From an uncultured Pseudomonadota bacterium (GTDB taxonomy: Bacteria; Myxococcota_A; UBA796; SXON01): a stretch of DNA of 64,000 bases. Position numbers and translations under genes: made by a program. The stretch covers positions 1 through 64,000 of the forward strand of contig CAIMSU010000366.1 of NCBI GenBank assembly GCA_903844155.1. The letters are read 5' to 3'. Shown one piece after another: positions 1 to 64,000 of the stretch. Positions within the stretch are counted from its first letter, which is position 1. Every line of letters begins with the position of its first letter. The notes under the pieces are model-generated. The model searched no databases, was not told the origin of the DNA, and saw nothing but the letters and a program-made list of their open reading frames with translations.

Positions 1-304
1 CGGGGCTTGCCGCCCCGGACGGCACCAGTGGTGCCGTCGCCGACTGCGCGCCGCGGGAAGACCCGCGGCCGCCGCGACTTTGCGCGGGCGGAAGCGCCGG
101 AGTACCGGCGGCCGCCCGCTCAAAGGTCCGGGCCGGCCGCCAGTTTCGTCTCGTGCGGGACGGGCCACGCCCGGTGAACCGCTATCGAGGAACGCCCGCG
201 CCGTCCCACCCTGCACTCCAGGCCCCAGCCTTCGCACCGGGGCGGATGTTGTGGCCCGTTGCGGAAAATGACTGGGCTGTCCTTGACACGACAAGGGTTG
301 ATCG
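1..304. other. Non-coding stretch with palindromes at window edge
   Basis: No convincing gene is seen here. Two palindromes are visible. ACGGCACCA-G-TGGTGCCGT (19-37) has perfect 9-bp arms around one base. GCCGCGGG-AAGA-CCCGCGGC (50-69) is a perfect 8-bp stem with a four-base loop. They could be terminators of a gene to the left of the window, although no T-run follows. The remainder (about 90-290) is GC-rich without recognisable signals. A Shine-Dalgarno-like AAGGG lies just before the GTG at 305. Confidence 0.5.
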
Positions 305-1471
305 GTGACTATAGGATCTTCGCCCGAGCCTTTTGTGAAGACACTCGTCCGCATCGCCGCCACGTTACTCTCCATCGGCGTGGTGTCGGTCGCGCTTGCG
401 GCTGCCAGCGGTCGCGCGTTCCCACGGGCGGAGCTGTCGTCGGTCTCGGCCTACGCTTCCGTGCCTCGCACCTCGCATCCTCGCGCGTCCAAGCACACTG
501 CGCCGCGCGTCGCCACGCCCGCACCGGCAGATGGCCCTGTCGCTGCCGACCCGACTCCCGCTGGCGAGGACGACTCCCCCGACCTCGGCGTCGTCGCCCG
601 CGCCGACCTCCCAACGCAGGACCGGGACCCGGACGCCGCCGATCCGGACGCGTGGGTGCGGCCCATGTGGTACCCGCCCACCTCGGAGATCGAGGCGCTG
701 CCGATGATGTCGGCGGAAGGGCCGCGGAAGGGCCCGTCCGTTCGCGCGCGTTCCGCCTTCATCTACGATCTGGACGCCGGTCGCGTGTTGTTCCAGAAGA
801 ACGCCGATGACATCCGCCCGGTGGCGTCGATCACCAAGCTCGTGAGTTCGCTGACGTTCATGTCGTTGCAGCCGAACCTCGACTCGCAGATGTGCGTCAC
901 CTCCGCGCAGTACCCGTCGCGCAATGGCGCCCGCTCCCACCTCTCGACCGGCGACTGCATGCAGGGCTGGGACGTCATCGGGGCCGCCCTCGTCGCCTCC
1001 GACAATCGCGCTGCCATCGGCCTCGCGGCGGCTGCGGGCACGGACGTCGGGGATTTTGTCGAGCACATGAACGAGGTCAGCGAGGAGCTTGGGATGGAGA
1101 GCTCCTCCTGGGCCGATCCTTCGGGGTTGGAGGACGAGAACCTCTCGACCGCGAGGGACATCGCGAAAGCTACCGTCGCCGTCGCGAGCCACCCGTTGCT
1201 CTCGATGGTCGCTTCCGCGCCGTTCTGGGACGTCGTCCGCATCGGCAAGCAACCGCGCCGCCTCTTCTCCACCGACCACATGCTCGGACGGGACGATGTG
1301 TTCATCGAAGCGGCAAAAACCGGGTACACCGATACCGCGCACTACTGCTTCACCACGGTCCTCGACACGCCGGACGGCCGGCGCGTGGTCGTCACCTTGC
1401 TTGGCGCGGACGGCAAGCAGACGCGCTGGGCGGACATGAACCGCATCCTGGCGTGGCTGAAGACGGCGTAG
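305..1471 (+). CDS. D-alanyl-D-alanine carboxypeptidase/endopeptidase, peptidase S11 family
   Basis: A periplasmic penicillin-binding protein that trims peptidoglycan peptides. All three active-site motifs are present: SITK (S175-K178), SDN (232-234) and KTG (338-340). Residues 12-35 form a signal peptide or anchor, and 40-145 is a Pro/Ala-rich linker with no domain. The protein ends about 48 residues after KTG, so it lacks the C-terminal PBP5 beta-domain and membrane-tether helix. That makes it closer to PBP7/PbpG (D,D-endopeptidase) than to PBP5. The GTG at 305 was chosen because AAGGG precedes it by 7 bases; GTG at 335 would give a tidier signal peptide. It is convergent with the acyltransferase gene, 8 bp away. 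Confidence 0.9.
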   Translation: MTIGSSPEPFVKTLVRIAATLLSIGVVSVALAAASGRAFPRAELSSVSAYASVPRTSHPRASKHTAPRVATPAPADGPVAADPTPAGEDDSPDLGVVARADLPTQDRDPDAADPDAWVRPMWYPPTSEIEALPMMSAEGPRKGPSVRARSAFIYDLDAGRVLFQKNADDIRPVASITKLVSSLTFMSLQPNLDSQMCVTSAQYPSRNGARSHLSTGDCMQGWDVIGAALVASDNRAAIGLAAAAGTDVGDFVEHMNEVSEELGMESSSWADPSGLEDENLSTARDIAKATVAVASHPLLSMVASAPFWDVVRIGKQPRRLFSTDHMLGRDDVFIEAAKTGYTDTAHYCFTTVLDTPDGRRVVVTLLGADGKQTRWADMNRILAWLKTA

Positions 1472-1479
1472 CTGCTGCG

Positions 1480-2526
1480 CTATTCCGTCCACGTCCCGGC
1501 GCGCTTGAGGTGCTCCTCGGCCTGCTGCGCCGTCATCCCGCCGCCCTCCACGGGCGGGTAGTCGTCGAACATCGGGAACACGTCCGTCCCGCGAACCCGG
1601 CGTCGCATCTGTAGAAAGTGAAGGTAGTGCTCGGGGTGCTTCCAGACCCAGGGCTCGAACGTCCGGGCGATGGCCTGGAGCGACGCCTTCGGTGAGCCCT
1701 GCCACGGCAGCTCCTCGCCGATGATCACGCGGTGGCGGGCCTCCCCGGGCATCCGCAGGACGACCGTCGGGAGGAGCGCGGCGCCGGTCTTCTTCCAGAT
1801 CTGGACCGGCTGGACGGAAAAGTTCGCGCGACGACCGAGAAAATCGACCGTCTCCCACTTCTGGCCGCCGCCGCCATCGAACGCCAGCCCAAGCACCTCG
1901 TTGCGGTGCAGGCAGTCAAAAGCGGGGCGAAGGAAGCGGAAGACGTTGATGTGCTGCACAGGGAGGAGCTTCTCCATCTCCCAGCGCCGCTCCAGCGTCT
2001 TCTTCCACAGCGGCGTCGTGCGCGTTTCCTTGAGGATCTCCGCCCACACTGGTGGGGGCGCCGAGAGCTGGCTCATCGCGTAGCCAACGTGCCCGAGCGC
2101 AGGCATGATCATCTGGTTGGCGCCAAAATGCCCGATGAGGACGATGGCGCCCTTCCCCTTCGCGCGCGCGGCATCGAGGTGTTCGCGCCCGATAATCTCG
2201 CAGACCTCGCCGATGGTCGACGGGCCGAGCCAGGGGTACCGGAGGACCTCCAGCTCGTTGTACATCGTCAGCCGGAGGGCGTCGCGGAGGATGCTTTCGC
2301 CGGGACGGGGAAGCGGGCGATCGGCGGGGTAGATGCGGCGAAGTTCGTCGGCCATCTCGTCGCCGGCGTGGGCAGTCGCGAGCCGGCGGACGAGGCCGGC
2401 CCCTGCGCGGGCGATGCCGTCGAGGGTGGTGCGCGGGAGCCGGTTCAGCGCGGCCTGCCCGGGGTAGTAGAGGCCGAGCCCGGCGAGGTCCTTGAGCAGA
2501 AGGACGGGGTTGTGCGTCGGCTTCAT
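1480..2526 (-). CDS. LpxL/HtrB-type lysophospholipid or lipid A acyltransferase family protein
   Basis: 348 residues of the bacterial lipid A acyltransferase (LPLAT) family. Family members move an acyl chain from acyl-ACP or acyl-CoA to a lipid acceptor at the inner membrane. The family HX4(D/E) motif appears here as HFGANQ (H133-Q138), so the usual acidic partner of the catalytic His is Gln. The following GHVGYAMSQLSAP and the C-terminal LHFLQMRRR region fit the family fold. The ATG at 2526 is preferred over upstream starts because it overlaps the stop of the acyl-ligase gene in an ATGA arrangement, implying translational coupling. The acyl ligase upstream probably supplies the activated acyl group. 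The acceptor is unknown. Confidence 0.8.
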   Translation of the reverse strand: MKPTHNPVLLLKDLAGLGLYYPGQAALNRLPRTTLDGIARAGAGLVRRLATAHAGDEMADELRRIYPADRPLPRPGESILRDALRLTMYNELEVLRYPWLGPSTIGEVCEIIGREHLDAARAKGKGAIVLIGHFGANQMIMPALGHVGYAMSQLSAPPPVWAEILKETRTTPLWKKTLERRWEMEKLLPVQHINVFRFLRPAFDCLHRNEVLGLAFDGGGGQKWETVDFLGRRANFSVQPVQIWKKTGAALLPTVVLRMPGEARHRVIIGEELPWQGSPKASLQAIARTFEPWVWKHPEHYLHFLQMRRRVRGTDVFPMFDDYPPVEGGGMTAQQAEEHLKRAGTWTE

Positions 2527-4100
2527 TCCAGCTTCGGTCGGCGGTCGTCGCGGGCTGGGTTGAGGGGCGCCGCAACGACCGCGCGCTTGTCGATCTTTCC
2601 GTTGGGAAGCTTTGGGATCTCCGCCCAGAATTCCACGATGCGCGGCACCTTGTAGAGCGCCATCCGATCGCGACAGTACGCCTGCAAGCTGCGGACGGTG
2701 AGCGTCGACCCAGGCCATGTCGTGATGATGGCCCGTGGAATCTCCCCGCGCAGCCGCTCCTCCGCGCGCACGACGACGACGTCCCGCACCTCCGGGTGCT
2801 GCTGGATGACCTGCTCGATCTCGAGCGGAAACACCCGGATCCCGCCGATCTTCAGCATCTCCGAGCGCCGGCCCGTGAAGTAGACGAAGCCGTCCTCATC
2901 CTGCCGCACGAGATCGCTGGTCGCGTACCAGCCATCCTTGAACTGCGCGGCTGTCTCGGCGGGCATGTTGACGTAGTGGGAGATGACCGACGGGCCCTTG
3001 ATCCAGAGCTCCCCGGCGGCCCCGGGCGGTACGTCGACCCCGGTCTCGTCGACGATGCGAATTGCGTAGCCTGGAATCGCCTTTCCGGTGCTACCAGCGC
3101 GCCTTGGGCTGTCGTCGAGCATGCCGAGGCCGACGCCGGAGGCCTCGGTACACCCCCAGACCGGCAGGAACCGGGCCTTGAACCGGCGCTCCATCCGCTC
3201 GTGCGTCTCCGGCGAGACGTAGGCGCCGCCGGCCTCAAGCACCCGCAGGCTGGGGAGCGTCAGGTCGTTTCCGTCGAGAAAATCCAGCAACATCTCGTAG
3301 AAGCTGGGGACCGCCATCATCCAGGTCACGCCGTGGGCGTTGATGGCGTCCGCGACCATGCGAGGGTTCAGCGAGTCGACGACCACAAACGCGCCGCCGG
3401 TGAGCAGCGAGCGATGAAAAAGCTCGTGCGGATGAGCAAAGACGCTGAACATCCCCATGTAGACGTCTTCGGTCTCAAACCCAAGTCCGACCGATGTGGC
3501 GACGCCGTTGGCGATGATGTTGCGCGACGTCGTGCTCGCGCCCTTCGGCCGACCGGTGGACCCGGAGGTGTAGTTGTAGTAGCAGACCGTGTCTGGCGTC
3601 GACACGAAGCCAGTTCTGCGGCCGCTATAGCGGGCATGCGTGCTCCAGATCGTCCCTGCGTGACGCCCCGGCGCGTCGACCGAGATGATCTGGCGGGGAT
3701 CGGGCAGCAACGGCAACAGGTGCTTCAGGAGCGCCTCCTGGGACTGTTCTGTGACGACGGCGCGGAGGTGCGCGGTCGTGAACTGGTCCGAGACCTGGTC
3801 CGGGTGCAGCTTGAAGTTGACCGGGACCTGGATCGCGCCCATGCGTGCGCAGGCGAGAAACCCGATGACGACCTCGGGCCGCTTCGAAAGCAGGAAGCCG
3901 ACCGGGTCGCCGGGGCGGATGCCACAGGCCTCAAACAGGCAGGCGACCTCGTCGACCTCCCGGTTCAGCTCCGCCCAGGTCCACGTCCGCTGCTCGCCGA
4001 TGAGCGCGCGCGCTTCCGGCCAGCGCGTTGCGGCGCGGTCCAGCAGCGCGCTGAGGCTGGAGGCGGCGAGGCTCTCCAGGTCGCCGGGGTGTACGGACAA
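2523..4100 (-). CDS. AMP-dependent acyl-CoA/acyl-ACP synthetase (ANL superfamily)
   Basis: An adenylate-forming ligase that activates a carboxylic acid with ATP and transfers it to CoA or ACP. The P-loop-like A3 motif YTSGSTGRPKG lies near residue 177, followed by WGCTEAS (A5), the hinge region YFTGRRSEMLKIGG and the catalytic Lys in LPNGKIDKR near the C-terminus. All hallmark residues are present, so it should be active. The TTG at 4100 is preferred because AGAGGAG precedes it by about 4 bases; a GTG at 4133 would add 11 residues but has no visible ribosome site. Coupling to the LPLAT gene (4-bp overlap) suggests a fatty-acid substrate. Chain length and carrier cannot be read from sequence. 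Confidence 0.88.
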   Translation of the reverse strand: MSVHPGDLESLAASSLSALLDRAATRWPEARALIGEQRTWTWAELNREVDEVACLFEACGIRPGDPVGFLLSKRPEVVIGFLACARMGAIQVPVNFKLHPDQVSDQFTTAHLRAVVTEQSQEALLKHLLPLLPDPRQIISVDAPGRHAGTIWSTHARYSGRRTGFVSTPDTVCYYNYTSGSTGRPKGASTTSRNIIANGVATSVGLGFETEDVYMGMFSVFAHPHELFHRSLLTGGAFVVVDSLNPRMVADAINAHGVTWMMAVPSFYEMLLDFLDGNDLTLPSLRVLEAGGAYVSPETHERMERRFKARFLPVWGCTEASGVGLGMLDDSPRRAGSTGKAIPGYAIRIVDETGVDVPPGAAGELWIKGPSVISHYVNMPAETAAQFKDGWYATSDLVRQDEDGFVYFTGRRSEMLKIGGIRVFPLEIEQVIQQHPEVRDVVVVRAEERLRGEIPRAIITTWPGSTLTVRSLQAYCRDRMALYKVPRIVEFWAEIPKLPNGKIDKRAVVAAPLNPARDDRRPKLE

Positions 4101-4190
4101 GCGGCTCCTCTGGTGCGGAGCGCACAGGTACACGGCACACGGGGCCGCGTCAACAGGCTTCTGCGGTCAGCGGGCACGCGGTAGGCCAGT

Positions 4191-6110
4191 TCACGCACCC
4201 CCATCGAGGCCAGCGAAGGGGTTTTCCCGGCGTCGTCGCAACGCTGCGGCGAGGTCCTTCTCGGCGGCTCGGGCCCGGGCCAGGGCGTCTCGGGCGTCGG
4301 CTCCGCCGTACCTGCCCGCGTAGACAGCGTCGGCCAGACGACCCATCGGCTCGTGCAGGTCCGGGCGCAAGCGGGCTGCGAGCATCCCGAGCGGCACGTC
4401 GGGCGCGTCGACGCCCACGTCGCGGAGTCGGCGCCTCCCCTTTGCGGCGATGCGGGCGAGCGGATCGCGCGCGCCGGTCCGACGCCGCACGACGAGCAGA
4501 CCGCTCACCACCTGGGCGAGCGCGGCGAGGAAATATCCGCCTGTGAGGAACACGATCGTCACCACCAGGCCCGTCCCCGCCGCCCAGGAGGGGGGCGGTC
4601 TCCCGGCCAGCGCGGCCGCGCCCCGCCCGATCCCTTCCAGCCCGGCGGACTGGTCGCCGAGGTCGTAGGTGAGCACCCAGCGCGACCAGCGGTCCTGCAC
4701 CCGCGAGAGGGCTGCGACGAGCCCGGAGGCGGCGACCGGCGGGAGGCCCCCATCGACCGGGGAGCCGTCGTAGATGCGCCAGCCGCCTGCCGTCGGGACC
4801 TCGACCCAGGCGTGGGCGTCCGCGCCGCGCACGACGATGGTGACGCCGTCGCTGTCGAGCTCGCCGGACCAGTAGCCGGTCCCGAGGCGGGCGGGCACGC
4901 CGCGGACGCGCAGGAGCACCGCGAGCGCGCTCGCGAAGTATTCGCAGTGTCCGGTGCGTCGTTCGAACAGGAAGACCGCCAGGGGGTCGCCGTCCGGCGG
5001 CGGCGGGTTGGCGAGGTAGGTGTAGTTCTCGGCGAGATAGCTGGCGATCGAGGCTGACAGGCGTTCGGGATCGGTCTCGCCGGGATCGATGGAGCGGGCG
5101 AGGGGGATGATGCGTGGGTCGAGGTCCGGGAGCTGGGAGAGGGCGGCCAACTCGCGGGGCTCGAGCGTCGGGGCGGCGGTCGGCCCTCGTCGAATACGGG
5201 CGACGTACTCGGTGCCCCGCGCCCCCTCGTGATGGAAGAAGGCGCCGTCGCCGTCGTGCAGGAGCTGGCCGATGCCGTCGATGGCGAGGGTCTCAAAGGG
5301 GGCGTAGGCGACGTTCCCGAGGGCGGGCTCGAGCGTGATGTCGGCCTGTGCGTCCGCGCCCGTCCCCGCTGGCTGTCGGGTTGCCGGGAGCGTGGCTGTC
5401 CACCGCGTTCCGTCGAAGTGATCAAGGCCGCGGCCCCGAACATAGAAGGGGCCGGGGACGGGTACGCGCTTGCCGGTGGGTCCGATGGTGGTGACTCGAA
5501 CGTGCATGACCACGGCCTGATCGTCCCGCAGCGACTGGTCATCGTCGCCGAGCATGACCTCGCTCGCCGCCCCGTTCGCCGCGGACGTTGCCAGATAACC
5601 AGCGTTCAATCGCGGTAACAGCAAAAACAGTCCCCCCGCGGTCACCGCGACGGCGACCCCGGTGCCCACGCTGCGCCAGACGAGGCGGAGGCTTTGTCCA
5701 ACTTCGACCCGCAACATCGCCGCGGGCAGCAGAAACGCGAGCGCCACGAGCAGCGGGGCCATCGCCACGGACTCGGTCCGCAGGCACCCGAGCAACAGGA
5801 GCAGCCCGCCAAAAAGCAAGGCCAGGCGGGCATCGTTTCGTCCGGCACCCGTCCAGACGCGGTGCACTACCAGCCAGCCGACCAGGACTGCAAGGCCGTC
5901 CTGCGCCACCCCCGCCCACGTGCACCCGAGCAGCGCCGCCAGCGCCGCAATGTGGACGGGGAGCACCACGCCGGCCGAAGGGCGGGGCACCGGGAGCAGC
6001 ACGCCGACGAGCGCGACGAGCCCCACGACGGTCGCCACGCCACCCCCGAAGCTCAGGGCCAGCAGGTCGAGCACGATCACCGCCAGCACGACGGGGCCGG
6101 CGAGCCTCAC
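4191..6110 (-). CDS. TgpA-like transmembrane transglutaminase (DUF3488, Transglut_core, DUF4129)
   Basis: 639 residues. About six hydrophobic helices fill residues 1-190 (TgpA N-terminal domain). A periplasmic transglutaminase-like core follows with the Cys-His-Asp triad visible in GHCEYF, AHAWVEV and YDGSP. One more helix (about 525-555) and a C-terminal cytoplasmic DUF4129-like tail complete the protein. The Pseudomonas homologue TgpA is an essential inner-membrane protein. Genes of this type almost always sit with DUF58 and MoxR genes, as here; the start overlaps the DUF58 stop by 4 bp. The probable role is envelope protein or peptide processing or cross-linking assisted by the MoxR ATPase; the substrate is unknown. 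Confidence 0.88.
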   Translation of the reverse strand: MRLAGPVVLAVIVLDLLALSFGGGVATVVGLVALVGVLLPVPRPSAGVVLPVHIAALAALLGCTWAGVAQDGLAVLVGWLVVHRVWTGAGRNDARLALLFGGLLLLLGCLRTESVAMAPLLVALAFLLPAAMLRVEVGQSLRLVWRSVGTGVAVAVTAGGLFLLLPRLNAGYLATSAANGAASEVMLGDDDQSLRDDQAVVMHVRVTTIGPTGKRVPVPGPFYVRGRGLDHFDGTRWTATLPATRQPAGTGADAQADITLEPALGNVAYAPFETLAIDGIGQLLHDGDGAFFHHEGARGTEYVARIRRGPTAAPTLEPRELAALSQLPDLDPRIIPLARSIDPGETDPERLSASIASYLAENYTYLANPPPPDGDPLAVFLFERRTGHCEYFASALAVLLRVRGVPARLGTGYWSGELDSDGVTIVVRGADAHAWVEVPTAGGWRIYDGSPVDGGLPPVAASGLVAALSRVQDRWSRWVLTYDLGDQSAGLEGIGRGAAALAGRPPPSWAAGTGLVVTIVFLTGGYFLAALAQVVSGLLVVRRRTGARDPLARIAAKGRRRLRDVGVDAPDVPLGMLAARLRPDLHEPMGRLADAVYAGRYGGADARDALARARAAEKDLAAALRRRRENPFAGLDGGA

Positions 6111-7018
6111 AGCAACGCCAGGCTGGAGAGCAGCGCCCGGCGATGGTGCGCGCCGGTAGCGGGCTCGATCCGCGTCGCCCCGGCCTCCAGACCGATCGCG
6201 TCCCCGCGTGCGGTGTGAAGCAGGACTTGCGCAGTCGCGCGGCGGATCTGCTGTTCCCGGAGCTCACCGGTCCCGTCCACCCGGAGCCACACCCGGCTGC
6301 CCGCCTCGCCCGCGCGCAGCATGACCATCGGCGCGCCAACCCGCGCGCTGGAGAGCGCGTGGATGCGTCGGACGGGGTCGCCGGGCTGGTACTCGCGCAG
6401 ACCGTGGAATTCACCGGTCTGGTCGACGCCGCCGCGTGGGCGTTGGCCTTCCAAGCCGTCGCCCGGACCGCCGAGCGCTGGGGGCTGGCGCTCGGGCGCG
6501 GGGTAGACGAGCACGCTGCCCGGCACGTCCAGGTCGCGGTAGCGGAGCAGGAGGCCGAACGGGTAGCTCGAACCCACGCGGATGGTCGCATACTCGTGCT
6601 CTCCGCGGGCCGGAAATACCCAGTCCGCGGGCGCGGTCCCACTCTCGCCCGCTTCCGCCCGCCCGATCTCGGCGACGGCCCGTCCGCCATCCAGCTCCTG
6701 GACGTGGATGGCCAATGCGGGGCCGATCCGACGCGGGTTCTCGACCACCAGCGCGCCTCGGGCCGGCACTCCGGCGAACAGCTCCGGGGGCAGCACGCGC
6801 CGGGCCGAAAGTCCGCGGAGGTTCCATTCCGCCAGCACGTTGTTCACCACCAGCATCGCCATCATCACGGACAGCACCGCATAGACGAGGTTGTTCCCTG
6901 TGTTCATCGCGCCGACCGCGACACCCAGGACCACCACCAGATACCACACGCCGGCCGCCGTCGGCCGCACGCGGTTGTAGAGCTTTCCCCAGTCGCGCAG
7001 GCGCCCCTGCAGGCTCAT
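6107..7018 (-). CDS. DUF58 domain membrane protein
   Basis: 303 residues. Two hydrophobic helices (about residues 22-60) precede a DUF58 domain with the signature GEFHGLREYQPGDPVRRIH near residue 205. DUF58 proteins have a von Willebrand A-like fold, lie next to MoxR ATPases and are thought to be their clients or partners. The gene overlaps MoxR upstream by 4 bp and the transglutaminase downstream by 4 bp, so the three are translated as a unit. No catalytic motif is visible. Confidence 0.87.
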   Translation of the reverse strand: MSLQGRLRDWGKLYNRVRPTAAGVWYLVVVLGVAVGAMNTGNNLVYAVLSVMMAMLVVNNVLAEWNLRGLSARRVLPPELFAGVPARGALVVENPRRIGPALAIHVQELDGGRAVAEIGRAEAGESGTAPADWVFPARGEHEYATIRVGSSYPFGLLLRYRDLDVPGSVLVYPAPERQPPALGGPGDGLEGQRPRGGVDQTGEFHGLREYQPGDPVRRIHALSSARVGAPMVMLRAGEAGSRVWLRVDGTGELREQQIRRATAQVLLHTARGDAIGLEAGATRIEPATGAHHRRALLSSLALL

Positions 7019-7965
7019 ACCGGCGCTCTCACTCCAGACAAGACCGCCTCGATCGCCCGCTCCGCCCCGCCCGGCGCACCACTCGCGCCCTCCGCCCGCG
7101 CCTGCACGCGGTGCGCGAGGGCCGGCCTGGCCATCTGACGCACGTCGTCGGGCAGGACGTGGTCGCGCCCGCGGAGGAGCGCCAGGCCGCGCGCCGCCCG
7201 TGCCAGGGCCTCCGCGCCCCGGGTGCTGACCCCGCGCACCAGCGCCGACGAGGCCCGCGTTGCAGCAACAATGTCCAGGATGTAATCCTCGACTTCGGCG
7301 TGGACGCGAAGGTTGGAGCAGGTGTCGCGCAAGGCCGCGAGCTGGTCCGGCCCAATCGCTGCATCGGTTGTCCGGGCAGCGGCGCGCCTCGCGTCGCCTC
7401 GCAAAACTGCGCGTTCGGACTCCCGATCCGGATAGCCCATCGACGTCCGCAGCAGGAAGCGGTCGAGCTGGGCATCCGGCAGCGGCCAGGTCCCGTAGAG
7501 CTCAAAGGGATTCTGGGTCGCGATGACCAGGAAAGGGGAGGGCAGTCGCCGCGTTTCGCCGTCCGCCGAGACCTGGCCCTCGTTCATCGCCTCCAACAGC
7601 GCGGATTGAGTGCGCGGGGGCGTCCGATTCAACTCGTCGGCCAGAACGACGTTTGCGAAGATCGGTCCGGCCCGGAAGCGGAGCTGGGGGCCATCAGTCC
7701 CCGAGGGATCGAGCACGCTTGCCCCGAGGATGTCGGAGGGCAGCAGATCGCTTGTGAATTGCAGCCTGGCGAAGCTTCCCCCGAGCGCCCGCGCCAGCGC
7801 GAGCCCCAGGGTGGTCTTGCCGACCCCGGGCACGTCTTCAAGGAGCAGGTGTCCGCCCGTCAGCACGCAGATCAACGCCAGTTCGACGACGCCGCGTTTC
7901 CCCAGGACCTGCTCCTCGACCGCTGCCTGGAGGCGCTGCAGGCTTGAGTGGACGCCCCCGTCCAT
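7015..7965 (-). CDS. MoxR-family AAA+ ATPase
   Basis: 316 residues. Walker A is DVPGVGKTT (near residue 39), Walker B VVLADELNR, and sensor-1 region VIATQNP, followed by the typical AAA_lid_2 C-terminal domain with the ARGLALLRGRDHVLPDDVR pattern. MoxR ATPases act as chaperone-like activators of the proteins encoded beside them, here the DUF58 and TgpA-like proteins. The start ATG at 7965 shares its A with the stop codon of the upstream lipoprotein gene (TGATG), a one-base overlap that decides the start. The frame is open further upstream but that part is the shadow of the lipoprotein gene. Confidence 0.92.
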   Translation of the reverse strand: MDGGVHSSLQRLQAAVEEQVLGKRGVVELALICVLTGGHLLLEDVPGVGKTTLGLALARALGGSFARLQFTSDLLPSDILGASVLDPSGTDGPQLRFRAGPIFANVVLADELNRTPPRTQSALLEAMNEGQVSADGETRRLPSPFLVIATQNPFELYGTWPLPDAQLDRFLLRTSMGYPDRESERAVLRGDARRAAARTTDAAIGPDQLAALRDTCSNLRVHAEVEDYILDIVAATRASSALVRGVSTRGAEALARAARGLALLRGRDHVLPDDVRQMARPALAHRVQARAEGASGAPGGAERAIEAVLSGVRAPV

Positions 7966-8432
7966 CAACCCGTCGTCGTCACAAAATCCCCGACCACCGT
8001 CGTCGGGTACGTGCAACCGACCGCGATGTTGGGGTCGTCGGACGAGATGATTGCGTAGGTCTCCGTGCCCGAGAACGCGTTGCCGTCCGTCGCGCAGACG
8101 CCGCCCGAGGTCGTGTCCATGCTTGCGGCGCCGGTGAGCTGCCACTTGAGGTCGCCGCCGGTGCGCCCCGCGTCGTCGATCACGACCGTCTGGTAGTTCA
8201 GCTTGCACCCGGAGATGCTGCCGGAGGCGAACGGCTCGCCGTCCGCGTAGAGCGACGCCGACGACGCGTTCAACGTCACATCATAGGTGAAATTCTTCGT
8301 CCAACCCTGCGTGTTGCCGGGATGGCAGGTGTCCGGGCCGACGCCCGTGGCGGTGACGGTGTACTCCAACGCCCCGGCCGGGACCTTGGAATTCTGGATG
8401 CAGGCGATCGTGGAGGCCAGGAACAGAAACAT
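7965..8432 (-). CDS. Small secreted (lipo)protein of unknown function
   Basis: 155 residues, not recognised. The N-terminus MFLFLASTIAC ends in a possible lipobox Cys at residue 11. The signal is very short and has no Lys or Arg before the hydrophobic part. The mature part is Thr/Ser/Gly-rich and predicted to be mostly beta-strand, with several Cys that could form disulfides. It is the first gene of the operon leading into MoxR, DUF58 and TgpA, joined by a TGATG junction. It may therefore be a client or accessory of that system, but this is inference. The start is the ATG at 8432; upstream extension is Arg-rich and implausible. Confidence 0.6.
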   Translation of the reverse strand: MFLFLASTIACIQNSKVPAGALEYTVTATGVGPDTCHPGNTQGWTKNFTYDVTLNASSASLYADGEPFASGSISGCKLNYQTVVIDDAGRTGGDLKWQLTGAASMDTTSGGVCATDGNAFSGTETYAIISSDDPNIAVGCTYPTTVVGDFVTTTG

Positions 8433-8608
8433 GCGGCTCTCGGGCTGGTCGGTTGGGGGAGGGTAACCGGAAACCCGGGCACGCAGGGGACCGACGTCGG
8501 GATGGGAATTCACTTCCGGGCACGGCCGGCGATTGACTTCGGAGGGGTGGGACCCTACATTGCGCCGCCCTGTTTCCGGTCGAGCGCATCGGCCATCCTG
8601 GAGCCCGC

Positions 8609-11134
8609 GTGGCCGACCTCTCTGCTTCTGCCCCCTTGTTTGTTGCACGTTCTTCCGATGTGGAGACGCTCCGCGGTCACCTCGCGGCGGCAGTCGGCGG
8701 TGCCACTCGCGCCGTGATCGTCGAGGCGCCGCTTGGCGGCGGAAAGCGCGCTGCGGTCGGCGAGCTCCTTCGCGGCGTGAACACCTCCGACACCGTTGTC
8801 GTTCGCGTGGCGCTCTCGGACGAGGAGGACGGCCTGAAGACCGTGCTTCGCTTGTACGGCGCCCTGTACGGCGCGCTTTACCGCGAGCCGCAGCTCAAGG
8901 GCCGCGTCGAGCTCACGCTCAACGGTGCGCTCCCCGCCTACCCCAAGCGCGTGCAAGGCTGGATCCAGGCCTTCATCGAGGGCTTGAAGAAGAGCGCGCC
9001 GACGCCCGGCGAGGACAGCTTCCAGGTGTCCCTCCCGCGCGACAACCCGATCACCGGGCTCGGCGAGATCATCGCCGCCATCGCCACCCGCATTCCGGTC
9101 GTGCTCGACCTGCAGAACGTCTTCAACAGCCACTCCATCGCCACGTTCGCGATGCTGGAAGCGCTCCTGGAGCGCAGCGATCTGCACCTTCTCGTGCTCA
9201 TCGGAAACGAGCCCGTCGACGAGGCCGCACGGGCCTGGATGCCCGCGCCCTGGCTCGACCTGATGGACCGCAGGGCGGACCGCTTCGCGAAGCTCACGCT
9301 CGCGCCCTGGGGCGCCGAAGAGGTGGCCGCCTACGCCGCGTCCAAGGAATTCGCACTTGCGTCCCCCGCGCGCGTCGCCGAGCTGACCTCGGGTCGGCCG
9401 GCCTACGTCGCCGAGCTCTGCGATCTCCTGAACGACCGCGGCGAGCTCGGGTCCGATCTCGCCGACACCACCTTGCTCTCGCTCACCCCCACGGCCGTCG
9501 ACGCCGACGATCTGGAGGAAGCCCCGGACCACAAGGAAGGCGAGCGGAAATACGCGACGGCCGACGCCGCACCGCGCATCCAGTACCTCTCGGCGCTGCT
9601 TGGCCTCGGTTTTCCGTCCGGCCTCGTCGCCGACATGGACGGATGGGACCGCGACAGCGTTGACGACCTGTTCGACGCGTCCGAGGACCTCGTCAAGGAA
9701 TTGCAGTTCTCCAAGGGGCTGAACACCTGGGTGTACCAGTTCCAGAAGGGCATCTTCCGCCAGGCGATCCTGGATGCCAACGCGACGACTGAGGGCCACG
9801 AGCTGGCGCAGCGCGTCGCGACCTTCCTGGAGCGGTTCCTCGTCCCCCGCGGCTACGAGTTCATCGTCAAGACCCACCGGATGTACGCCGAACATGGCGC
9901 TGCGGGCCGGGCGGCGGCGCTGCGGTCGATGGCGCTTGGCGCGGACCGGCCGGACGTGTGGGCCATGATCCAGGACCACGTGAAGTACCACGCCGGCATC
10001 GCGTGGCCCGAGCCGATGCGCCGGACGATCTACCTGAACCTCGTCGAGCGGCTCGTCCAGAACGGCGATCCGGACCAGACCGAGAAGCTGCTGCAGGAGG
10101 CCCTCGCGTGGGCCGCCGAGCGCAACGACGGCTTCTTCACTGCCTGGCTGACGTTCGCGGGCAGCCGCCTCGACTTCCGTCGCCAGGACATGTACCGGGC
10201 GCGCGATCGCGCCAAGGACGCGCTGCGCGGCTACACGGAGCTTGGCGACAAGGGCAAGATCGCGGAGGTGGAGAACCACCTCGCGCTCGTCGAGCATCAG
10301 GATGGCAACGCCAACGCGGCGTTGGAGCACCTGCGGTTGGCTTTGGAGGCGATGAACACGCCGCCCGTGCAGGCGAACGCCGAGTTCATTCGCGGCCTGA
10401 TCGCCCGCCAGGCCAAGAAGCCGGCGGACGCGGCCGAGCACTTCCGTCGCGCGAACGAGATCGGCGGGAACGTCGGCATGGCGCAGTTGGCGCTTGAAGC
10501 CGGGTTCTTCTACGGCGAGGCGCTCGTCGCCAGTCAGCAGGTGCAGAAGGCGGCGGATGTGCTGCTTCGCGTTGCCCAGATCGCGCAGTCGCTGCAGAAC
10601 CACGCGCGCGAGCGGGCGACCGTCGCGCTGCTCGCCCAGGTCCGCGGGATGCTGCACCAGTACGAAGGTGCCTTGCAGATGGCGCAGCGCAGCCTGCAGC
10701 TCACGCAGGAGATGAAGCTGGAGCGGTTCGTCCCGATGGACGTCTTCAATGTGGCGTTCTTCCAGCTTCAACTTGGCCGAAACACCGAGGCGCACGCGCT
10801 GCTCGCCAAGGCCCGCGCGATGATCTCGGAGTCGGACGACCCGAACTTCCGCCGCGAGCTGCACCTGCAATTCGGCGCTGCGGCCCTGCGGATCGGCGAG
10901 CAGGCCCAGGCCATCGACGGCTACCAGAAGGCCGTGGCGCTCGCCAACGCGACGAAGGCCTGGCCGCGCCTGGTCGAGGCTGCCGAGGCCCTCGCGGACA
11001 TCCACATGGCCCGTGGCAACAAGCCCGAGGCCGCGAAGCTGCTGCAGCAGGCCGTAACGGCCGCCGAGACCGGGAACCTGCGCGAAGAGCGCAAGGGCCT
11101 GCGTCGCAAGCTGGAAGAGGCGGGCGGGGTCTGA
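8609..11134 (+). CDS. Large protein with STAND/AAA-like N-domain and C-terminal TPR array
   Basis: 841 residues, probably cytoplasmic (no signal peptide). Residues 1-290 resemble an AAA_16/STAND NTPase in layout, but Walker A reads APLGGGKRA, with Arg where Ser/Thr is required. The Walker B-like stretch VVLDLQN lacks the second acid, so nucleotide hydrolysis is doubtful. Residues about 430-830 are helical TPR-like repeats (e.g. ALEHLRLALEAM, AAEHFRRANEI, AIDGYQKAVALA). The GTG start at 8609 is supported by GGAG five bases upstream. It is divergent from the MoxR operon across a 176-bp gap. STAND proteins of this shape serve as signalling scaffolds; the function here is unknown. Confidence 0.75.
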   Translation: MADLSASAPLFVARSSDVETLRGHLAAAVGGATRAVIVEAPLGGGKRAAVGELLRGVNTSDTVVVRVALSDEEDGLKTVLRLYGALYGALYREPQLKGRVELTLNGALPAYPKRVQGWIQAFIEGLKKSAPTPGEDSFQVSLPRDNPITGLGEIIAAIATRIPVVLDLQNVFNSHSIATFAMLEALLERSDLHLLVLIGNEPVDEAARAWMPAPWLDLMDRRADRFAKLTLAPWGAEEVAAYAASKEFALASPARVAELTSGRPAYVAELCDLLNDRGELGSDLADTTLLSLTPTAVDADDLEEAPDHKEGERKYATADAAPRIQYLSALLGLGFPSGLVADMDGWDRDSVDDLFDASEDLVKELQFSKGLNTWVYQFQKGIFRQAILDANATTEGHELAQRVATFLERFLVPRGYEFIVKTHRMYAEHGAAGRAAALRSMALGADRPDVWAMIQDHVKYHAGIAWPEPMRRTIYLNLVERLVQNGDPDQTEKLLQEALAWAAERNDGFFTAWLTFAGSRLDFRRQDMYRARDRAKDALRGYTELGDKGKIAEVENHLALVEHQDGNANAALEHLRLALEAMNTPPVQANAEFIRGLIARQAKKPADAAEHFRRANEIGGNVGMAQLALEAGFFYGEALVASQQVQKAADVLLRVAQIAQSLQNHARERATVALLAQVRGMLHQYEGALQMAQRSLQLTQEMKLERFVPMDVFNVAFFQLQLGRNTEAHALLAKARAMISESDDPNFRRELHLQFGAAALRIGEQAQAIDGYQKAVALANATKAWPRLVEAAEALADIHMARGNKPEAAKLLQQAVTAAETGNLREERKGLRRKLEEAGGV

Positions 11135-11234
11135 GGGGGAGGCTGGAGGCCTCTGCGGGTTCCTTTGGGCGACTGCTCCGCATCGCGGAAGCCGCGTGGG
11201 CGGCGGGTGGGTTCATGGGCTTACCGGCTGCGAA

Positions 11235-11340
11235 GGCGGAAGAGATTGAACCGGCTAGGCGCCAGGTCGCCAAGTAAGAGAGGCCCCCGCCTCCTCTTCT
11301 TGGCGGCCTTGGCGCCTTGATCCTCTTCCTTGGCGGTAAA
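11235..11340. repeat. Imperfect inverted repeat of the CCAAGG dispersed type
   Basis: The 300-bp gap between two plus-strand genes holds a long imperfect hairpin. Left arm 11258-11284 (starting GGCGCCAGGTCGCCAAG) pairs with right arm 11289-11316 (CTTCTTGGCGGCCTTGGCGCC portion), with a CCCC loop. The similarity continues outward: GGAAGAGATTGAA at about 11238 pairs with TTGATCCTCTTCC at 11317-11329, with a 7-base insertion on one side. Runs of CCAAGG/GCCAAG are typical of short dispersed intergenic repeats in many environmental bacteria. A partial relative (AACCGCCAAGGCCGCCAGGG) lies near 17347. Flanking bases 11135-11234 and 11341-11420 show nothing else. Confidence 0.65.
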
Positions 11341-11435
11341 TTCTTACTTTCCCGCCCGCCTCTCCCGTTGTTTCGAGTTGTCACACCGAATTGACATTCC
11401 GACTGCGGTGTCGATTTTCAGACCCGGAGGTCAGA

Positions 11436-12140
11436 ATGAACGTCAAAATGCGAAATAAACCCATGTCAAACTTGCTCAATGTCGTCGCCGGCATCGCTCT
11501 TTTGTGGCTCGCGGGGTGTCAGGATCGGATTGAGGACTTCATCACCGTCAAGCATGGCATCGCCACGGTCGAGACGCGCGCCGAGAACATCTGGCGCGAT
11601 GGCATGGACTGTTCCGGCGCTCCAGCCTGTGCCGACGCGCTGGAGAAGGGACGCACCGACGCCGTCGCCCAGCTCACCAGCGGCGGGGCGAACGTGACCG
11701 CGTCCGGCTACGCGCTCCGTGGAGACGAGCTCGACCTCGTCATCCGGTACACGGTCCCCGTCGAAAAGCTCAAGGACGACCAGATCATCCCCATCACCGT
11801 CCAGCGTCCGTCGGACGTGCGCGCGGGCCGGCCCGGCGTTCCCTCCCTCGCCGTCCTGCACCTCGCGGGCTCACCCACCACCGTCGACATGCACGGTCCC
11901 GCGGTGCGCGTCACAGGCGATCTCGCGGAAGTCCCCGGAGCGTCGTCAGTCGCGACGGCCGCGGGCACCACGCCCCCAAGCGTCTCGATGGACGTCCTCT
12001 CGCGCGGGCACGGGACGATCCACATCGTCGCGCCAAGCACGGATAACGACGGCAAGATCGAGCACGGCGACACGTGGGTCCAGACTGAGCCGGGCTTGAA
12101 GGAGCTGCTGGCGACACGCGGCATGCTCGTCAAGGAATAG
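11436..12140 (+). CDS. Lipoprotein of unknown function
   Basis: 234 residues. The signal peptide ends in LAGC (lipobox, Cys about residue 25), so the mature protein is lipid-anchored. The rest is Thr/Val-rich and predicted beta-sheet with no recognised domain; one Cys pair (CSGAPAC) may form a small disulfide loop. The ATG at 11436 was chosen because GGAGG lies five bases before it (11426-11430). An upstream start would add a charged non-signal segment. It is convergent with folE2, 3 bp away. No function can be assigned. Confidence 0.75.
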   Translation: MNVKMRNKPMSNLLNVVAGIALLWLAGCQDRIEDFITVKHGIATVETRAENIWRDGMDCSGAPACADALEKGRTDAVAQLTSGGANVTASGYALRGDELDLVIRYTVPVEKLKDDQIIPITVQRPSDVRAGRPGVPSLAVLHLAGSPTTVDMHGPAVRVTGDLAEVPGASSVATAAGTTPPSVSMDVLSRGHGTIHIVAPSTDNDGKIEHGDTWVQTEPGLKELLATRGMLVKE

Positions 12141-12143
12141 CCG

Positions 12144-13310
12144 CTACGGGACCCCGAAGGCGCCCGGATCCGCGAGGATCCGGGCGACGAGCTCCGGCGG
12201 TACGACCCCGGCGCGGAGCAACAGGATCGAAGGATCCGTCCCGAGGGCGGCCGCGATCGTCCGAAGCGTCGGCTCCGGAAAGCGCCGCTCCCCGCTCTCG
12301 ACCTTGGAGAGCAGGCTGTGGCTCACGCCGATGCGGTCGGCGAGCACGGCCTGCGTCCAGCCTTTCTCCAGCCGCGTCGCCCGTAACCAGCCACCGAACC
12401 CGGTCGGCGACTCGCCGACGGCGCCGCGCGGAAGGTCGGGCTGAACCGCGTCGGTTGCGGCCGTCCAGACAAGACTGGCGAACGCGGAGTGGTTGTGGAT
12501 GGACTCGATGTTCTCGACCTCAACGGAGAGCCAGAAGACGCCCGCCGGATGGGCGCGCAGCGCGGAGACGCTGTCCCGGAGCAGATCCTCCACGAACACG
12601 GGGTGGTCGTAGGCCCGCTCGGTGACGTACTTTTCGTCCTCGCGCTTGAGCAACCCGTAGACCGGTGAGGAGGCGACGGCCTCGACGGCCTCGACGACGT
12701 CCTCGATCCAGAGCATCCCGGTCGAACGCGCGCGCACCCGGACGTACCCGCGCTGGTTGTGCGCGCCGCGGTCGCTGACGGCCTTGGAGCACGGGCACAG
12801 CGTCGTGACGGGCACCTCAACGCGGAGTTCGAACTGGAAGCGCCCCTCGCTTGCGGCCGCGTCGGCGGGTGTGTAGCGCTCGGCGTGGAAGCCGCAGCGG
12901 TAGGCGTTCAGCGAGGTTGCGCCGCTGACGGGTGCTGCGCGCTTGAGGAAGTACGGAAACGTCGCATCGAGCTGTGCTTTCTCGGCGCCAAGTCGCTGCT
13001 GCATCGTCGTCAGCAGGTCCGGCAGGTTCTTGAGGGAGAGCTCGGACTTCACGTCGTTGAGCACCTCCACGAACCGGCTCATGTGCGTGCCCTTCACGTC
13101 CGCCGGGAGCGCCACGGTCGCGTCCAGGCTGGCGACGGTGTGCTGCATGCCCTCCGCGCGGTCCCAGACGGTGATCGGCCACGAAAGGCCCTTGATGCCG
13201 ACGCGATCGATGGCGATGCCGCGTTCATCCGCGTGGCTGGCGTGGTCCGGGAGCGAGGCACGCACGTGCCCTGGGCTGCTTCGCAGGCTCGTTGACGATC
13301 GGCTGGTCAT
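12144..13310 (-). CDS. folE2: GTP cyclohydrolase IB (FolE2) fused to a C-terminal XRE helix-turn-helix
   Basis: 388 residues. Residues 1-285 are the COG1469 FolE2 enzyme that converts GTP to 7,8-dihydroneopterin triphosphate, the first step to folate and queuosine. The metal-site Cys region is LCPCSK (C172, C174), followed by HNQRG and the family C-terminal HNHSAFA (272-278). Residues 305-360 form a Cro/C1-type helix-turn-helix (GWTQAVLADRIGVSHSLLSKVESGER), ending with a tail to 388. FolE2 enzymes are normally about 260-310 residues and lack this domain. The coding frame is uninterrupted, so the fusion is real in this sequence. Divergent queD lies 70 bp away with a palindrome between, suggesting self-regulation. 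ATG start at 13310. Confidence 0.9.
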   Translation of the reverse strand: MTSRSSTSLRSSPGHVRASLPDHASHADERGIAIDRVGIKGLSWPITVWDRAEGMQHTVASLDATVALPADVKGTHMSRFVEVLNDVKSELSLKNLPDLLTTMQQRLGAEKAQLDATFPYFLKRAAPVSGATSLNAYRCGFHAERYTPADAAASEGRFQFELRVEVPVTTLCPCSKAVSDRGAHNQRGYVRVRARSTGMLWIEDVVEAVEAVASSPVYGLLKREDEKYVTERAYDHPVFVEDLLRDSVSALRAHPAGVFWLSVEVENIESIHNHSAFASLVWTAATDAVQPDLPRGAVGESPTGFGGWLRATRLEKGWTQAVLADRIGVSHSLLSKVESGERRFPEPTLRTIAAALGTDPSILLLRAGVVPPELVARILADPGAFGVP

Positions 13311-13338
13311 GCGCGCAGCTACCGGTTATTCCCGAGAT

Positions 13339-13366
13339 TGTCAACCCCGGTACGTCGCTGGGGTTG
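13339..13366. promoter_or_regulatory. Candidate operator palindrome and folE2 -35 box in the folE2-queD gap
   Basis: In the 70-bp gap between divergent folE2 and queD, CAACCCC (13342-13348) and GGGGTTG (13360-13366) form perfect 7-bp inverted arms around an 11-base spacer. On the minus strand the left arm overlaps a perfect TTGACA (13344-13339), a good -35 hexamer for folE2; the -10 at 17-bp spacing (TAGCTG) is weak. A repressor bound here would block folE2 and probably queD. The helix-turn-helix fused to FolE2 is the obvious candidate ligand, an inference. Confidence 0.55.
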
Positions 13367-13380
13367 CCAGAAGTGGAAAG

Positions 13381-13839
13381 ATGCCGATGGACGAGAGCGT
13401 GACCTGTACCCGCCGCCTCGAATGGGACGCGATGCACCGCATTCCCCGGCACGAATCCAAGTGCGCGGCGTTTCACGGTCACCGTTACGCTGTCGAGTTG
13501 ACGCTGCGCGCAGGCCTCGACGATCGGGGGCGCGTCCTCGACTTCGGCGTGGTCAAGTCGCTCGTTGGTGGCTGGATCGACGCGAACTGGGACCACACCG
13601 CCATCCTGCAGCGCGATGATCCCGAGCCTGCCGTGCGGGCGATCGCCGAGTCCAACGCGCGGTTCGGCCGGCCCGTGTACTGGATGGACGCCCCGCCGAC
13701 AGCCGAGTGCATGGCGATCGAGCTGGCGCGCGTCGCGCGGGAGCTGCTGGCGCCCACGGGCGTGCAATTGGTAAGGTTGCGCCTCTGGGAAACGCCGAAC
13801 GGCAGCGCCGAGTGGGTTCTCGGCTCCGAGGGCCCGTGA
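13381..13839 (+). CDS. queD: 6-carboxytetrahydropterin synthase / PTPS family (QueD-like)
   Basis: 152 residues, the full length of the 6-pyruvoyl-tetrahydropterin synthase fold. It acts on dihydroneopterin triphosphate, the product of FolE2 encoded next door. Zinc-ligand His residues are visible in DAMHRIP and FHGHRY, and the catalytic Cys precedes in SKCAAFHGH. Further family blocks are GRVLDFGVVK, DHTAIL, PTAECMA and the substrate-binding Glu in RLWETPNG. It could serve queuosine (QueD) or another pterin; no other que genes are in the window. ATG at 13381 or 13387 could be used. It overlaps the downstream J-domain gene by 4 bp (GTGA). Confidence 0.85.
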   Translation: MPMDESVTCTRRLEWDAMHRIPRHESKCAAFHGHRYAVELTLRAGLDDRGRVLDFGVVKSLVGGWIDANWDHTAILQRDDPEPAVRAIAESNARFGRPVYWMDAPPTAECMAIELARVARELLAPTGVQLVRLRLWETPNGSAEWVLGSEGP

Positions 13840-14891
13840 GCTGGTCCGGGAAGGCGCTCGGGGGGCTCTTCGGCGCGCTCGTTGGTGGGCCGGTTGGCGC
13901 GGGGGTTGGCGCTGCGGTCGGGCACTACCTTGGCGACGCCCCTGCGCGGGGCTCGGCGCCGGCGATCGAGATCGTGCGGCTTGGCTGGGTGCACCACGTC
14001 TTTCGGGCGTCCGGGCCGGGCGTCGAGCTCGTGCCCGTTTGGATCGCCCGCGGACTGCGGGATCGCGACGTGACGGTGCGGATGGACGCGGCGGGAACCT
14101 GCGAGACCGCCATCGTCAGCCCCGAGCTGCCGGTCGAGGAGATCGAGGCGCCACGCTGGTTTCTGCCCTACGCGCGGGTCACGGCGGGGGACGGCGGCGA
14201 TGTCGAGACGGGCGAGGTGAGCGTGACGCTGCGGACCGCTGGGCAGGGCGGTGTTGACCGCGAGCGGTTCGGGATCCCGATGCCGCGGCGCGTGCGACGC
14301 CTCGGAAACAGCGGCCCCGGGCGGATCGTCATGGCGCTCGTCGCCTGTGCACGGGCTGGGGGGCGCGCGCTGGGCGCGGAAGACCGCGAGTGGATCCGCA
14401 TTCGCTTTTGCGAGGGTCATCCGCTGGATGCCGACGGATGCCTGTGGCTCGAGGCGTGGATGGACGAATTATCAGCCGCCGAGCCCGCACGTTTGAGCCC
14501 CGCGAGGGTGGCCGAGCGCGTGGCCACCCGGCTCGACCGCGAAGGCGCCTCCCGGCTCCTGATGTGGCTGATGCATGGCGCCAGGGCCGTCTGGCCCGGG
14601 TCCGCGGGCGAGGCGTACATCGCGGCGTTGGCGCGCGCGTGGGCGCTCGAGGATGCGCTGGACCGGCTGTGGGCTCAGGTGGCTCTGGAGCCGGACCCGG
14701 TCGCCCTCACAAAAGCCGCGGCGACGCTGGGGATTCCGGCTGGCAGTCCGCCGGATGTTGCGAGGGCGGCGTACCGGACCCTCGTCCAGCGGTGGCACCC
14801 GGATCGCGCGCGCACCGCCGTCGAAGTCGCGGAGTTCACGCAGCGCTCCGCGGCGATCAACGCGGCGTGGGCGATCTTTTCGCGAGGCTGA
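13836..14891 (+). CDS. J-domain protein with glycine-zipper N-terminus (DjlA-like layout)
   Basis: 351 residues. Residues 4-30 are Gly/Ala-rich (GGLFGALVGGPVGAGVGAAVG), either a membrane-associated glycine zipper or a short anchor. A beta-rich middle region, a TerB-like helical segment (about 165-215) and a C-terminal J domain follow. The J domain has the HPD tripeptide in QRWHPDRA near residue 314, so it should be able to stimulate a DnaK partner. The order resembles DjlA (membrane segment, TerB, J). GTG start overlaps the queD stop (GTGA). Its link to pteridine genes is not understood and may be simple operon sharing. Confidence 0.72.
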   Translation: MSWSGKALGGLFGALVGGPVGAGVGAAVGHYLGDAPARGSAPAIEIVRLGWVHHVFRASGPGVELVPVWIARGLRDRDVTVRMDAAGTCETAIVSPELPVEEIEAPRWFLPYARVTAGDGGDVETGEVSVTLRTAGQGGVDRERFGIPMPRRVRRLGNSGPGRIVMALVACARAGGRALGAEDREWIRIRFCEGHPLDADGCLWLEAWMDELSAAEPARLSPARVAERVATRLDREGASRLLMWLMHGARAVWPGSAGEAYIAALARAWALEDALDRLWAQVALEPDPVALTKAAATLGIPAGSPPDVARAAYRTLVQRWHPDRARTAVEVAEFTQRSAAINAAWAIFSRG

Positions 14892-14941
14892 CCAGCCTCC
14901 GGCGTCCAGCCTTTTCCCCGCCCCCGCGATAGCCCCCGCCC

Positions 14942-15598
14942 GTGTTCACTGGCCTCGTCGATCATGTCGCGCGCGTCGTCGGGGTCGGGCGCGCGGGCGC
15001 CGGGCTGATCCTCCGGGTTGAGAGCGAGTTTCGCGACTTCCAGGTCGGCGAGAGCATCGCCTGCGACGGCGTTTGCCTGACCGTGGAGCGCTGGACCGGC
15101 GGGACGTTTGAGGTCACCGCTGGCGACGAGACCCTGCGCGTCACAACGCTGGGGGGCGTGCGCGTCGGCGATGGCATTCACGTGGAACGGGCGTTGCGCC
15201 TTGGGGATCGGCTCGGCGGGCACATGGTCCAGGGCCACGTCGATGCCGTCGGCGATGTGGTCGCCGTCGTCCCTGAGTCGGCCTCCACGCGCATCGCGAT
15301 CGCCGTCCCGGACGCGATCGCCCGCTACATCGCGCCAAAGGGCAGCGTGACCGTCGACGGCGTCAGCCTGACCGTCAACAGCGTCGGAATGACCGATGGA
15401 CGCCAGCAGTTCTCCGTCGGCCTCATCCCGCACACCCTCGCCGTGACGAAGCTCGGGCAGGTCCGGCCGGGCTCGCGGCTCAACATCGAGACCGACCTCC
15501 TCGCCCGGTATCTGGAGCGCCTCCTCGGCGCCCCCGGGTCCACCCCTCCCGTTGGCGTCGGCGCCGACCTGCTCCGTCGCTCGGGCTTCACCCCCTAG
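14942..15598 (+). CDS. ribE: Riboflavin synthase, alpha chain
   Basis: 218 residues. It dismutates two 6,7-dimethyl-8-ribityllumazines to riboflavin and 5-amino-ribitylaminouracil. The family start MFTGLV is intact, and the two repeated lumazine-binding domains are visible: CDGVCLTV with VTAGDETL in the first, VDGVSLTVN with IPHTL in the second, plus GGHMVQGHVD at the domain junction. GTG start at 14942. It is followed 32 bp later by ribBA. No FMN riboswitch is evident in the 50-bp leader. Confidence 0.95.
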   Translation: MFTGLVDHVARVVGVGRAGAGLILRVESEFRDFQVGESIACDGVCLTVERWTGGTFEVTAGDETLRVTTLGGVRVGDGIHVERALRLGDRLGGHMVQGHVDAVGDVVAVVPESASTRIAIAVPDAIARYIAPKGSVTVDGVSLTVNSVGMTDGRQQFSVGLIPHTLAVTKLGQVRPGSRLNIETDLLARYLERLLGAPGSTPPVGVGADLLRRSGFTP

Positions 15599-15630
15599 CC
15601 GCCCGTCACGTCCCACTCCCCGGATTCCTC

Positions 15631-16737
15631 ATGTCCTTCCAGGTCAATCCCTCCGATCCCGAAGTCCGCGTCCAGCTCGCCCTCGAGGACATCCGGCGCG
15701 GCAAGATGGTCATCCTCATCGACGACGAGGACCGCGAGAACGAGGGCGACCTCACGCTCGCCAGCGACCGGGTCACCCCCGAGGCCATCAATTTCATGGC
15801 CACCCACGGCCGCGGGCTCATCTGCGTCACGATGACGGAGGAGCGGGTCGCCGCGTTGAACCTGCCGATGATGGCGTCCAACAACCGCTCGCCGTTCTCC
15901 ACCGCGTTCACCGTGTCCGTCGAAGCGCGCGACGGCGTCACCACGGGCATCTCCGCCGCCGACCGCTCCCGCACCGTCCAGGTCCTCATCGACCCCGCCA
16001 CTGGGCCCAACGATCTGGTCACCCCCGGCCATATGTTCCCATTGAAGGCACGGAACGGCGGCGTCCTCGTCCGCACCGGCCAGACCGAGGGCTCCGTCGA
16101 CCTCGCCCGCCTCGCCGGCTTGACCCCGTCCGGCGTGATCTGCGAGATCATGAACGAGGACGGCACGATGTCGCGCCTGCCCGACCTGGAGAAGTTCGGC
16201 GAGAAACACCAGCTTCACATCGTCGCCGTCGCCGACCTCGTCCGCTGGCGGCTGAAGTACGAGCAGCTCGTCACCCCCGTGCTCGACCTGCCGATCGCCA
16301 CCGAGGAATTCGGCGCCTTTCAGGCACGCGTCTACCAGGCGATGGGCGGGGGCTTGCACCTCGCGCTCTGGTCGGGCGACCTCAAGGGGCCGGTCCTCAC
16401 GCGCGTCCAGGCCTCCAGCGGCCCCGTCGACGTTCTCCGCGCGCTCGCCAGCGGCTCCCACGGTCCCCTGCGCGCCGCGATGGCCGCCATCGCCCGAGAA
16501 GGCAAGGGCGTCCTCCTTTATCTCCACATCGACGGCAGCGGCGCAGACGCGCTCCTCGCCCGCATGCGCGGGGAGGCCTCCCGCCACGACCCCCTTCGCG
16601 AGCTTGGGCTCGGCGCCCAGATCCTCGCTCACCTCGGCGTCCGCGAGATCCGGTTGCTGACGAACAACCCCCGCAAGATCGTCGGGCTCGATGCCTTCGG
16701 CCTCCACATCGTCGAGCACGTCCCGCTGGGGCTTTGA
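15631..16737 (+). CDS. ribB: 3,4-dihydroxy-2-butanone-4-phosphate synthase with degenerate GTP cyclohydrolase II domain
   Basis: 368 residues in RibBA layout. The N-terminal RibB half (1-210) is well conserved: DDEDRENEGDL (acid cluster for metal), THGRGLICV, TGISAADRS, GHMFPL and HPD-equivalent GEKHQL. The C-terminal half keeps the RibA end signature RLLTNNPRKIVGL. It lacks the three zinc-binding cysteines of GTP cyclohydrolase II: the expected Cys-rich segment reads VQASSGPVDVLRALASG. The protein is therefore probably a working DHBP synthase with an inactive or regulatory RibA-like tail (RibBX type). A separate active RibA must exist elsewhere. Confidence 0.9.
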   Translation: MSFQVNPSDPEVRVQLALEDIRRGKMVILIDDEDRENEGDLTLASDRVTPEAINFMATHGRGLICVTMTEERVAALNLPMMASNNRSPFSTAFTVSVEARDGVTTGISAADRSRTVQVLIDPATGPNDLVTPGHMFPLKARNGGVLVRTGQTEGSVDLARLAGLTPSGVICEIMNEDGTMSRLPDLEKFGEKHQLHIVAVADLVRWRLKYEQLVTPVLDLPIATEEFGAFQARVYQAMGGGLHLALWSGDLKGPVLTRVQASSGPVDVLRALASGSHGPLRAAMAAIAREGKGVLLYLHIDGSGADALLARMRGEASRHDPLRELGLGAQILAHLGVREIRLLTNNPRKIVGLDAFGLHIVEHVPLGL

Positions 16738-16842
16738 GCCCTTTTGGGGCGGCTCGCTCCCGCCCACGCTGTTCCAGATCCCGCATGGAACGCCGCGCCA
16801 GCCCTGCGCCGTGCCCGGGCGCGGTGTTCTGGCCTGCAGACA

Positions 16843-17065
16843 GGGGTCAAAAGTCGCGATCCGGAACGAGACCGGGGTCAAAAGTCGGGGTGGGGGTTTG
16901 CGGACGGTGAGCCGGCCCCTCAGCCGGGCACGTCGGCCCCGCCACCCGATCTCTCCACCGGCTGGTCAACGGGCAAACGCCGAGATTGGACGACCGGACG
17001 ACGGGGCTCCTTGGCCCGAACGGCCTCCGCTCGCGCGCGGACAGTCGCCGCCGACTTTTGACTCG
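16843..17065. repeat. GGGGTCAAAAGTCG motif, two direct copies and one inverted copy
   Basis: GGGGTCAAAAGTCG occurs exactly at 16843-16856 and 16874-16887 (31 bp apart). An inverted relative, CGACTTTTGACTCG, occurs at 17052-17065, with 11 bases identical before divergence. The set brackets a 223-bp segment. Motifs of the GGGGTCA type often mark REP-like or transposase-associated dispersed repeats, but no transposase is nearby. Confidence 0.6.
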
Positions 17066-17189
17066 GGTCTGCGCTCGGTTCGCGACATTTCGGGCACGTC
17101 TCGGCGCCAACGGCCCCGGCCCCGAACCCCCGCGCTGCTGCCGCCCCTGTGGGACAATCGTCGGCGTGTACCTCGCTACCACTGGGCCG

Positions 17190-17262
17190 CGTACGAAAAC
17201 CGACGACGTCACTTCTCGCACATCGGAGTGTGCGAGAAGCTGACATCGTCGGTTTGCGTACG
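17190..17262. repeat. Long near-perfect hairpin (33/34-bp arms)
   Basis: The left arm 17190-17222 (CGTACGAAAACCGACGACG...) and the right arm 17229-17262 (...CGTCGGTTTGCGTACG) are inverted copies with two substitutions and one extra base, closed by the 6-base loop TCGGAG. Three more base pairs form outside after one mismatch. The stem is far longer than a typical intrinsic terminator and no T-run follows. A palindromic mobile or REP-like element is likelier, although it would also block transcription between ribBA and the next gene. Confidence 0.7.
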
Positions 17263-17412
17263 GGGCTGTCGGCGTGGCGGGGGCGGCAAGAGGAAGAACG
17301 TCCGCGACCCGGGCCGCCGGGAACGACAGAAAGAAGCGGGAGAGTTGAACCGCCAAGGCCGCCAGGGAAATGCAGGAGGGAGGTTTTTGGTTACGGCGCG
17401 GTGGAGGCTGAA

Positions 17413-17685
17413 GTGGCAAAGCGCAAAGAATCCTGGCCTTCAAGGCATTTCTCGCTGGGGAACCCGGCGGGGCCGGGCCAGGGAGATGTCCCGGCGCTGC
17501 TCAGGCGCGTGGCGGACTCGATCGCGGAACGCGGACCGGTGCAGGTCCAGGACCTCCTGCTCCACATGGAGTTCAACGAACACGGCTACTGGCCTTCCAT
17601 CACGGTCTATTTCTCGCCACCAGACGCTCCGGACGTCGGGCGGAAGACGGCCAGCAGAGCCGCTGTTCGAAGACTGGATACCTGA
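17413..17685 (+). CDS. Small conserved hypothetical protein
   Basis: 90 residues. The core (residues about 25-70) reads GDVPALLRRVADSIAERG, then VQVQDLLLHMEF and PSITVYF. This pattern matches a family of small uncharacterised proteins I recall from actinobacteria and other GC-rich bacteria. It has no signal peptide, membrane segment or catalytic motif. The start GTG at 17413 was chosen because GGAGG (17403-17407) lies five bases upstream; longer frames run through the repeat region. The Arg/Thr-rich C-terminal 15 residues look non-conserved. Function unknown. Confidence 0.6.
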   Translation: MAKRKESWPSRHFSLGNPAGPGQGDVPALLRRVADSIAERGPVQVQDLLLHMEFNEHGYWPSITVYFSPPDAPDVGRKTASRAAVRRLDT

Positions 17686-17793
17686 GGCCGGACCGATGAG
17701 CGCCGGGCGGTGCGTCATCTTCGGAAGATTGCGTCGCGCCCCTTGCCGCCCTCCTCAACGCACTTACTTTTTGATAGCCACCTGGAGCCCTAC

Positions 17794-18177
17794 ATGCCTG
17801 CTTCGCCTTCCCCCGCCCTCGTCTGGTCTGGCCGTATCGCCAGCGCGCTTCCTGTCATTGCTCTCATCGGTAGCGGTGGCGCGAAGATCGCACAGGTGCC
17901 GCAAGTCTACGAGATGCTCACCACGCACTTCGGGTACTCGCCGAGCGTGGTGGTGCCGCTCGGGATCATCGAGGCGACCTGCGCCCTTCTCTACGCCATC
18001 CCGCAGACCACGTTCTTCGGCGCGGTGCTGCTCACCGGCTACCTCGGCGGCGCCGTGGCGACCCATGTCCACGCGGGCGAGTCGCCCGTCGCGCCCTTCA
18101 CCCTTGGCGTTCTGCTGTGGGTAGGCCTGGCGCTCCGCAACGAGCGCCTGCGGGACGTCATCCTCAACCGAACGTGA
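17794..18177 (+). CDS. DoxX-like small integral membrane protein
   Basis: 127 residues with four hydrophobic helices, the usual size and topology of DoxX-like proteins. The pattern IALIGSGGAKI (helix 1), LGIIEATCALLYAIP (helix 2), FGAVLLTGYLGGAVATHVHAG (helix 3) and a final helix fits the DoxX_2 group. Their biochemical role is generally unknown; some are tied to redox or sulfur metabolism. ATG at 17794 has GGAG about 7 bases before. The 3' end overlaps the convergent regulator gene by 14 bp. Confidence 0.8.
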   Translation: MPASPSPALVWSGRIASALPVIALIGSGGAKIAQVPQVYEMLTTHFGYSPSVVVPLGIIEATCALLYAIPQTTFFGAVLLTGYLGGAVATHVHAGESPVAPFTLGVLLWVGLALRNERLRDVILNRT

Positions 18178-19558
18178 TGTCCTGCATGCGGATGTTGAGT
18201 CGTCCGATGCGATAGTTCAGGTTCGACCGGCTGATGCCGAGCTTGCGCGCGGCGTGGGCCTGCACGCCTCCGGACTCCTGCAGGGCCTCGACGATGAGCT
18301 GGCGTTCAACCTGGTCCAGCGCGGTCGGCAGGCCGCCAGGGCCGATGTCGTTGACGGTCAGGCCCGCGCCGCCGGGTCGCTCGATCGGCTCTGCGTCCGG
18401 CAGGCGCACGGTGGCGATCTCGCCCCCTGCGGCGAGAAGCACCGTTCGTTCCATGAAATGTTCGAGCTCGCGGATGTTGCCGGGCCAGGGGTGTGCTTGC
18501 AGCTCCCGCATCGCGGCAGCGCTGATCGCGGGCTCGCGCCTGCCGTGCCGCTCCGCGAACTTCTTGCAGAAGTGGGCGACCAACAAGGGGATATCGTCAC
18601 GACGATCGCGCAGAGGCGGAAGCTTGATGTTGAAGACGTGCAGACGGTAGTACAGGTCCGCGCGAAAGGTCCCCGCTTGCACCTCTTTTCGCAAGTCCCG
18701 GTTGGTGGCGCAGATGACGCGCACATCCACCTTCACTGGCGTCTCCCCGCCGACGCGCGTGAATACACCGCCTTCGAGCACTCGAAGCAGCCGAACCTGC
18801 ACCGCCGCGGGGAGCTCACCGATCTCGTCGAGGAACAGGCTCCCGCCGTCGGCCTGCTCAAACTTGCCCTGATGTTGCCGGGTGGCGCCGGTGAACGAGC
18901 CGCGCTCATGCCCAAAGAGCTCGCTCTCAAGCAGGTTTTCAGGCAGCGCCCCGCAATTTACCGCTACCATCGGCCCATGCGCGCGCCGGCTCCGGTAGTG
19001 GATCGCGTGGGCGATCAGCTCCTTGCCGGTCCCCGTCTCGCCGTTGATGAGCACCAGCGCGTTGGAGTCCGCGACAGCCTGGACTTGTTCGTAGACCTCG
19101 CGCATCGGCCGCGAGATGCCGATCATGTTGGCGAAACCGTACTTTTCGGTGACCTCTTGCCGGAGTTGGGCCAGCTCACGCTGCATCGCCCGCGACTCGA
19201 GCGCCCGGGACAGCAGCAGGAGCAGCTCGTCGCGTTCGATGGGCTTGATGATGTAGTCCGAGGCGCCGGCCTTCATCGCGGTCACCGCGTCCTTGACCGA
19301 CCCGAACCCGGTCATGATGACCACGCGCATGTCCGGCCAGTGCACCCGCACCTCGGCGAGCAGGTTCATGCCCGAGCCGCCGGGCATGTTCACGTCGGTC
19401 AGCAGCACATCGTAGGGTCCCTCGCGAAGCAATTGCAGCGCTTCGGCCGCCGACGCGGCGAGCGAGACTTCGCCCTCCGCCTTCTTGAGGTTGACCGAGA
19501 GCGCGGTCCGGACGGCGCGGTCGTCGTCGACGACGAGGATGCGAGCGGACTTGAGCAT
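18164..19558 (-). CDS. NtrC-family sigma-54-dependent response regulator
   Basis: 464 residues. Receiver domain 1-120 has the acidic pocket DDD, phospho-acceptor Asp in LTDVNMPG and the conserved Lys in IIKP. The AAA+ sigma-54 activation domain (about 145-375) has Walker A GETGTGKE, the sigma-54 contact loop as GSFTGA (canonical GAFTGA with Ala to Ser), Walker [10 protein letters not shown] and the arginine finger region. The C-terminal Fis-type helix-turn-helix reads [19 protein letters not shown]. No histidine kinase is adjacent. It starts 5 bp after the sppA stop, so it is probably cotranscribed with the protease. Target genes are unknown. Confidence 0.94.
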
Positions 19559-19563
19559 TCCGG

Positions 19564-22074
19564 CTAGTGAATGTTGAGGGTGTAAGGCATCATCGCAAAC
19601 ACCGTCGTGCCCTTGAGCGCCGCCATCGACCAGAACGGCTCCAGCTCCTTGGAGAGTTCCACGGGCATGCCACCGAACAGCGGCTTGGACCCCATGATCT
19701 TCGCGACCCCGGCCCGGATCAGGGTCGTCGGCAGGTCACCGGAGCCGTCATCGCCCCAGGGGTCGAACGCGACGAGGGAGCAGGGTGCATCCTCGGCTAT
19801 GCCGGCTTCTTTCTTGGCGCGGGCGACGGCGTCGTAGAGCCCGCCGAACGCGTCAACGAGACCGCGTTGGGAGGCTGCGGTGCCGCTCCAGACCCGACCG
19901 CGCGCGATGGTCTGGACCTGGTCGGCGCTCAGGTGTCGGCCGGCGCTCACCTTCGACGTGAATTGGGAGTAGGTGTCGCCGATCATACGGTCCAAGGCTG
20001 CGAGTTGCACCTCGTCGAACGGCTTGGACATCGAGTACATCGACGCGTTGCGGCCCCGGTCAAAGCTCTCGGTCTCGACGTGCAGCTTGTCAAAAAGCCC
20101 TTCGAGGTTGTACTTTCCGCCGTAGACGCCGATGCTGCCGGTGACCGTCGAGGGCTCCGCGTAGATCGCCGTAGCGTTGGAGGAGACATAGTACCCGCCA
20201 GACGCCGCGTATCCGCCCATGCTCACGATCACAGGCTTGTGCTCGTCCTCAAGCCGGGCGACGGCGCGCCAGATCGCGTCCGACGCGAACGCGGAGCCGC
20301 CGGGGCTGTCCACGCGGAGCACGACGGCCTTGATGGCAGCGGTGTTTCGGGCTTGATCGAGGGCGTGAACGACGGTGTCGGCGCCGGTTGAGCCGCCCCG
20401 GAGGAACCCGCCCGTGCTGCTCTCGCCATCGGAGATGGCGCCGTCGACGGTGATGACGCCGATCGCGCGCTGCGGTTCCCAGCCGGAGTGGTCGGGGCTC
20501 TCCGCGTAGTGGTCGTCGAGGAACAACCCCTTCTTTCCAAAAACCTTGTGCAGCTCGTCTTCGACCTCGTCCGGGTACATCAGCCCGTCGACCAGCCCGT
20601 TGGACAGCGCTTCCTGGGCGGTGAACGGGCCCTGGTCGATGAGCGCCTTGACCTCTTCGGGTGTCTTGCCGCGGCCGATGGCGATGCCGCTCTGGAGCTG
20701 CGCCGAAAGATCGTCGAGCAACGCGTCCATCTCCTCGCGCGCGGGGTTCGAAGACGACGTGTTCGTCCACTGCTCGGGCGCGGACTTGTACTCAGCACGC
20801 TTGCGATACTGGGCTTGTACGCCGACAAGGTCGAGGGCGCCCTTGTAGAACTGCAGCTCTGCCGACAAGCCCACCAGCTCGATCCCGCCCGCCGGGTGCA
20901 GGTAGATGCGATCGGCGACGGAAGCAAGCATGTACGTCGCGTTTGACGCGTCGCCATCGACGTAGACCACGACGGCCTTGTGGGCGCTCCGGACGTCGAG
21001 GAGCAGGTTGCGGACCTCTTCGACCTGCGCGAACGAGAACGGCACGTCTCGCACGCGGATGAGCACGCCGCGCACCTGGGGATCGTCTGCGGCGCTCTTC
21101 AGGCGGCGCAGCAGGGTGAGGTAGCCCTCGGGGGCGCCTTCAACGCCGGCGCCCTGCGGGTTGTAGGGGTAGGGCCCGTCGAGCGAGAACTCGGCGATCT
21201 TCTGCCCCGGCAGGAAGAGCTGGTCCGCCCGCGGGATGCTGGCGATGTAGCCGCCAACGCCGGGATTCGCGGCGTCCGAGATCGCGCCGTCGCCGTCCAC
21301 GCCCACAGCGAGATCGGCCACATGCACCTCCAGCGCGCCGCCAACGGTCAACGTGGCGGGGTTCGCGACCGGGACGTCGGTGTACGCGCGCACCCACAGG
21401 CCCCGGGCGGGCTTGATGCGCAGGGATGCCACGCCATGCTGCTCGAGCGCCGCGTCGGGCGCGGCGACCGCGCGCCAGTCCAGGCCCAGGGTGAGCGTGT
21501 CCTCCCACGGTCTTATCGCGATGCCAGCCCCATATTCGGTCGATACGCCAAGGTCGGGAGCGGGGCTGCCGATGTTGAGCGCGTGGCCGGCGAACCCGAG
21601 AAAAGGCACGGGGCGCCAGCCAAGGCCCAGGTCCCAGCTCACGAAGTTGTTGTTGCCGCCCTCCGGCAACTGCCAGTGCAAAGCAGACCCCAGCGCGAGG
21701 CCCTTCGCGAGCTTCAGCGATGCACCGCCCGATACCGTCCACCAACCGGCGTTCGCCCCCGTCGAATCGAGGAATTGGTGGTATCCGACCCCCGCGCCGA
21801 GGCCGTCGATCGTGGTCGCGACCGTGAACGAGTTCAGCCCATCCGTCAGCGAATTCGTGTGGTAGTAGAACGCGTAACCGGGGTCGCGGTCGAAGTTCAT
21901 CAACGCGGGGTTCTGGTAGAGGACGTGCACGCCGTCCTCTCCCGCGAGGCTCTTGAACGGCAGGTCCGGGCGTTCCGCCTGTGCATCTGCCGCGAAGGCT
22001 GGCGTTGCGAGCGGGGCGAGGGCGAGGAGGCAGAGGCCGACGCGCGTGGCGCGTGACGTTGGCGTGAAGGGCAT
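19564..22074 (-). CDS. sppA: SppA-type signal peptide peptidase with long barrel-like N-terminal domain
   Basis: 836 residues. A signal peptide (MPFTPTSRATRVGLCLLALA...) is followed by about 260 residues of Gly/aromatic-rich alternating sequence, including YQNPALMNFDRDPGYAFYYH. This resembles an outer-membrane barrel of the PorV/FadL kind rather than a protease. Residues about 295-800 are a duplicated 67K-type SppA. The general-base Lys is in AEYKSAPEQ and the nucleophile Ser in YAASGGYYVS, with the supporting VDSPGGSAF. SppA degrades residual signal peptides. The large N-terminal domain may localise the enzyme to the outer membrane, an inference. It leads an operon with the NtrC-type regulator. 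Confidence 0.88.
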   Translation of the reverse strand: MPFTPTSRATRVGLCLLALAPLATPAFAADAQAERPDLPFKSLAGEDGVHVLYQNPALMNFDRDPGYAFYYHTNSLTDGLNSFTVATTIDGLGAGVGYHQFLDSTGANAGWWTVSGGASLKLAKGLALGSALHWQLPEGGNNNFVSWDLGLGWRPVPFLGFAGHALNIGSPAPDLGVSTEYGAGIAIRPWEDTLTLGLDWRAVAAPDAALEQHGVASLRIKPARGLWVRAYTDVPVANPATLTVGGALEVHVADLAVGVDGDGAISDAANPGVGGYIASIPRADQLFLPGQKIAEFSLDGPYPYNPQGAGVEGAPEGYLTLLRRLKSAADDPQVRGVLIRVRDVPFSFAQVEEVRNLLLDVRSAHKAVVVYVDGDASNATYMLASVADRIYLHPAGGIELVGLSAELQFYKGALDLVGVQAQYRKRAEYKSAPEQWTNTSSSNPAREEMDALLDDLSAQLQSGIAIGRGKTPEEVKALIDQGPFTAQEALSNGLVDGLMYPDEVEDELHKVFGKKGLFLDDHYAESPDHSGWEPQRAIGVITVDGAISDGESSTGGFLRGGSTGADTVVHALDQARNTAAIKAVVLRVDSPGGSAFASDAIWRAVARLEDEHKPVIVSMGGYAASGGYYVSSNATAIYAEPSTVTGSIGVYGGKYNLEGLFDKLHVETESFDRGRNASMYSMSKPFDEVQLAALDRMIGDTYSQFTSKVSAGRHLSADQVQTIARGRVWSGTAASQRGLVDAFGGLYDAVARAKKEAGIAEDAPCSLVAFDPWGDDGSGDLPTTLIRAGVAKIMGSKPLFGGMPVELSKELEPFWSMAALKGTTVFAMMPYTLNIH

Positions 22075-22390
22075 CCGGGCTCCGATGCGCTCCTGTAACG
22101 CAGGGGCGCTCGGCCAAGGCGCGGCGAGGCGCCGGGGGACGACCGGAAGGGACGGTCCATTTACGTGTCAAGAGCATGCCAGAGGTGGGGCAGGAACGGC
22201 TGCGGGCTAACTGGCGAAAACATTTTCACTAATTCTCGTCCACCTCTTGAAAGTCCGATCAGAATCGGCCAGAATCTTTGTTGGCCCCCAGGCGTTCTTC
22301 AGTTGAAACTGGATGGTCATGCTCCCCTTCCTCCGCTCCTCCCGCGCTCCCCGCCCGCCCCCTTGCCCGTCTCCCCCCTTTGAGGTCGCC
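22075..22390. other. Divergent sppA/dacB intergenic region
   Basis: 316 bp between the divergent sppA and dacB genes. It contains the only AT-richer island nearby (about 22215-22280, including AAAACATTTTCACTAATTCTC) and a promoter candidate for dacB. The remainder (22281-22380) is a pyrimidine-rich leader (CTCCCC runs). No gene is supported. Confidence 0.5.
22247..22275 (+). promoter_or_regulatory. Candidate sigma-70-type promoter for dacB
   Basis: TTGAAA (22247-22252) and CAGAAT (22270-22275) are separated by exactly 17 bp, matching -35 and -10 consensus at 5/6 and 4/6 positions. The spacer carries the inverted repeat CCGAT-CAGA-ATCGG (22255-22268), which could bind a regulator. The expected transcript start is about 105 bp before the dacB ATG. 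Confidence 0.4.
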
Positions 22391-23971
22391 ATGCGGCTCC
22401 GCTCCTTCCTCCTTCCCCTCGTCCTCCTTGGCCTTTCCGTCCCGTCCGCGCTCGCAAACGCGCCCGGGCAGGCGGCGCCCGCCGTGGTCGCGCCCCTCAC
22501 CGCCCCAGCGGTGGCTCCCGCACCCGAAGGCACCGCCGTCCGGATTGGCGCGCCCATCCAGCCGCTGCAGGACGCGCTCGCGCAGCTGTCCAGCGACCCG
22601 ATCTTCAGCTCGGCGGCCGTCTCTGTCGACGTCGTGGACGCGAAGACCGGTGCCCAGGTCTACTCCTGGGGCGACGACAAGGGCCTGATCCCGGCGAGCA
22701 CCATGAAGGTGCTGACGTCCGCCACCGCGCTCCGCACCCTCGGCCCCGCCTGGACGTTCCCGACCTGGGTGATGACCTCGGCGAAGGTCGACGAGACCGG
22801 CACGTTGAACGGCTCGCTCTACATCAAAGGGCAGGGGGATCCGACCATGGTGACCGAGCGGATGTACCGCATGGTCATGGACCTGCGCTTTCAGGGCGTG
22901 ACCGACATCAAGGGCGACGTCGTGTTCGACGACGGCTACTTCGCCGACACCACGCTGATTCCTGGCTGGGACAACGCCGAGGATCTCGACGACGGCCCGA
23001 CCTACTTCACGCCGCTCGGCGCTCTCTCGGCGAACTACAACATCGCTGCCATCGTGGTTCGCCCCGGCGCGACCGTGGGATCGCCGGCGCACGCCGAGGT
23101 CGAGATGCCGACGGCGTCCTCGGTGATCGACGACAAGCTCACGACGGGCAGCGCCAACAGCCGCCGGTGGGTCAAGATCGACCGGAAGCTCGATGACAGC
23201 GGGAAGATCGTGACCTTCACGCTCACCGGCAACGTCCCCGCGGAGAGCGACGCCGAGACGTTCTACAAGACCCTCGCCGATCCGCTCGGCAACTACATGG
23301 GTACCTTCTCCGCGCTGCTCAAGCAGCAGGGCATCAAGGTCCACGGCAAGCTCATCGCCGGCACGACCCCCGCGGACGCCAAGGTGATGTACGTCGAGCA
23401 CAGCGACCCGCTGGTCAACATCCTCGCGGAGATGAACAAGCACTCCAACAACTTCATGGCCGAGCAGGTCGCGCGGACCGTGGGCGCCGAGCGCTACGGC
23501 CTGCCGGGGACGACCGCCAAGGGCACCGAGGCGATCGCCGAATACCTTGGTCAGATCGGCATTCCCGCCACTGACTACAACCTCGTCAACGGCTCGGGCC
23601 TCTCTCGCAACGTCACGCTCAAGCCCTCGGTGCTCGCGAAGGTCCTCGTCGACATGTGGAACAATCCCTCGGTCGGACCGGAGTTCCTGACGACGCTCTC
23701 GGTCGGCGGCCGCGACGGGACGCTGCAGTCGCGGTTCCGTGAAGAGGCCCTCGCCGGGCGGGTCCGCGGCAAGACGGGAACCCTCAACGGGGTGCATTGT
23801 CTCACCGGGTATGTGCGGTCGCAGGACGACCACGTGTACGCCTTCGCCTTCCTCGTCAACAATATCGACGGGGCGCTTTCCCGCGCTCGCCGCGCGCACG
23901 ACCGCCTCGTCGGCGCGCTCGCGGGCTCCTCCGGGAACGTCGCCGACAGCAGCGACGAGCCGTCGCAGTAA
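22391..23971 (+). CDS. dacB: D-alanyl-D-alanine carboxypeptidase/endopeptidase, PBP4 (S13 family)
   Basis: 526 residues. The signal peptide MRLRSFLLPLVLLGLSVPSALA is followed by a Pro/Ala linker and the S13 catalytic domain. Active-site motifs are ASTMK (SxxK), HSNNF (SxN) and GKTG. The large insertion between the first two motifs (FNDDGYF-like region VVFDDGYFADTTL) is typical of PBP4. It cleaves peptidoglycan D,D cross-bridges or terminal D-Ala. ATG at 22391 has GAGG six bases upstream. The last 15 residues are Ser/Asp-rich and disordered. It is the second D,D-peptidase in the window. Confidence 0.93.
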   Translation: MRLRSFLLPLVLLGLSVPSALANAPGQAAPAVVAPLTAPAVAPAPEGTAVRIGAPIQPLQDALAQLSSDPIFSSAAVSVDVVDAKTGAQVYSWGDDKGLIPASTMKVLTSATALRTLGPAWTFPTWVMTSAKVDETGTLNGSLYIKGQGDPTMVTERMYRMVMDLRFQGVTDIKGDVVFDDGYFADTTLIPGWDNAEDLDDGPTYFTPLGALSANYNIAAIVVRPGATVGSPAHAEVEMPTASSVIDDKLTTGSANSRRWVKIDRKLDDSGKIVTFTLTGNVPAESDAETFYKTLADPLGNYMGTFSALLKQQGIKVHGKLIAGTTPADAKVMYVEHSDPLVNILAEMNKHSNNFMAEQVARTVGAERYGLPGTTAKGTEAIAEYLGQIGIPATDYNLVNGSGLSRNVTLKPSVLAKVLVDMWNNPSVGPEFLTTLSVGGRDGTLQSRFREEALAGRVRGKTGTLNGVHCLTGYVRSQDDHVYAFAFLVNNIDGALSRARRAHDRLVGALAGSSGNVADSSDEPSQ

Positions 23972-24127
23972 CGACCGCCCGCACCCCAAGTCCGGCTTGC
24001 GCGTGACGAACAAAAGCGTCCAGGGCTTGGCCGCGGCGCTCCGGACGCGGTACTTCGGTACGCATCGCCCCGATTCAGGTCGTCGGCGGGCGCCCTTTGA
24101 TGGGCGATTGACGTGGTAGAGGTGTAA

Positions 24128-24874
24128 ATGCAGCGTTCGAACTCGATTCTTCTGGCTACCTTCTCGATGGTGGCCGTGTTGTCGCCTGCGTTTGCCGCAG
24201 GGACGGACGCGCCTGCGCCAACCGCAGCCCCATCCGCGACGGCGACGCCGCCGGCTGCGGTGCCGCCCGCCGTCTCCGCGCCTGCTGCCCCGGTCAACCC
24301 CCAGACGCAGGCCGCTGCCGACGCCGCCGCGAGCGCGGACGCCCAGGCACTTGCCACGGTGAACCGACAATTGTTGACGGCTGAAGAGTCGGTGCATCGC
24401 ACCAAGGAGAGCGTCTTCCGCGCAAAGGCAACGCTCCAGCTCCTCAAGGAGATCGTCATTGAGGGCTCCGCGAACGGCGCCCACGTGTTGATCCTGCACG
24501 AAGACAAGCTTGGAAGCGGATTTACCCTCTCCGCGGTCACCTACTTGCTCGACGGGCAGAGCAAGCTCTCCAAGGTCGATTCCTCTGGCGCGCTCGACCA
24601 GACGCGGGAGTTGAAGGTCGACGACGCCTCGATCGCCCCCGGCCAGCACGCCCTCGCGGTGGACTTCAAGGTCACGCCAACCGGTTTTGGCGTGTTCAAG
24701 TACGCCACCGACTACTCGATCGACGTCCGCCAGACCTACGCCTTCACCGTCGAAATCGGCAAGGCGTGCACGATCCACGCGACGATCTCCGAGAAGGGGA
24801 GCGCGGCGGACGCGATGGAGCAGCGCGTGAAGGCCGGATTCGACATGAAGTGCGAGACGCAGAATGCGAGATGA
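24128..24874 (+). CDS. Secreted coiled-coil/beta protein opening the TPR-TolQR cluster
   Basis: 248 residues. Cleavable signal peptide (1-23, ending AFA), an Ala/Pro/Thr-rich linker (25-60), a helical coiled-coil stretch (about 68-112, rich in Glu/Ala/Lys) and a beta-rich C-terminal half. No catalytic motif is seen. Proteins of this build at the start of myxobacterial TPR clusters are often mislabelled dihydrolipoamide acetyltransferase because of the Ala/Pro linker; no lipoyl domain exists here. It ends 19 bp before the first TPR gene and is likely a structural periplasmic part of the same machine. GTG/ATG starts upstream are absent; ATG 24128 is clear. Confidence 0.7.
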   Translation: MQRSNSILLATFSMVAVLSPAFAAGTDAPAPTAAPSATATPPAAVPPAVSAPAAPVNPQTQAAADAAASADAQALATVNRQLLTAEESVHRTKESVFRAKATLQLLKEIVIEGSANGAHVLILHEDKLGSGFTLSAVTYLLDGQSKLSKVDSSGALDQTRELKVDDASIAPGQHALAVDFKVTPTGFGVFKYATDYSIDVRQTYAFTVEIGKACTIHATISEKGSAADAMEQRVKAGFDMKCETQNAR

Positions 24875-24893
24875 GCGCCGCGATCAGGGCTCG

Positions 24894-26996
24894 ATGAGGA
24901 AGGGACCGTGGCGCGCAGTCGCGGTCACCGTCCTGTCGCTGGCGCTTTGCGCTTCGGCGCGGGCGGCGGATCGATCCGTCACCGACCGCATCGCGGGCAT
25001 CGACAGCGACTCCAAGGTCCTCACCTCCCAGGTTGCCGACATCCGGCGCAATTTCACGGATCGTAGCGGGCTCATCGGCGCGTCGGACGCGCGCGATCGC
25101 TACGAGCAGGGCGTCTACGAGTACCTCGTCGGCGACTTCGGGAACGCCGCGACGACCTTTTACATCCTCGTGCAGTCCAACGCGCTCGCCTCGCCCGATC
25201 TCGCCCGCGACTCCGAGTGGTACCTCGCAGAGTGCTTGTTCGAGCTTGGTAATTACCGCACTGCCTCGGACGCATACGCCGCGATCATTGCGTACGGCCC
25301 GACGCACCCGTATTTCCCGGACGCTGCGCGCCGCACGCTGGAGACCGACGCGATCCTTGGGGACACGGCCGCCTTCGACAAGTTCTACAACGACTACATC
25401 GTCTCGGGCAAGGTCAAGACCACCGAGGTGATCAGCTACACCCTCGCGAAGTCGTTCTTCAAGCGCGGCGAGGCGGGCCGGGCGAAGTCGTTGTTCGACC
25501 AGATCGGGCCGACGAGCCCGTACTACTCGCGCGCGCGGTACTTCCTGGGCGTCCAGATGATCCAGGAGCAGAACTACAAGCAGGCGATCGAGGAATTCAC
25601 CAAGGCTGAGGCTGATCCCGTCATCGACGACGATCACAAGCGCGTCAAGGACCTCGCCCAGATCGCGCTTGCCCGCGTGTACTACGAGCTGGGCGACATG
25701 CAGAACGCGGTCGCGTGGTACGGGAAGATCAACCGCACCAGCCCGAACTACGCCGACCAGCTCTACGAGAGCGCCTGGGCCGACATCAAGCGGGCGAGCG
25801 CGTTTGAGGCCGAGTCCAACGCCGAGTTTGCCGCAAAGGGCGATACGCAGGGGCAGAAGCCGCCCGTTGACCCCCGCGCGATCGTCAACTGGCGATCGGC
25901 CATCGGCCAGGTCAACCTGTTCCTGGAACAGTACCCGGACCACCGCTACACCTCCAGCATGAAGATCCTGCAGGGGCACCTGCACATGAAGCTCGAGGAC
26001 TACAGCGGTGCCGAGGACAACTACCAGAAGGTCGTCGCTGAGTACGACCCCGTCGTCAGTTCGTTGGCCGCGATCAAGACCGATCGCACCGTGACCGGCA
26101 AGTTCCTCGACGAGCTGACGGACGACAAGACGGGCGCTGGCGAGGACCTCCTTCCCGGGTATGCCGAGCAGATCCTGCTCGCGCGGCCTGAGGTAAACCG
26201 GGCTGCGGCCGCCTGGGCGAGCCTCAACGAGCAGCGCCAGGAGCTGGTCGACAGCGACGAGATGATCAACCAGCTCCAGATCTCGCTCGGGGACAAGTCC
26301 AAGCGGCTTGGGACCTTCGTGACGGCGACGGCGGAGCTGGACACCATCCACGGCGGCGCCCTGCTGCTCCAGGGCCGGCTGCTCGACGTCGAAATCCAGG
26401 CCCTTCGAGCTGCGGTTCCGTCGCGTCGGGCCGAGCTCGCCGCGTTCCAGAAGCAGCGCGATCAGGCGTACGCGCTGGCCTCCAACGCGAAGGATGTCGA
26501 TGCATCCGTTGCGGCTACGCTCGCGGGCATCCACAAGCAGCTATCCGGGTTTCGGACCGATTCTACCGATCTCACCCAGCTCCAGCAGATCGACCGCCTG
26601 TGGGCCTCCGCGCTCGCGGTGGATACGCAGGTCTCGCAGACGACGGCGCTCCTGAAAGATTCGGAGATTCGCGAGCTGGACGCCGTCCGGGCAAAGCTCG
26701 CGGACACCGAGAACAACGTCGCCGCGCTGCACACGAGCGTGGACACGCAGTCGGCCTCGGTGGAGATCCTGGCCGAGTCTGCCGTGCAGACGGGCGTGAA
26801 GGCGGTCGAGGGTGACTTCCGCACCGACGTCTTGACGGCGGACAAAGGGTACGTTGACGTGGCCTGGCTGCGCGAGACCGCGACAACCGAGCAGGAGACG
26901 TCGCTGACGCAGGAGCAGGAGCGCCTGCGCCAGCGGATCCGCGACCAGTACGACGCCCTTCGGACGACCCAAGGGATCGAGGAGACGGCCAAATGA
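24894..26996 (+). CDS. Periplasmic TPR and coiled-coil protein
   Basis: 700 residues. The signal peptide MRKGPWRAVAVTVLSLALC...ARA justifies ATG 24894 over ATG 24864, with AGGG about 5 bases upstream. Residues 60-370 form TPR-like repeats (e.g. ERYEQGVYEYLVGDFGNAATTFYILV-type units; ALARVYYELGDMQNAVAWYGKI). Residues 400-690 are long helices with Gln/Glu/Ala heptads, probably coiled coil. It resembles AgmU/GltD-like scaffold proteins of myxobacteria by layout only. It overlaps the next gene by 4 bp (ATGA). Confidence 0.75.
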   Translation: MRKGPWRAVAVTVLSLALCASARAADRSVTDRIAGIDSDSKVLTSQVADIRRNFTDRSGLIGASDARDRYEQGVYEYLVGDFGNAATTFYILVQSNALASPDLARDSEWYLAECLFELGNYRTASDAYAAIIAYGPTHPYFPDAARRTLETDAILGDTAAFDKFYNDYIVSGKVKTTEVISYTLAKSFFKRGEAGRAKSLFDQIGPTSPYYSRARYFLGVQMIQEQNYKQAIEEFTKAEADPVIDDDHKRVKDLAQIALARVYYELGDMQNAVAWYGKINRTSPNYADQLYESAWADIKRASAFEAESNAEFAAKGDTQGQKPPVDPRAIVNWRSAIGQVNLFLEQYPDHRYTSSMKILQGHLHMKLEDYSGAEDNYQKVVAEYDPVVSSLAAIKTDRTVTGKFLDELTDDKTGAGEDLLPGYAEQILLARPEVNRAAAAWASLNEQRQELVDSDEMINQLQISLGDKSKRLGTFVTATAELDTIHGGALLLQGRLLDVEIQALRAAVPSRRAELAAFQKQRDQAYALASNAKDVDASVAATLAGIHKQLSGFRTDSTDLTQLQQIDRLWASALAVDTQVSQTTALLKDSEIRELDAVRAKLADTENNVAALHTSVDTQSASVEILAESAVQTGVKAVEGDFRTDVLTADKGYVDVAWLRETATTEQETSLTQEQERLRQRIRDQYDALRTTQGIEETAK

Positions 26997-29900
26997 TCGG
27001 ACCCCGGCAACCCGGGCGGGCCCCGCTCCTTGTCATGCTGGCGCTCGCAGGCCTCGTGGTCGCGCCCGCGCACGCGAGCGACCTCCCGAAGGTCACAAAC
27101 CCGCAGGAATGGCAGGATTTCCAGGACACGCTGCAGCGGTATCAGGACCGCATGGGCGAGCTGCAGGGCGACGTCGCCGAGATCGTGCAACAGCACGAGA
27201 CAGACGAGCAGAACCGCATCGACGGCATCTACGGTCCGATGATCGACAAGCTGAAGGCCGATGAGACGGCGCAGCGCAAGACCGCGATGGAGCGGCTTGA
27301 GGGCTTCCTCAAGAAGTACCCGGTCAGCCCCTACTCGGCGAACATGAAGTTCCGCTTGGCGGACCTGTACTTCCAGCAAGCGGACATCGACTACTTCGCG
27401 TCGTTCGTCGAATACCAGAAGTTCGTCAAGGCCTCCGCGGACCACCCCGAGATCGTGCTTCCCGAGCCGCCCCAGAAGGACTACTCCAAGTCCGTCGCCC
27501 TGTACAAGGATATCCTGGCGAACAACCAGGACTTTGAGAACCTAGCCGACACGTACTACATGCTCGGCTGGTGCTACAACGTCCAGGACTCCACGGTCTA
27601 TGACACGGAGCTGGCGCGCGGTAACTACGAGGCGATCATCGGCCGCTTTCCCGGCACCGAGTTTGCGAACGACGCGAACATGGCGCTCGGCGAATACTGG
27701 TTTGACCTTCCGAACCCGACCAAGAACACGCCGACCGCCATCAGCTACTACAAGGCCGTCCTGGCCGATGGCGAGAAGGGCCGGAACTACGACAAGGCGC
27801 TGTACAAGCTCGGTTGGTCCGAGTACAAGCTCAACCATTACGACGCCGCGCTCGCGGACATGGTCACGCTGCTGGACTTCTCCGACAAGGAGTTCATCCA
27901 GACGGGAAAGCCGGCGAACACCCGGCCGGAGGCGATCAAGTACCTCGCGATCTCGTATTCGGACATGGGTCTGAACCTCTCGCGGAAGCCAATCGATCTT
28001 GCCGTGGAGCACCTCAACAAGGTCGGCGACCGGCCGTGGGAGCACGAGGAGCTGGAGACGCTCGCGACGGTCCTCGTCACCGCCGCCAAGCTCGAAGACG
28101 CGATCGACGTCTGGGCGTACATGCAGAAGCGCTGGCCGCTCGACCCGAAAAACCCGATCTACCAGCACGAGATCGCGCTCGCCTACCTGAAGCTGCCCGC
28201 CGGCGCCGATCACCCCGACTCGGATGCGGCGATGGCCGCGTTGTCCGCCAACTACTCGGACGACAGCCCGTGGTTTGCGGCCAACCGCACGAACGCCGAC
28301 GCGATCGCCGCCGCCCGTGATTTCATCCAGGAGTCGTTGGGCCAGGTGGCCACGACCCTGTTCGCCAACGCCCAGAACACCGGGCAGGTCGCCGACTTTG
28401 CGGCAGCCGCGGCCAAGTTCAAGGAGTGGCTCGACAAGTACCCGTTCGGCAACTCGTACAACGACTACGAGTTCTACTACGCGTCCTGCTTGTACTCCTC
28501 CAATCAGTTCGACGACGCGTTGGCGGCCTACGCGCAGGTCCTGAAGAACGAGCACTCGCCCTACCAGGAGAACGCCCGGTACCAGATCATGCAGGCGCGA
28601 CGCCAGCAAGTGCTCGCCAAGTACGGCAAGGCCGAGGACGTCCCGCAGGGCCAGACCATCGACAAGACGGTCACCTCGGACTTTGGCAAGAGCATCACCG
28701 TCTACCATGTGTCCGACGAGCAGAAGGCGTACATGGCGTCGATCGACGACGTACTGGCCCGCACCTTCACCTCGCCGGACGTGGCTCCCCTGGTCGACAA
28801 GAGCCGGCCGGCGCTCACCTATCTGCCCGGTCAGATCCTATTCAATCACGGCGACTTTGTGGACGCGCGACCGCGCCTGCAGGAAGTCGTGGACAAGTAC
28901 CCGCAGACCAAGGAGGCCGTGTACTCGGCCGGCCTGTTGGTCGACATGTCGTCGCAGGAAGGCGATCTCGAGAAGGTGTCGAGCTTGATCGACGAGTTCA
29001 CGGCCAAGCACCTCGGGCCCAACGGCGCAGCCGGCGGGGTCGACGACACCATGGCCAAGCTCAAGACGATCCAGGAGCAGGCCCAGTTCAAGCTCGCGCA
29101 CGACAAGGCGGACAAGGGCGACCACATCGGGTCTTCCAAGGCATTCCTGGCGTTCATCGAGCGGTTCCCGGCGTCGGACTACATCAAGGATGCGCTCTAC
29201 AACGCTGCCAACCAGGCCGATGTCGCGGGCGACGCCACGCTCGCGATCTCGCTGTTCGAGCAGTACGTCGCGCAGTACCCGACGGACGACAAGTCCGAGG
29301 GGTTGTCCTTCCGAATTGCAGACACGTACGCGCAGACGTTGAACCTCCCGAAGGCCATCCAGAACTACGATTACATCGTGAAGAATTTCCCGGACAGCGG
29401 CGACGCGAAAGCGGCGATGTACAACAGTGCGTTCTTCAAGGTCGGCGTCGGGGACCACAAGGGCGCCGCGCTGGAGTACGAGCAGTACGCCAACAAGTAC
29501 GGTGATGCGCCGGACGCCGAGCAGACCTACTGGGCCGCTGGCGACCAGTGGGAGATCATCGGCGAGAATGACGCCTTTGCCTTCTACAATCGCTACCTCG
29601 ACAAGTACGGCGCGTCGAACCCGGACCACGCCGTCGAGGCGCTCTACAAGGTCGCCAAGATCCAGGAGAAGCGCCCCGGCGGCAAGGCTCCCGCGACCTG
29701 GGCCAAGCTGCAGGACACGTTCCGGTCGGCCGCGACGGCTGGCAAGCCGCTCTCGCAGAAGAGCCGGGCGATGGCTGCAGAGGGCGCCGTCAGCGACCTC
29801 ACGAAGGAATTCGACGCGCTGAAGACCGTCACCTGGTCCAAGACGGACGAGAAGAAGAACGTCGACTACATCCTGAACAAAGACACCGGGATGCCGTCCA

Positions 29901-30328
29901 AGATCAACGCGCTCACCAACCACGCGGTCGACATCGTCAACACGTATTCGGACTACGACTCCTCGCAGGCCGCGCAGTACTTCATCGGCATGTCCCGGCT
30001 CTCCTTCGCGGATGCGCTCTACAACGTGCCCGTCCCGAAGGAGATCGCCAACAACCCGGACCTCGTCGACGAGTACAACGCCCAGTTGGACCGCTACCGG
30101 CTGCCGTTTGAGGATCAAGGCAAGAAGTTCCTCATCGCCGCGTTGGACAAGGCGCGCACGGACAAGCGCTGGTCGTCGTGGAACTCCAGGATGTTGAGCG
30201 AGCTCAACGCGCGCTACCCGTCTGAATTCCCGAGCGAGCGCACGGAGACCCGTGGCCCCATCGATCCGGGTGATGTGCCCCTCGGCATGCCGACCGACGA
30301 TGTCTCGAAGACAGAGGAGACGCCGTGA
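26993..30328 (+). CDS. Giant periplasmic TPR protein
   Basis: 1111 residues, the largest protein of the cluster. Signal peptide MIGPRQPGRAPLLVMLALAGLVVAPAHA, then almost entirely TPR or TPR-like helix pairs (for example NYDKALYKLGWSEYKLNHYD, QFDDALAAYAQVLKNEHSPY, AISLFEQYVAQYP, GAALEYEQYANKYG). Abundant Tyr/Asp/Lys surface residues suggest a protein-binding superhelix in the periplasm. The C-terminal 40 residues are charged and disordered. Start ATG overlaps the upstream stop (ATGA), and its own stop overlaps the lipoprotein start (GTGA). It may correspond to the AgmU/GltD-type scaffold, an inference from size, TPR content and context. Confidence 0.75.
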   Translation: MIGPRQPGRAPLLVMLALAGLVVAPAHASDLPKVTNPQEWQDFQDTLQRYQDRMGELQGDVAEIVQQHETDEQNRIDGIYGPMIDKLKADETAQRKTAMERLEGFLKKYPVSPYSANMKFRLADLYFQQADIDYFASFVEYQKFVKASADHPEIVLPEPPQKDYSKSVALYKDILANNQDFENLADTYYMLGWCYNVQDSTVYDTELARGNYEAIIGRFPGTEFANDANMALGEYWFDLPNPTKNTPTAISYYKAVLADGEKGRNYDKALYKLGWSEYKLNHYDAALADMVTLLDFSDKEFIQTGKPANTRPEAIKYLAISYSDMGLNLSRKPIDLAVEHLNKVGDRPWEHEELETLATVLVTAAKLEDAIDVWAYMQKRWPLDPKNPIYQHEIALAYLKLPAGADHPDSDAAMAALSANYSDDSPWFAANRTNADAIAAARDFIQESLGQVATTLFANAQNTGQVADFAAAAAKFKEWLDKYPFGNSYNDYEFYYASCLYSSNQFDDALAAYAQVLKNEHSPYQENARYQIMQARRQQVLAKYGKAEDVPQGQTIDKTVTSDFGKSITVYHVSDEQKAYMASIDDVLARTFTSPDVAPLVDKSRPALTYLPGQILFNHGDFVDARPRLQEVVDKYPQTKEAVYSAGLLVDMSSQEGDLEKVSSLIDEFTAKHLGPNGAAGGVDDTMAKLKTIQEQAQFKLAHDKADKGDHIGSSKAFLAFIERFPASDYIKDALYNAANQADVAGDATLAISLFEQYVAQYPTDDKSEGLSFRIADTYAQTLNLPKAIQNYDYIVKNFPDSGDAKAAMYNSAFFKVGVGDHKGAALEYEQYANKYGDAPDAEQTYWAAGDQWEIIGENDAFAFYNRYLDKYGASNPDHAVEALYKVAKIQEKRPGGKAPATWAKLQDTFRSAATAGKPLSQKSRAMAAEGAVSDLTKEFDALKTVTWSKTDEKKNVDYILNKDTGMPSKINALTNHAVDIVNTYSDYDSSQAAQYFIGMSRLSFADALYNVPVPKEIANNPDLVDEYNAQLDRYRLPFEDQGKKFLIAALDKARTDKRWSSWNSRMLSELNARYPSEFPSERTETRGPIDPGDVPLGMPTDDVSKTEETP

Positions 30329-31998
30329 TTCGCTCGAACCCCCGAACCCGGCCGTCCCCGCTCCTCACCCTTGTCGGGCCTGTCGCGCTCGTCGCGCTCG
30401 CAGGCTGCCCGAAGCAGCCTACGACGACGGCGCCGGTAGCCACCCCCGCGCCTGTCGCCACCGCGCCGACGACTCCGCCCCCGGCCACCACGCCCGACGC
30501 GACGGCCACGCCCGCCGCGACGCCCGACGCCGCCGCTGCGCCCGCGGACACCGGCCCAGTCGACCCCCTGAAGCCCGATGATCGCAAGCAGCTTCAGGAC
30601 GCCGCCGCGATGCTTGGTACGCGCGACCCGGGAAAAGCGGGCCAGGCGCTTGGACTTTTGAACTCCCTGGCCGTGGCCTATCCGGATCTGGCCGCGATCC
30701 CCTACGACATCGGTGTGGCCTGGCACTACCAGGGCAACGACGACGAGGCGCGCAAGGCCTGGTTGCGGGCAACCAGCGTGGACCCCACGTTCGACAAGGC
30801 ATGGTTGAACCTGGGCGTGCTCCAGCAGACCGCCGGGCACCTGGATCTCGCGCTTGCCTCGTTCCAGTCCGGCCTCGCCTACAACGCCCGCAGCGTGGAC
30901 CTTCAGGTCGCCGCGATCAACGACCTGCGCGAGCAGAAGCGGTACGACGAGGCGATCGCCCAGGCCAAGGCCGCGCTCTCCGTGAACTCGCGCGCGATCC
31001 CGCTCTTCTGCAACCTCGCGATGGTCTACATCGAGACCAACCAGCTCGATCTCGCGGCGTTCATGCTCACCAAGGCCGAGGAGGACAACGGCGGCGGCAA
31101 CGCCCAGCTCCACGCGACGCTCGGCCAGGTCTATCTGCTCAAGAACGACCCCGGAAACGCGGTCATCGAGTGGCAGAAGGCGCTCACGATCGACCCGTTC
31201 CAGATGGCCGCGCTCCAATATCTTGGCGCGTACTACCTTGAGAATCGCGCCTACGAGGACGCCCAGCCGCTCTGGGAGCGCGCGGTGGCGACAGCGCCCA
31301 GGAACGCCGGAATCCACATGAACCTGGCCATCTGCTACCGCGGTCTCGGCTCGCGCTTTGCGGACAAGCCGGATGACCCGGGGTCGGTGGCATCGGCGGC
31401 CGCGCAGTTCGCCGCCGCGAAGAAGGAATATGAGACCGCGCTCTCCCTCGACAGCAAGAACGCCGAGCCCTGGCGCGACCTCGCGGTGCTCTACGGCGAC
31501 TACGAGAAGGACTACGACGCCGCCCTGAACGCGATCGCCCAATACCGGTCGCTCGGCGGGGGCACCCCTGCGGAGCTGGACGCCTGGGTCGCGAACATCC
31601 AGAAGACCAAGGCCAAGGCAGAGAAGGACAAGGCCCGCGCCGAGGCTCGCAAGAAGAAGGACGCCGAGGAGGCAGCCGCTGCGGCAGCCGCGGCACTCCA
31701 GCAGCCGGCGCCTGCGCCTGACGGTACGCAACCCGCGCCTACACCCGACGGCACCCAGCCAGCGCCCACGCCCGCTCCCGCGCCGACGCCCGCTCCCACG
31801 CCGACGGACGGGCAGACGCCTGCGCCGTCGCCCGCTCCCGCGCCGGCCCCAGCCCCAACCGGCACCGATCAGCCCTGGGGTACCCCCGCGCAGCCTGCGC
31901 CCGCGCCAACGGATGGCCAACCCGCGCCGGCTCAGCCAGCGCCCGCGCAACCCGCCCCGGCCCAGCCTGATCCGAACAGCCCCTGGGGCGGTCATTGA
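30325..31998 (+). CDS. TPR lipoprotein (AglT/GltE-like)
   Basis: 557 residues. Signal peptide ends in LVALAGC (lipobox; Cys about residue 28), so the protein is lipid-anchored, probably to the outer membrane. A Thr/Pro/Ala linker (30-80) leads into about 8 TPR units (e.g. AWLNLGVLQQTAGHLDLALASFQSGL; LHATLGQVYLLKNDPGNAVIEWQKAL). A Lys/Ala-rich helix follows and then a 110-residue Pro/Ala/Thr/Gln low-complexity tail ending in NPNSPWGGH-type sequence. GTG start overlaps the giant TPR gene. Layout and place in the cluster match the TPR lipoprotein of myxobacterial A-motility systems; identity is inferred. Confidence 0.78.
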   Translation: MIRSNPRTRPSPLLTLVGPVALVALAGCPKQPTTTAPVATPAPVATAPTTPPPATTPDATATPAATPDAAAAPADTGPVDPLKPDDRKQLQDAAAMLGTRDPGKAGQALGLLNSLAVAYPDLAAIPYDIGVAWHYQGNDDEARKAWLRATSVDPTFDKAWLNLGVLQQTAGHLDLALASFQSGLAYNARSVDLQVAAINDLREQKRYDEAIAQAKAALSVNSRAIPLFCNLAMVYIETNQLDLAAFMLTKAEEDNGGGNAQLHATLGQVYLLKNDPGNAVIEWQKALTIDPFQMAALQYLGAYYLENRAYEDAQPLWERAVATAPRNAGIHMNLAICYRGLGSRFADKPDDPGSVASAAAQFAAAKKEYETALSLDSKNAEPWRDLAVLYGDYEKDYDAALNAIAQYRSLGGGTPAELDAWVANIQKTKAKAEKDKARAEARKKKDAEEAAAAAAAALQQPAPAPDGTQPAPTPDGTQPAPTPAPAPTPAPTPTDGQTPAPSPAPAPAPAPTGTDQPWGTPAQPAPAPTDGQPAPAQPAPAQPAPAQPDPNSPWGGH

Positions 31999-32041
31999 TC
32001 CCCGCCGTCGACCATTGTGGTGCATTTGACCGGAGGTTCTC

Positions 32042-32275
32042 ATGACGTCCCTCTCCCGTTTCGCCGTCCTCTGCGTCGCGATCCTCGCCCTCTCGGCCCC
32101 CGCGTTCGCCGCCAAGGAGTTCGTGATCAAGGGCGATGACATCAAGGCCGAGGTCCAGAAGCCCGAGATCACCATCCTCATCAGCCGGCAGAACCTCACG
32201 CCGAAGTACGTCCTCGATCTGAAGGAGAGCTTTCTCCCCAAGATCATCGACTCGGTCAACGAGAAGCCATTCTAG
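32042..32275 (+). CDS. 77-residue secreted protein of the TPR-TolQR cluster
   Basis: A small secreted protein: signal peptide 1-23 (ends AFA), mature part about 54 residues with the block EITILISRQNL and YVLDLKESFLPKII. GGAGG lies about 5 bases before the ATG. I know no function. Its place between the TPR lipoprotein and the TolQ-like gene, and its compact charged-hydrophobic pattern, suggest it is a conserved small component rather than a chance frame. Confidence 0.65.
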   Translation: MTSLSRFAVLCVAILALSAPAFAAKEFVIKGDDIKAEVQKPEITILISRQNLTPKYVLDLKESFLPKIIDSVNEKPF

Positions 32276-32333
32276 TGCCGGCCGAATTCCGGCTCGCTGA
32301 CGCGCCCGCCGTAGTGGCGCCCGGAGCCTGATC

Positions 32334-32987
32334 ATGGATTGGAACCTCGGGAAGTGGATCTCCGACGGCGGCATCTTCATGTGGCCGATCCTCGTCTGTG
32401 CCGTGATCGGCGCGACGATCTCGGCGGAGCGCTTCATCTTCCTGTTCCTGCGCGCGTCCATCCACGCGCCGACGTTCCTGGCGCAGGTCCAGCGTGATGT
32501 GCTCGACGGAAACGTCGATGGCGCGCTGAAGATCTGCAACGCCGAGTCCGCGGCGGTGCTGCCACGGGTGCTCAAGGCGGGCTTGTTGCGCGCGGGCCGG
32601 CCCGAGGCTGAGATTCGCGACGCGCTCGAGGAGGCAACGCTGGAGGTCGCGCCGCAGGTCCAGCGCCGGATCCCGTACCTCACCACCATCGCCAACCTCT
32701 GCACGCTGCTCGGTCTGCTCGGTACCATCCAGGGCTTGATCCTCGCGTTTCACGCCGTGGCGGACGCGAACGCAGAGGCCCGCTCCACCGCCCTCGCCTC
32801 TGGTATCGCCGTCGCCATGAACGCAACCTTCGCCGGCTTGCTCGTGGCGATCCCGGTCCTCGCTCTCCACGCGATCGTCGCTGCCCGCGCGAACCAGATC
32901 CTGGACGAGGTGGACCACGGCTCGGCCCGGCTCGTCAACCTCCTCAACGCGGTCGCGCTCCGGGGTGCGTCGGCGCGCGCGGAGTGA
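32334..32987 (+). CDS. MotA/TolQ/ExbB-family proton channel protein
   Basis: 217 residues with three membrane helices: about 13-38, 118-145 and 160-185. The TolQ-type signature runs from IPYLTTIANLCTLLGLLGTIQGLI to ASGIAVAMNATFAGLLVAIP. Family members form a pentamer around TolR/ExbD dimers and use the proton gradient to drive a periplasmic partner. The two following genes encode TolR/ExbD-like proteins. Its stop overlaps a possible GTG start of the next gene. Not TolQ or ExbB of a housekeeping Tol-Pal set, since no TolB or Pal is present. Similar to AglX/AglR in context. Confidence 0.9.
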   Translation: MDWNLGKWISDGGIFMWPILVCAVIGATISAERFIFLFLRASIHAPTFLAQVQRDVLDGNVDGALKICNAESAAVLPRVLKAGLLRAGRPEAEIRDALEEATLEVAPQVQRRIPYLTTIANLCTLLGLLGTIQGLILAFHAVADANAEARSTALASGIAVAMNATFAGLLVAIPVLALHAIVAARANQILDEVDHGSARLVNLLNAVALRGASARAE

Positions 32988-32989
32988 GG

Positions 32990-33484
32990 ATGGTCCGACG
33001 CTACGGCATGGTCGACAACGGGCCCGGGCTCGATCTGGTGCCGATGCTGAGCGTCATGGTGCACCTCGTGCCGATGCTGCTGTTGAGCGTGCGGTTCCTC
33101 GCGCTCGCGCAGATGGCAGCGCGCGGCCCGGTGATCTCGGCGTTGGAGCCGCCGGATGCGGGTGCGCTCGCCGAGCAGTCCAAGCGCGTTGTGAGCGTGG
33201 AGATCGATGGCAAGGGGTTTCTGATCGGCGGGAGCGCCGGCCTCGATCCCCGGATCCCCTGCACTGCCGCGTGCGCGCCGGACACCTACGACTACGCGGC
33301 GCTGGACAACGCGTTGCGCTCGCTCAAGGCCGATCATCCCGACGAAAAGCGCATCGTCATCGCCCCGGGCGACGATGTCCCGTTTGACGTCGTCGCCCGC
33401 GTGATGGCGGAGGCGCGGTCGGACGTCAGCGGTGGGAAGGCGCGTGAGCTGTTCCCCGAGCCCCTGCTCGCGGTGCGGCAGTGA
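32990..33484 (+). CDS. TolR/ExbD-like protein lacking the proton-site Asp
   Basis: 164 residues. One N-terminal membrane helix (about 15-40, LVPMLSVMVHLVPMLLLSVRFL) and a periplasmic domain with a final ExbD-like fold (IVIAPGDDVPFDVVARVMAEAR). In TolR/ExbD the helix begins with a PL-I-D motif whose Asp carries protons; here the equivalent reads VPMLSVMV, with Ser. A proton-relay role is therefore unlikely for this subunit alone. ATG 32990 has GGAG five bases upstream; GTG 32984 (GTGA overlap) is an alternative. It overlaps the next gene by 4 bp. Confidence 0.82.
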   Translation: MVRRYGMVDNGPGLDLVPMLSVMVHLVPMLLLSVRFLALAQMAARGPVISALEPPDAGALAEQSKRVVSVEIDGKGFLIGGSAGLDPRIPCTAACAPDTYDYAALDNALRSLKADHPDEKRIVIAPGDDVPFDVVARVMAEARSDVSGGKARELFPEPLLAVRQ

Positions 33485-33978
33485 GCGACGTGCGGCGGGA
33501 CGATCCCCGGCTCCGGCGTCAACGCCGGCGTGAGCGTGCGGCGCGGCGGTTGCCGACGAACCCGTATCTGCAGATCACGTCGATGACGGACATGTTTACG
33601 TTGATCCTGGCGTTCCTGCTGTCGTTCTACGACCCGGCGCAGGTCGATGCGCCTTCCCTGGTGCTGCCCTCCGTTGCCGCGCTCGGGGGCGAGAAGGAGG
33701 GGATCAAGCTGGAGGTTCGGAAGGATGCCGTGGTGCTCGACGGGGTCGTCCTGCTGCCCCTGGACGGGAAGGGCGGGATCGAGTCGGGGACGGAGCGGAG
33801 CGGTCGCATCCTCACGGCTGTCCGCGATGCGCTGCAGCCCCGCGTTGCCGACCCAGCCCCGACGCTGCTGGTCGCCTGCGACAAAACCGTGCCTTTCAGC
33901 GTGATCGGCGACGTGCTGAGCTCAGCGAACGCCGCGGGTTTCCATGACTACCGGTTCGTCGTGGAGAGCACGCGCTGA
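33481..33978 (+). CDS. TolR/ExbD-like protein with conserved membrane Asp
   Basis: 165 residues. An Arg-rich cytoplasmic tail (1-25) precedes one membrane helix. The helix starts ITSMTDMFTLILAFLLSF; the Asp at about 37 sits where the proton-carrying Asp of ExbD/TolR lies. The periplasmic part ends with the typical LLVACDKTVPFSVIGDVLSSANAAGFHDYRF pattern. With the preceding Asp-less paralogue it may form a heterodimer inside the TolQ-like ring. GTG start overlaps the previous stop (GTGA). Confidence 0.85.
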   Translation: MSDVRRDDPRLRRQRRRERAARRLPTNPYLQITSMTDMFTLILAFLLSFYDPAQVDAPSLVLPSVAALGGEKEGIKLEVRKDAVVLDGVVLLPLDGKGGIESGTERSGRILTAVRDALQPRVADPAPTLLVACDKTVPFSVIGDVLSSANAAGFHDYRFVVESTR

Positions 33979-33990
33979 TCGCGTTCGACG

Positions 33991-34198
33991 GGTCCGGTGT
34001 TGGCTGGCCAAGTCGAAGGCGCGGCTTCGTGCCCCGCACGAAGCGTGCCTTCGACGCGGTCAGCAGCGGTCGCGCTCGCCGGAACCTGCGCAGGTGTGGA
34101 CGGGTCAAGAGAGGTCACGAACCCAGGTCCCAGCCGGAAAACATGGCGCGACGGGCAACAAACAGCCAACACCGGACCGAAGGGTCCGGGGTTGGCTG
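33991..34198. repeat. Short palindromic element with perfect 16-bp inverted ends
   Basis: GGTCCGGTGTTGGCTG (33991-34006) and its exact reverse complement (34163-34178) bound a 188-bp segment. A third copy with one change, GGTCCGGGGTTGGCTG, follows at 34183-34198 and pairs with the second copy around a GAAG loop. Inside, GTCGAAGGC...GCTTCGTGC (34012-34032) and 34036-34055 form a second near-perfect hairpin with a CCC loop. No coding potential. It is either a MITE-like insertion or an RNA switch with competing stems, between the second TolR-like gene and the PglI-like gene. Confidence 0.7.
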
Positions 34199-34252
34199 CG
34201 CGGGAACCGATTTCACGCTACGTTGTCAGTCGACGTACACCCGGAATTCGCA

Positions 34253-35602
34253 ATGCCGCCAGCCACGCAGTCCATCGCCCCCGTTGCCGCCAAGCCGAAC
34301 GCCAAGGTGCTCCGCCTCGGGTTGATCAAGGAGGGCAAGGTCTCCGAGCGCATCACGAAGCTCGGCGAGGTGGTCGGCGTTGGCGAGAGCCAACGAAATC
34401 TCTTCCAGATCTCGGACGCGAAGCTCGGGCAGCGGCTCGAGATGTTCATCCCGCAGCGTGAAGGGTACCTGCTGCAGGTGCCCGACTGGGTCGAGGGGAT
34501 GATCCAGACGAAGGACGGGATGAAGTCGCTGAAGGATCTGCGGTCGACCGCGCAGAAGAAGGGGGACCTGTATGTGTACCTCCTCGACGACAAGATGCGC
34601 GGCAAGCTGGTCATCGGCACCAGCAGCATCCTCTTCCAGTTCGTCCCCGCGCCTCCCCAGCCCGAGCGCGCGATGTCCGCCTCGGACTTTCGGGCAAAGT
34701 TCTACGACGACGAGGATCCGCTGTTCCTCGCCCTCCTCGGCACGCTCTCCGTCGTCGCCGCCGCGTTCCTCTGCTACCTCGCGATCACGCCCCGGCCGGA
34801 TGACTCGGAGCTCGTCACCCTCGACGACGTCACCAAGCTCCTCGACAAGGACATCAAGCCCATCGCGATTGATGTCCAGCAGCCGCAGGACGACGGCAAC
34901 AAGCCCGCCGAGGACAAGCCGAAGGACAAGCCGGCGCCCAAGGACGACAAGTCCAACCAGGCGCCGCCGCAGGCCGCCACCCCCCAGTCCGCCGCCCAGC
35001 AGGTCGCGCAGAAGTCGCTCCTGCTCCAGGCGCTCGGCACGACCGGCGTCGGAACCACCGGCGACACAGCGGTGGACATCCTCGGCGATCAAGCAGCCAT
35101 CCAGGGCCTCGACCACGCGCTCGCTGGCGTTACGGGCGCGCAGCAGGCCGACGCGTCGAACATCGGCAAGACACAGGCCGGCGGCGCCGGTGGGCGTGGA
35201 GACGTCACGGTTGGCGTGGCTACCGCGGGTGGCGGCACCGCCGCGGTTGGCGGCAACGTGGAGGTCAAGGTCAAGCGGCCGGTCGTCGCGGAGGGCGAGG
35301 TGAGCAGCGACGCCGATGCTGGTACCGTCGGCCAGATCAAGTCCGTCGTCAGCAAGCGCAACGGCACGTTCGCGAGCTGCGATCAAACGGCGCTCAAGCA
35401 GAACCCGGACCTCAAGGGTCGAATCGTGGTCGGGTGGTCCATCAACGCCGGCAAGGTCGGCAACGTGCATGTGGTCACGAACAGCACGGGCGACGATCAG
35501 CTCGGCACCTGCTTTGCCACCGTCGTCCGCGGCCTGCGCTTTGACCCGTCCATCACCCAGGAAGTCGACGGGTACACCTGGGCGGTCTCCGGCGCGAACT
35601 GA
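34253..35602 (+). CDS. AgmX/PglI C-terminal-domain protein (TonB-like energy transducer)
   Basis: 449 residues. N-terminal cytoplasmic FHA-like region (20-145) ends with the family block SSILFQFVPAPP. One membrane helix (about 163-185, FLALLGTLSVVAAAFLCYLAI) leads to a Pro/Lys/Asp linker, a Gly/Ala-rich stretch and a C-terminal domain of the AgmX/PglI tail type. In the tail, ASCDQTALKQNPDLKGRIVVGWSI and GTCFATVVRGLRF carry the two conserved Cys. In myxobacteria such proteins span the periplasm as TonB-like partners of Agl TolQ/R motors. ATG 34253 chosen; no strong ribosome site is visible because the palindromic element ends just upstream. Confidence 0.85.
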   Translation: MPPATQSIAPVAAKPNAKVLRLGLIKEGKVSERITKLGEVVGVGESQRNLFQISDAKLGQRLEMFIPQREGYLLQVPDWVEGMIQTKDGMKSLKDLRSTAQKKGDLYVYLLDDKMRGKLVIGTSSILFQFVPAPPQPERAMSASDFRAKFYDDEDPLFLALLGTLSVVAAAFLCYLAITPRPDDSELVTLDDVTKLLDKDIKPIAIDVQQPQDDGNKPAEDKPKDKPAPKDDKSNQAPPQAATPQSAAQQVAQKSLLLQALGTTGVGTTGDTAVDILGDQAAIQGLDHALAGVTGAQQADASNIGKTQAGGAGGRGDVTVGVATAGGGTAAVGGNVEVKVKRPVVAEGEVSSDADAGTVGQIKSVVSKRNGTFASCDQTALKQNPDLKGRIVVGWSINAGKVGNVHVVTNSTGDDQLGTCFATVVRGLRFDPSITQEVDGYTWAVSGAN

Positions 35603-35937
35603 GCGCGGGGCCTGTTGGGGGGCTGGGCGGCTCGGTCGGCCCCTCGCCGGTCCAGACACTTCGCGGAACGCCGCGTCGATCCGTCGCGGGTTCGCTTTGG
35701 TGTGCGGACCCTCGCGCATTGCCGCACGGTGCGATGGGTAAGCCTTTGCCGGTCCCTGACAGGAATGGGGAGAGTCCAGCGGTCCCGGTGCACTGATCAA
35801 GGACGCACACGAGGCCCGTCATGCAGCCGACCAGCAAATCCCCCTTCGGCCCCACGGGTACGCCGCCGGGTATACAACATTTCGACAGGGTGCGCCGCGC
35901 GCCATCCGGCTATGCTGGTGATCACCGGAGAACCGAG
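35603..35937. other. Intergenic region after the PglI-like gene
   Basis: 335 bp without a supportable gene. A weak hairpin (GTGCGG...CCGCAC, about 35701-35726) lies near the middle, and small AT-rich spots (GGGTATACAACATTTCG near 35870) could hold the promoter of the next three-gene cluster. No repeat shared with other parts of the window was seen. Confidence 0.4.
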
Positions 35938-36498
35938 ATGACCCAGTCCGCGTATCGGTCGCTGTCGCTCGCCGCTTTGCTGCTCGTTGCGCTGGTTGGT
36001 CGCGCGCGCGCCGCCGAGCCCGATATCTCGACCGCTGTCGAGCAGTCCGCGTCGCTGTCCATGACGGACAAGCTCAAGTTCGCGGAGGGTGCCGTTGGCA
36101 CGACCCAGGGCTGGGTCAGTGCACTCCAGGCGCTCAAGGACGCGGCCCTGAAGGATCGCGCGCTGACGGACGACGAACGCCGCGCCCTGATCGCCTGCTA
36201 CGACAAGGTGCTGACGCCCTTGAACGCGTTCCTGAGCACGATGCACAAGTCCGCGAACGAGATGCAGGCGGACATGGTGGCGGGCGACGATGCCCACGTG
36301 GACCTGCTCTTCAAGCAGATCGCCGTTGTCTACAAGCTCGCCGTCGCCAAGCAGGCGGAGTCCATGGTCTGCACGTCGAACCCGGATGGGGCCACGGCAA
36401 ATGGGGATCAGGTCACGAGCCTTGACGGCCCCCCGGACTCCAACACCGCCGTCACCGACGTGGTGGTACCGCCTACAGTCGTCGTGACGGCCAACTGA
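35938..36498 (+). CDS. Secreted helical protein of unknown function
   Basis: 186 residues. Signal peptide (1-25, ARAAEP at the cleavage site) and a mature part predicted to be helical (about 35-145, rich in Ala/Lys/Asp/Leu), with a Thr/Val tail. No domain recognised. ATG 35938 has GGAG about 7 bases before it. It stops 5 bp before the outer-membrane barrel gene, so it is probably cotranscribed with the export pair and may be a periplasmic adaptor. Role is inference. Confidence 0.65.
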   Translation: MTQSAYRSLSLAALLLVALVGRARAAEPDISTAVEQSASLSMTDKLKFAEGAVGTTQGWVSALQALKDAALKDRALTDDERRALIACYDKVLTPLNAFLSTMHKSANEMQADMVAGDDAHVDLLFKQIAVVYKLAVAKQAESMVCTSNPDGATANGDQVTSLDGPPDSNTAVTDVVVPPTVVVTAN

Positions 36499-36503
36499 GA
36501 CCC

Positions 36504-37883
36504 GTGACGCTTCGCCCGACCGGCATCGTTCCTGCGCTTTTCGTCCTGCTGCTGGCGAGTCCGGTGGCACAGGCGGGGGCTGGGGATCACATCCACTCGG
36601 GTCAGCTCGTCATCACGCCGTCGGTGACCTTTGGCACGACCTACCACTCGAACATCTACCTCTCGGACGGCAGCGCGGACTCCCCGACCGTCGGCGCCCC
36701 GGCGATCCTCGTCGAGCCGCAGGTCAAGCTGACGCTCCCCAAGAAGGATCTGCAGCTCGACTGGGAGCTTGGCTACCACCTCAAGAAGTTCCTCGACCTC
36801 GCGCCGGGAGACCCATACAACGTCCAGAACCTCGACCGGTTCAACGAGGTCGACAGCACGCTGGGCTTCGTTGGCTTCAAGCGCAGCGCGGTCGGGATGA
36901 TGTTCGGCGACGTGTTCTCGATCTCCAACTACCCGGCCGAGCTGGCGACGAGCGACTCGGATGCGAACGTCATCGTGACCTCCAACGATGCGCAGGGCGG
37001 GGTGGTGCTCCGACCAGGATCCGCGCTGGACATCGACGTGCTCGGGCAGGTCGGCATCGACAACTACAACATCCCCGGGGTGTTGCAGGAGAACGCGACG
37101 ACCTTCAACTACAACAACCGCGCCAGCTACGGGCCGATCCTCAACGCCAACTGGCGCTTCTTGCCCAAGACCACGATGGTGAGCGACAACTCGGTCCTCT
37201 GGAACAACTGGAAGGACAACCTCATCGCCTCCATCGGCCCCCAGACCGCGGGTGCCGACTACGGCAACTACATCGGGAAGCCCGATTCGATCGCGTGGCG
37301 CACGCTCTGGGGCATCAAGGGCCAGTTCACCCAGAAGATCGGCGCGGAGATCGAGCTTGGCTACGGGGAGGCCTACTACGACGAGCAGACCGTGCTCGAT
37401 CAGGCCGGCTCGATCGCGAGCGACAGCGCGGAGCTGGATCTCAACACCGGTCAGGAGAGCTTCGACAAGGATCTCAAGGGTCTGAAGGACGGCTCGCTCG
37501 TGAACGTCCAACTCGCCTACGCGCCCGCGAAGACGCAGACCGTCACGCTCGGGTACAAGAAGGACTTCCAGGACGCGGTGTTCACCAACTACGTTGCCTA
37601 CAACTATGTTTTCGCCCGCTACGGGGGCACGTACTTCAAGCACATGGGGGTCGGCGCCGAGCTTGGTTTGCGGTACGACGCGTACCACGGCGAGGTGCAT
37701 CGGACCGATCGCAACCTCTCCGCGAAGGCGGAGGTCGGCTACAAGTTCACGAGCTTCCTCGATGCATCTTTGAGCGGCGGGTGGGCGCAACGGTCCTGTG
37801 CGGTGTCCGGCTGCGAGGGCGTGTTCTACGCGACCCAGTACGACGATTTCTGGTCCGAGCTTTCTGTGACGGCCACCTATTGA
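36504..37883 (+). CDS. Outer-membrane beta-barrel protein, probable polysaccharide export porin
   Basis: 459 residues. Signal peptide 1-24 (ends AQA), then alternating amphipathic strands rich in Tyr, Asn, Gly and Trp through the C-terminal SELSVTATY, an outer-membrane insertion-like end (final aromatic Tyr). Size allows about 16-18 strands. Directly downstream is a short OPX (Wza-like) protein without its own membrane span. This pairing matches the barrel plus short-OPX exporters of Myxococcus xanthus (EpsX/EpsY, WzpX/WzpS types). Family naming is by layout; the exact subfamily is not certain. GTG start at 36504, 5 bp after the previous stop. Confidence 0.75.
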   Translation: MTLRPTGIVPALFVLLLASPVAQAGAGDHIHSGQLVITPSVTFGTTYHSNIYLSDGSADSPTVGAPAILVEPQVKLTLPKKDLQLDWELGYHLKKFLDLAPGDPYNVQNLDRFNEVDSTLGFVGFKRSAVGMMFGDVFSISNYPAELATSDSDANVIVTSNDAQGGVVLRPGSALDIDVLGQVGIDNYNIPGVLQENATTFNYNNRASYGPILNANWRFLPKTTMVSDNSVLWNNWKDNLIASIGPQTAGADYGNYIGKPDSIAWRTLWGIKGQFTQKIGAEIELGYGEAYYDEQTVLDQAGSIASDSAELDLNTGQESFDKDLKGLKDGSLVNVQLAYAPAKTQTVTLGYKKDFQDAVFTNYVAYNYVFARYGGTYFKHMGVGAELGLRYDAYHGEVHRTDRNLSAKAEVGYKFTSFLDASLSGGWAQRSCAVSGCEGVFYATQYDDFWSELSVTATY

Positions 37884-37943
37884 TCAGCGGCGAATTCTGG
37901 CTGTTTCCGGCAGAAGTTGCGATAGACTGAATCCGGAGGTCTC

Positions 37944-38735
37944 TTGCTCCTCGTCCTCCTGGCCACCCTGTACGCTCGCGCGGCCGACGGCGTCGCCGAA
38001 GTCCTTGACTACCAGATCGGGCCGGGCGACGTGCTTTATCTCGAGGTTGTCGGCCAGCCCGACATGACGGGGGAGGAGCGCGTTTCTGGAGACGGGAACA
38101 TCATGGTCCCGGAGGCCAAGTCCGTGCCGATCGCTGGTCTCACCCTGGACCAGGCGCGCGACGCGATCATCGGCACCTTGGCGGCGGGCTACCTGCGGAA
38201 TCCCCAGGTCGTGCTCAACGTCAAGGAGTTCGCGAGCAAGAAGATCGCGGTGAGCGGCGGGGTGAAGACGCCGGACAGCTACGCGATGGAGGGCGGTCGG
38301 TCGCGCCTCTCGGATGTGCTCCTGCGCGCGGGTGGGCTTGTGGACCCGGCGGCGCCGCGGGCGGAGGTCTGGCGCGACGTTCAGGGCGTCCGCCACATCA
38401 TCCCCGTGGACCTGGAGCGCTTGCGGCGGGGCGAGGCTGAGGGCGACATCGAGCTGCTCGCGGGCGACACGGTGTACGTCCCTCAGGTCGACCAGGTCTA
38501 CGTCGACGGGCAGGTGGGAAAGCCGGGGGGCGTGGCGTACCGCGACGGGATGAAGCTCACGGAGGCGATCGCGCAGGCCGGGAGCGTGACGTCGTTGGGC
38601 CGGGAGCAGGCGGTGACCATCACGCGGGACGGCGAGCAGATCCGCGTGAACCTCAAGCGGGTGCTCGCGGGAAAAGAGGCGGACTTCGCGCTCAAGCCGA
38701 AGGACCACATCTACATCCCGGAGTCGACCTTCTGA
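37944..38735 (+). CDS. Polysaccharide export (OPX) protein, short Wza-like
   Basis: 263 residues. Signal peptide (MLLVLLATLYARA) followed by a Poly_export domain (YQIGPGDVLYLEVVGQPD to NPQVVLNVKEF) and two SLBB-like segments (KIAVSGGVKTPDSY; VYVDGQVGKPGGVAY). There is no C-terminal amphipathic helix and no lipobox, so it cannot form its own outer-membrane pore as Wza does. It should dock on the barrel encoded upstream. The TTG start at 37944 is supported by GGAGG 4 bases upstream. No glycosyltransferases are nearby, so the exported polymer must be made elsewhere. Confidence 0.88.
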   Translation: MLLVLLATLYARAADGVAEVLDYQIGPGDVLYLEVVGQPDMTGEERVSGDGNIMVPEAKSVPIAGLTLDQARDAIIGTLAAGYLRNPQVVLNVKEFASKKIAVSGGVKTPDSYAMEGGRSRLSDVLLRAGGLVDPAAPRAEVWRDVQGVRHIIPVDLERLRRGEAEGDIELLAGDTVYVPQVDQVYVDGQVGKPGGVAYRDGMKLTEAIAQAGSVTSLGREQAVTITRDGEQIRVNLKRVLAGKEADFALKPKDHIYIPESTF

Positions 38736-38816
38736 AGGCAGCTTCATGCCTGATCAAGCGGGGGAGGTGACACGTCAAGGGAATAGGGGTAGCATGTACC
38801 GTTGACGGAGCTACCG

Positions 38817-41800
38817 GTGGCAAGAGTACGTGCGGCGCAGGCGATGATCCCAGAGTCCACCTCGTCCTCGGCGGCGCCTGAGCGAACCCAGGCGCCACGG
38901 GCGCTGGAGGCCCGGGCAAAGCCGCGTTCCTCGGGAACAAGCAAGCGCCGGAAGTCCCCGACGCTCACGGTTGCCCCCGCGGCGACCGCCAACCCCCACG
39001 TGGAGCAGGCGATGCTCCTTGCGGGGCTTGGCGCCTGCGGATTCATCGCGTTGGCGCTTGGTTCCTGGCATTCGACGGACACGAGCTTCTCCGTGGTCGG
39101 GCACGGGCCGGCGCGAAACGTCGTCGGTAGCCTTGGTGCGGTCATCGCGGATCTGCTGCTGCAGGGCTTCGGCTACGCGTCCTGGGCGGTCGTTGGCGTG
39201 GCGGCGATGATCGCGCTCCGGCTCGCGGGCCGGCGGGTTGGTGGCTGGATGTCGTCGCTGCTTGGCGGATTCGCCTTCGTCTCCCTCGCGATCGGCGTTG
39301 AGCTCGTGGTCGGGGTGCCTGGGACGGCGTTTCCGGCGGGCGGGCTGGTGGGCGCGCTCGGCGTGCGCTTCCTGGTGCCCGAGCTGGGGCGCGCGGGTAC
39401 CGGTATCGGGGTTGGGGTCGCGCTGGTCACGAGCTTGACCGTGCTGTTCAAGATCAACTGGCAGCCGATGTTCGCGCGGGCGGTCGAGCGGGTGCAGACG
39501 GGCGTGCCCGCTGCAGCGCGCGCGGTCGGGTCGTTTGGCGGTGCGGCGGTACGCGCCGGGGCCAGCGGTGTCGGCGCCATGCGTGATCGGCTGCGGCCGG
39601 TGCCTCAAGACGAGGATGAGGAGGCCGACGGAGGCGACGAGGACGAGCGCGACGATGTCGCCAGCGAGCTGGAGGCCCCTCCCAGGCTTACGGCTACCCC
39701 CCCTCGGCTGACGACGACGACGTCCCAGCCCGTGCGGCTCACGAACACCGACCGGCCCCGCCTTACCGAGGATCGCCCCCGACTCCCCGAGCCGGCCCGT
39801 CCTCGCCAGCCCCCGGTCCGCTCGGAGCGCCCCTCGCTTCCGGATGTCCCCTCTGTCGACCTCCCCGCGCCCCCCAGCGTCTGGGCCTCGCGCGCGGTGC
39901 CCGACCTGCTCCCCATCGACGACATCGACCGTGACGCACCGACGCAGCACTCGGCGCGGGAGCTGGTCGAAGTCGAGTGGGAGCGCACGCAGAACCCGTC
40001 GCGCGCCACCGTGACAGGCGGCGACGCTGGGTCGAGGCCGTCGCCGACCCGACCGGAGCCCGCATCCCGCGCGGAGCCACCAGCCCGGCCGTCGCTCTCG
40101 GCCCCGCCCCGCGCCGCCGATCCACCGTCGCGGTTCGATGCAGGCCTCTCAGCCTACGCGTCCGGGGACCGCGCGTCCGTCTCGGCTCGCCCCTCCGTTG
40201 CGGCCCCACCGTCGCCCCGGGCCGCTGCTGCCGAAACCGCCCGTGCGCCCGTCGCCGCGCTGCCGTCAGACCCCGCCGACCTTCCGTCGCCCGCCGCCCT
40301 GCCCGTAGCCCAGCCGCGTCGCCAGGGCGCTTCACTCGCCCCGCTCGCTCCGACCGTCAGCCCCGGCAACCTGCGTTCGGGGGGCGTGAACGACGATGGG
40401 CGCGCCGTCCGCGTTCCCGTCGCCGCCCAGCGGCCCTACGAGCTGCCACCCCTCTCCCTCCTCGACCACCACCCCGAGATCGTGACCGCCACGGACGAGG
40501 CGGTGCTCCACGAGCTGGCGCACACACTGACCGCGAAGCTCCTGGATTTTGGCGTGGAGGGGCGCGTGACGGCGATCCGGCCCGGCCCGGTCATCACCAT
40601 GTTCGAGTACGAGCCCTCGCCCGGCGTCAAGCTCTCCAAGATCGAGTCGCTGGAGGACGACCTCGCCATGGCGCTGAAGGCGATGAGCGTCCGCATCATC
40701 GCGCCGATCCCAGGTCGCGGGGTTGTCGGCGTGGAGATCCCGAACGAGAAGCGCCAGACCGTCTGGTCGCGGGACTGCTTCAGCTCGAAGGAATTCCGCG
40801 ATCCAACGCGGGCTTTGCCGGTCGTGCTCGGCAAGGACACCGAGGGCCGGCCGTATGTCGCCGACCTGCAGCAGATGCCCCACTTGCTCGTTGGTGGGAC
40901 GACGGGTGCTGGCAAGAGCGTGGGCGTCAACGCGATGCTGTGCTCGTTGCTCCTGACGCGCACGCCCGAAGAGCTTCGGTTCATCCTGGTGGATCCGAAG
41001 ATGCTCGAATTCGAGATGTATAAGGACATCCCGCACCTCCTGCACCCGGTGGTCACCGAGGCAAAGCTGGCCTCCGCTGTGCTGAAGTGGGCGTGCGTGG
41101 AGATGGACGAGCGCTACGAGCTGCTCGCCCGCTGGCAGACCCGCAACATCGAGGGCTACAACCAACGCGTCGAGGAGGAGTCCAAGGATTGGACGCCCGA
41201 GAAGGCCAGGAAGTTCGCACCGAAGGACTGGCCAGAAGGGGACCTGCTCCCCGCGCCGAGGAAGCTGGCCTACATCGTCATCGTGATCGACGAGCTGTCC
41301 GACCTGATGATGGTGGCCAAGAAGGACGTGGAGGTCAGCATCGCGCGCGTTGCCCAGAAGGCGCGCGCCAGCGGCATCCACCTCATCGTCGCAACGCAGC
41401 GCCCGAGCGTGGACGTCATCACCGGATTGATCAAGGCCAACCTTCCCTCCCGACTCGCCTACCAGGTTCGGCAGGTGAACGACGGTCGCACGATCCTCGA
41501 CCAGAAGGGCGCCGAGACGCTGCTCGGCAAGGGCGACCTGCTCTTCCTCGGCCGTACCGGCGGACTTGTCCGCTGTCATGCGCCGTTCTTGACCGACAAC
41601 GAGGTGCGGCGCATCACCGACCACTGTCGCGCCCAGGGTGCGCCCGAGTACGCGCCCCCCATCCGCATGGACGAGGGCGAGGGCATGAGCGACGACGATC
41701 TCGCCGCGGAGAAGGACGAGAAGTACGATCGGGCGCTCGATTTTGCGATCGAGAAGGGCCGGATCTCGACGTCGATGATCCAGCGCCACCTTGGCGTGGG

Positions 41801-41903
41801 GTACAACAAAGCGGCGAAGATCATGGAGATCATGGAGCAGGAGGGCGTGGTCGGGCCCGCGGACGGCGCCAAGGCCCGCGAAGTGCTCATCCAGGCGCGC
41901 TGA
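38817..41903 (+). CDS. ftsK: DNA translocase FtsK/SpoIIIE
   Basis: 1028 residues. Four membrane helices (about 65-210), a Pro/Arg/Ala-rich linker (230-490) and the RecA-like motor: Walker A GGTTGAGKSVGVNAM, Walker B VIVIDELSDLM. The C-terminal winged-helix gamma domain (KGRISTSMIQRHLGVGYNKAAKIMEIME) recognises KOPS/SRS sites. FtsK moves chromosomes at the division septum. Start: GTG 38817 has GGAG six bases upstream; TTG 38802 would add 5 residues. A hairpin GGTAGC...GCTACC (38788-38815) lies over this ribosome site and could tune translation. Confidence 0.95.
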   Translation: MARVRAAQAMIPESTSSSAAPERTQAPRALEARAKPRSSGTSKRRKSPTLTVAPAATANPHVEQAMLLAGLGACGFIALALGSWHSTDTSFSVVGHGPARNVVGSLGAVIADLLLQGFGYASWAVVGVAAMIALRLAGRRVGGWMSSLLGGFAFVSLAIGVELVVGVPGTAFPAGGLVGALGVRFLVPELGRAGTGIGVGVALVTSLTVLFKINWQPMFARAVERVQTGVPAAARAVGSFGGAAVRAGASGVGAMRDRLRPVPQDEDEEADGGDEDERDDVASELEAPPRLTATPPRLTTTTSQPVRLTNTDRPRLTEDRPRLPEPARPRQPPVRSERPSLPDVPSVDLPAPPSVWASRAVPDLLPIDDIDRDAPTQHSARELVEVEWERTQNPSRATVTGGDAGSRPSPTRPEPASRAEPPARPSLSAPPRAADPPSRFDAGLSAYASGDRASVSARPSVAAPPSPRAAAAETARAPVAALPSDPADLPSPAALPVAQPRRQGASLAPLAPTVSPGNLRSGGVNDDGRAVRVPVAAQRPYELPPLSLLDHHPEIVTATDEAVLHELAHTLTAKLLDFGVEGRVTAIRPGPVITMFEYEPSPGVKLSKIESLEDDLAMALKAMSVRIIAPIPGRGVVGVEIPNEKRQTVWSRDCFSSKEFRDPTRALPVVLGKDTEGRPYVADLQQMPHLLVGGTTGAGKSVGVNAMLCSLLLTRTPEELRFILVDPKMLEFEMYKDIPHLLHPVVTEAKLASAVLKWACVEMDERYELLARWQTRNIEGYNQRVEEESKDWTPEKARKFAPKDWPEGDLLPAPRKLAYIVIVIDELSDLMMVAKKDVEVSIARVAQKARASGIHLIVATQRPSVDVITGLIKANLPSRLAYQVRQVNDGRTILDQKGAETLLGKGDLLFLGRTGGLVRCHAPFLTDNEVRRITDHCRAQGAPEYAPPIRMDEGEGMSDDDLAAEKDEKYDRALDFAIEKGRISTSMIQRHLGVGYNKAAKIMEIMEQEGVVGPADGAKAREVLIQAR

Positions 41904-41931
41904 GGGGCGCTGGTTCGGCTATGATCGGCTG

Positions 41932-42954
41932 ATGTTGCCACTCGTCTTCTTGACGGTCGCCGGCACGGGCTGCATTCAGTTCAGCCCGGGGGACACCGGG
42001 GCGGGGGACACGGCAGTGTCCGACGTGGACACCCGGGTGGACAGCGCTTCGGACACGGACACCCACCGGGACAGCGCCTCGGACACCGACACCCAGGCCG
42101 ACAGCGGTACGCCGTGCGATGCCGGGTCACCGATCGACACGGCGACGCCCTGCGATCATGGCGTCACCACGCAGGCCGGCATCGATTTTGTCGGCATGTG
42201 TCCTACCGTCTACGAGATGGGCTGCACCGCAGCGGAGTACGATACCGCCGGGAACAACGACTGCGACGGGGACGAGACGCTCCACGCCGTGAAGCTCACC
42301 CAACCCTTCGTGATCGGCGTTTCGGAGGTGACCCAGGACCAGTTCTACGCGACGATGGGCTACCAGCCGTCCGCGATCGAAGGCGGAGCACTTCCGGTCG
42401 AGACCGTGACCTGGTCCGAGGGGGCGGCGTTTGCCAACGCGCTGTCCGACGCTGCCGGTTTGGGGGATTGCTACGCCTGCAGCGGCGACGGGGCGACCGT
42501 TGAATGTGCCGTCAGCGTCGACGCTTATGCCTGCGACGGCTACCGACTGCCGACGGAGGCGGAGTGGGAGGCCGCTGCGCGATGCGGGGACGACCAGCTC
42601 TACGCCGGGTCCGACACCATCGATGATGTCGGCTGGTACGCGGACAACAGCGGTGCCTCGACGCATGAGGTCGACATGCTGCAGGCCAACGCCTGCGGCA
42701 TCTACGACATGACCGGAAACGTCTGGGAGTGGGTCCAGGACTACCTCGCCGACTACACCGGCGACCCGGCGTACTGCGAGACCGACAACACGGCGGTCAA
42801 CCCGGACGGTCCGCTCACGGGGGCGCATCGGGTGATGCGCGGGGGCGGGTACAACGTGCCGGCGAAGCTCGCCCGGGTCCCCAACCGGGGCGACTCGTCG
42901 CCGTCGGACGCGGCAGACGGGCTCGGGCTTCGGCTGGCGCGGTCCGTGCGGTAG
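41932..42954 (+). CDS. Putative lipoprotein with SUMF1/formylglycine-generating-enzyme-like domain
   Basis: 340 residues. Short signal MLPLVFLTVAGTGC with a Cys that may be lipidated, then an Asp/Thr/Ser repeat linker (DTD, DTH, DSASD units, about 18-60) and a FGE-sulfatase (SUMF1) domain. Motifs GVSEVTQDQFYATMG, RLPTEAEWEAAARCG, GNVWEWVQDYL and VMRGGGYN are intact. FGE proteins oxidise a sulfatase Cys, but many SUMF1 proteins are only binding domains. The catalytic Cys pair was not identified, so activity is uncertain. The start ATG at 41932 has no strong ribosome site. It lies 28 bp after ftsK. Confidence 0.8.
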   Translation: MLPLVFLTVAGTGCIQFSPGDTGAGDTAVSDVDTRVDSASDTDTHRDSASDTDTQADSGTPCDAGSPIDTATPCDHGVTTQAGIDFVGMCPTVYEMGCTAAEYDTAGNNDCDGDETLHAVKLTQPFVIGVSEVTQDQFYATMGYQPSAIEGGALPVETVTWSEGAAFANALSDAAGLGDCYACSGDGATVECAVSVDAYACDGYRLPTEAEWEAAARCGDDQLYAGSDTIDDVGWYADNSGASTHEVDMLQANACGIYDMTGNVWEWVQDYLADYTGDPAYCETDNTAVNPDGPLTGAHRVMRGGGYNVPAKLARVPNRGDSSPSDAADGLGLRLARSVR

Positions 42955-43074
42955 GGGTGGTTGCGCGGCGTTGGTGGATGCGCTAACCGCCACAGCGCGC
43001 CGGGCTCCCCGGTGCAAACGTACGACTTGTCGCGACCGCCTTCGGGTATCGGCTCGTCCAATGCGAGGTAGATC

Positions 43075-43731
43075 ATGGGCAAGAACAACCAGATGGGAAT
43101 GATCGGCCGTAAGGTCGGGATGACGCAGATGTTCGACGCGGCCGGTGCGGCCCTCGGCGTGACGGTCATCGAGCTCGGGCCGAACACGGTGTTGCAGGCG
43201 AAGACGGCCTCGGGTGTCGACGGCTACTCGGCGTTGCAGCTCGGCTTCGGCCAGCGCAAGCGCGCGCGCGTGACCAAGGCCGAGCAGGGCCACTACAAGG
43301 TGTCCGGCGAGACGCTCCCCCGGTACGTCCACGAGATCCGCGTCCCGGACGCGACTGTCGCGGCCCACGCCGTCGGCAGCGTGCTGACCGTTGCTGATGT
43401 CTTCAAGGCCGGCATCCGCGTGGACGTCACTGGCACGTCCAAGGGCTGCGGCTTTTCGGGCGTCATGAAGCGCCACAACTTCAAGGGCTTCAAGCGCACC
43501 CACGGCGTCCACGAGTACCACCGTCACGGCGGCTCGATCGGCACGCGCCTCACCCCCGGAATGACCTTCAAGGGCGTCGGGATGCCTGGGCACATGGGCG
43601 ACAGCAAGGTCACCCAGCAGGGCCTGCTGGTGCACAAGATCGACGTTGAGCGCAACCTCATCATCGTGAAGGGCGGCGTGCCGGGCAAGGATGGATCGAA
43701 CGTCGTCGTCCGGTTTGGCGTGAAGAAGTAG
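43075..43731 (+). CDS. rplC: 50S ribosomal protein L3 (isolated from the S10 operon)
   Basis: 218 residues. The family blocks MGMIGRKVGMTQMFD, GFSGVMKRHNFKGF, THGVHEYHRHGGSIG and MPGHMGDSKVT are complete, and the length is normal. L3 binds 23S rRNA near the peptidyl transferase centre. Normally rplC follows rpsJ and precedes rplD, rplW and rplB. Here it stands alone between a SUMF1 lipoprotein and a convergent UbiB-type kinase. GAGG lies 6 bases before the ATG. Either a second copy or a relocated sole copy. Confidence 0.93.
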   Translation: MGKNNQMGMIGRKVGMTQMFDAAGAALGVTVIELGPNTVLQAKTASGVDGYSALQLGFGQRKRARVTKAEQGHYKVSGETLPRYVHEIRVPDATVAAHAVGSVLTVADVFKAGIRVDVTGTSKGCGFSGVMKRHNFKGFKRTHGVHEYHRHGGSIGTRLTPGMTFKGVGMPGHMGDSKVTQQGLLVHKIDVERNLIIVKGGVPGKDGSNVVVRFGVKK

Positions 43732-43738
43732 GCTCCGC

Positions 43739-45433
43739 CTACCCCCCGCCACCGAAAAAGAACCGGAACACTGCCATCAACCGCCGGCTCCACTCTCTCG
43801 GGTGGAACCGCGTGGCGAAGAGCCAGTGGGCGACGAGGCCGGCGAACATCACGAGCGCGACCATGCTGACCATCGCTCCGGCGATGGCGAGCAGCGGGAT
43901 GCCCCACGGCTGAGGGCTCCACGGCGCGATGAGGATGGCGCCCGACAAGCCCAGCGCCAACGCGCAGATCGCGAGCGAGACGCGGATCGCCGCGTGGCGG
44001 ATCTCCGTCCTCAGCTCCTCAGACTCAGGGTCCCGGGCCGCGATGGTGATGCGCCCGCGCTCCAGATCGACGAGGAGCTGGTTCGTCTGCGTCGGCAGGT
44101 CGCGAAACGTCGCTTGCGCCTGCTGCATCAGCCGGAACGCGTCGGCGGTCAGGCGCTCGGGGCCGAGGCGCGATTGGAGCAGGCGGGAGGCGAGGGGACG
44201 GACCTCTTCGATGATGTCGACGTCCGGGAGCAGGCGACGGGCGATGCCGTCGACGATGCTGGTCGCGCGGGCGATGACCGCGAACTCGCGCGGGAGCTGG
44301 ATGCGGTAGGCGCTGGCGACCTCGATGAACTCGGCGAGGGAGCTGTTCTCCGACAGCTTTGAGAGGCTTGCGCCCTCGTATTTCGCCATCAACCGCTCGA
44401 TCTCGCCGCGGAACGCCTTCAGGTCCACGCGCTCGTTCGTCGCCCCCGCTCGGTAGATCGCGAGCGCGACCGTCTCCGCGTCACGAAAGACGAGGCCGGT
44501 GAACACCGCCGTCATCACGTCCTGCATTTCACCGGTCAAATGCCCGGTGAGCCCGAAATCCAGAAAACAGAGCTCGCCGCCGGGCAGCACGAGGAGGTTG
44601 CCGGGGTGCGGATCGCCGTGGAAGAAGCCGTGCTCAAAAAGCTGCAGGTACCAGCTCTCGATCAGCCGGCGCATCGCCGCTTTCCCCTCGTCCGACCCAG
44701 GGATCACGCGGTTGAGGCGCTGGCCGTCCACCATCGCCATCACCAGCACCCGCCGCGTGCCGAACTCGCGGTAGATCTCCGGGGCGTGCACGCCAGCGAC
44801 ATTGCGGTGCAAGCTGGCGAATCGCTCGCACGCGCGCGCCTCCTGCAAGAAATCCAGCTCGCTCTCCAGCGCCGCCTGGAATTCCTGGACGATCTCGACC
44901 GGCGTGTAGAGGCCCGGAAACTTGATCTGACCGTCGACGAGGTGCGCCAGGGTGTAGAGGATGTGCAGGTCGGACCGGAGGATCCGCTCGATCCCCGGTC
45001 GCTGCACCTTCACCGCGGCTCGTCGCCCGTCGAGCAGGGTGGCGGCATGCACCTGCGCGATGCTCGCGCTCGCGATGGGGTCTTCGTCAAAGCTCGTGAA
45101 TACCTCTTCCAGCGGGCGCAGCAACTCAGCCTCGACCAGTTGCCGGATCAGCGCAAAGTCGACCCGAGGGGCGTTGTCCTGAAGGTGTGCGAGCTCATCG
45201 AGGACGTCCGATGGGAGAATGTCGGGACGCACGGACAGGACCTGCCCGAGCTTGATGAACGTGGGGCCAAGGTCGGCGAGGGCGAGGCGGATCCGCATGG
45301 CGACGGGCGCGTCGCTGTGCTTGTTCTTCGTGTCGACGCCGACAAGGCGGCCAAGCTCGCCAAACCCGTGCGAGGCGAGCACCAGCGCGACCTCGGTGAT
45401 GCGGGGAAGGTCCTGGACGGAGATGGGGGGCAC
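43739..45433 (-). CDS. ABC1/UbiB/AarF-family atypical kinase
   Basis: 564 residues. The ABC1 signature KxGQ is visible in FIKLGQVLSVRPDILP (about residue 60). An Ala-rich nucleotide loop variant ASASIAQVH, catalytic FFHGDPHPGN and metal-binding LDFG follow. Two membrane helices close the C-terminus (about 480-540, LAICALALGLSGAILI and a second). UbiB proteins are needed for ubiquinone synthesis or lipid handling at the inner membrane, acting as ATPases. Convergent with rplC, 7 bp apart. No other ubi genes are here. Confidence 0.9.
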   Translation of the reverse strand: MPPISVQDLPRITEVALVLASHGFGELGRLVGVDTKNKHSDAPVAMRIRLALADLGPTFIKLGQVLSVRPDILPSDVLDELAHLQDNAPRVDFALIRQLVEAELLRPLEEVFTSFDEDPIASASIAQVHAATLLDGRRAAVKVQRPGIERILRSDLHILYTLAHLVDGQIKFPGLYTPVEIVQEFQAALESELDFLQEARACERFASLHRNVAGVHAPEIYREFGTRRVLVMAMVDGQRLNRVIPGSDEGKAAMRRLIESWYLQLFEHGFFHGDPHPGNLLVLPGGELCFLDFGLTGHLTGEMQDVMTAVFTGLVFRDAETVALAIYRAGATNERVDLKAFRGEIERLMAKYEGASLSKLSENSSLAEFIEVASAYRIQLPREFAVIARATSIVDGIARRLLPDVDIIEEVRPLASRLLQSRLGPERLTADAFRLMQQAQATFRDLPTQTNQLLVDLERGRITIAARDPESEELRTEIRHAAIRVSLAICALALGLSGAILIAPWSPQPWGIPLLAIAGAMVSMVALVMFAGLVAHWLFATRFHPREWSRRLMAVFRFFFGGGG

Positions 45434-45458
45434 GGCTCGGAGCCTATCCCCGAACCAC

Positions 45459-45526
45459 CCCGATCCGAGCTGCTCAGATCGTGCTATTGACGCGTCGAGA
45501 GCCGGATCCGGGCAGCTCAGATCGGG
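45459..45526. repeat. Composite palindrome upstream of the peptide ABC transporter
   Basis: CCCGATCCGAGCTGC (45459-45473) and GCAGCTCAGATCGGG (45512-45526) are inverted arms (14 of 15). They flank a core that includes TATTGACGCGTCGAGAG (45485-45501) and the palindrome CCGGATCCGG (45502-45511). The 21 bases 45483-45503 recur exactly, in reverse orientation, at 56403-56423 upstream of pstS. The start of the ABC solute-binding gene is 30 bp downstream. Confidence 0.7.
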
Positions 45527-45555
45527 CGCATCGCGGCGTGATAGGCACCGTCGCC

Positions 45556-47343
45556 ATGTTCCGATTGAATCCCCTGATCCGCCCGATTCCGTGCCTGCTC
45601 GCCGCCGTAGCCAGCGCCGCGCTCCTCGCCGCCTGCTCTGGGGACGTGCCGACCAAGCCCGGAAACCCCGTCGCCGCCGCCCAACCCGGCGGCCCGCTCC
45701 AGCGCGACACGCTCGTCATCGCGACGTTGCAGGACGCGAAGGACATGCTCTACCTCGTCAGCCAGTCGACCATCGACGGCGCGATCAACGAGATGACCGA
45801 CTTCGCCCCGATGGACGCGGACTTCAACTGCAAGATCGCCTACCAGCCCCAGCTCGCCGCCTCCTGGCAGTTCAGCGACGACGGCAAGTCGATCACGGTC
45901 CACCTGCGCGATGACATCACCTGGGAGGACGGCCAGCCAGTCACCGCCGACGACTACAAGTACACATACGACCTCGCGGCCGACCCGGCTGTTGCGTCCC
46001 CGCGCCTCACCATGCTCGCGCACATGGTCCCCAACGCGCGCCCGAAGGTCATCGACCCCCACACCGTCGAGTTTGACTTTCAGGACGCCTACGATCGCAC
46101 CACAATGCTCTCGCACATCGGCCTACCGCTCGTCCCCAAGCACATCCTCGACGTGCCGGGCTTCGACAAGGCGTCGCTGCGCGGCCACGTGATCAACAGC
46201 TCGGCGCCGCTCTCCAACGGGCCCTGGCACGTGGTGAGCTGGGACAAGAACGCGAAGATCGTGCTCGAGCCTAACCCAAAGTTCACCGGGCCGAAGTCAT
46301 TCATCCCCAAGCTCAAGCGCGTCATCTTCAAGGTCATCCCCGAGTACGAAACGCGTCTGCTGGAATTGGAGAACGGCAGTGTCGACCTGATGGATCAGGT
46401 CCAGGTGGCGGACGCGGACAAGCTCGCTGCCGAGCACCCCGAGATCCAGCTCAAGCGCCGCGGCTGGCGCACGATGGACAACGTGCTCTGGAACAACATC
46501 GACCCGGACGACTACAAGGCCAAGCGCGCCGCGCTGACCGCGGCGGGGAAGACGGGCGAGAAACCGTCCGATCTCAAGCCCAACCGCATTTTTGGCGACC
46601 GCGCCGTCCGCCGCGCGCTGGCATCCGCGATCGACGTCGACAAGCTCATCAAGGACCTGCTGACGTCACAGGCGACGGGCGAAGTGTATGGCCGGCCGGC
46701 GATCGGCACGATCACGCCGTCGTTGTGCGGCGCCCACAATGACAACGTGAAGCGCTTCGCGTTCGACCCCGCGTCCACCATCAGCCAGCTCAAGGACCTT
46801 GGTTGGACCGACACAAACGGCGACGGCTGGCTCGACAAGGACGGCCAGCCGATGCGGTTCACGATGATCACGAACTCGGGCAACGCGCGCCGCCAGAAGG
46901 CCGCCGTCATCATCCAGGCGAACCTCAAGGCGATCGGCGTGGACATGCAGATCGAGCAGTTGGAGACGAACACGTTCTTCGATCGGCTCCGCGCGCGCGA
47001 TTTTGACGCTGCGCTCTCGGGTTGGTCGGCCGGCCTGCTCATCGACCCCGGCCAGTTCTGGGCGCCGAACAGCGAATTCAACTTCACCAGCTACCACAAC
47101 GATCATGTCGACGACTTGATCGCGCAAGGCATGTCCCAGCCGGACTACGACCAGGCGAAGCCCATCTGGCAGGACCTGCAGCAGACCATCTACGACGACC
47201 AGCCCTACGCGTTCCTCTACTGGATGGACGAGATCGTGGCGGTGAACAACCGCTTCCAGAACACCGCCATCGACATCTCGTCGTCCTACCGCAAGCTCTA
47301 CCAGTGGTCGGTGCCGGTCGACAAGGTCAAGTACCAGCAGTGA
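45556..47343 (+). CDS. ABC transporter solute-binding lipoprotein, family 5 (peptide/nickel type)
   Basis: 595 residues. Signal peptide with lipobox LLAAC (Cys about residue 28), then an SBP_bac_5 domain. Conserved segments are YQPQLAASWQFSDDGKSITVHLRDDITWEDGQPVTADDY and NRIFGDRAVRRALASAIDVDKLIK. It captures oligopeptides or a similar ligand in the periplasm. ATG 45556 is chosen because it begins a perfect lipoprotein signal. Followed by DppB/DppC permeases and a fused DppD-DppF ATPase in one operon. Ligand unknown. Confidence 0.9.
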   Translation: MFRLNPLIRPIPCLLAAVASAALLAACSGDVPTKPGNPVAAAQPGGPLQRDTLVIATLQDAKDMLYLVSQSTIDGAINEMTDFAPMDADFNCKIAYQPQLAASWQFSDDGKSITVHLRDDITWEDGQPVTADDYKYTYDLAADPAVASPRLTMLAHMVPNARPKVIDPHTVEFDFQDAYDRTTMLSHIGLPLVPKHILDVPGFDKASLRGHVINSSAPLSNGPWHVVSWDKNAKIVLEPNPKFTGPKSFIPKLKRVIFKVIPEYETRLLELENGSVDLMDQVQVADADKLAAEHPEIQLKRRGWRTMDNVLWNNIDPDDYKAKRAALTAAGKTGEKPSDLKPNRIFGDRAVRRALASAIDVDKLIKDLLTSQATGEVYGRPAIGTITPSLCGAHNDNVKRFAFDPASTISQLKDLGWTDTNGDGWLDKDGQPMRFTMITNSGNARRQKAAVIIQANLKAIGVDMQIEQLETNTFFDRLRARDFDAALSGWSAGLLIDPGQFWAPNSEFNFTSYHNDHVDDLIAQGMSQPDYDQAKPIWQDLQQTIYDDQPYAFLYWMDEIVAVNNRFQNTAIDISSSYRKLYQWSVPVDKVKYQQ

Positions 47344-47380
47344 GCCCGGTCGCCGACGCCGGCGCTCGGCGAACCGCGCC

Positions 47381-48349
47381 ATGATCCCTTACATCCTACG
47401 CAAGCTCCTGTTGGCGCTCCCGCTGCTGTGGGGCGTGCTGACCCTCACCTTCTTCCTGATCGAGCTGGCGCCGGGCGACGCCTCGGACGCGTTCATCAAC
47501 CCCGACATGGCACCCGAGACCGCGGCGCTGGTGCGCGAAAAGTGGGGGTTGGACCGGCCCGTTGGCGAACGCTACCTGCTCGAGCTTTCGACGATGGCGC
47601 GCGGGGATTTCGGGCGCAGCCTCACGCAGGAGAGACCCGTCATGGCGCTCATCGCGGAGACGCTTCCGAACACGCTGCAGCTCTCGGCGGTCACGCTGCT
47701 GACGGCGCAGTTGGTCGGGCTCTCCGTGGGGATTCTAAAGGCGCTACGCCAGCATTCACGGCTGGACGCGGCGTTGAGCGTCGCATCGCTCGCGCTCTAC
47801 TCGCTCCCCGCGTTCTGGCTCGCGCTCATGCTGCAGCTCATCTTTTCGCTGCACTGGAACCTGCTCCCGGCGACCGGGATGACCGACCCCGTCACCTACG
47901 ATTATCTCGGTGCTTTTGGGCAGATCGAGGACCGCTTCGCACACCTGCTGCTCCCCGGCGTGGGGATGGGGATGGCCGGGGCGGCGGCGGACGCGAGGTT
48001 GATGCGATCCTCGATGTTGGAGGTGATTCGCCAGGATTACATCCGGACGGCCTGGGCGAAGGGCCTGTCGGGGTGGCGGGTGATCGGCAAGCACGCGCTC
48101 CGGAACGCGCTGCTGCCGGTCATCACGGTGCTCGGGCTGAACCTGCCGGTGCTGTTCTCCGGGTCGGTGCTGGTCGAGTACGCGTTTGGCTGGCCGGGCA
48201 TGGGCCGGCTCATCGTGACGGCGATCGAGCAGCAGGACACCCCGGTGATCCTCGGTTGTTTCTTTGTCTACACCTTGCTCGTCGTGCTGGGGAACCTGCT
48301 CGCGGACGTCGGATACGCGCTGGTCGACCCGCGGATTCGCCTCGCGTGA
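47381..48349 (+). CDS. Peptide-type ABC transporter permease (DppB/OppB family)
   Basis: 322 residues with six membrane helices; the first (residues 5-28) begins MIPYILRKLLLALPLLWG, as usual for DppB. The binding-protein-dependent transport signature around AWAKGLSGWRVIGKHALRNALLPV contacts the ATPase. The stop overlaps the next permease start (GTGA). Follows the solute-binding gene by 37 bp. Confidence 0.93.
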   Translation: MIPYILRKLLLALPLLWGVLTLTFFLIELAPGDASDAFINPDMAPETAALVREKWGLDRPVGERYLLELSTMARGDFGRSLTQERPVMALIAETLPNTLQLSAVTLLTAQLVGLSVGILKALRQHSRLDAALSVASLALYSLPAFWLALMLQLIFSLHWNLLPATGMTDPVTYDYLGAFGQIEDRFAHLLLPGVGMGMAGAAADARLMRSSMLEVIRQDYIRTAWAKGLSGWRVIGKHALRNALLPVITVLGLNLPVLFSGSVLVEYAFGWPGMGRLIVTAIEQQDTPVILGCFFVYTLLVVLGNLLADVGYALVDPRIRLA

Positions 48350-49392
48350 GGAAGGTTTTCCTCGCGCTTCGTCTGGCCGTCGTGCTCTGGGCTGCCGTCG
48401 CCGGGTTTTCGCGGCTCCCCGCGCTTCTTGCGCCGGCACCGGGCGCGACGGCCACGGCCTTGCACACCGTCATCGGCCTGTTCGCCATGCTCGCGACGGT
48501 CGTGCTCGCGGTCCGGCCGTCGGAGCGCCTCGGAGGTCAGGAAGTCTGGCGTTACTTCCATCGGAATCGGGCCGCAGCCTTCGGTCTGCAGGGCGCTGTG
48601 GTGCTCGCGCTGCTCGCTGCCGTCACTCCGCTCATCGCCCCCTACGATCCCGTCGCCATCGACGTCGGCCCCCACCTCGGCCCGCCAACGGCCGCCCACT
48701 GGCTCGGCACGGACGAATTCGGCCGCGACAGCCTCTCCCGGTGCCTGTACGGCGCCCGGATCTCGCTGGTCATCGGCTTCGTTGCCGTCGGCATCGCGTC
48801 GACGGCGGGGACGCTGCTCGGCGCCGTCGCCGGGTTCGTCGGTGGGACGGTCGACGCCGTCGCCATGTGGGTCACCGACCTCGTCCTGTCGCTGCCGCGG
48901 CTGGTACTTCTGCTCGCTGTCGTCGGCATCTTCCGACCGGTCGGGGACAACCGCCTCGCCGTGATGGTGGTCCTGCTCGGCGCGACGGGCTGGATGGGGG
49001 TCGCGCGGGTGGTGCGCGCGCAGGTATTGGCGTTGCGAGAGCAGGAATTCGTCCTCGCAGCGCGGGCTCTGGGGTTGCCCGAGTGGCGGGTGCTGCTCCG
49101 CCACGTGCTCCCGAACGCCCTGCCGCCGGTCCTGGTGCTCTCCTCGCTCGCGGTGGGTGGCACGATCCTCACCGAAGCGGCGCTTTCCTACCTTGGCCTC
49201 GGGGTTTCGCCGCCAACGCCCACCTGGGGCGCGCTGGTGAGCGAGGGTCGCGAGTCGATGCGGACGGCGCCGTGGCTCATCGTGGCACCCGGGCTCCTGA
49301 TCGGCTGGACCGTGCTGAGCTTCAACCTGGTCGGCGAGGGGCTGCGGGACGCGCTGGATCCCCGCATGCGGGGGGGCGCGCATGATCCCTGA
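48346..49392 (+). CDS. Peptide-type ABC transporter permease (DppC/OppC family) with extended N-terminus
   Basis: 348 residues. The C-terminal 240 residues are a standard DppC permease: GTDEFGRDSLSRCLYGARISL and the ATPase-contact loop ARALGLPEWRVLLRHVLPNALPP. The N-terminal 65 residues hold two extra hydrophobic helices (ALRLAVVLWAAVAGF; LHTVIGLFAMLATVVLAV) before the usual RNRAAAFGLQGAVVLALLA start, longer than typical DppC. GTG at 48346 is fixed by the GTGA overlap with the upstream permease. Confidence 0.92.
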   Translation: MRKVFLALRLAVVLWAAVAGFSRLPALLAPAPGATATALHTVIGLFAMLATVVLAVRPSERLGGQEVWRYFHRNRAAAFGLQGAVVLALLAAVTPLIAPYDPVAIDVGPHLGPPTAAHWLGTDEFGRDSLSRCLYGARISLVIGFVAVGIASTAGTLLGAVAGFVGGTVDAVAMWVTDLVLSLPRLVLLLAVVGIFRPVGDNRLAVMVVLLGATGWMGVARVVRAQVLALREQEFVLAARALGLPEWRVLLRHVLPNALPPVLVLSSLAVGGTILTEAALSYLGLGVSPPTPTWGALVSEGRESMRTAPWLIVAPGLLIGWTVLSFNLVGEGLRDALDPRMRGGAHDP

Positions 49393-51049
49393 CGTTGTCC
49401 TGGACGATGTGCTCGTGCGGATCCGGGGGCTCACGGTGACTTTTTCGACGGAGGAGGGACTCGTGCCGGCCGTCCAGGGCGTCGACCTCGACCTGCGCGC
49501 CGGGCGGACGCTCGGGCTCGTCGGCGAGTCCGGCTCCGGGAAGAGCGTGACGTCGCTAGCGTTGATGCGGCTGTTGCCCTCGAGCGCGAAGGTGACTGCC
49601 TCGTCGCTCTGCGTGCTTGGACGGGAGCTTTCGGGGGTCGCCGGGCGGGACGCGGAGCGTGTGATGCGCCAGCTCCGAGGCAAGGACGTCGCGATGATCT
49701 TCCAGGAGCCGATGACGTCGCTGAACCCCGTCTACACCGCCGGCGAGCAGGTGATCGAGGCGATCCTCGAGCACGAGCCGGTCGGCCGCCGCGATGCGCG
49801 TGCCCGGACCGTCGCGCTGTTCGAGGAGGTCGGGCTGACCGATGCCGTCGCGCGGCTCGGCTCCTACCCGCACCAGCTCTCCGGGGGTCAAAAGCAACGG
49901 GTGATGATCGCGATGGCGCTCGCCTGCAACCCGAGGGTGCTCATCGCCGATGAGCCGACGACCGCGCTCGACGTGACGATCCAGGCGCAGATCCTCGATC
50001 TGTTGCGTTCCCTGCGCGACCGGCGGGGCCTCGCGATGCTGTTCATCACCCACGACCTTGGCGTCGTCGCGCAGATCGCCGATGATGTCGCCGTCATGCA
50101 CCGTGGTGCGGTCGTGGAGTATGGGCCGGTCGCCGAGCTGCTGCGCTCGCCTGAGCACGCCTACACCCGGGCGCTCCTCGCCTGCCGCCCCGCGCTCGGT
50201 TCAACCCCGCGACGGCCCCTGCCGACCCCGAACGACGCAGCGCCTCTGCTTGATGTCAAGGATCTAACCGTACAGTTTACGATCCGGGCGGGGATTTTCC
50301 AGCGCGTGGTGGGGCAGCGGACCGCGGTCGACGCCGTCAGCCTCAGCGTTTTCCGGGGCCAGACCCTCGGCCTCGTCGGCGAGTCGGGCTGCGGGAAGAC
50401 GACGTTGGGACGGGCGATCGTGCGGTTGATCGCGCCGTCCGCCGGCTCGGTGCGGTTCGCAGGGCGCGACCTGCTTGCGGCGCCAACGGAGGAGCTTCGG
50501 AAACTACGGCGGGAGATCCAGATGATCTTCCAGGACCCGTACAGCTCGCTGAACCCGCGGATGTCGGTCTGTGAGCACCTGACCGAGCCAATGGCGGTCC
50601 ACGGGATCGGCGTTGGTGCCGCCGAGCGCCTCGACCGCGCCGAGGCCCTGCTTCTGGAGGTGGGCCTCTCGGCCGATCATCTCGGCCGCTATCCCCACGA
50701 ATTCTCGGGTGGACAACGCCAGCGGGTCGGCATCGCTCGCGCCCTGGCCGTCGGCCCGTCCCTCCTCATCTGCGACGAAGCCGTCTCCGCCCTCGACGTC
50801 ACGATCGCCGCCAGGGTGCTCGACCTTCTCCGCGAGCTGCAGGAAAAACGCGGCTTGACCTACCTCTTCATCAGCCACGACCTGGCCGTCGTGCACGCCA
50901 TCAGCGACACCGTGGCCGTGATGCAAGCCGGTCGCATCGTCGAGATGGGCGCGTCGGAGCAGATCTACCGCGAGCCGCAGCAGGACTACACACGCCGGCT
51001 GATCGCCGCGATACCGGCGGCCACGCCCCGCCCTGTGGCCGGGCGATGA
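49382..51049 (+). CDS. Peptide-type ABC transporter, two ATPase domains fused (DppD-DppF)
   Basis: 555 residues. Domain 1 (1-265): Walker A GESGSGKS, signature LSGGQKQR, Walker [13 protein letters not shown]. Domain 2 (290-550): [28 protein letters not shown]. Each half is followed by an oligopeptide C-terminal segment. The fusion guarantees a heterodimeric ATPase pair. It overlaps the DppC stop by 11 bp, completing a four-gene importer (SBP, two permeases, double ATPase). All catalytic residues are present. Confidence 0.94.
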
Positions 51050-51065
51050 CTACGGAGGATCTGCG

Positions 51066-51773
51066 ATGGACAACGCCATGATCTGGGAGTGGGTGCGCGC
51101 GATGCTCATCCTCGTGCTCACCTTCCTCGGCGCGACGTGGGTGCGCGGCCCCTTTGCCCGGTTCATCTCCGGGCGCGTCGAGCCGACGACCGCCGCTTTC
51201 CTGCTCGGCGCGGTCCGGCCCGTTGCGCTGATCATCGCGCTGCCGCCTGCGTTGGAGGCCCTCGGCGTCTCGATCTCCAGCGTCCTCGCCGTCCTCTCGA
51301 CGGCCGGTCTCGCCATTGCCCTGGCACTGCGGGACTCGCTCTCCAACGTCGCCAGCGGCGCCATCCTGCTCACCATGCGCCCCATCCACGTCGGTGATCG
51401 CGTGACCATCGCCGGGAACACCGGGGTCGTGACCCGGATCGGTTTTCTGATGGTCGAGCTGGACACGGACGACGGGCGGCGGGTGAGCGTGATGAACGAC
51501 AAGGTGCTCGCCGTACCGATGGAACGGCATGCAGCGGACGGAAACGTCCGGTTGGACCTTGTGCTTCGGGTGAACCGCGAGGCCGGCGCAGTCGCAGCGC
51601 TGGAGGCCAAGGTCAAGCCGCTGGGCTTCGCGGTCATCGTACAGGAGGTCGAGCAGGAGCGCGTGCGCGTGATCGTGCGGACCAAGGTCCACCCCGTCGA
51701 CCTCGCGGAGCGGCAGCGGGAGCTGTGGGAGCTGGTGGAGGGGAGCGTGGTGGACGCGAAGGCGGCGCAGTAG
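51066..51773 (+). CDS. Small MscS-family mechanosensitive channel
   Basis: 235 residues. Membrane helices near 10-28 and 42-66, then the pore-lining MscS helix LAVLSTAGLAIALALRDSLSNVASGAILLTMRPI, a beta domain (VGDRVTIAGNTGVVTRIGF) and a C-terminal alpha/beta vestibule. This protects cells against osmotic downshock. Shorter than E. coli MscS (286), missing part of TM1-TM2. Starts 16 bp after the ABC ATPase, perhaps cotranscribed by position only. Confidence 0.87.
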   Translation: MDNAMIWEWVRAMLILVLTFLGATWVRGPFARFISGRVEPTTAAFLLGAVRPVALIIALPPALEALGVSISSVLAVLSTAGLAIALALRDSLSNVASGAILLTMRPIHVGDRVTIAGNTGVVTRIGFLMVELDTDDGRRVSVMNDKVLAVPMERHAADGNVRLDLVLRVNREAGAVAALEAKVKPLGFAVIVQEVEQERVRVIVRTKVHPVDLAERQRELWELVEGSVVDAKAAQ

Positions 51774-51796
51774 CCGCCGAGGGCGAGGCCTCGGTG

Positions 51797-53083
51797 TCAG
51801 TAGACGTTGTCTTCGGTGATCCGCGTCGCGACGGTCGCCAGGTTGGCCCCGTACTTCGCCGTGTTTCCGTCCCCGTCGACGTCACAGGCGCCGTAGACGA
51901 CGAAATCGGTGTCGCTGACCTGGACCCAGTAGGTGCCCCGCAGCGGACCGTCGGGCTGCCAACCCAGCTTGCTGAAGCAGTCGTTGGCGGGGTCGCTCTT
52001 CCAGTCGTGGGGCTGCTTGCCCAGGAGCGCCGTGGCGCCGCCCTCCGCACCGCAGGCCAGGTACGCGCCGTTTGTTCCCTGGTACGCGATCTCGGCGCTG
52101 CGGATGCCGTCCACATACCCGGGCACCTCCCCGCGCTTGGCCTTGAGTTGCATCGCGACGAAGTTGGGGATGGCGATGGCGGCGAGGATGCCGATCACCG
52201 CGACCGTGACCATCAACCCGCTGAACCCGCCGCCGCCTGAGCCGATGCCCCCGAAGATCGGGGCGAGGAGCGCCGCGATCGGGTTCATGCTGCCGTCGGG
52301 GGTGGGGCCGATCTGGTGGTCCTGGCGCAGGACGCCGATCCGGTTGGGGAGGCTCGGATGGCTCGCGTTCACCTCCTGCACGGTCATCCAGAAGTCGCCG
52401 CTCTCCCGACGCTGGGAGGCGAGCGCGTCGAGATCCACCAGGCGGGCGAGCCGTCCGCCTGTTGCCAGCACCGCGAGGGCCCGGCAGGACGTCGGCACAT
52501 CCGCGACGCGAAAATGTCCGCAGCGATCGGCCGTATACTCGCACGCGCGTGACCATGCCGGCCCCAGCCAGGGCAAGGCGCGCGCGGGGAGCAGGAACGT
52601 GAGCCATTTCAGGTGGCCCGCCGCGAGGTGACCGAGCTCATGGGCGATGACGAAATCAAGCTCGTCCCCACCATCTCCCGTCCGGCCCTCGGCGGCGACC
52701 GCGGCGGCGTCGACAAGGTCGCTGTAGAGGACGATGTACGTGCGGGAGAAGAGCTTCGTGGCGTAGGCGTTGAGCGTCCCATCCGCCTGCATCACCCACG
52801 TCTCGGGGACGGTCTCAAGCCCGAGCGCCTGCGCCGCCACGGTCACGCGGCGGTGGAGATCGGGGAGCTGGGCCTCGGTCACCCGTACGCCCCGCCCGCG
52901 AACGGAGGCGAGCGCAAGCGCGTGCGCCGCGATGGCGAATAGCCCCACGCACGGCAGGTAGATGTTGAAGAGCAGCAGGACGACGATCCAGCCGAGGGCG
53001 GCGATGGACGCGACGATCGGGAACAGGCGCCGTTCGGCGGGGGATCGGCATTCGGTGGGAAACATGGTGGCCCCGGGGAGCAT
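51797..53083 (-). CDS. M48-family metalloprotease fused to a C-terminal type IV pilin-like domain
   Basis: 428 residues. Two N-terminal membrane helices (about 22-60) and an M48 Zn-protease domain with HELGH (148-152) and the third ligand Glu in ACEYTAD (about 182). SHPSLPNRI (241-249) completes the family pattern. After a Gly-rich hinge, residues 287-428 form a type IV pilin-like segment: GFSGLMVTVAVIGILAAIAIPNF, then a globular domain with paired Cys. The prepilin cleavage motif is incomplete (no Glu at +5, two residues shorter), so processing by prepilin peptidase is doubtful. Both domains are in one unbroken frame. Divergent from the FG-GAP lipoprotein. Confidence 0.82.
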   Translation of the reverse strand: MLPGATMFPTECRSPAERRLFPIVASIAALGWIVVLLLFNIYLPCVGLFAIAAHALALASVRGRGVRVTEAQLPDLHRRVTVAAQALGLETVPETWVMQADGTLNAYATKLFSRTYIVLYSDLVDAAAVAAEGRTGDGGDELDFVIAHELGHLAAGHLKWLTFLLPARALPWLGPAWSRACEYTADRCGHFRVADVPTSCRALAVLATGGRLARLVDLDALASQRRESGDFWMTVQEVNASHPSLPNRIGVLRQDHQIGPTPDGSMNPIAALLAPIFGGIGSGGGGFSGLMVTVAVIGILAAIAIPNFVAMQLKAKRGEVPGYVDGIRSAEIAYQGTNGAYLACGAEGGATALLGKQPHDWKSDPANDCFSKLGWQPDGPLRGTYWVQVSDTDFVVYGACDVDGDGNTAKYGANLATVATRITEDNVY

Positions 53084-53181
53084 TGAACCTACCTCGTTGG
53101 CCTCCGGGCTGGCTGCGGAATCGCGGCCAGATCGCGCTCCGCGGCCCCAAACGGATAGGCACCCCAGAGCCCGGAGTCCCG

Positions 53182-55077
53182 ATGACCCTGCCCCGCAACG
53201 CTCCCGTTCTGACCAACGCCCTCTTTCTGGTCGCCGCGACCGCCCTCCTCGGGACCGGCTGCACCATCGACAACGGCCTGAAGGGCCACGGCGATGTCAG
53301 CGGCGCCGACTCGGTCGACACCGGCTTTTCGCTCGACACGGGCAACGGCAACCACGACGTGTGCGGCACCATGAACCTCGACGTTGCCGACGCCGGCGTG
53401 GACGAGAGCTGCGTCGCGGCCGCCCACCCCGGGACCTTCACGCCGGTCGTCAAGTGGCGCAACCAGGCGGTCGGCGACGCGTACGCGACCCCCGTGGTCG
53501 CCCGGTTGACGGACACGGACGGCGACGGTCTCCTCACCGCCAACGACATCCCCACGATCGTCGTGGCAAACGCCGCGGGCGAGCTTGTTGCGCTGAAGGG
53601 CGACGACGGCACCATCCTCTGGCGGACCGGCAACTTCGGCGGTGAGCCGATGACCCCCGCCATCGGCGACCTCGACGGCGACGGCTGGCCCGAAGTGGTG
53701 GAGAGCGGAACGACGGGGACGGGCGCTGTCCACGGAAAGGACGGTTCGTCCTACTGGAACGGCCCCGCGTACTCGGGCGGCAAGGCCCCGGACTGCGGCG
53801 CGGTAGGCATCTACGATCTCGATGGCGACGGCGTCCCCGAGATCGTCATCGGCGGCGAGGTGCTCAACGGGACGACCGGGCACAAGATCTCGCAGTCGCG
53901 GGGCGACGGCTCGGGAAACAGCGCGTACTCGCCCTTCGGCGTGGCCGCGGACATCGACCAGGACGGCGTGATGGAGGTCGTCGTCGGCAACGCGCTCTAT
54001 CACAAGGACGGCACGGAGCTCTGGAACAACGGGCAGTCGGACGGCTTCGTCGCCGTCGGCAACTTCGACGCCGACGCCTACGGCGAGATCGTTGTGACGA
54101 ACGTCGGCACCGTGCGCCTCCAGGACGATGACGGCACAGTGCTGTGGACCAAGGCCGGTGTCATGGGCGCGACCAGCGGGCCGCCGACCATCGCGGACTT
54201 TGATGGGGACGGTCATCCCGACATCGGCGTAGCGGGGCACAACGTCTACAAGGTCTTCGACCGCCACGGCAACGTGCTGTGGAGCAACCCCGTCCACGAC
54301 GAATCGTCCGGGTTCACCGGGAGCAGCGTTTTTGATTTTGAGGGCGACGGAAAGGCCGAAGTCGTCTACGCCGACGAGAACGATCTGTTCGTCTTCGACG
54401 GCGCGACCGGCGCGGTCAAGCTCGATGAGACGGAGCACTCCAGCGCCACCTGCTCCGAGTACCCGGCTATCGCGGACGTCGACAACGACGGTCACGCCGA
54501 GATCATCTACACATCGTCGGCCTACTCGGGCCCGGAGCAGGGCGTGCGCGTGGTCGGTGACGCCGACAACTCGTGGATGCCCGCGCGACCCGTCTGGAAC
54601 GAGCACGCCTACGCCATCACCAACGTCAACGACGATGGGACGATCCCGGCCGCGCCCGCCACGAATTGGCTGACGTACAACAACTTCCGGTCGGGGGACC
54701 TCTCCGCGGCCACCGGGGGCGCGCTTTCGGACGCCATCCCGGTCGAGGGCCACGTCTGCACGAAGGAGTGCGCGAACGGGCGCCTGTCGATCGTGGTCGG
54801 CCTCGGGAACCAGGGCACCGCCGATCTGCCAGCTGGCGTCGCGATCTCCGCGTATGCGGTCACCGACTCGACCCCGAAGTTCCTCTCGACCCAATACGTG
54901 CCCGACGTCGTCGCCAGCGGCAAGACGTCCACCGGCCTGCAGTTTGACTTCGCCACGTCGGATCTTCCGTTTGGCTCCGTGGAATTCATTGCCGACGACG
55001 CCGATGGCGTGGGTGCCGTGACCGAGTGCAACGAGGACAACAACGCGCTGACCATCTCGTCTGGCCTGTGCCCGTGA
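53182..55077 (+). CDS. FG-GAP/VCBS-repeat lipoprotein
   Basis: 631 residues. Signal peptide with Cys (LLGTGC), an Asp/Thr/Gly linker (VDTGFSLDTG) and a series of FG-GAP/VCBS blades. Recurrent DxDGDG calcium-binding loops are visible (DTDGDG, DLDGDG, DIDQDG, DFDGDG, DVDNDG), as expected for a beta-propeller like integrin-alpha. The C-terminal 150 residues form a CARDB-like beta-sandwich with Cys (VCTKECANG). Surface-exposed adhesion or binding is likely; ligand unknown. ATG 53182 has GGAG upstream. An in-frame upstream extension is implausible. Confidence 0.85.
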   Translation: MTLPRNAPVLTNALFLVAATALLGTGCTIDNGLKGHGDVSGADSVDTGFSLDTGNGNHDVCGTMNLDVADAGVDESCVAAAHPGTFTPVVKWRNQAVGDAYATPVVARLTDTDGDGLLTANDIPTIVVANAAGELVALKGDDGTILWRTGNFGGEPMTPAIGDLDGDGWPEVVESGTTGTGAVHGKDGSSYWNGPAYSGGKAPDCGAVGIYDLDGDGVPEIVIGGEVLNGTTGHKISQSRGDGSGNSAYSPFGVAADIDQDGVMEVVVGNALYHKDGTELWNNGQSDGFVAVGNFDADAYGEIVVTNVGTVRLQDDDGTVLWTKAGVMGATSGPPTIADFDGDGHPDIGVAGHNVYKVFDRHGNVLWSNPVHDESSGFTGSSVFDFEGDGKAEVVYADENDLFVFDGATGAVKLDETEHSSATCSEYPAIADVDNDGHAEIIYTSSAYSGPEQGVRVVGDADNSWMPARPVWNEHAYAITNVNDDGTIPAAPATNWLTYNNFRSGDLSAATGGALSDAIPVEGHVCTKECANGRLSIVVGLGNQGTADLPAGVAISAYAVTDSTPKFLSTQYVPDVVASGKTSTGLQFDFATSDLPFGSVEFIADDADGVGAVTECNEDNNALTISSGLCP

Positions 55078-55084
55078 CCGGTCG

Positions 55085-56368
55085 GTGAGCCCCACCGACG
55101 CCCCCGTCGTAGAAGCCGCGCCCGTCGCCGCGCCGCCTGCTTCACCCGTCAGCGCGCAGAAGCCGACGTGGAGCGTGTTTCCGGTGGCGGGTGTTGACAG
55201 CGACGACGGCTTTGGCTTTGGCGCACGGGCACAGTTGGACATTCCGGGCAAGGTGCCGATCGAGCCCTACAAGTCGAGCTTCGTCATCCACTTGTTCGTG
55301 ACGACGCACGGCTACCACCACGACCGCTTCAAGTTCGACCTGCTCGGGCTGGGCCCCCGCGGAAACCTGCGTCTCATGGGGCATTTCGCCTTCCGCGCCT
55401 GGCTCAACGACGGCTACTGGGGGCTCGGCAACGGCACCGTCCACGACCCGTCCTACGACGCCCTCTCCGTCGACGACCCGCTCCACAAGTTCTATAAATA
55501 CCAGTTGATCCAGCCCTTCGCGCACCTCACACTGCGGGATGAGCTGGCGCGTGTCGGCCCGGGCGCGGTCTCCATCTACGGGAGCTGGGAGGGGCGGTAC
55601 AGCGTCATCCACGCCTACCCGGACTCCCTGCTCGCCGCCGACCAGCCGTATGGCTACGAAGGCGGGCTGGCCGCGCAGATCGCGGTCGGCGCGCTGTGGG
55701 ACACGCGGTCGCCGGAGGTCACGCCAGACCACGGGGCGCTGCTGGAGGCCTCCGCGCGTGGCGTCGGGATGCTGAACGGCGACGGGAACGGCGGGTTCGG
55801 GGAAGTCTCCGCGTTTGGCGGGCCGATGCTGAGCGTGCGGGGCTACGTTCCGGTGGCCGAGTTCGCGGGGCGGCACGTGACCTACGCCGCGCGTGCGATG
55901 GGCGAATACCTGTTTGGACCTGTGCCTTTCTACGAGATGGTGCAGTGGGGTGGGTTCGAGCCGATCGAGGGCGTCGGCGGGTCGGACACGCTGCGCGGCG
56001 ACTCGTTCGGGCGCTGGCACGGGCCGGGCAAGGCGGTCGAGCAGAACGAGCTGCGCGTGGACGTCGTCTCGCACCCGTTCTTCCACCGGAAGCTGCGGTG
56101 GCAGGCGGTGCCGTTCGCAGACGTGGGTGCCGTGTGGGGCGTGGATCGTGAGGATCCGGGGTTGATCGGTCGTTCCCTGGGTGGCGCGGGTGAGCACCCG
56201 GCCGTGCCCGTGCACCCGAGCGCGGGCCTTGGCGTGCGCGCGATCTGGGCCACGACGCTCGTCGGCCGGTTCGACGTGGCGGTGGGACAGGACCTCGTTC
56301 CGACAAGCGCGGGCGTAGGCTACGGCCCTTCCGTCGGATTCTACCTGGCCTTCGACCACACGTATTGA
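55085..56368 (+). CDS. Omp85/D15-like outer-membrane barrel without POTRA domains
   Basis: 427 residues. The C-terminal 350 residues are beta-barrel-like (bacterial surface antigen D15 family) with the Omp85 lid motif LRGDSFGR near residue 303 and the terminal strand ending FDHTY. No POTRA domains precede it, and no classical signal peptide is visible in the Ala/Pro-rich N-terminus. The true start may therefore be missed, or targeting is unusual. GTG start at 55085, 7 bp after the FG-GAP gene, suggests cotranscription. The stop lies inside the left arm of a composite palindrome. Confidence 0.72.
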   Translation: MSPTDAPVVEAAPVAAPPASPVSAQKPTWSVFPVAGVDSDDGFGFGARAQLDIPGKVPIEPYKSSFVIHLFVTTHGYHHDRFKFDLLGLGPRGNLRLMGHFAFRAWLNDGYWGLGNGTVHDPSYDALSVDDPLHKFYKYQLIQPFAHLTLRDELARVGPGAVSIYGSWEGRYSVIHAYPDSLLAADQPYGYEGGLAAQIAVGALWDTRSPEVTPDHGALLEASARGVGMLNGDGNGGFGEVSAFGGPMLSVRGYVPVAEFAGRHVTYAARAMGEYLFGPVPFYEMVQWGGFEPIEGVGGSDTLRGDSFGRWHGPGKAVEQNELRVDVVSHPFFHRKLRWQAVPFADVGAVWGVDREDPGLIGRSLGGAGEHPAVPVHPSAGLGVRAIWATTLVGRFDVAVGQDLVPTSAGVGYGPSVGFYLAFDHTY

Positions 56369-56447
56369 CGTGGCAAGAGTCTGATCCGCATGAGGCGGAT
56401 CGGGCTCTCGACGCGTCAATAGCCGGATCCGCGTGAGGCGGATCGGG
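56363..56447. repeat. Composite palindrome at the end of the D15-like gene and upstream of pstS
   Basis: A 59-base palindrome (56363-56421): TATTGACG at the left is inverted as CGTCAATA at the right, and GATCCGC-ATGAG-GCGGATC forms its centre. A second GGATCCGC...GCGGATC hairpin follows (56425-56444). The segment 56403-56423 is the exact reverse complement of the core of the element at 45459. The left end includes the TGA stop of the preceding gene, so it may also act as a terminator. It lies 80-160 bp before pstS. Confidence 0.72.
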
Positions 56448-56454
56448 CCACTGA

Positions 56455-56483
56455 ACGTCACGGCCACGTTTCAGGACCGTCAC
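56455..56483 (+). promoter_or_regulatory. Candidate Pho box upstream of pstS
   Basis: Three heptamers with exact 11-bp spacing lie 43 to 71 bp before the pstS start: ACGTCAC (56455), ACGTTTC (56466) and CCGTCAC (56477). This matches the PhoB-box design of 7-bp repeats with 4-bp spacers (consensus like CTGTCAT). It predicts phosphate-starvation control of the pst operon by a PhoB-type regulator, which is not in the window. Confidence 0.5.
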
Positions 56484-56525
56484 ATGGGATTCATAGGGAT
56501 CCGGCGCCAACAACCGGAGCCTCAC

Positions 56526-57434
56526 ATGATCCTCGCCCTCGCGTTCCTCGCTTGTTCCACGCCCGCCCCCTCCACGCCCGCCCCAACGCCTGTCGCCGCG
56601 CCCGCGCCTGCTGAGAAGCAGGCCATCGTGATCAAGGGATCCGACTCCGAGGTCAACGTCGTGCAGCGCCTCTCCGAGGAGTTCATGAAGACCCACGCGG
56701 ACGTCGCGATCAGCGTGACCGGCGGGGGTTCAGGCACCGGAGTGGCCGCGCTCATCGACGGCACCTGCACCCTCGCCAACTCCTCGCGCGACTTTGAGGC
56801 GGACGAGAAGGTCAAGGCGCAGGCCAGGAACGTGGCTCCGACGGCGTTCATCTTTGCGACGGACGCCGTCGGCATCGTCGTAAACGCGAAAAACCCTGCG
56901 ACCAAGACGGATGTTGCCACGCTCGGCGCGATCTTCCGTGGCGAGCAGAAGACCTGGAAGGCGCTCGGCGGGGCCGACAAGCCCGTGAGCCTCTACGGCC
57001 GGCAGTCCAACTCGGGGACCTACAGCTTCTTCAAGAAGACCGTGGTGGCCGGCGCGGACGGAAAGGGGGATTACTCCGCCGATCTCAAGCAGATGAACGG
57101 CAACGCGCAGATCGTCGAGGGCATCACGACGGACGAGGCGGGGATCGGCTACGCGGCCGCCGGCTACGTCAAGGGAAAGGAAGGGATCAAGCTTCTGAAC
57201 CTTGTCGTTGATGGCACCGAGATCGCGCCCGGCGACGAGGCCGCCGTCCTCTCCGGCAAGTACCCGCTGGCTCGCCCGCTCTACCAGTTCATGAACGGCA
57301 AGCCGACCGGCGCGCTCAAGGACTTCCTGGCGTACGAGGCGAGCGACGCTGGCAAGGCGATCATCGCCGGAGAAGGCTTCTACCCGGTGTTTCCGGACAA
57401 GGTTGCCGGGAACACGGCGTTGCTCGGGGGATAG
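56526..57434 (+). CDS. pstS: Phosphate ABC transporter, substrate-binding protein PstS
   Basis: 302 residues. A short lipoprotein-like signal MILALAFLAC, a Pro/Ala linker and the PstS fold: IVIKGSDSEVNVVQRLSEEF, SVTGGGSGTGVAALIDGTC, SSRDF and SGTYSFFKK, the phosphate-contact regions. It captures phosphate in the periplasm for PstCAB. The ATG at 56526 has GGAG about 7 bases before it; upstream starts lie inside the palindromic region. It is followed directly by pstC (0-bp gap). Confidence 0.9.
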   Translation: MILALAFLACSTPAPSTPAPTPVAAPAPAEKQAIVIKGSDSEVNVVQRLSEEFMKTHADVAISVTGGGSGTGVAALIDGTCTLANSSRDFEADEKVKAQARNVAPTAFIFATDAVGIVVNAKNPATKTDVATLGAIFRGEQKTWKALGGADKPVSLYGRQSNSGTYSFFKKTVVAGADGKGDYSADLKQMNGNAQIVEGITTDEAGIGYAAAGYVKGKEGIKLLNLVVDGTEIAPGDEAAVLSGKYPLARPLYQFMNGKPTGALKDFLAYEASDAGKAIIAGEGFYPVFPDKVAGNTALLGG

Positions 57435-58487
57435 ATGGAAGCCGGTCTGCCCGCGGTGCAGCCTGTCGCCACGCCGGCGACGGAGCGCGCCGCGGGTTTG
57501 ACCGGCGGCGGTGCGCGCCGCCTGCGTGAGACCGCGATCCGGACGCTGTTCACGCTCTCCGCCGTCATCGCGGTGCTCATCCTCGTCGGGATCTTTGGGG
57601 TGTTGTTCGTCCAGGCGCGCGACGCGTTCACGGGCGTCGAGGGTGTCGCCCAGAGCACGATCACACCGGAACAACGAACCCTCTTCACCGACGCGGAGTT
57701 TGCCGCGCTACCGCTCACGCCTCCCGCGCCGCCGTCATTGTTCGGGGATTTTCTCGGCTCGACCATCTGGAACCCGACCGGGAACACGGCGCTGTACGGC
57801 GTTGGCGCGATGGTCGTCTCGACCCTGCTCGTCACGCTCTCCGCCCTCGCGCTGGCAGCCCCGCTCGGCATCGCGGTCGCCGCCTGGCTGGCCTATGTCG
57901 CCCGTCCGCGCGCCCGCGAGATCATCAAGCCCGTGATCGAGGTGCTTGCGGCGATTCCGTCGGTGGTGATCGGGTTCATCGGCATCGTCGTGCTGGGGCC
58001 GTGGATTGCGCGTGTCGCCGGCGTGAATTCCGGGCTAACGGCGGCAAACGGGGCGTTGCTGCTCGCGGTCATGGCGCTGCCGACGATCGTCTCCATCACC
58101 GAGGATGCGCTGACGGCGGTGCCGCGGGACTACGTCCAGGCGTCGCTGGCGCTTGGCGCGGACCGCTGGCAAACGCTCGTGCGCGTCGTACTCCCGGCCG
58201 CGAGCTCGGGCGTGATCGCGGCGTTGATGCTTGGGATGGGCCGGGCCATCGGCGAGACGATGACGGTGCTCATGGCATGCGGGAACGCGACGGCGATGCC
58301 AGGCTCGCTGTTTGACCCCGTTCGTACGCTCACGGCGACCATCGCGATCGAGCTCGGGGAGACCGAGGTCGGAAGCCGGCATTTCCATGCCCTCTTCGCG
58401 GTCGGCCTCGTGCTCTTCTGCCTGACGTTCGCCGTGAACGTCGTCAGCGACGTCTACATCCATCGTTCATCGCGGGGGCGAGCGTGA
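57435..58487 (+). CDS. pstC: Phosphate ABC transporter permease PstC
   Basis: 350 residues, with a cytoplasmic N-terminus, about six membrane helices and a periplasmic insert (70-115). The signature EVLAAIPSVVIGFIGIVVLGP and the ATPase loop ASLALGADRWQTLVRVVLPAASSG are typical. Starts right after the pstS stop and overlaps pstA by 4 bp. Complete. Confidence 0.95.
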   Translation: MEAGLPAVQPVATPATERAAGLTGGGARRLRETAIRTLFTLSAVIAVLILVGIFGVLFVQARDAFTGVEGVAQSTITPEQRTLFTDAEFAALPLTPPAPPSLFGDFLGSTIWNPTGNTALYGVGAMVVSTLLVTLSALALAAPLGIAVAAWLAYVARPRAREIIKPVIEVLAAIPSVVIGFIGIVVLGPWIARVAGVNSGLTAANGALLLAVMALPTIVSITEDALTAVPRDYVQASLALGADRWQTLVRVVLPAASSGVIAALMLGMGRAIGETMTVLMACGNATAMPGSLFDPVRTLTATIAIELGETEVGSRHFHALFAVGLVLFCLTFAVNVVSDVYIHRSSRGRA

Positions 58488-59347
58488 GCGGGGGGGCGGC
58501 GCCGACCACGCGCGAGCGCTTCGGGTTCGCCGCGCTCGGCGTATGCGCGGGGCTCCTCGTCCTGCTGGTCGTAGCACTGGTCGGCTACGTGGTTTCCGGC
58601 GGTTGGCACGTCCTTTCCTGGCAGTTCCTGACGCAACCGCCCACGAACGGCATGCGCGACGGTGGGATCTGGCCGGCGATCTTTGGGACGATCGTGCTGA
58701 TGGCGCTCACCTCGCTGTCCGCGACCCCCCTTGGCGTCGCCTGCGCGATCTACCTTGTGGAGTACGCGCGAGAAGGCTGGTTTGTCCGGCTCATTCGGCT
58801 GTCCATCCGCAACCTGTCCGGCGTCCCGAGCGTGGTCTACGGTCTCTTTGGTGTCGGCCTCTTCGTCAACGGCCTCGGCTTTGGCCCCTCGCTGCTCGCC
58901 AGCGGCCTGACCCTCGGCCTTCTCACGCTTCCGTGGACCATCACCGCGTCCGAGGAGGCCCTCCGCCGGGTGCCGCGCAGCTACCGGGACGGCGCCCTGG
59001 CGCTCGGTGCCACGCCCTGGGAGGCCATCTGGACGAATGTGCTTCCCGCGGCGCTTCCCGGCGTACTCACAGGGATCATCCTGGGTTTAGCGCGTGCTGC
59101 GGGCGAGACGGCGCCCATCCTTTTCACCGGGGTCACCTTCTCCCGACCCGACATGCCGGCGAGCCTGCTTGACACGTACATGGCCCTGCCGTACCACCTC
59201 TACATCCTCTCCACCCAGCACCAGGACATCGTCGCCGTGCGGCCCGTCGCGTTTGCGACGGCGACGGTGCTGCTCGGCCTGGTGCTGCTCGTCAACGGCT
59301 CCGCCGCGATCGTGCGCGCCCGCGTCCGTGCCCGGCAGCTCGAATGA
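58484..59347 (+). CDS. pstA: Phosphate ABC transporter permease PstA
   Basis: 287 residues with six membrane helices. Signature [19 protein letters not shown] and ATPase loop [24 protein letters not shown] are present, plus the phosphate-channel [12 protein letters not shown] start at 58484 overlaps pstC (GTGA), and its end overlaps pstB by 4 bp. With PstC it forms the phosphate pore. Confidence 0.95.
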
Positions 59348-60102
59348 CCCGCCCAAAGCTCCAGAGCGAGGCGCTTGAAGTCTGGTACGGGAAGAAGCGT
59401 GCCTTGAACAACGTGAACCTTGCCGTGGCGGATCACTCGATCACCGCGCTCATCGGCCCCTCCGGGTGCGGCAAGAGCACGTTTTTGCGATGCTTGAACC
59501 GGATGAACGACACGATCGAAGGGGTGTCTGTGAAGGGCCGGCTCATGCTGGACGGGGAGGACGTGTACGGGCCGGCCGTGGATGTGGTGGCGTTGCGACG
59601 GCGGGTGGGCATGGTGTTCCAGAAGGCCAACCCATTCCCCAAGTCCATCTTCGAGAATGTGGCCTACGGGCTGCGGCTCGGGGCGCGGCTGCCGAAGCCG
59701 GAGCTGGAGGCCCGCGTTGAGACCGCGCTCGGCCGGGCGGCGCTCTGGGACGAGGTCAAGGACCGGCTTCATTCCTCCGCTTTGTCGCTTTCGGGCGGCC
59801 AGCAGCAGCGCCTCTGCATCGCACGCGCTCTGGCTGTTGAGCCCGAAGTCCTGCTGATGGACGAGCCGACCAGCGCCCTCGATCCCATCGCCACCGCGCG
59901 GATCGAGGAGCTGCTGCACGGCCTCGCGGACCGCTACACCATCGTGATCGTCACCCACAACATGCAGCAAGCCGGGCGGGTCAGCGACCAGACTGCTTTC
60001 TTTTTCATGGGGGAGCTCGTCGAAGTCGGTGCTACTGACGATATCTTCACGAATCCCAAGCAGAAGAAGACCGAAGAGTACATCACCGGCCGGTTCGGCT
60101 AG
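59344..60102 (+). CDS. pstB: Phosphate ABC transporter ATPase PstB
   Basis: 252 residues, normal length. Walker [11 protein letters not shown]-loop [12 protein letters not shown], signature LSGGQQQR, Walker [13 protein letters not shown] and H-loop VIVTHN. PstB-specific segments NRMNDTIEG and [16 protein letters not shown] are present. It drives phosphate import. Start ATGA overlap with pstA. Confidence 0.97.
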
Positions 60103-60127
60103 CCAGCGCCGCCATGCGAGTTCCTGA

Positions 60128-60793
60128 ATGACGAGGCACACAGACACCCAGTACGAGAGCGAGCTTGAGGCGCTTGGCAGCCATGTGAGCCTGATGGGCG
60201 CGCGCGCGGAGGGCATGGTCGCCAACGCCGTGCGCGCGCTGTTCACGCGCGACCCCATGCTTGCGCGAGCGGTCGTCGAGCAGGACGCGGACCTCGACCG
60301 CCTGGAGAAGGAGTCGGATCGCCGGTGCATCCAGATCCTCGCGCGTCGCTCCCCGGTCGGGGAGGATCTGCGCTTTGTGACGGCGGTTTTCAAGGTCGTC
60401 ACCGATCTCGAGCGGGTGGGCGACCTGGCCGTGAACATCGCCGAGCGCTCGTTGGAGCTGCTCTCCACCGTCGGCATCGGCCCGGACGCCGAGATCCAGG
60501 CCCTCGCCGCGCTGGTCAGCGAGCAGCTCGCGACCGCCGTGCGCGGCTTCTCGGACCGCGACGCCATCGTGGCCGCGCAGCTCTACGAGACCGATCGGGT
60601 GATCGACGGGATGAATCGCGCCGCGTTCGCGGGACTTCTGAACACCGCCCGCACCCATCCCGACCAGATCGAACGCGCCCTCGCCCTCTCGAGCGTGTGC
60701 AAGCACCTGGAGCGCATTGGCGACCACGCGGTGAACATCGGCGAACAGACGGTATTTCTGGTCGACGGGCACGACGTTCGGCACGGGGGCTAG
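60128..60793 (+). CDS. phoU: Phosphate signalling protein PhoU
   Basis: 221 residues, two repeats of the PhoU three-helix bundle. The metal-binding motifs ERVGDLAVNIAE (about 97-108) and ERIGDHAVNIGE near the C-terminus are intact. PhoU links PstB to the PhoR/PhoB kinase pair and represses the pathway in excess phosphate. It ends the pst operon, 25 bp after pstB, and is convergent with the GST gene 4 bp away. Confidence 0.95.
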   Translation: MTRHTDTQYESELEALGSHVSLMGARAEGMVANAVRALFTRDPMLARAVVEQDADLDRLEKESDRRCIQILARRSPVGEDLRFVTAVFKVVTDLERVGDLAVNIAERSLELLSTVGIGPDAEIQALAALVSEQLATAVRGFSDRDAIVAAQLYETDRVIDGMNRAAFAGLLNTARTHPDQIERALALSSVCKHLERIGDHAVNIGEQTVFLVDGHDVRHGG

Positions 60794-60797
60794 GAGC

Positions 60798-61469
60798 TCA
60801 CCTCCAGAGGGCCTCGGCGTCGTCGATCGTCTGCGGCTCCGCGATGGCGTCTGCCTCCCAGGCGCGGAAATCGCCGTCGGCGAGGAGCACCTCGGACCAC
60901 CGGGCGAGGGGACGGGACAGGGGGATTCCATAGGTCCGAAGGCGCGTCGCGACGGGGGCATAGAACGCATCGGCCGCGGAGCGTTCGCCGAGCAGCCAGG
61001 GACCGCCGAACCGTGCGTGCAGGTCGGCGACGAGGTCGCGGAGGCGGGCGAGGTCGGCGAGGGTGTCGCCGGGGAGGTGAGCGGTGATGTCCGGCGTTCG
61101 CCGCCGGATGTTCATGCCCAGGTCGCGACGGAGGGCGCTGAAGGAGGAGTGCATCTCGGCCGACGCGCAGCGGGCGAGGGCGCGACGCGTGGGGTCGGCC
61201 GGCCACACCGGCCCCCGCTCAGCGGCCCATTCGGTGATCGCGAGCGAGTCCCAGAGGGTCAGCCGGTCGCCGAGGGTGAGCGCGGGCACGCGACCGCTCG
61301 GCGAGACCGCCACGACCCCGGGAATGGCGCTTTTGCCGTAGCCTTCGCCACCAAGCGGGATGAGGTGTTCGTCGAACGCGATGCCTGCCCATCGAAGGAC
61401 GAGCCACGGCCGCAGCGACCAGGACGAGTAGTTCTTGTTGCCGACGTGGAGCGTTGGGCGGGAGGTCAA
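60798..61469 (-). CDS. Glutathione S-transferase family protein
   Basis: 223 residues. N-terminal thioredoxin-like domain with NKNYSSWSLRPWLVL (the conserved Ser/Tyr region) and the cis-Pro block SGRVPALTLGD, then the helical C-domain. The GNKNYSSWSLRP motif is characteristic of a bacterial GST subgroup related to YfcG/maleylacetoacetate-isomerase-like proteins. The substrate cannot be predicted. Starts a minus-strand group with the two genes upstream; the gap to the aspartoacylase-like gene is 9 bp. Confidence 0.87.
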   Translation of the reverse strand: MTSRPTLHVGNKNYSSWSLRPWLVLRWAGIAFDEHLIPLGGEGYGKSAIPGVVAVSPSGRVPALTLGDRLTLWDSLAITEWAAERGPVWPADPTRRALARCASAEMHSSFSALRRDLGMNIRRRTPDITAHLPGDTLADLARLRDLVADLHARFGGPWLLGERSAADAFYAPVATRLRTYGIPLSRPLARWSEVLLADGDFRAWEADAIAEPQTIDDAEALWR

Positions 61470-61478
61470 CGGGGGCCT

Positions 61479-62426
61479 TCAGGGGATGACGATGCCGACC
61501 GTCGCGATCATGTCGCCCGGCCGGACGAAGCGTTGGCCGAGGCGCTGGATGAGCCAGCCGCCAACCGGAGCGGTGACGAGCACGCGATCGCCGGGGCGCT
61601 CCAGCGGAATGAGCTGGCCGACGACCTCGCCCGTCTCGATGGTGCCGCCGAGCGGGGCGATCGGCTCGAAGATGCCGGCGCCAGGGGCGCGGATGATGTG
61701 GCGGTGGACGAACACGGCGTTGTGCTTTGGCGGCGGGGTCAGCGCGGCTTCCGGCGCGACGCAGCCGGTGAGCACCGCCAGTCGCAAAAGACCGGCGATC
61801 GCCCGACGCATCAGCGGCTCGTCCAGCTCGGGCAGATCGGCCATCTCGACCGCCATGACATCCACGCCACGCTGCTCCATCGCCGCGTCGATGCTCGAGT
61901 TGAAGATCTTGATGTCCTCTGGCGCAGACCCGAAAACCCAGACGACGTGGGGGTCGAGGGCCTGGATGTACCGCTGGTGGCGGGCGTGGCGCTCCGCCGA
62001 CTGGCCGGGGGGCTGGATGGCCAGCAGTGGCGTTCGCATCACGAAGTTGTGAAGGTTGATCGCCAGCTCACAGCCGGCAACCACGTCGCAGAGCGTCGCG
62101 GCGAGGCGTCGGGTCAGCGCCGGACCACCCCCACCGTCGCCCACCCGGTTCATGTCCTCATCGTCCCAGTTGCTCCACCGCGCCCGTTGCATGAGCGCGG
62201 GCGGGTTGGCCGCTGCAACGACGCGGATCCCCGCCGTCAGCGGCAGGTCCCGGAGCGCGACGACCAGCCGGTCGACAAGCAGGATCGGCGAGGGCTCGTC
62301 CCCGTGAATCCCCGCGATGACCGCCAGCTTCCGGGGCTCCGGGCCGATGTCGACGACCGGGAGGTGGACAGCCATGCCGCCGGCGTCCGAGACGGGGATG
62401 CGTGAATAGCGCGGGGCGGACTGCAT
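61479..62426 (-). CDS. Succinylglutamate desuccinylase/aspartoacylase family protein
   Basis: 315 residues of the AstE/AspA zinc carboxypeptidase-like family. Zn ligands are in AGIHGDEPSP (GIHGDE, about 38-46) and the later His in AINLHNF. The catalytic Glu is probably in AVEMADLPE. A C-terminal beta-barrel-like domain (GGTIETGEVVGQLIPLERPGDRVLV) has the shape seen in the wider family. It probably hydrolyses an N-acyl amino acid or peptide amide; the substrate is unknown. Starts 3 bp after the membrane-protein gene upstream. Confidence 0.87.
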   Translation of the reverse strand: MQSAPRYSRIPVSDAGGMAVHLPVVDIGPEPRKLAVIAGIHGDEPSPILLVDRLVVALRDLPLTAGIRVVAAANPPALMQRARWSNWDDEDMNRVGDGGGGPALTRRLAATLCDVVAGCELAINLHNFVMRTPLLAIQPPGQSAERHARHQRYIQALDPHVVWVFGSAPEDIKIFNSSIDAAMEQRGVDVMAVEMADLPELDEPLMRRAIAGLLRLAVLTGCVAPEAALTPPPKHNAVFVHRHIIRAPGAGIFEPIAPLGGTIETGEVVGQLIPLERPGDRVLVTAPVGGWLIQRLGQRFVRPGDMIATVGIVIP

Positions 62427-62429
62427 TGT

Positions 62430-63140
62430 CTAGCCGTTGACCTGGCGCAGGTACGCCAGCACGCCGAGCGCCTCCCGGGCGCGTTGCGCGGCGAGCTCGG
62501 GGGTGGGAAGGCTGCAGATGATCTCGATGCCGTCGGCATCGTGGCTGATCCACTCGCTCTCGCTCAGGTCAAAGAAGCGGTCCATGCGCTGCACGATGCC
62601 CATGTCGTTCATGTGCGCGCGCGCGAGGGCGGGCAGCTCCGCGTACAGCTCCCAGCTCCTTCCCTCGCCAGCGGGCTTGAATTCAGCAAAGGCGGCGGGG
62701 AGTTCCTCGCCGAGCCGCACGAACAGGAGCGGCTGTCGCGCCGGAACCTCCTGACGGACCACCAGCGTCGGCGGCGCTCCGGGCAGCGCCTGCACCTCGA
62801 GCTTTCGTCCCTCCCTCGCAGACGAAAACCCGATTCCCCCACCTGCGACGGGGAAGATCCCCTGGCCGTGCTCCATCGCCAGGCGCGAGAGCGCGCTCTC
62901 GTAGGGACTCCACAGGCGCGCATGGCGAGTCACGATGAAGTACCGTGTGCCTCCGCCGAGGAGCAGGACCAACCCGACGCCGACCATGCCCATGGTCACC
63001 GTGGCCGCCTCGCCCTTCAGCTCCTCCGGGTGCCGTCCCTCCAGCACGGACAAAGCGGACAACACAAAACCCTCCGGGAGCGCCAACACCAGGAGGGTGA
63101 ATCCGATCATCGCCGCGAGGAGCGGTGCGACGTTTTTCAT
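62430..63140 (-). CDS. Membrane protein of unknown function
   Basis: 236 residues. Two N-terminal membrane helices (about 5-30 and 45-65; GMVGVGLVLLLGGGTRYFIV) and a soluble domain of about 170 residues rich in Arg, Glu and Leu, probably cytoplasmic, with no recognised motif. Its stop is 3 bp before the next gene's start codon, so it is likely in one operon with the aspartoacylase-like and GST genes. Function unknown. Confidence 0.7.
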   Translation of the reverse strand: MKNVAPLLAAMIGFTLLVLALPEGFVLSALSVLEGRHPEELKGEAATVTMGMVGVGLVLLLGGGTRYFIVTRHARLWSPYESALSRLAMEHGQGIFPVAGGGIGFSSAREGRKLEVQALPGAPPTLVVRQEVPARQPLLFVRLGEELPAAFAEFKPAGEGRSWELYAELPALARAHMNDMGIVQRMDRFFDLSESEWISHDADGIEIICSLPTPELAAQRAREALGVLAYLRQVNG

Positions 63141-63167
63141 GGCCCCGACCCGGCTTGCCCGGTGAGC

Positions 63168-63398
63168 CTACAGAAGCTCGAGCCCCTGATCGCGGAGCAC
63201 CTGCCCCAGCGTCTTGCGCGAGAGCGTGCGCAGCGCGCGGGTCGAGAGCTTCAACGTCACGAACTTCTGCTCCTCTTCCCACCAGATCCGCTTGACCTGC
63301 AGGTTGGGGAGCTGCCGACGCTTGGTCTTGATGTTCGAGTGCGAGACTTTGTGGGCGACGTTCGGGCGCTTGCCGGTGAGGTCACAGATGCGGGCCAT
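63168..63398 (-). CDS. rpmB: 50S ribosomal protein L28
   Basis: 76 residues, normal length. The complete family pattern is visible: MARICDLTGKRP, GHKVSHSNIKTKRRQLPNLQ-type block and IKLSTRALRTL-type block. L28 is a large-subunit protein near the E-site. It lacks the CXXC zinc pair; one Cys remains at CDLTGK. Located alone, not beside rpmG. A promoter with TATAAA lies upstream (63443-63469, minus strand). ATG 63398. Confidence 0.94.
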   Translation of the reverse strand: MARICDLTGKRPNVAHKVSHSNIKTKRRQLPNLQVKRIWWEEEQKFVTLKLSTRALRTLSRKTLGQVLRDQGLELL

Positions 63399-63442
63399 GG
63401 CGAAATCCTTTGCCCGGACGGGCAGGCATGAACGGGGGCGCG

Positions 63443-63469
63443 TTTATACCGCGGTTGTGGGGACGGCAA
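63443..63469 (-). promoter_or_regulatory. Candidate promoter of rpmB
   Basis: On the minus strand TTGCCG (63469-63464) and TATAAA (63448-63443) are separated by 15 bp, slightly short but otherwise good. They fall in the 72-bp gap between the Rieske stop and the rpmB start, leaving a 44-base leader that contains the small hairpin GCCCG-GA-CGGGC. Confidence 0.4.
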
Positions 63470-63470
63470 C

Positions 63471-63977
63471 CTACAGCTTGACGCAGACCGCGTTGCCGAC
63501 GATCTGCACCGGGTAGGTCGGCACGGAAGCGTAGGCGTTTGTCTTGCATTTTCCGTCACGAACGTCGAATTGCCAGCCGTGGTAGGGGCAGGACACAATG
63601 TGGCCGTCAAGGCTCCCCTCGCCGAGCGGGCCGTCCGCATGGGCGCAGGTGTTGGAGATGGCGTGGTAGGTGCCGCCCACGTTGGCGACGGCGATGGCGG
63701 TGCCGCCGATGATGATCTCGATGATCTTCCCGGCTTCCAACGCGTTCTTGTGGAGGACCACCTCGTAGCCGTCCGGCGGCGTGACGTCACGTGGAGGCTC
63801 CATCTTCAACGCCAGGGACTTCTCAGCGGCCTCGACCGGCTGGGAGGCGCGCTTCGGCGTCGGCGCAGGCGTAGGCTCGGATGTGGTGGATCGGTTGCCG
63901 CCGAACAGCTTCGCTCGCGCCCGGCTACGAAAGCCCTGGGGACGCCCGAGGAGGATGGTCTTGATCAGGGTCAGCAT
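63471..63977 (-). CDS. Rieske [2Fe-2S] domain protein
   Basis: 168 residues. A basic N-terminus (1-30) and Pro/Thr linker precede a Rieske domain: the cluster motifs are CAHADG (Cys-X-His) and CPYHGW (Cys-X2-His). It resembles a Rieske-type ferredoxin or a nitrite-reductase-small-subunit-like electron carrier. No signal peptide with Arg-Arg is clear, so it is probably cytoplasmic. The partner oxidoreductase is not in the window; the upstream gene lies beyond the right edge. Confidence 0.85.
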   Translation of the reverse strand: MLTLIKTILLGRPQGFRSRARAKLFGGNRSTTSEPTPAPTPKRASQPVEAAEKSLALKMEPPRDVTPPDGYEVVLHKNALEAGKIIEIIIGGTAIAVANVGGTYHAISNTCAHADGPLGEGSLDGHIVSCPYHGWQFDVRDGKCKTNAYASVPTYPVQIVGNAVCVKL

Positions 63978-64000
63978 GGTGCGCTCGGAGTCGGGCGCAC

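Follow-up and report, generated by a model that had tools for sequence, protein, structure and literature searches.

The closest described systems are those of Myxococcus xanthus, in which aglR, aglQ, aglS, gltC, gltD, gltE and gltG form a published seven-gene core (PMC3169522). In the Agl-Nfs machine, the spore-coat (Exo) polymer is moved around the cell (PMC3858216). M. xanthus also has the cluster G4, with MXAN_1919 and the gltD homologue MXAN_1922, and the motor M2 (MXAN_3003-3005). A mutant in the G4 gltD glides normally, and an M2 mutant does likewise (PMC3169522). Both G4 and M2 were left without a function in a 2011 study. Two proteins for export of the biosurfactant polysaccharide (BPS) are WzaB, MXAN_1915, and WzpB, MXAN_1916 (PMC9603273); WzpB, EpsX and ExoB have been reported as 18-strand barrels (PMC9601211). 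The wzaB mutants lose BPS secretion (PMC7310880), and wzaB has been called an orphan gene, remote from the others of its pathway.

The locus described here lies in the window, i.e., the whole 64,000-nucleotide stretch of DNA that was analysed. The module consists of twelve co-directional genes at 24128-38735 on the + strand (Table 1), and is larger than the nine-gene unit of the initial annotation. The nine genes (24128-35602) are all present on the + strand with the character described: a TPR lipoprotein, a small secreted protein, a TolQ-like channel with two TolR-like proteins, and a protein with an AgmX/PglI tail, whose myxo_SS_tail score is over the cut-off. Of the periplasmic TPR proteins, the GltC- and GltD-like ones stand, while the first gene is not TPR. 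Beyond 35602 the module continues, with the genes for H225 (a secreted protein), an outer-membrane barrel and a polysaccharide-export (OPX) protein. The start of the GltG-like reading frame is moved from 33944 to the position from which orthologues align. Similarly, the start of H225 is chosen by its signal peptide and orthologue length (the longest ORF starts at 35821).

Table 1. Genes of the module, with the evidence for each assignment
Gene product	Coordinates	Strand	Evidence
A248, secreted protein (coiled coil and beta-sandwich) of no known family	24128..24874	+	signal peptide
GltC-like periplasmic TPR protein	24864..26996	+	NCBIfam GltC 2.9e-19, 69 bits
GltD-like periplasmic TPR protein, orthologue of G4 MXAN_1922	26993..30328	+	TPR/YfiO matches, tree
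GltE-like TPR lipoprotein	30325..31998	+	NCBIfam GltE 1.9e-17 (below cut-off), lipobox LAGC
GltF-like secreted protein, 77 aa	32042..32275	+	signal peptide; orthologues in 37/41 loci
AglR/TolQ-like ring subunit, proton motor	32334..32987	+	MotA_ExbB 1.9e-26, Agl clade
TolR1 (AglQ position), ExbD/TolR-like	32984..33484	+	ExbD 9.8e-10
TolR2 (AglS position), ExbD/TolR-like	33481..33978	+	ExbD 3.1e-8
GltG-like bitopic transducer, 449 aa	34253..35602	+	NCBIfam GltG 1.7e-21, myxo_SS_tail
H225, small secreted protein	35938..36498	+	31/41 loci; orthologues in Myxococcus
18-strand outer-membrane barrel, WzpB-like polysaccharide porin	36504..37883	+	AlphaFold, profile
Short OPX protein, 263 aa, TTG start	37944..38735	+	Poly_export 6e-19, SLBB domains

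A248 and gltC overlap by 11 bp, and 4-bp overlaps occur at four junctions (gltC/gltD, gltD/gltE, aglR/tolR1 and tolR1/tolR2), which would be typical of a single operon. Gaps of 43 and 58 bp flank gltF, and the gaps ahead of gltG and H225 are about 270 bp and 335 bp, respectively. Scans for promoters and terminators did no better than on shuffled sequence. A PBP4/DacB-like carboxypeptidase gene (22313-23971, + strand), a neighbour of the module at most loci of the order, lies 156 bp upstream and may belong to the same operon.

A248 has no Pfam match and is found in G4-type clusters generally, with orthologues in the order and in Myxococcus; its AlphaFold model (pLDDT 75) gave no convincing match in the PDB by Foldseek, only weak adhesin or transthyretin-like sandwich matches. 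The GltF-like protein weakly matches F genes from nfs and from Glt-type clusters. The GltG-like protein has a cytoplasmic domain without FHA, one transmembrane helix and an AgmX/PglI (TonB-like) tail. The NCBIfam GltG profile is covered from position 225 only and no FHA match was obtained; its only matches in the PDB were weak ones to TonB C-termini (E 0.02). Its orthologues are mostly 436-506 aa long.

The arrangement is widely conserved. Searched with profiles made from loci of the same order, 22 of 41 loci had the eleven genes from A248 to the barrel in unchanged order and orientation, which is far beyond chance. Most of the others are interrupted by contig ends or are short of one or two fast-evolving genes; the motor genes are inverted in locus L107 and absent in locus L105. 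A GltD-like protein occurs in 59 of the 63 genomes of the order and the window's GltD type in 56 (by manual sorting of the search table). SppA and PBP4/DacB upstream and FtsK downstream are common flanks across the order. Relatives are recorded as uncultured Deltaproteobacteria/Myxococcota. The window comes from a draft genome of 375 contigs (95.6% complete, 5% contamination), but the main claims are protected, because the module is conserved in dozens of independent assemblies.

By its composition (GltC, GltD, GltE, GltF and GltG, an AglR and two TolR-like proteins), the module is assigned to the Agl-Glt/Nfs class. The whole published core, plus a GltF-like gene, is held in one region. The window AglR falls in a 34-row clade (97/88) together with M. 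xanthus M1 and M2, with TolQ, ExbB and other MotA-type proteins outside. The likeness to Myxococcus Agl/Glt modules proposed in the initial annotation is borne out by this core set and the AglR-clade motor. A Tol-Pal or TonB origin, whose clustering had been set as the refuting test, is ruled out, as TolQ and ExbB are placed elsewhere in the AglR tree and the TolQ-like protein groups with AglR; the absence of Pal and TolB also holds, with no such family matches among the cluster proteins. The NCBIfam scores are nevertheless well under the equivalog cut-offs (69 vs 450 bits for GltC, 63 vs 225 for GltE and 76 vs 650 for GltG). With family models applied to the cluster, none of GltA, B, H, I, J and K was recognised, and the barrel could be a functional analogue.

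Among the M. xanthus paralogues, one GltD matches the window GltD with 605 bits and the others with at most 237 bits. In the GltD tree, the window is joined with the mglBA-linked Myxococcus clusters in a single clade (SH-aLRT 100), outside of which are the three other M. xanthus paralogues and a second Glt/Nfs-type cluster of this genome (on contig C334). The best match is taken as G4 (MXAN_1922), because another M. xanthus cluster, on contig C31, looks like nfs by its eight-gene order, and because of the place of the match itself beside mglBA. By this tree, the window GltD is an orthologue of the uncharacterised G4 protein, and not of Glt or Nfs.

In named genomes of Myxococcus relatives, the G4 cluster reads A248-GltC-GltD-GltE-GltF-GltG-(extra gene)-H225-barrel-OPX, without motor genes. 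It stands directly behind mglBA and directly before a WzpB-WzaB-like pair. M. eversor, Pyxidicoccus and Archangium are among the genomes with this contiguity; for M. xanthus itself, the draft is broken between GltE and the barrel. The Myxococcus pair beside G4 has the lengths of WzpB and WzaB (421 and 204 aa), and the published tags (1915/1916 against 1922) fit the gene count between the G4 gltD and the barrel-OPX pair. We take MXAN_1925 and MXAN_1926 to be mglA and mglB. MglA, with 85-100% identity to the M. xanthus protein, was found whole at 27 loci; in 26 of these it is just upstream, and in the remaining one (L201) it is 5.4 kb away. Adjacency to mglBA is a property of the Myxococcia clusters; the window-type clusters of this order have PBP4 and FtsK as neighbours instead. 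This does not exclude them from G4, because such adjacency is not a published criterion. In the literature searched, of which coverage was partial, no statement of a link between G4 and BPS export was found, and the linkage appears to be new.

Residues T131 and T165 of AglR are invariant, and the ion-carrying Asp of TolR2 is kept in 31 of 31 loci of the order. In contrast, the transmembrane Asp of the window TolR1 is replaced by Ser, and Ser or Asn occupies this position throughout the 29 clusters of standard layout; only L107 and L108 have the Asp. The motor thus retains the ExbBD/TolQR-type ion-motor residues in TolR2 and AglR, with the Asp of TolR1 lost. An extra, conserved Cys pair in the periplasmic domain accompanies the Asp loss in TolR1 of the window clade. 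M. xanthus M1 and M2, told apart by the subunit lengths in PMC3169522, keep the Asp in both TolR-like subunits and are without the Cys pair. The state of the TolR1 Asp is explained by two changes on a weakly resolved tree. The motors of L107 (6443-8503) and L108 (3092-5082) are in the M2-like clade, and their motor genes look like replacements by M2-like ones. A TolR1 homodimer would be without a proton site, yet TolR1 is retained across the order, which suggests that the axle is a TolR1-TolR2 heterodimer. The loss of the channel Asp in one TolR-like subunit with its constant retention in the other is a new point.

Locus L200 carries a G4-type cluster that comes directly after mglBA and includes a motor of its own, which groups with M2 (98/96). 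Because an M2-type motor is here part of a G4 cluster, it is suggested that M2 is the displaced motor of G4 in Myxococcus. We predict, as a further new point, that the orphan M2 motor drives G4. This pairing agrees with the report that MXAN_3003, of M2, did not bind GltG or NfsG (PMC3858216). The window motor itself is not simply M2, since it forms its own group in the tree and an M2-like motor is also present on contig C212.

AglR/Q/S and GltG homologues, for which the initial annotation proposed a search elsewhere in the genome, are present there. An M2-like AglRQS on contig C212 (L016) and an M1-like AglRQS on contig C117 (L015) have no adjacent glt genes; together with the window motor, this makes three or more Agl-type motors in the genome. 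The second Glt/Nfs-type cluster (contig C334; L010, L035) encodes an outer-membrane barrel, GltC, GltD, GltE, GltF, an FHA-bearing GltG and a second tail protein, and is without its own AglRQS. At about 69.5 kb of contig C366 (L017, 9444-10076), 5.5 kb past the window, a short secreted protein resembles only the C-terminal part of GltD. AgmX/PglI tails occur in 15 stretches of this genome. The MglA reported as missing is indeed not in the window, but there is one distant MglA-like GTPase, the sole one found in the genome, on contig C328 (L078, 8698-9276), with 47% identity to the query, the M. xanthus sequence (identical to PDB 6hjh). No MglB match was found in the stretch of C328 around it, and a Pfam Arf search of the genome gave no clear MglA.

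The last two genes of the module point to the outer membrane. Eighteen long strands are present in the barrel model (pLDDT 82.7), which resembles outer-membrane porin folds in the PDB. The barrel profile matches the WzpB-type barrel at 6e-24, a remote match, but no ORF adjoining either of the two remaining OPX genes of M. xanthus. With an OPX protein of 263 aa, the pair falls within the published bounds of the OPX/18-strand translocon (OPX of at most 280 aa plus barrel; PMC9601211). The barrel is kept in 31 of 41 loci of the order, and an OPX gene is directly behind it in 39 of 75 barrel-bearing loci, Myxococcus included (some of these loci are copies of one genome). Within the order, the module is followed by barrel and OPX at 11 loci, of which ten belong to the window's own family and one is L109. 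Outside the order, the same holds for 19 clusters (two via overlapping ORF calls), which are mostly of Myxococcia but include the more distant L173 and L194. Because the pair recurs in the order, in Myxococcia and in L173 and L194, the linkage of module, barrel and OPX is probably ancestral. In the order's other families, nearly all genomes lack an OPX gene after the barrel. Orthology of the window OPX to WzaB could not be shown: the best tree separates them (supports 87-90), and a single clade is not rejected by the AU test (p = 0.11). The OPX gene may have been swapped at the locus, because it is outside the WzaB group in the best tree. No PCP, Wzx or Wzy gene is beside the module, and four PCP genes are elsewhere in the genome.

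The module is probably a proton-driven trans-envelope machine for the export or surface transport of polysaccharide, and is the form of the M. xanthus G4 cluster that carries its own motor. The list of its parts is firm, and the analysis also shows their homology, the gene order, the G4 orthology, the linkage to porin and OPX and the Asp loss; joint assembly, the direction of force and the cargo are inferred. Proton flow would be converted into movement by the AglR ring around a TolR1-TolR2 axle. GltG, anchored beside the motor in the inner membrane, would carry the movement across the periplasm by its TonB-like tail to GltC, GltD, GltE and GltF, which would reach the outer membrane, where the barrel and the OPX protein would form the polysaccharide exit. 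By analogy with Agl-Nfs, GltG and the TPR proteins may pass the action of the motor on to the polymer or to the exit pore, and the machine may either help to pull the polymer out or move it along the surface after exit. The more specific proposal of a motor dedicated to polysaccharide at the outer membrane, with an obligate TolR1-TolR2 axle carrying a single Asp and half the usual sites, and with M2 driving G4 for BPS, is more doubtful and is put forward only tentatively.

The initial annotation had suggested a generic proton-driven transport or gliding motor. Transport stands, and is made more specific by the porin and OPX; gliding is unlikely. A motor moving cells as Agl-Glt does, with adhesion via the barrel or secreted slime, would be consistent with the shared core parts and with the adjacency of the orthologous cluster to mglBA in Myxococcus relatives. 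Its GltD, however, is grouped with G4 and not with Glt, gliding is retained in G4 and M2 mutants of M. xanthus (PMC3169522), none of the gliding-specific GltA, B, H, I, J and K is recognised in the cluster, and the C334 cluster with its FHA-bearing GltG and the M1-like motor on C117 are better gliding candidates in this genome. Polysaccharide export or transport is considered more likely than gliding because the module is linked to a sugar-polymer export pore.

This linkage has been weighed against another cargo, lipid or protein, in which case porin and OPX would be chance neighbours or could be neighbours sharing regulation only. The lack of OPX behind the barrel in most other families of the order and the presence of H225 and A248, which have no known role, would allow it; the barrel, however, is kept even there (31 of 41 loci), and barrel and OPX recur beside the module in distant lineages, which makes another cargo quite unlikely. 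A Tol-Pal-like or division machine, tethering or constricting the outer membrane, appears unlikely. The place between PBP4 and FtsK, the SppA, PBP4 and FtsK flanks kept across the order and the TPR/YbgF-like repeats would fit envelope maintenance, but the TolQ of Tol-Pal is elsewhere in the AglR tree, the cluster is without Pal or TolB, and the Myxococcus cluster is behind mglBA and not beside PBP4, so that the flanks are not essential to function.

The gene order joins G4, M2 and wzaB in one testable proposal. If polysaccharide is indeed the cargo, the module would be a third polymer-handling machine beside Agl-Glt and Agl-Nfs, and the proposal would bear on what powers the passage of exported polysaccharide through the outer membrane. 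The one-Asp motor is relevant to the question of hetero- or homodimers of AglQ and AglS (PMC9389320).

Compared with known systems, the module shares with Tol-Pal and TonB-ExbBD an ExbBD/TolQR-type proton motor and a TonB-like transducer tail, but differs in having two TolR-like subunits and no Pal, TolB or TonB-dependent receptor, and in its AglR tree position. With the M. xanthus Agl-Glt gliding machine it shares the motor type and the GltC, D, E, F and G parts. Agl-Glt, in contrast, has an FHA domain in GltG and owns GltA, B, H, I, J and K; GltD and AglR are in separate clades, and the window proteins score under the NCBIfam equivalog cut-offs. In Agl-Nfs, too, the polymer leaves the cell via a short OPX protein with an 18-strand barrel (ExoA/ExoB), but the paralogue is different. 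The nfs genes are presumably MXAN_3371-3378, and, because these tags are distant from those of exo (MXAN_3225/3226), nfs and exo are not side by side. The BPS pair WzpB-WzaB (MXAN_1916/1915) is similar in the barrel profile match and in the same position behind the module, and different in the remoteness of that match and in the OPX grouping of the best tree. The closest system is M. xanthus G4, with the same GltC-D-E-F-G order, an FHA-less GltG, A248, H225, barrel and OPX (as seen in Myxococcus relatives). The Myxococcus G4 has no internal motor genes, adjoins mglBA and carries an extra gene between GltG and H225, whereas the window module has its own AglR-TolR1-TolR2 and sits between PBP4 and FtsK.
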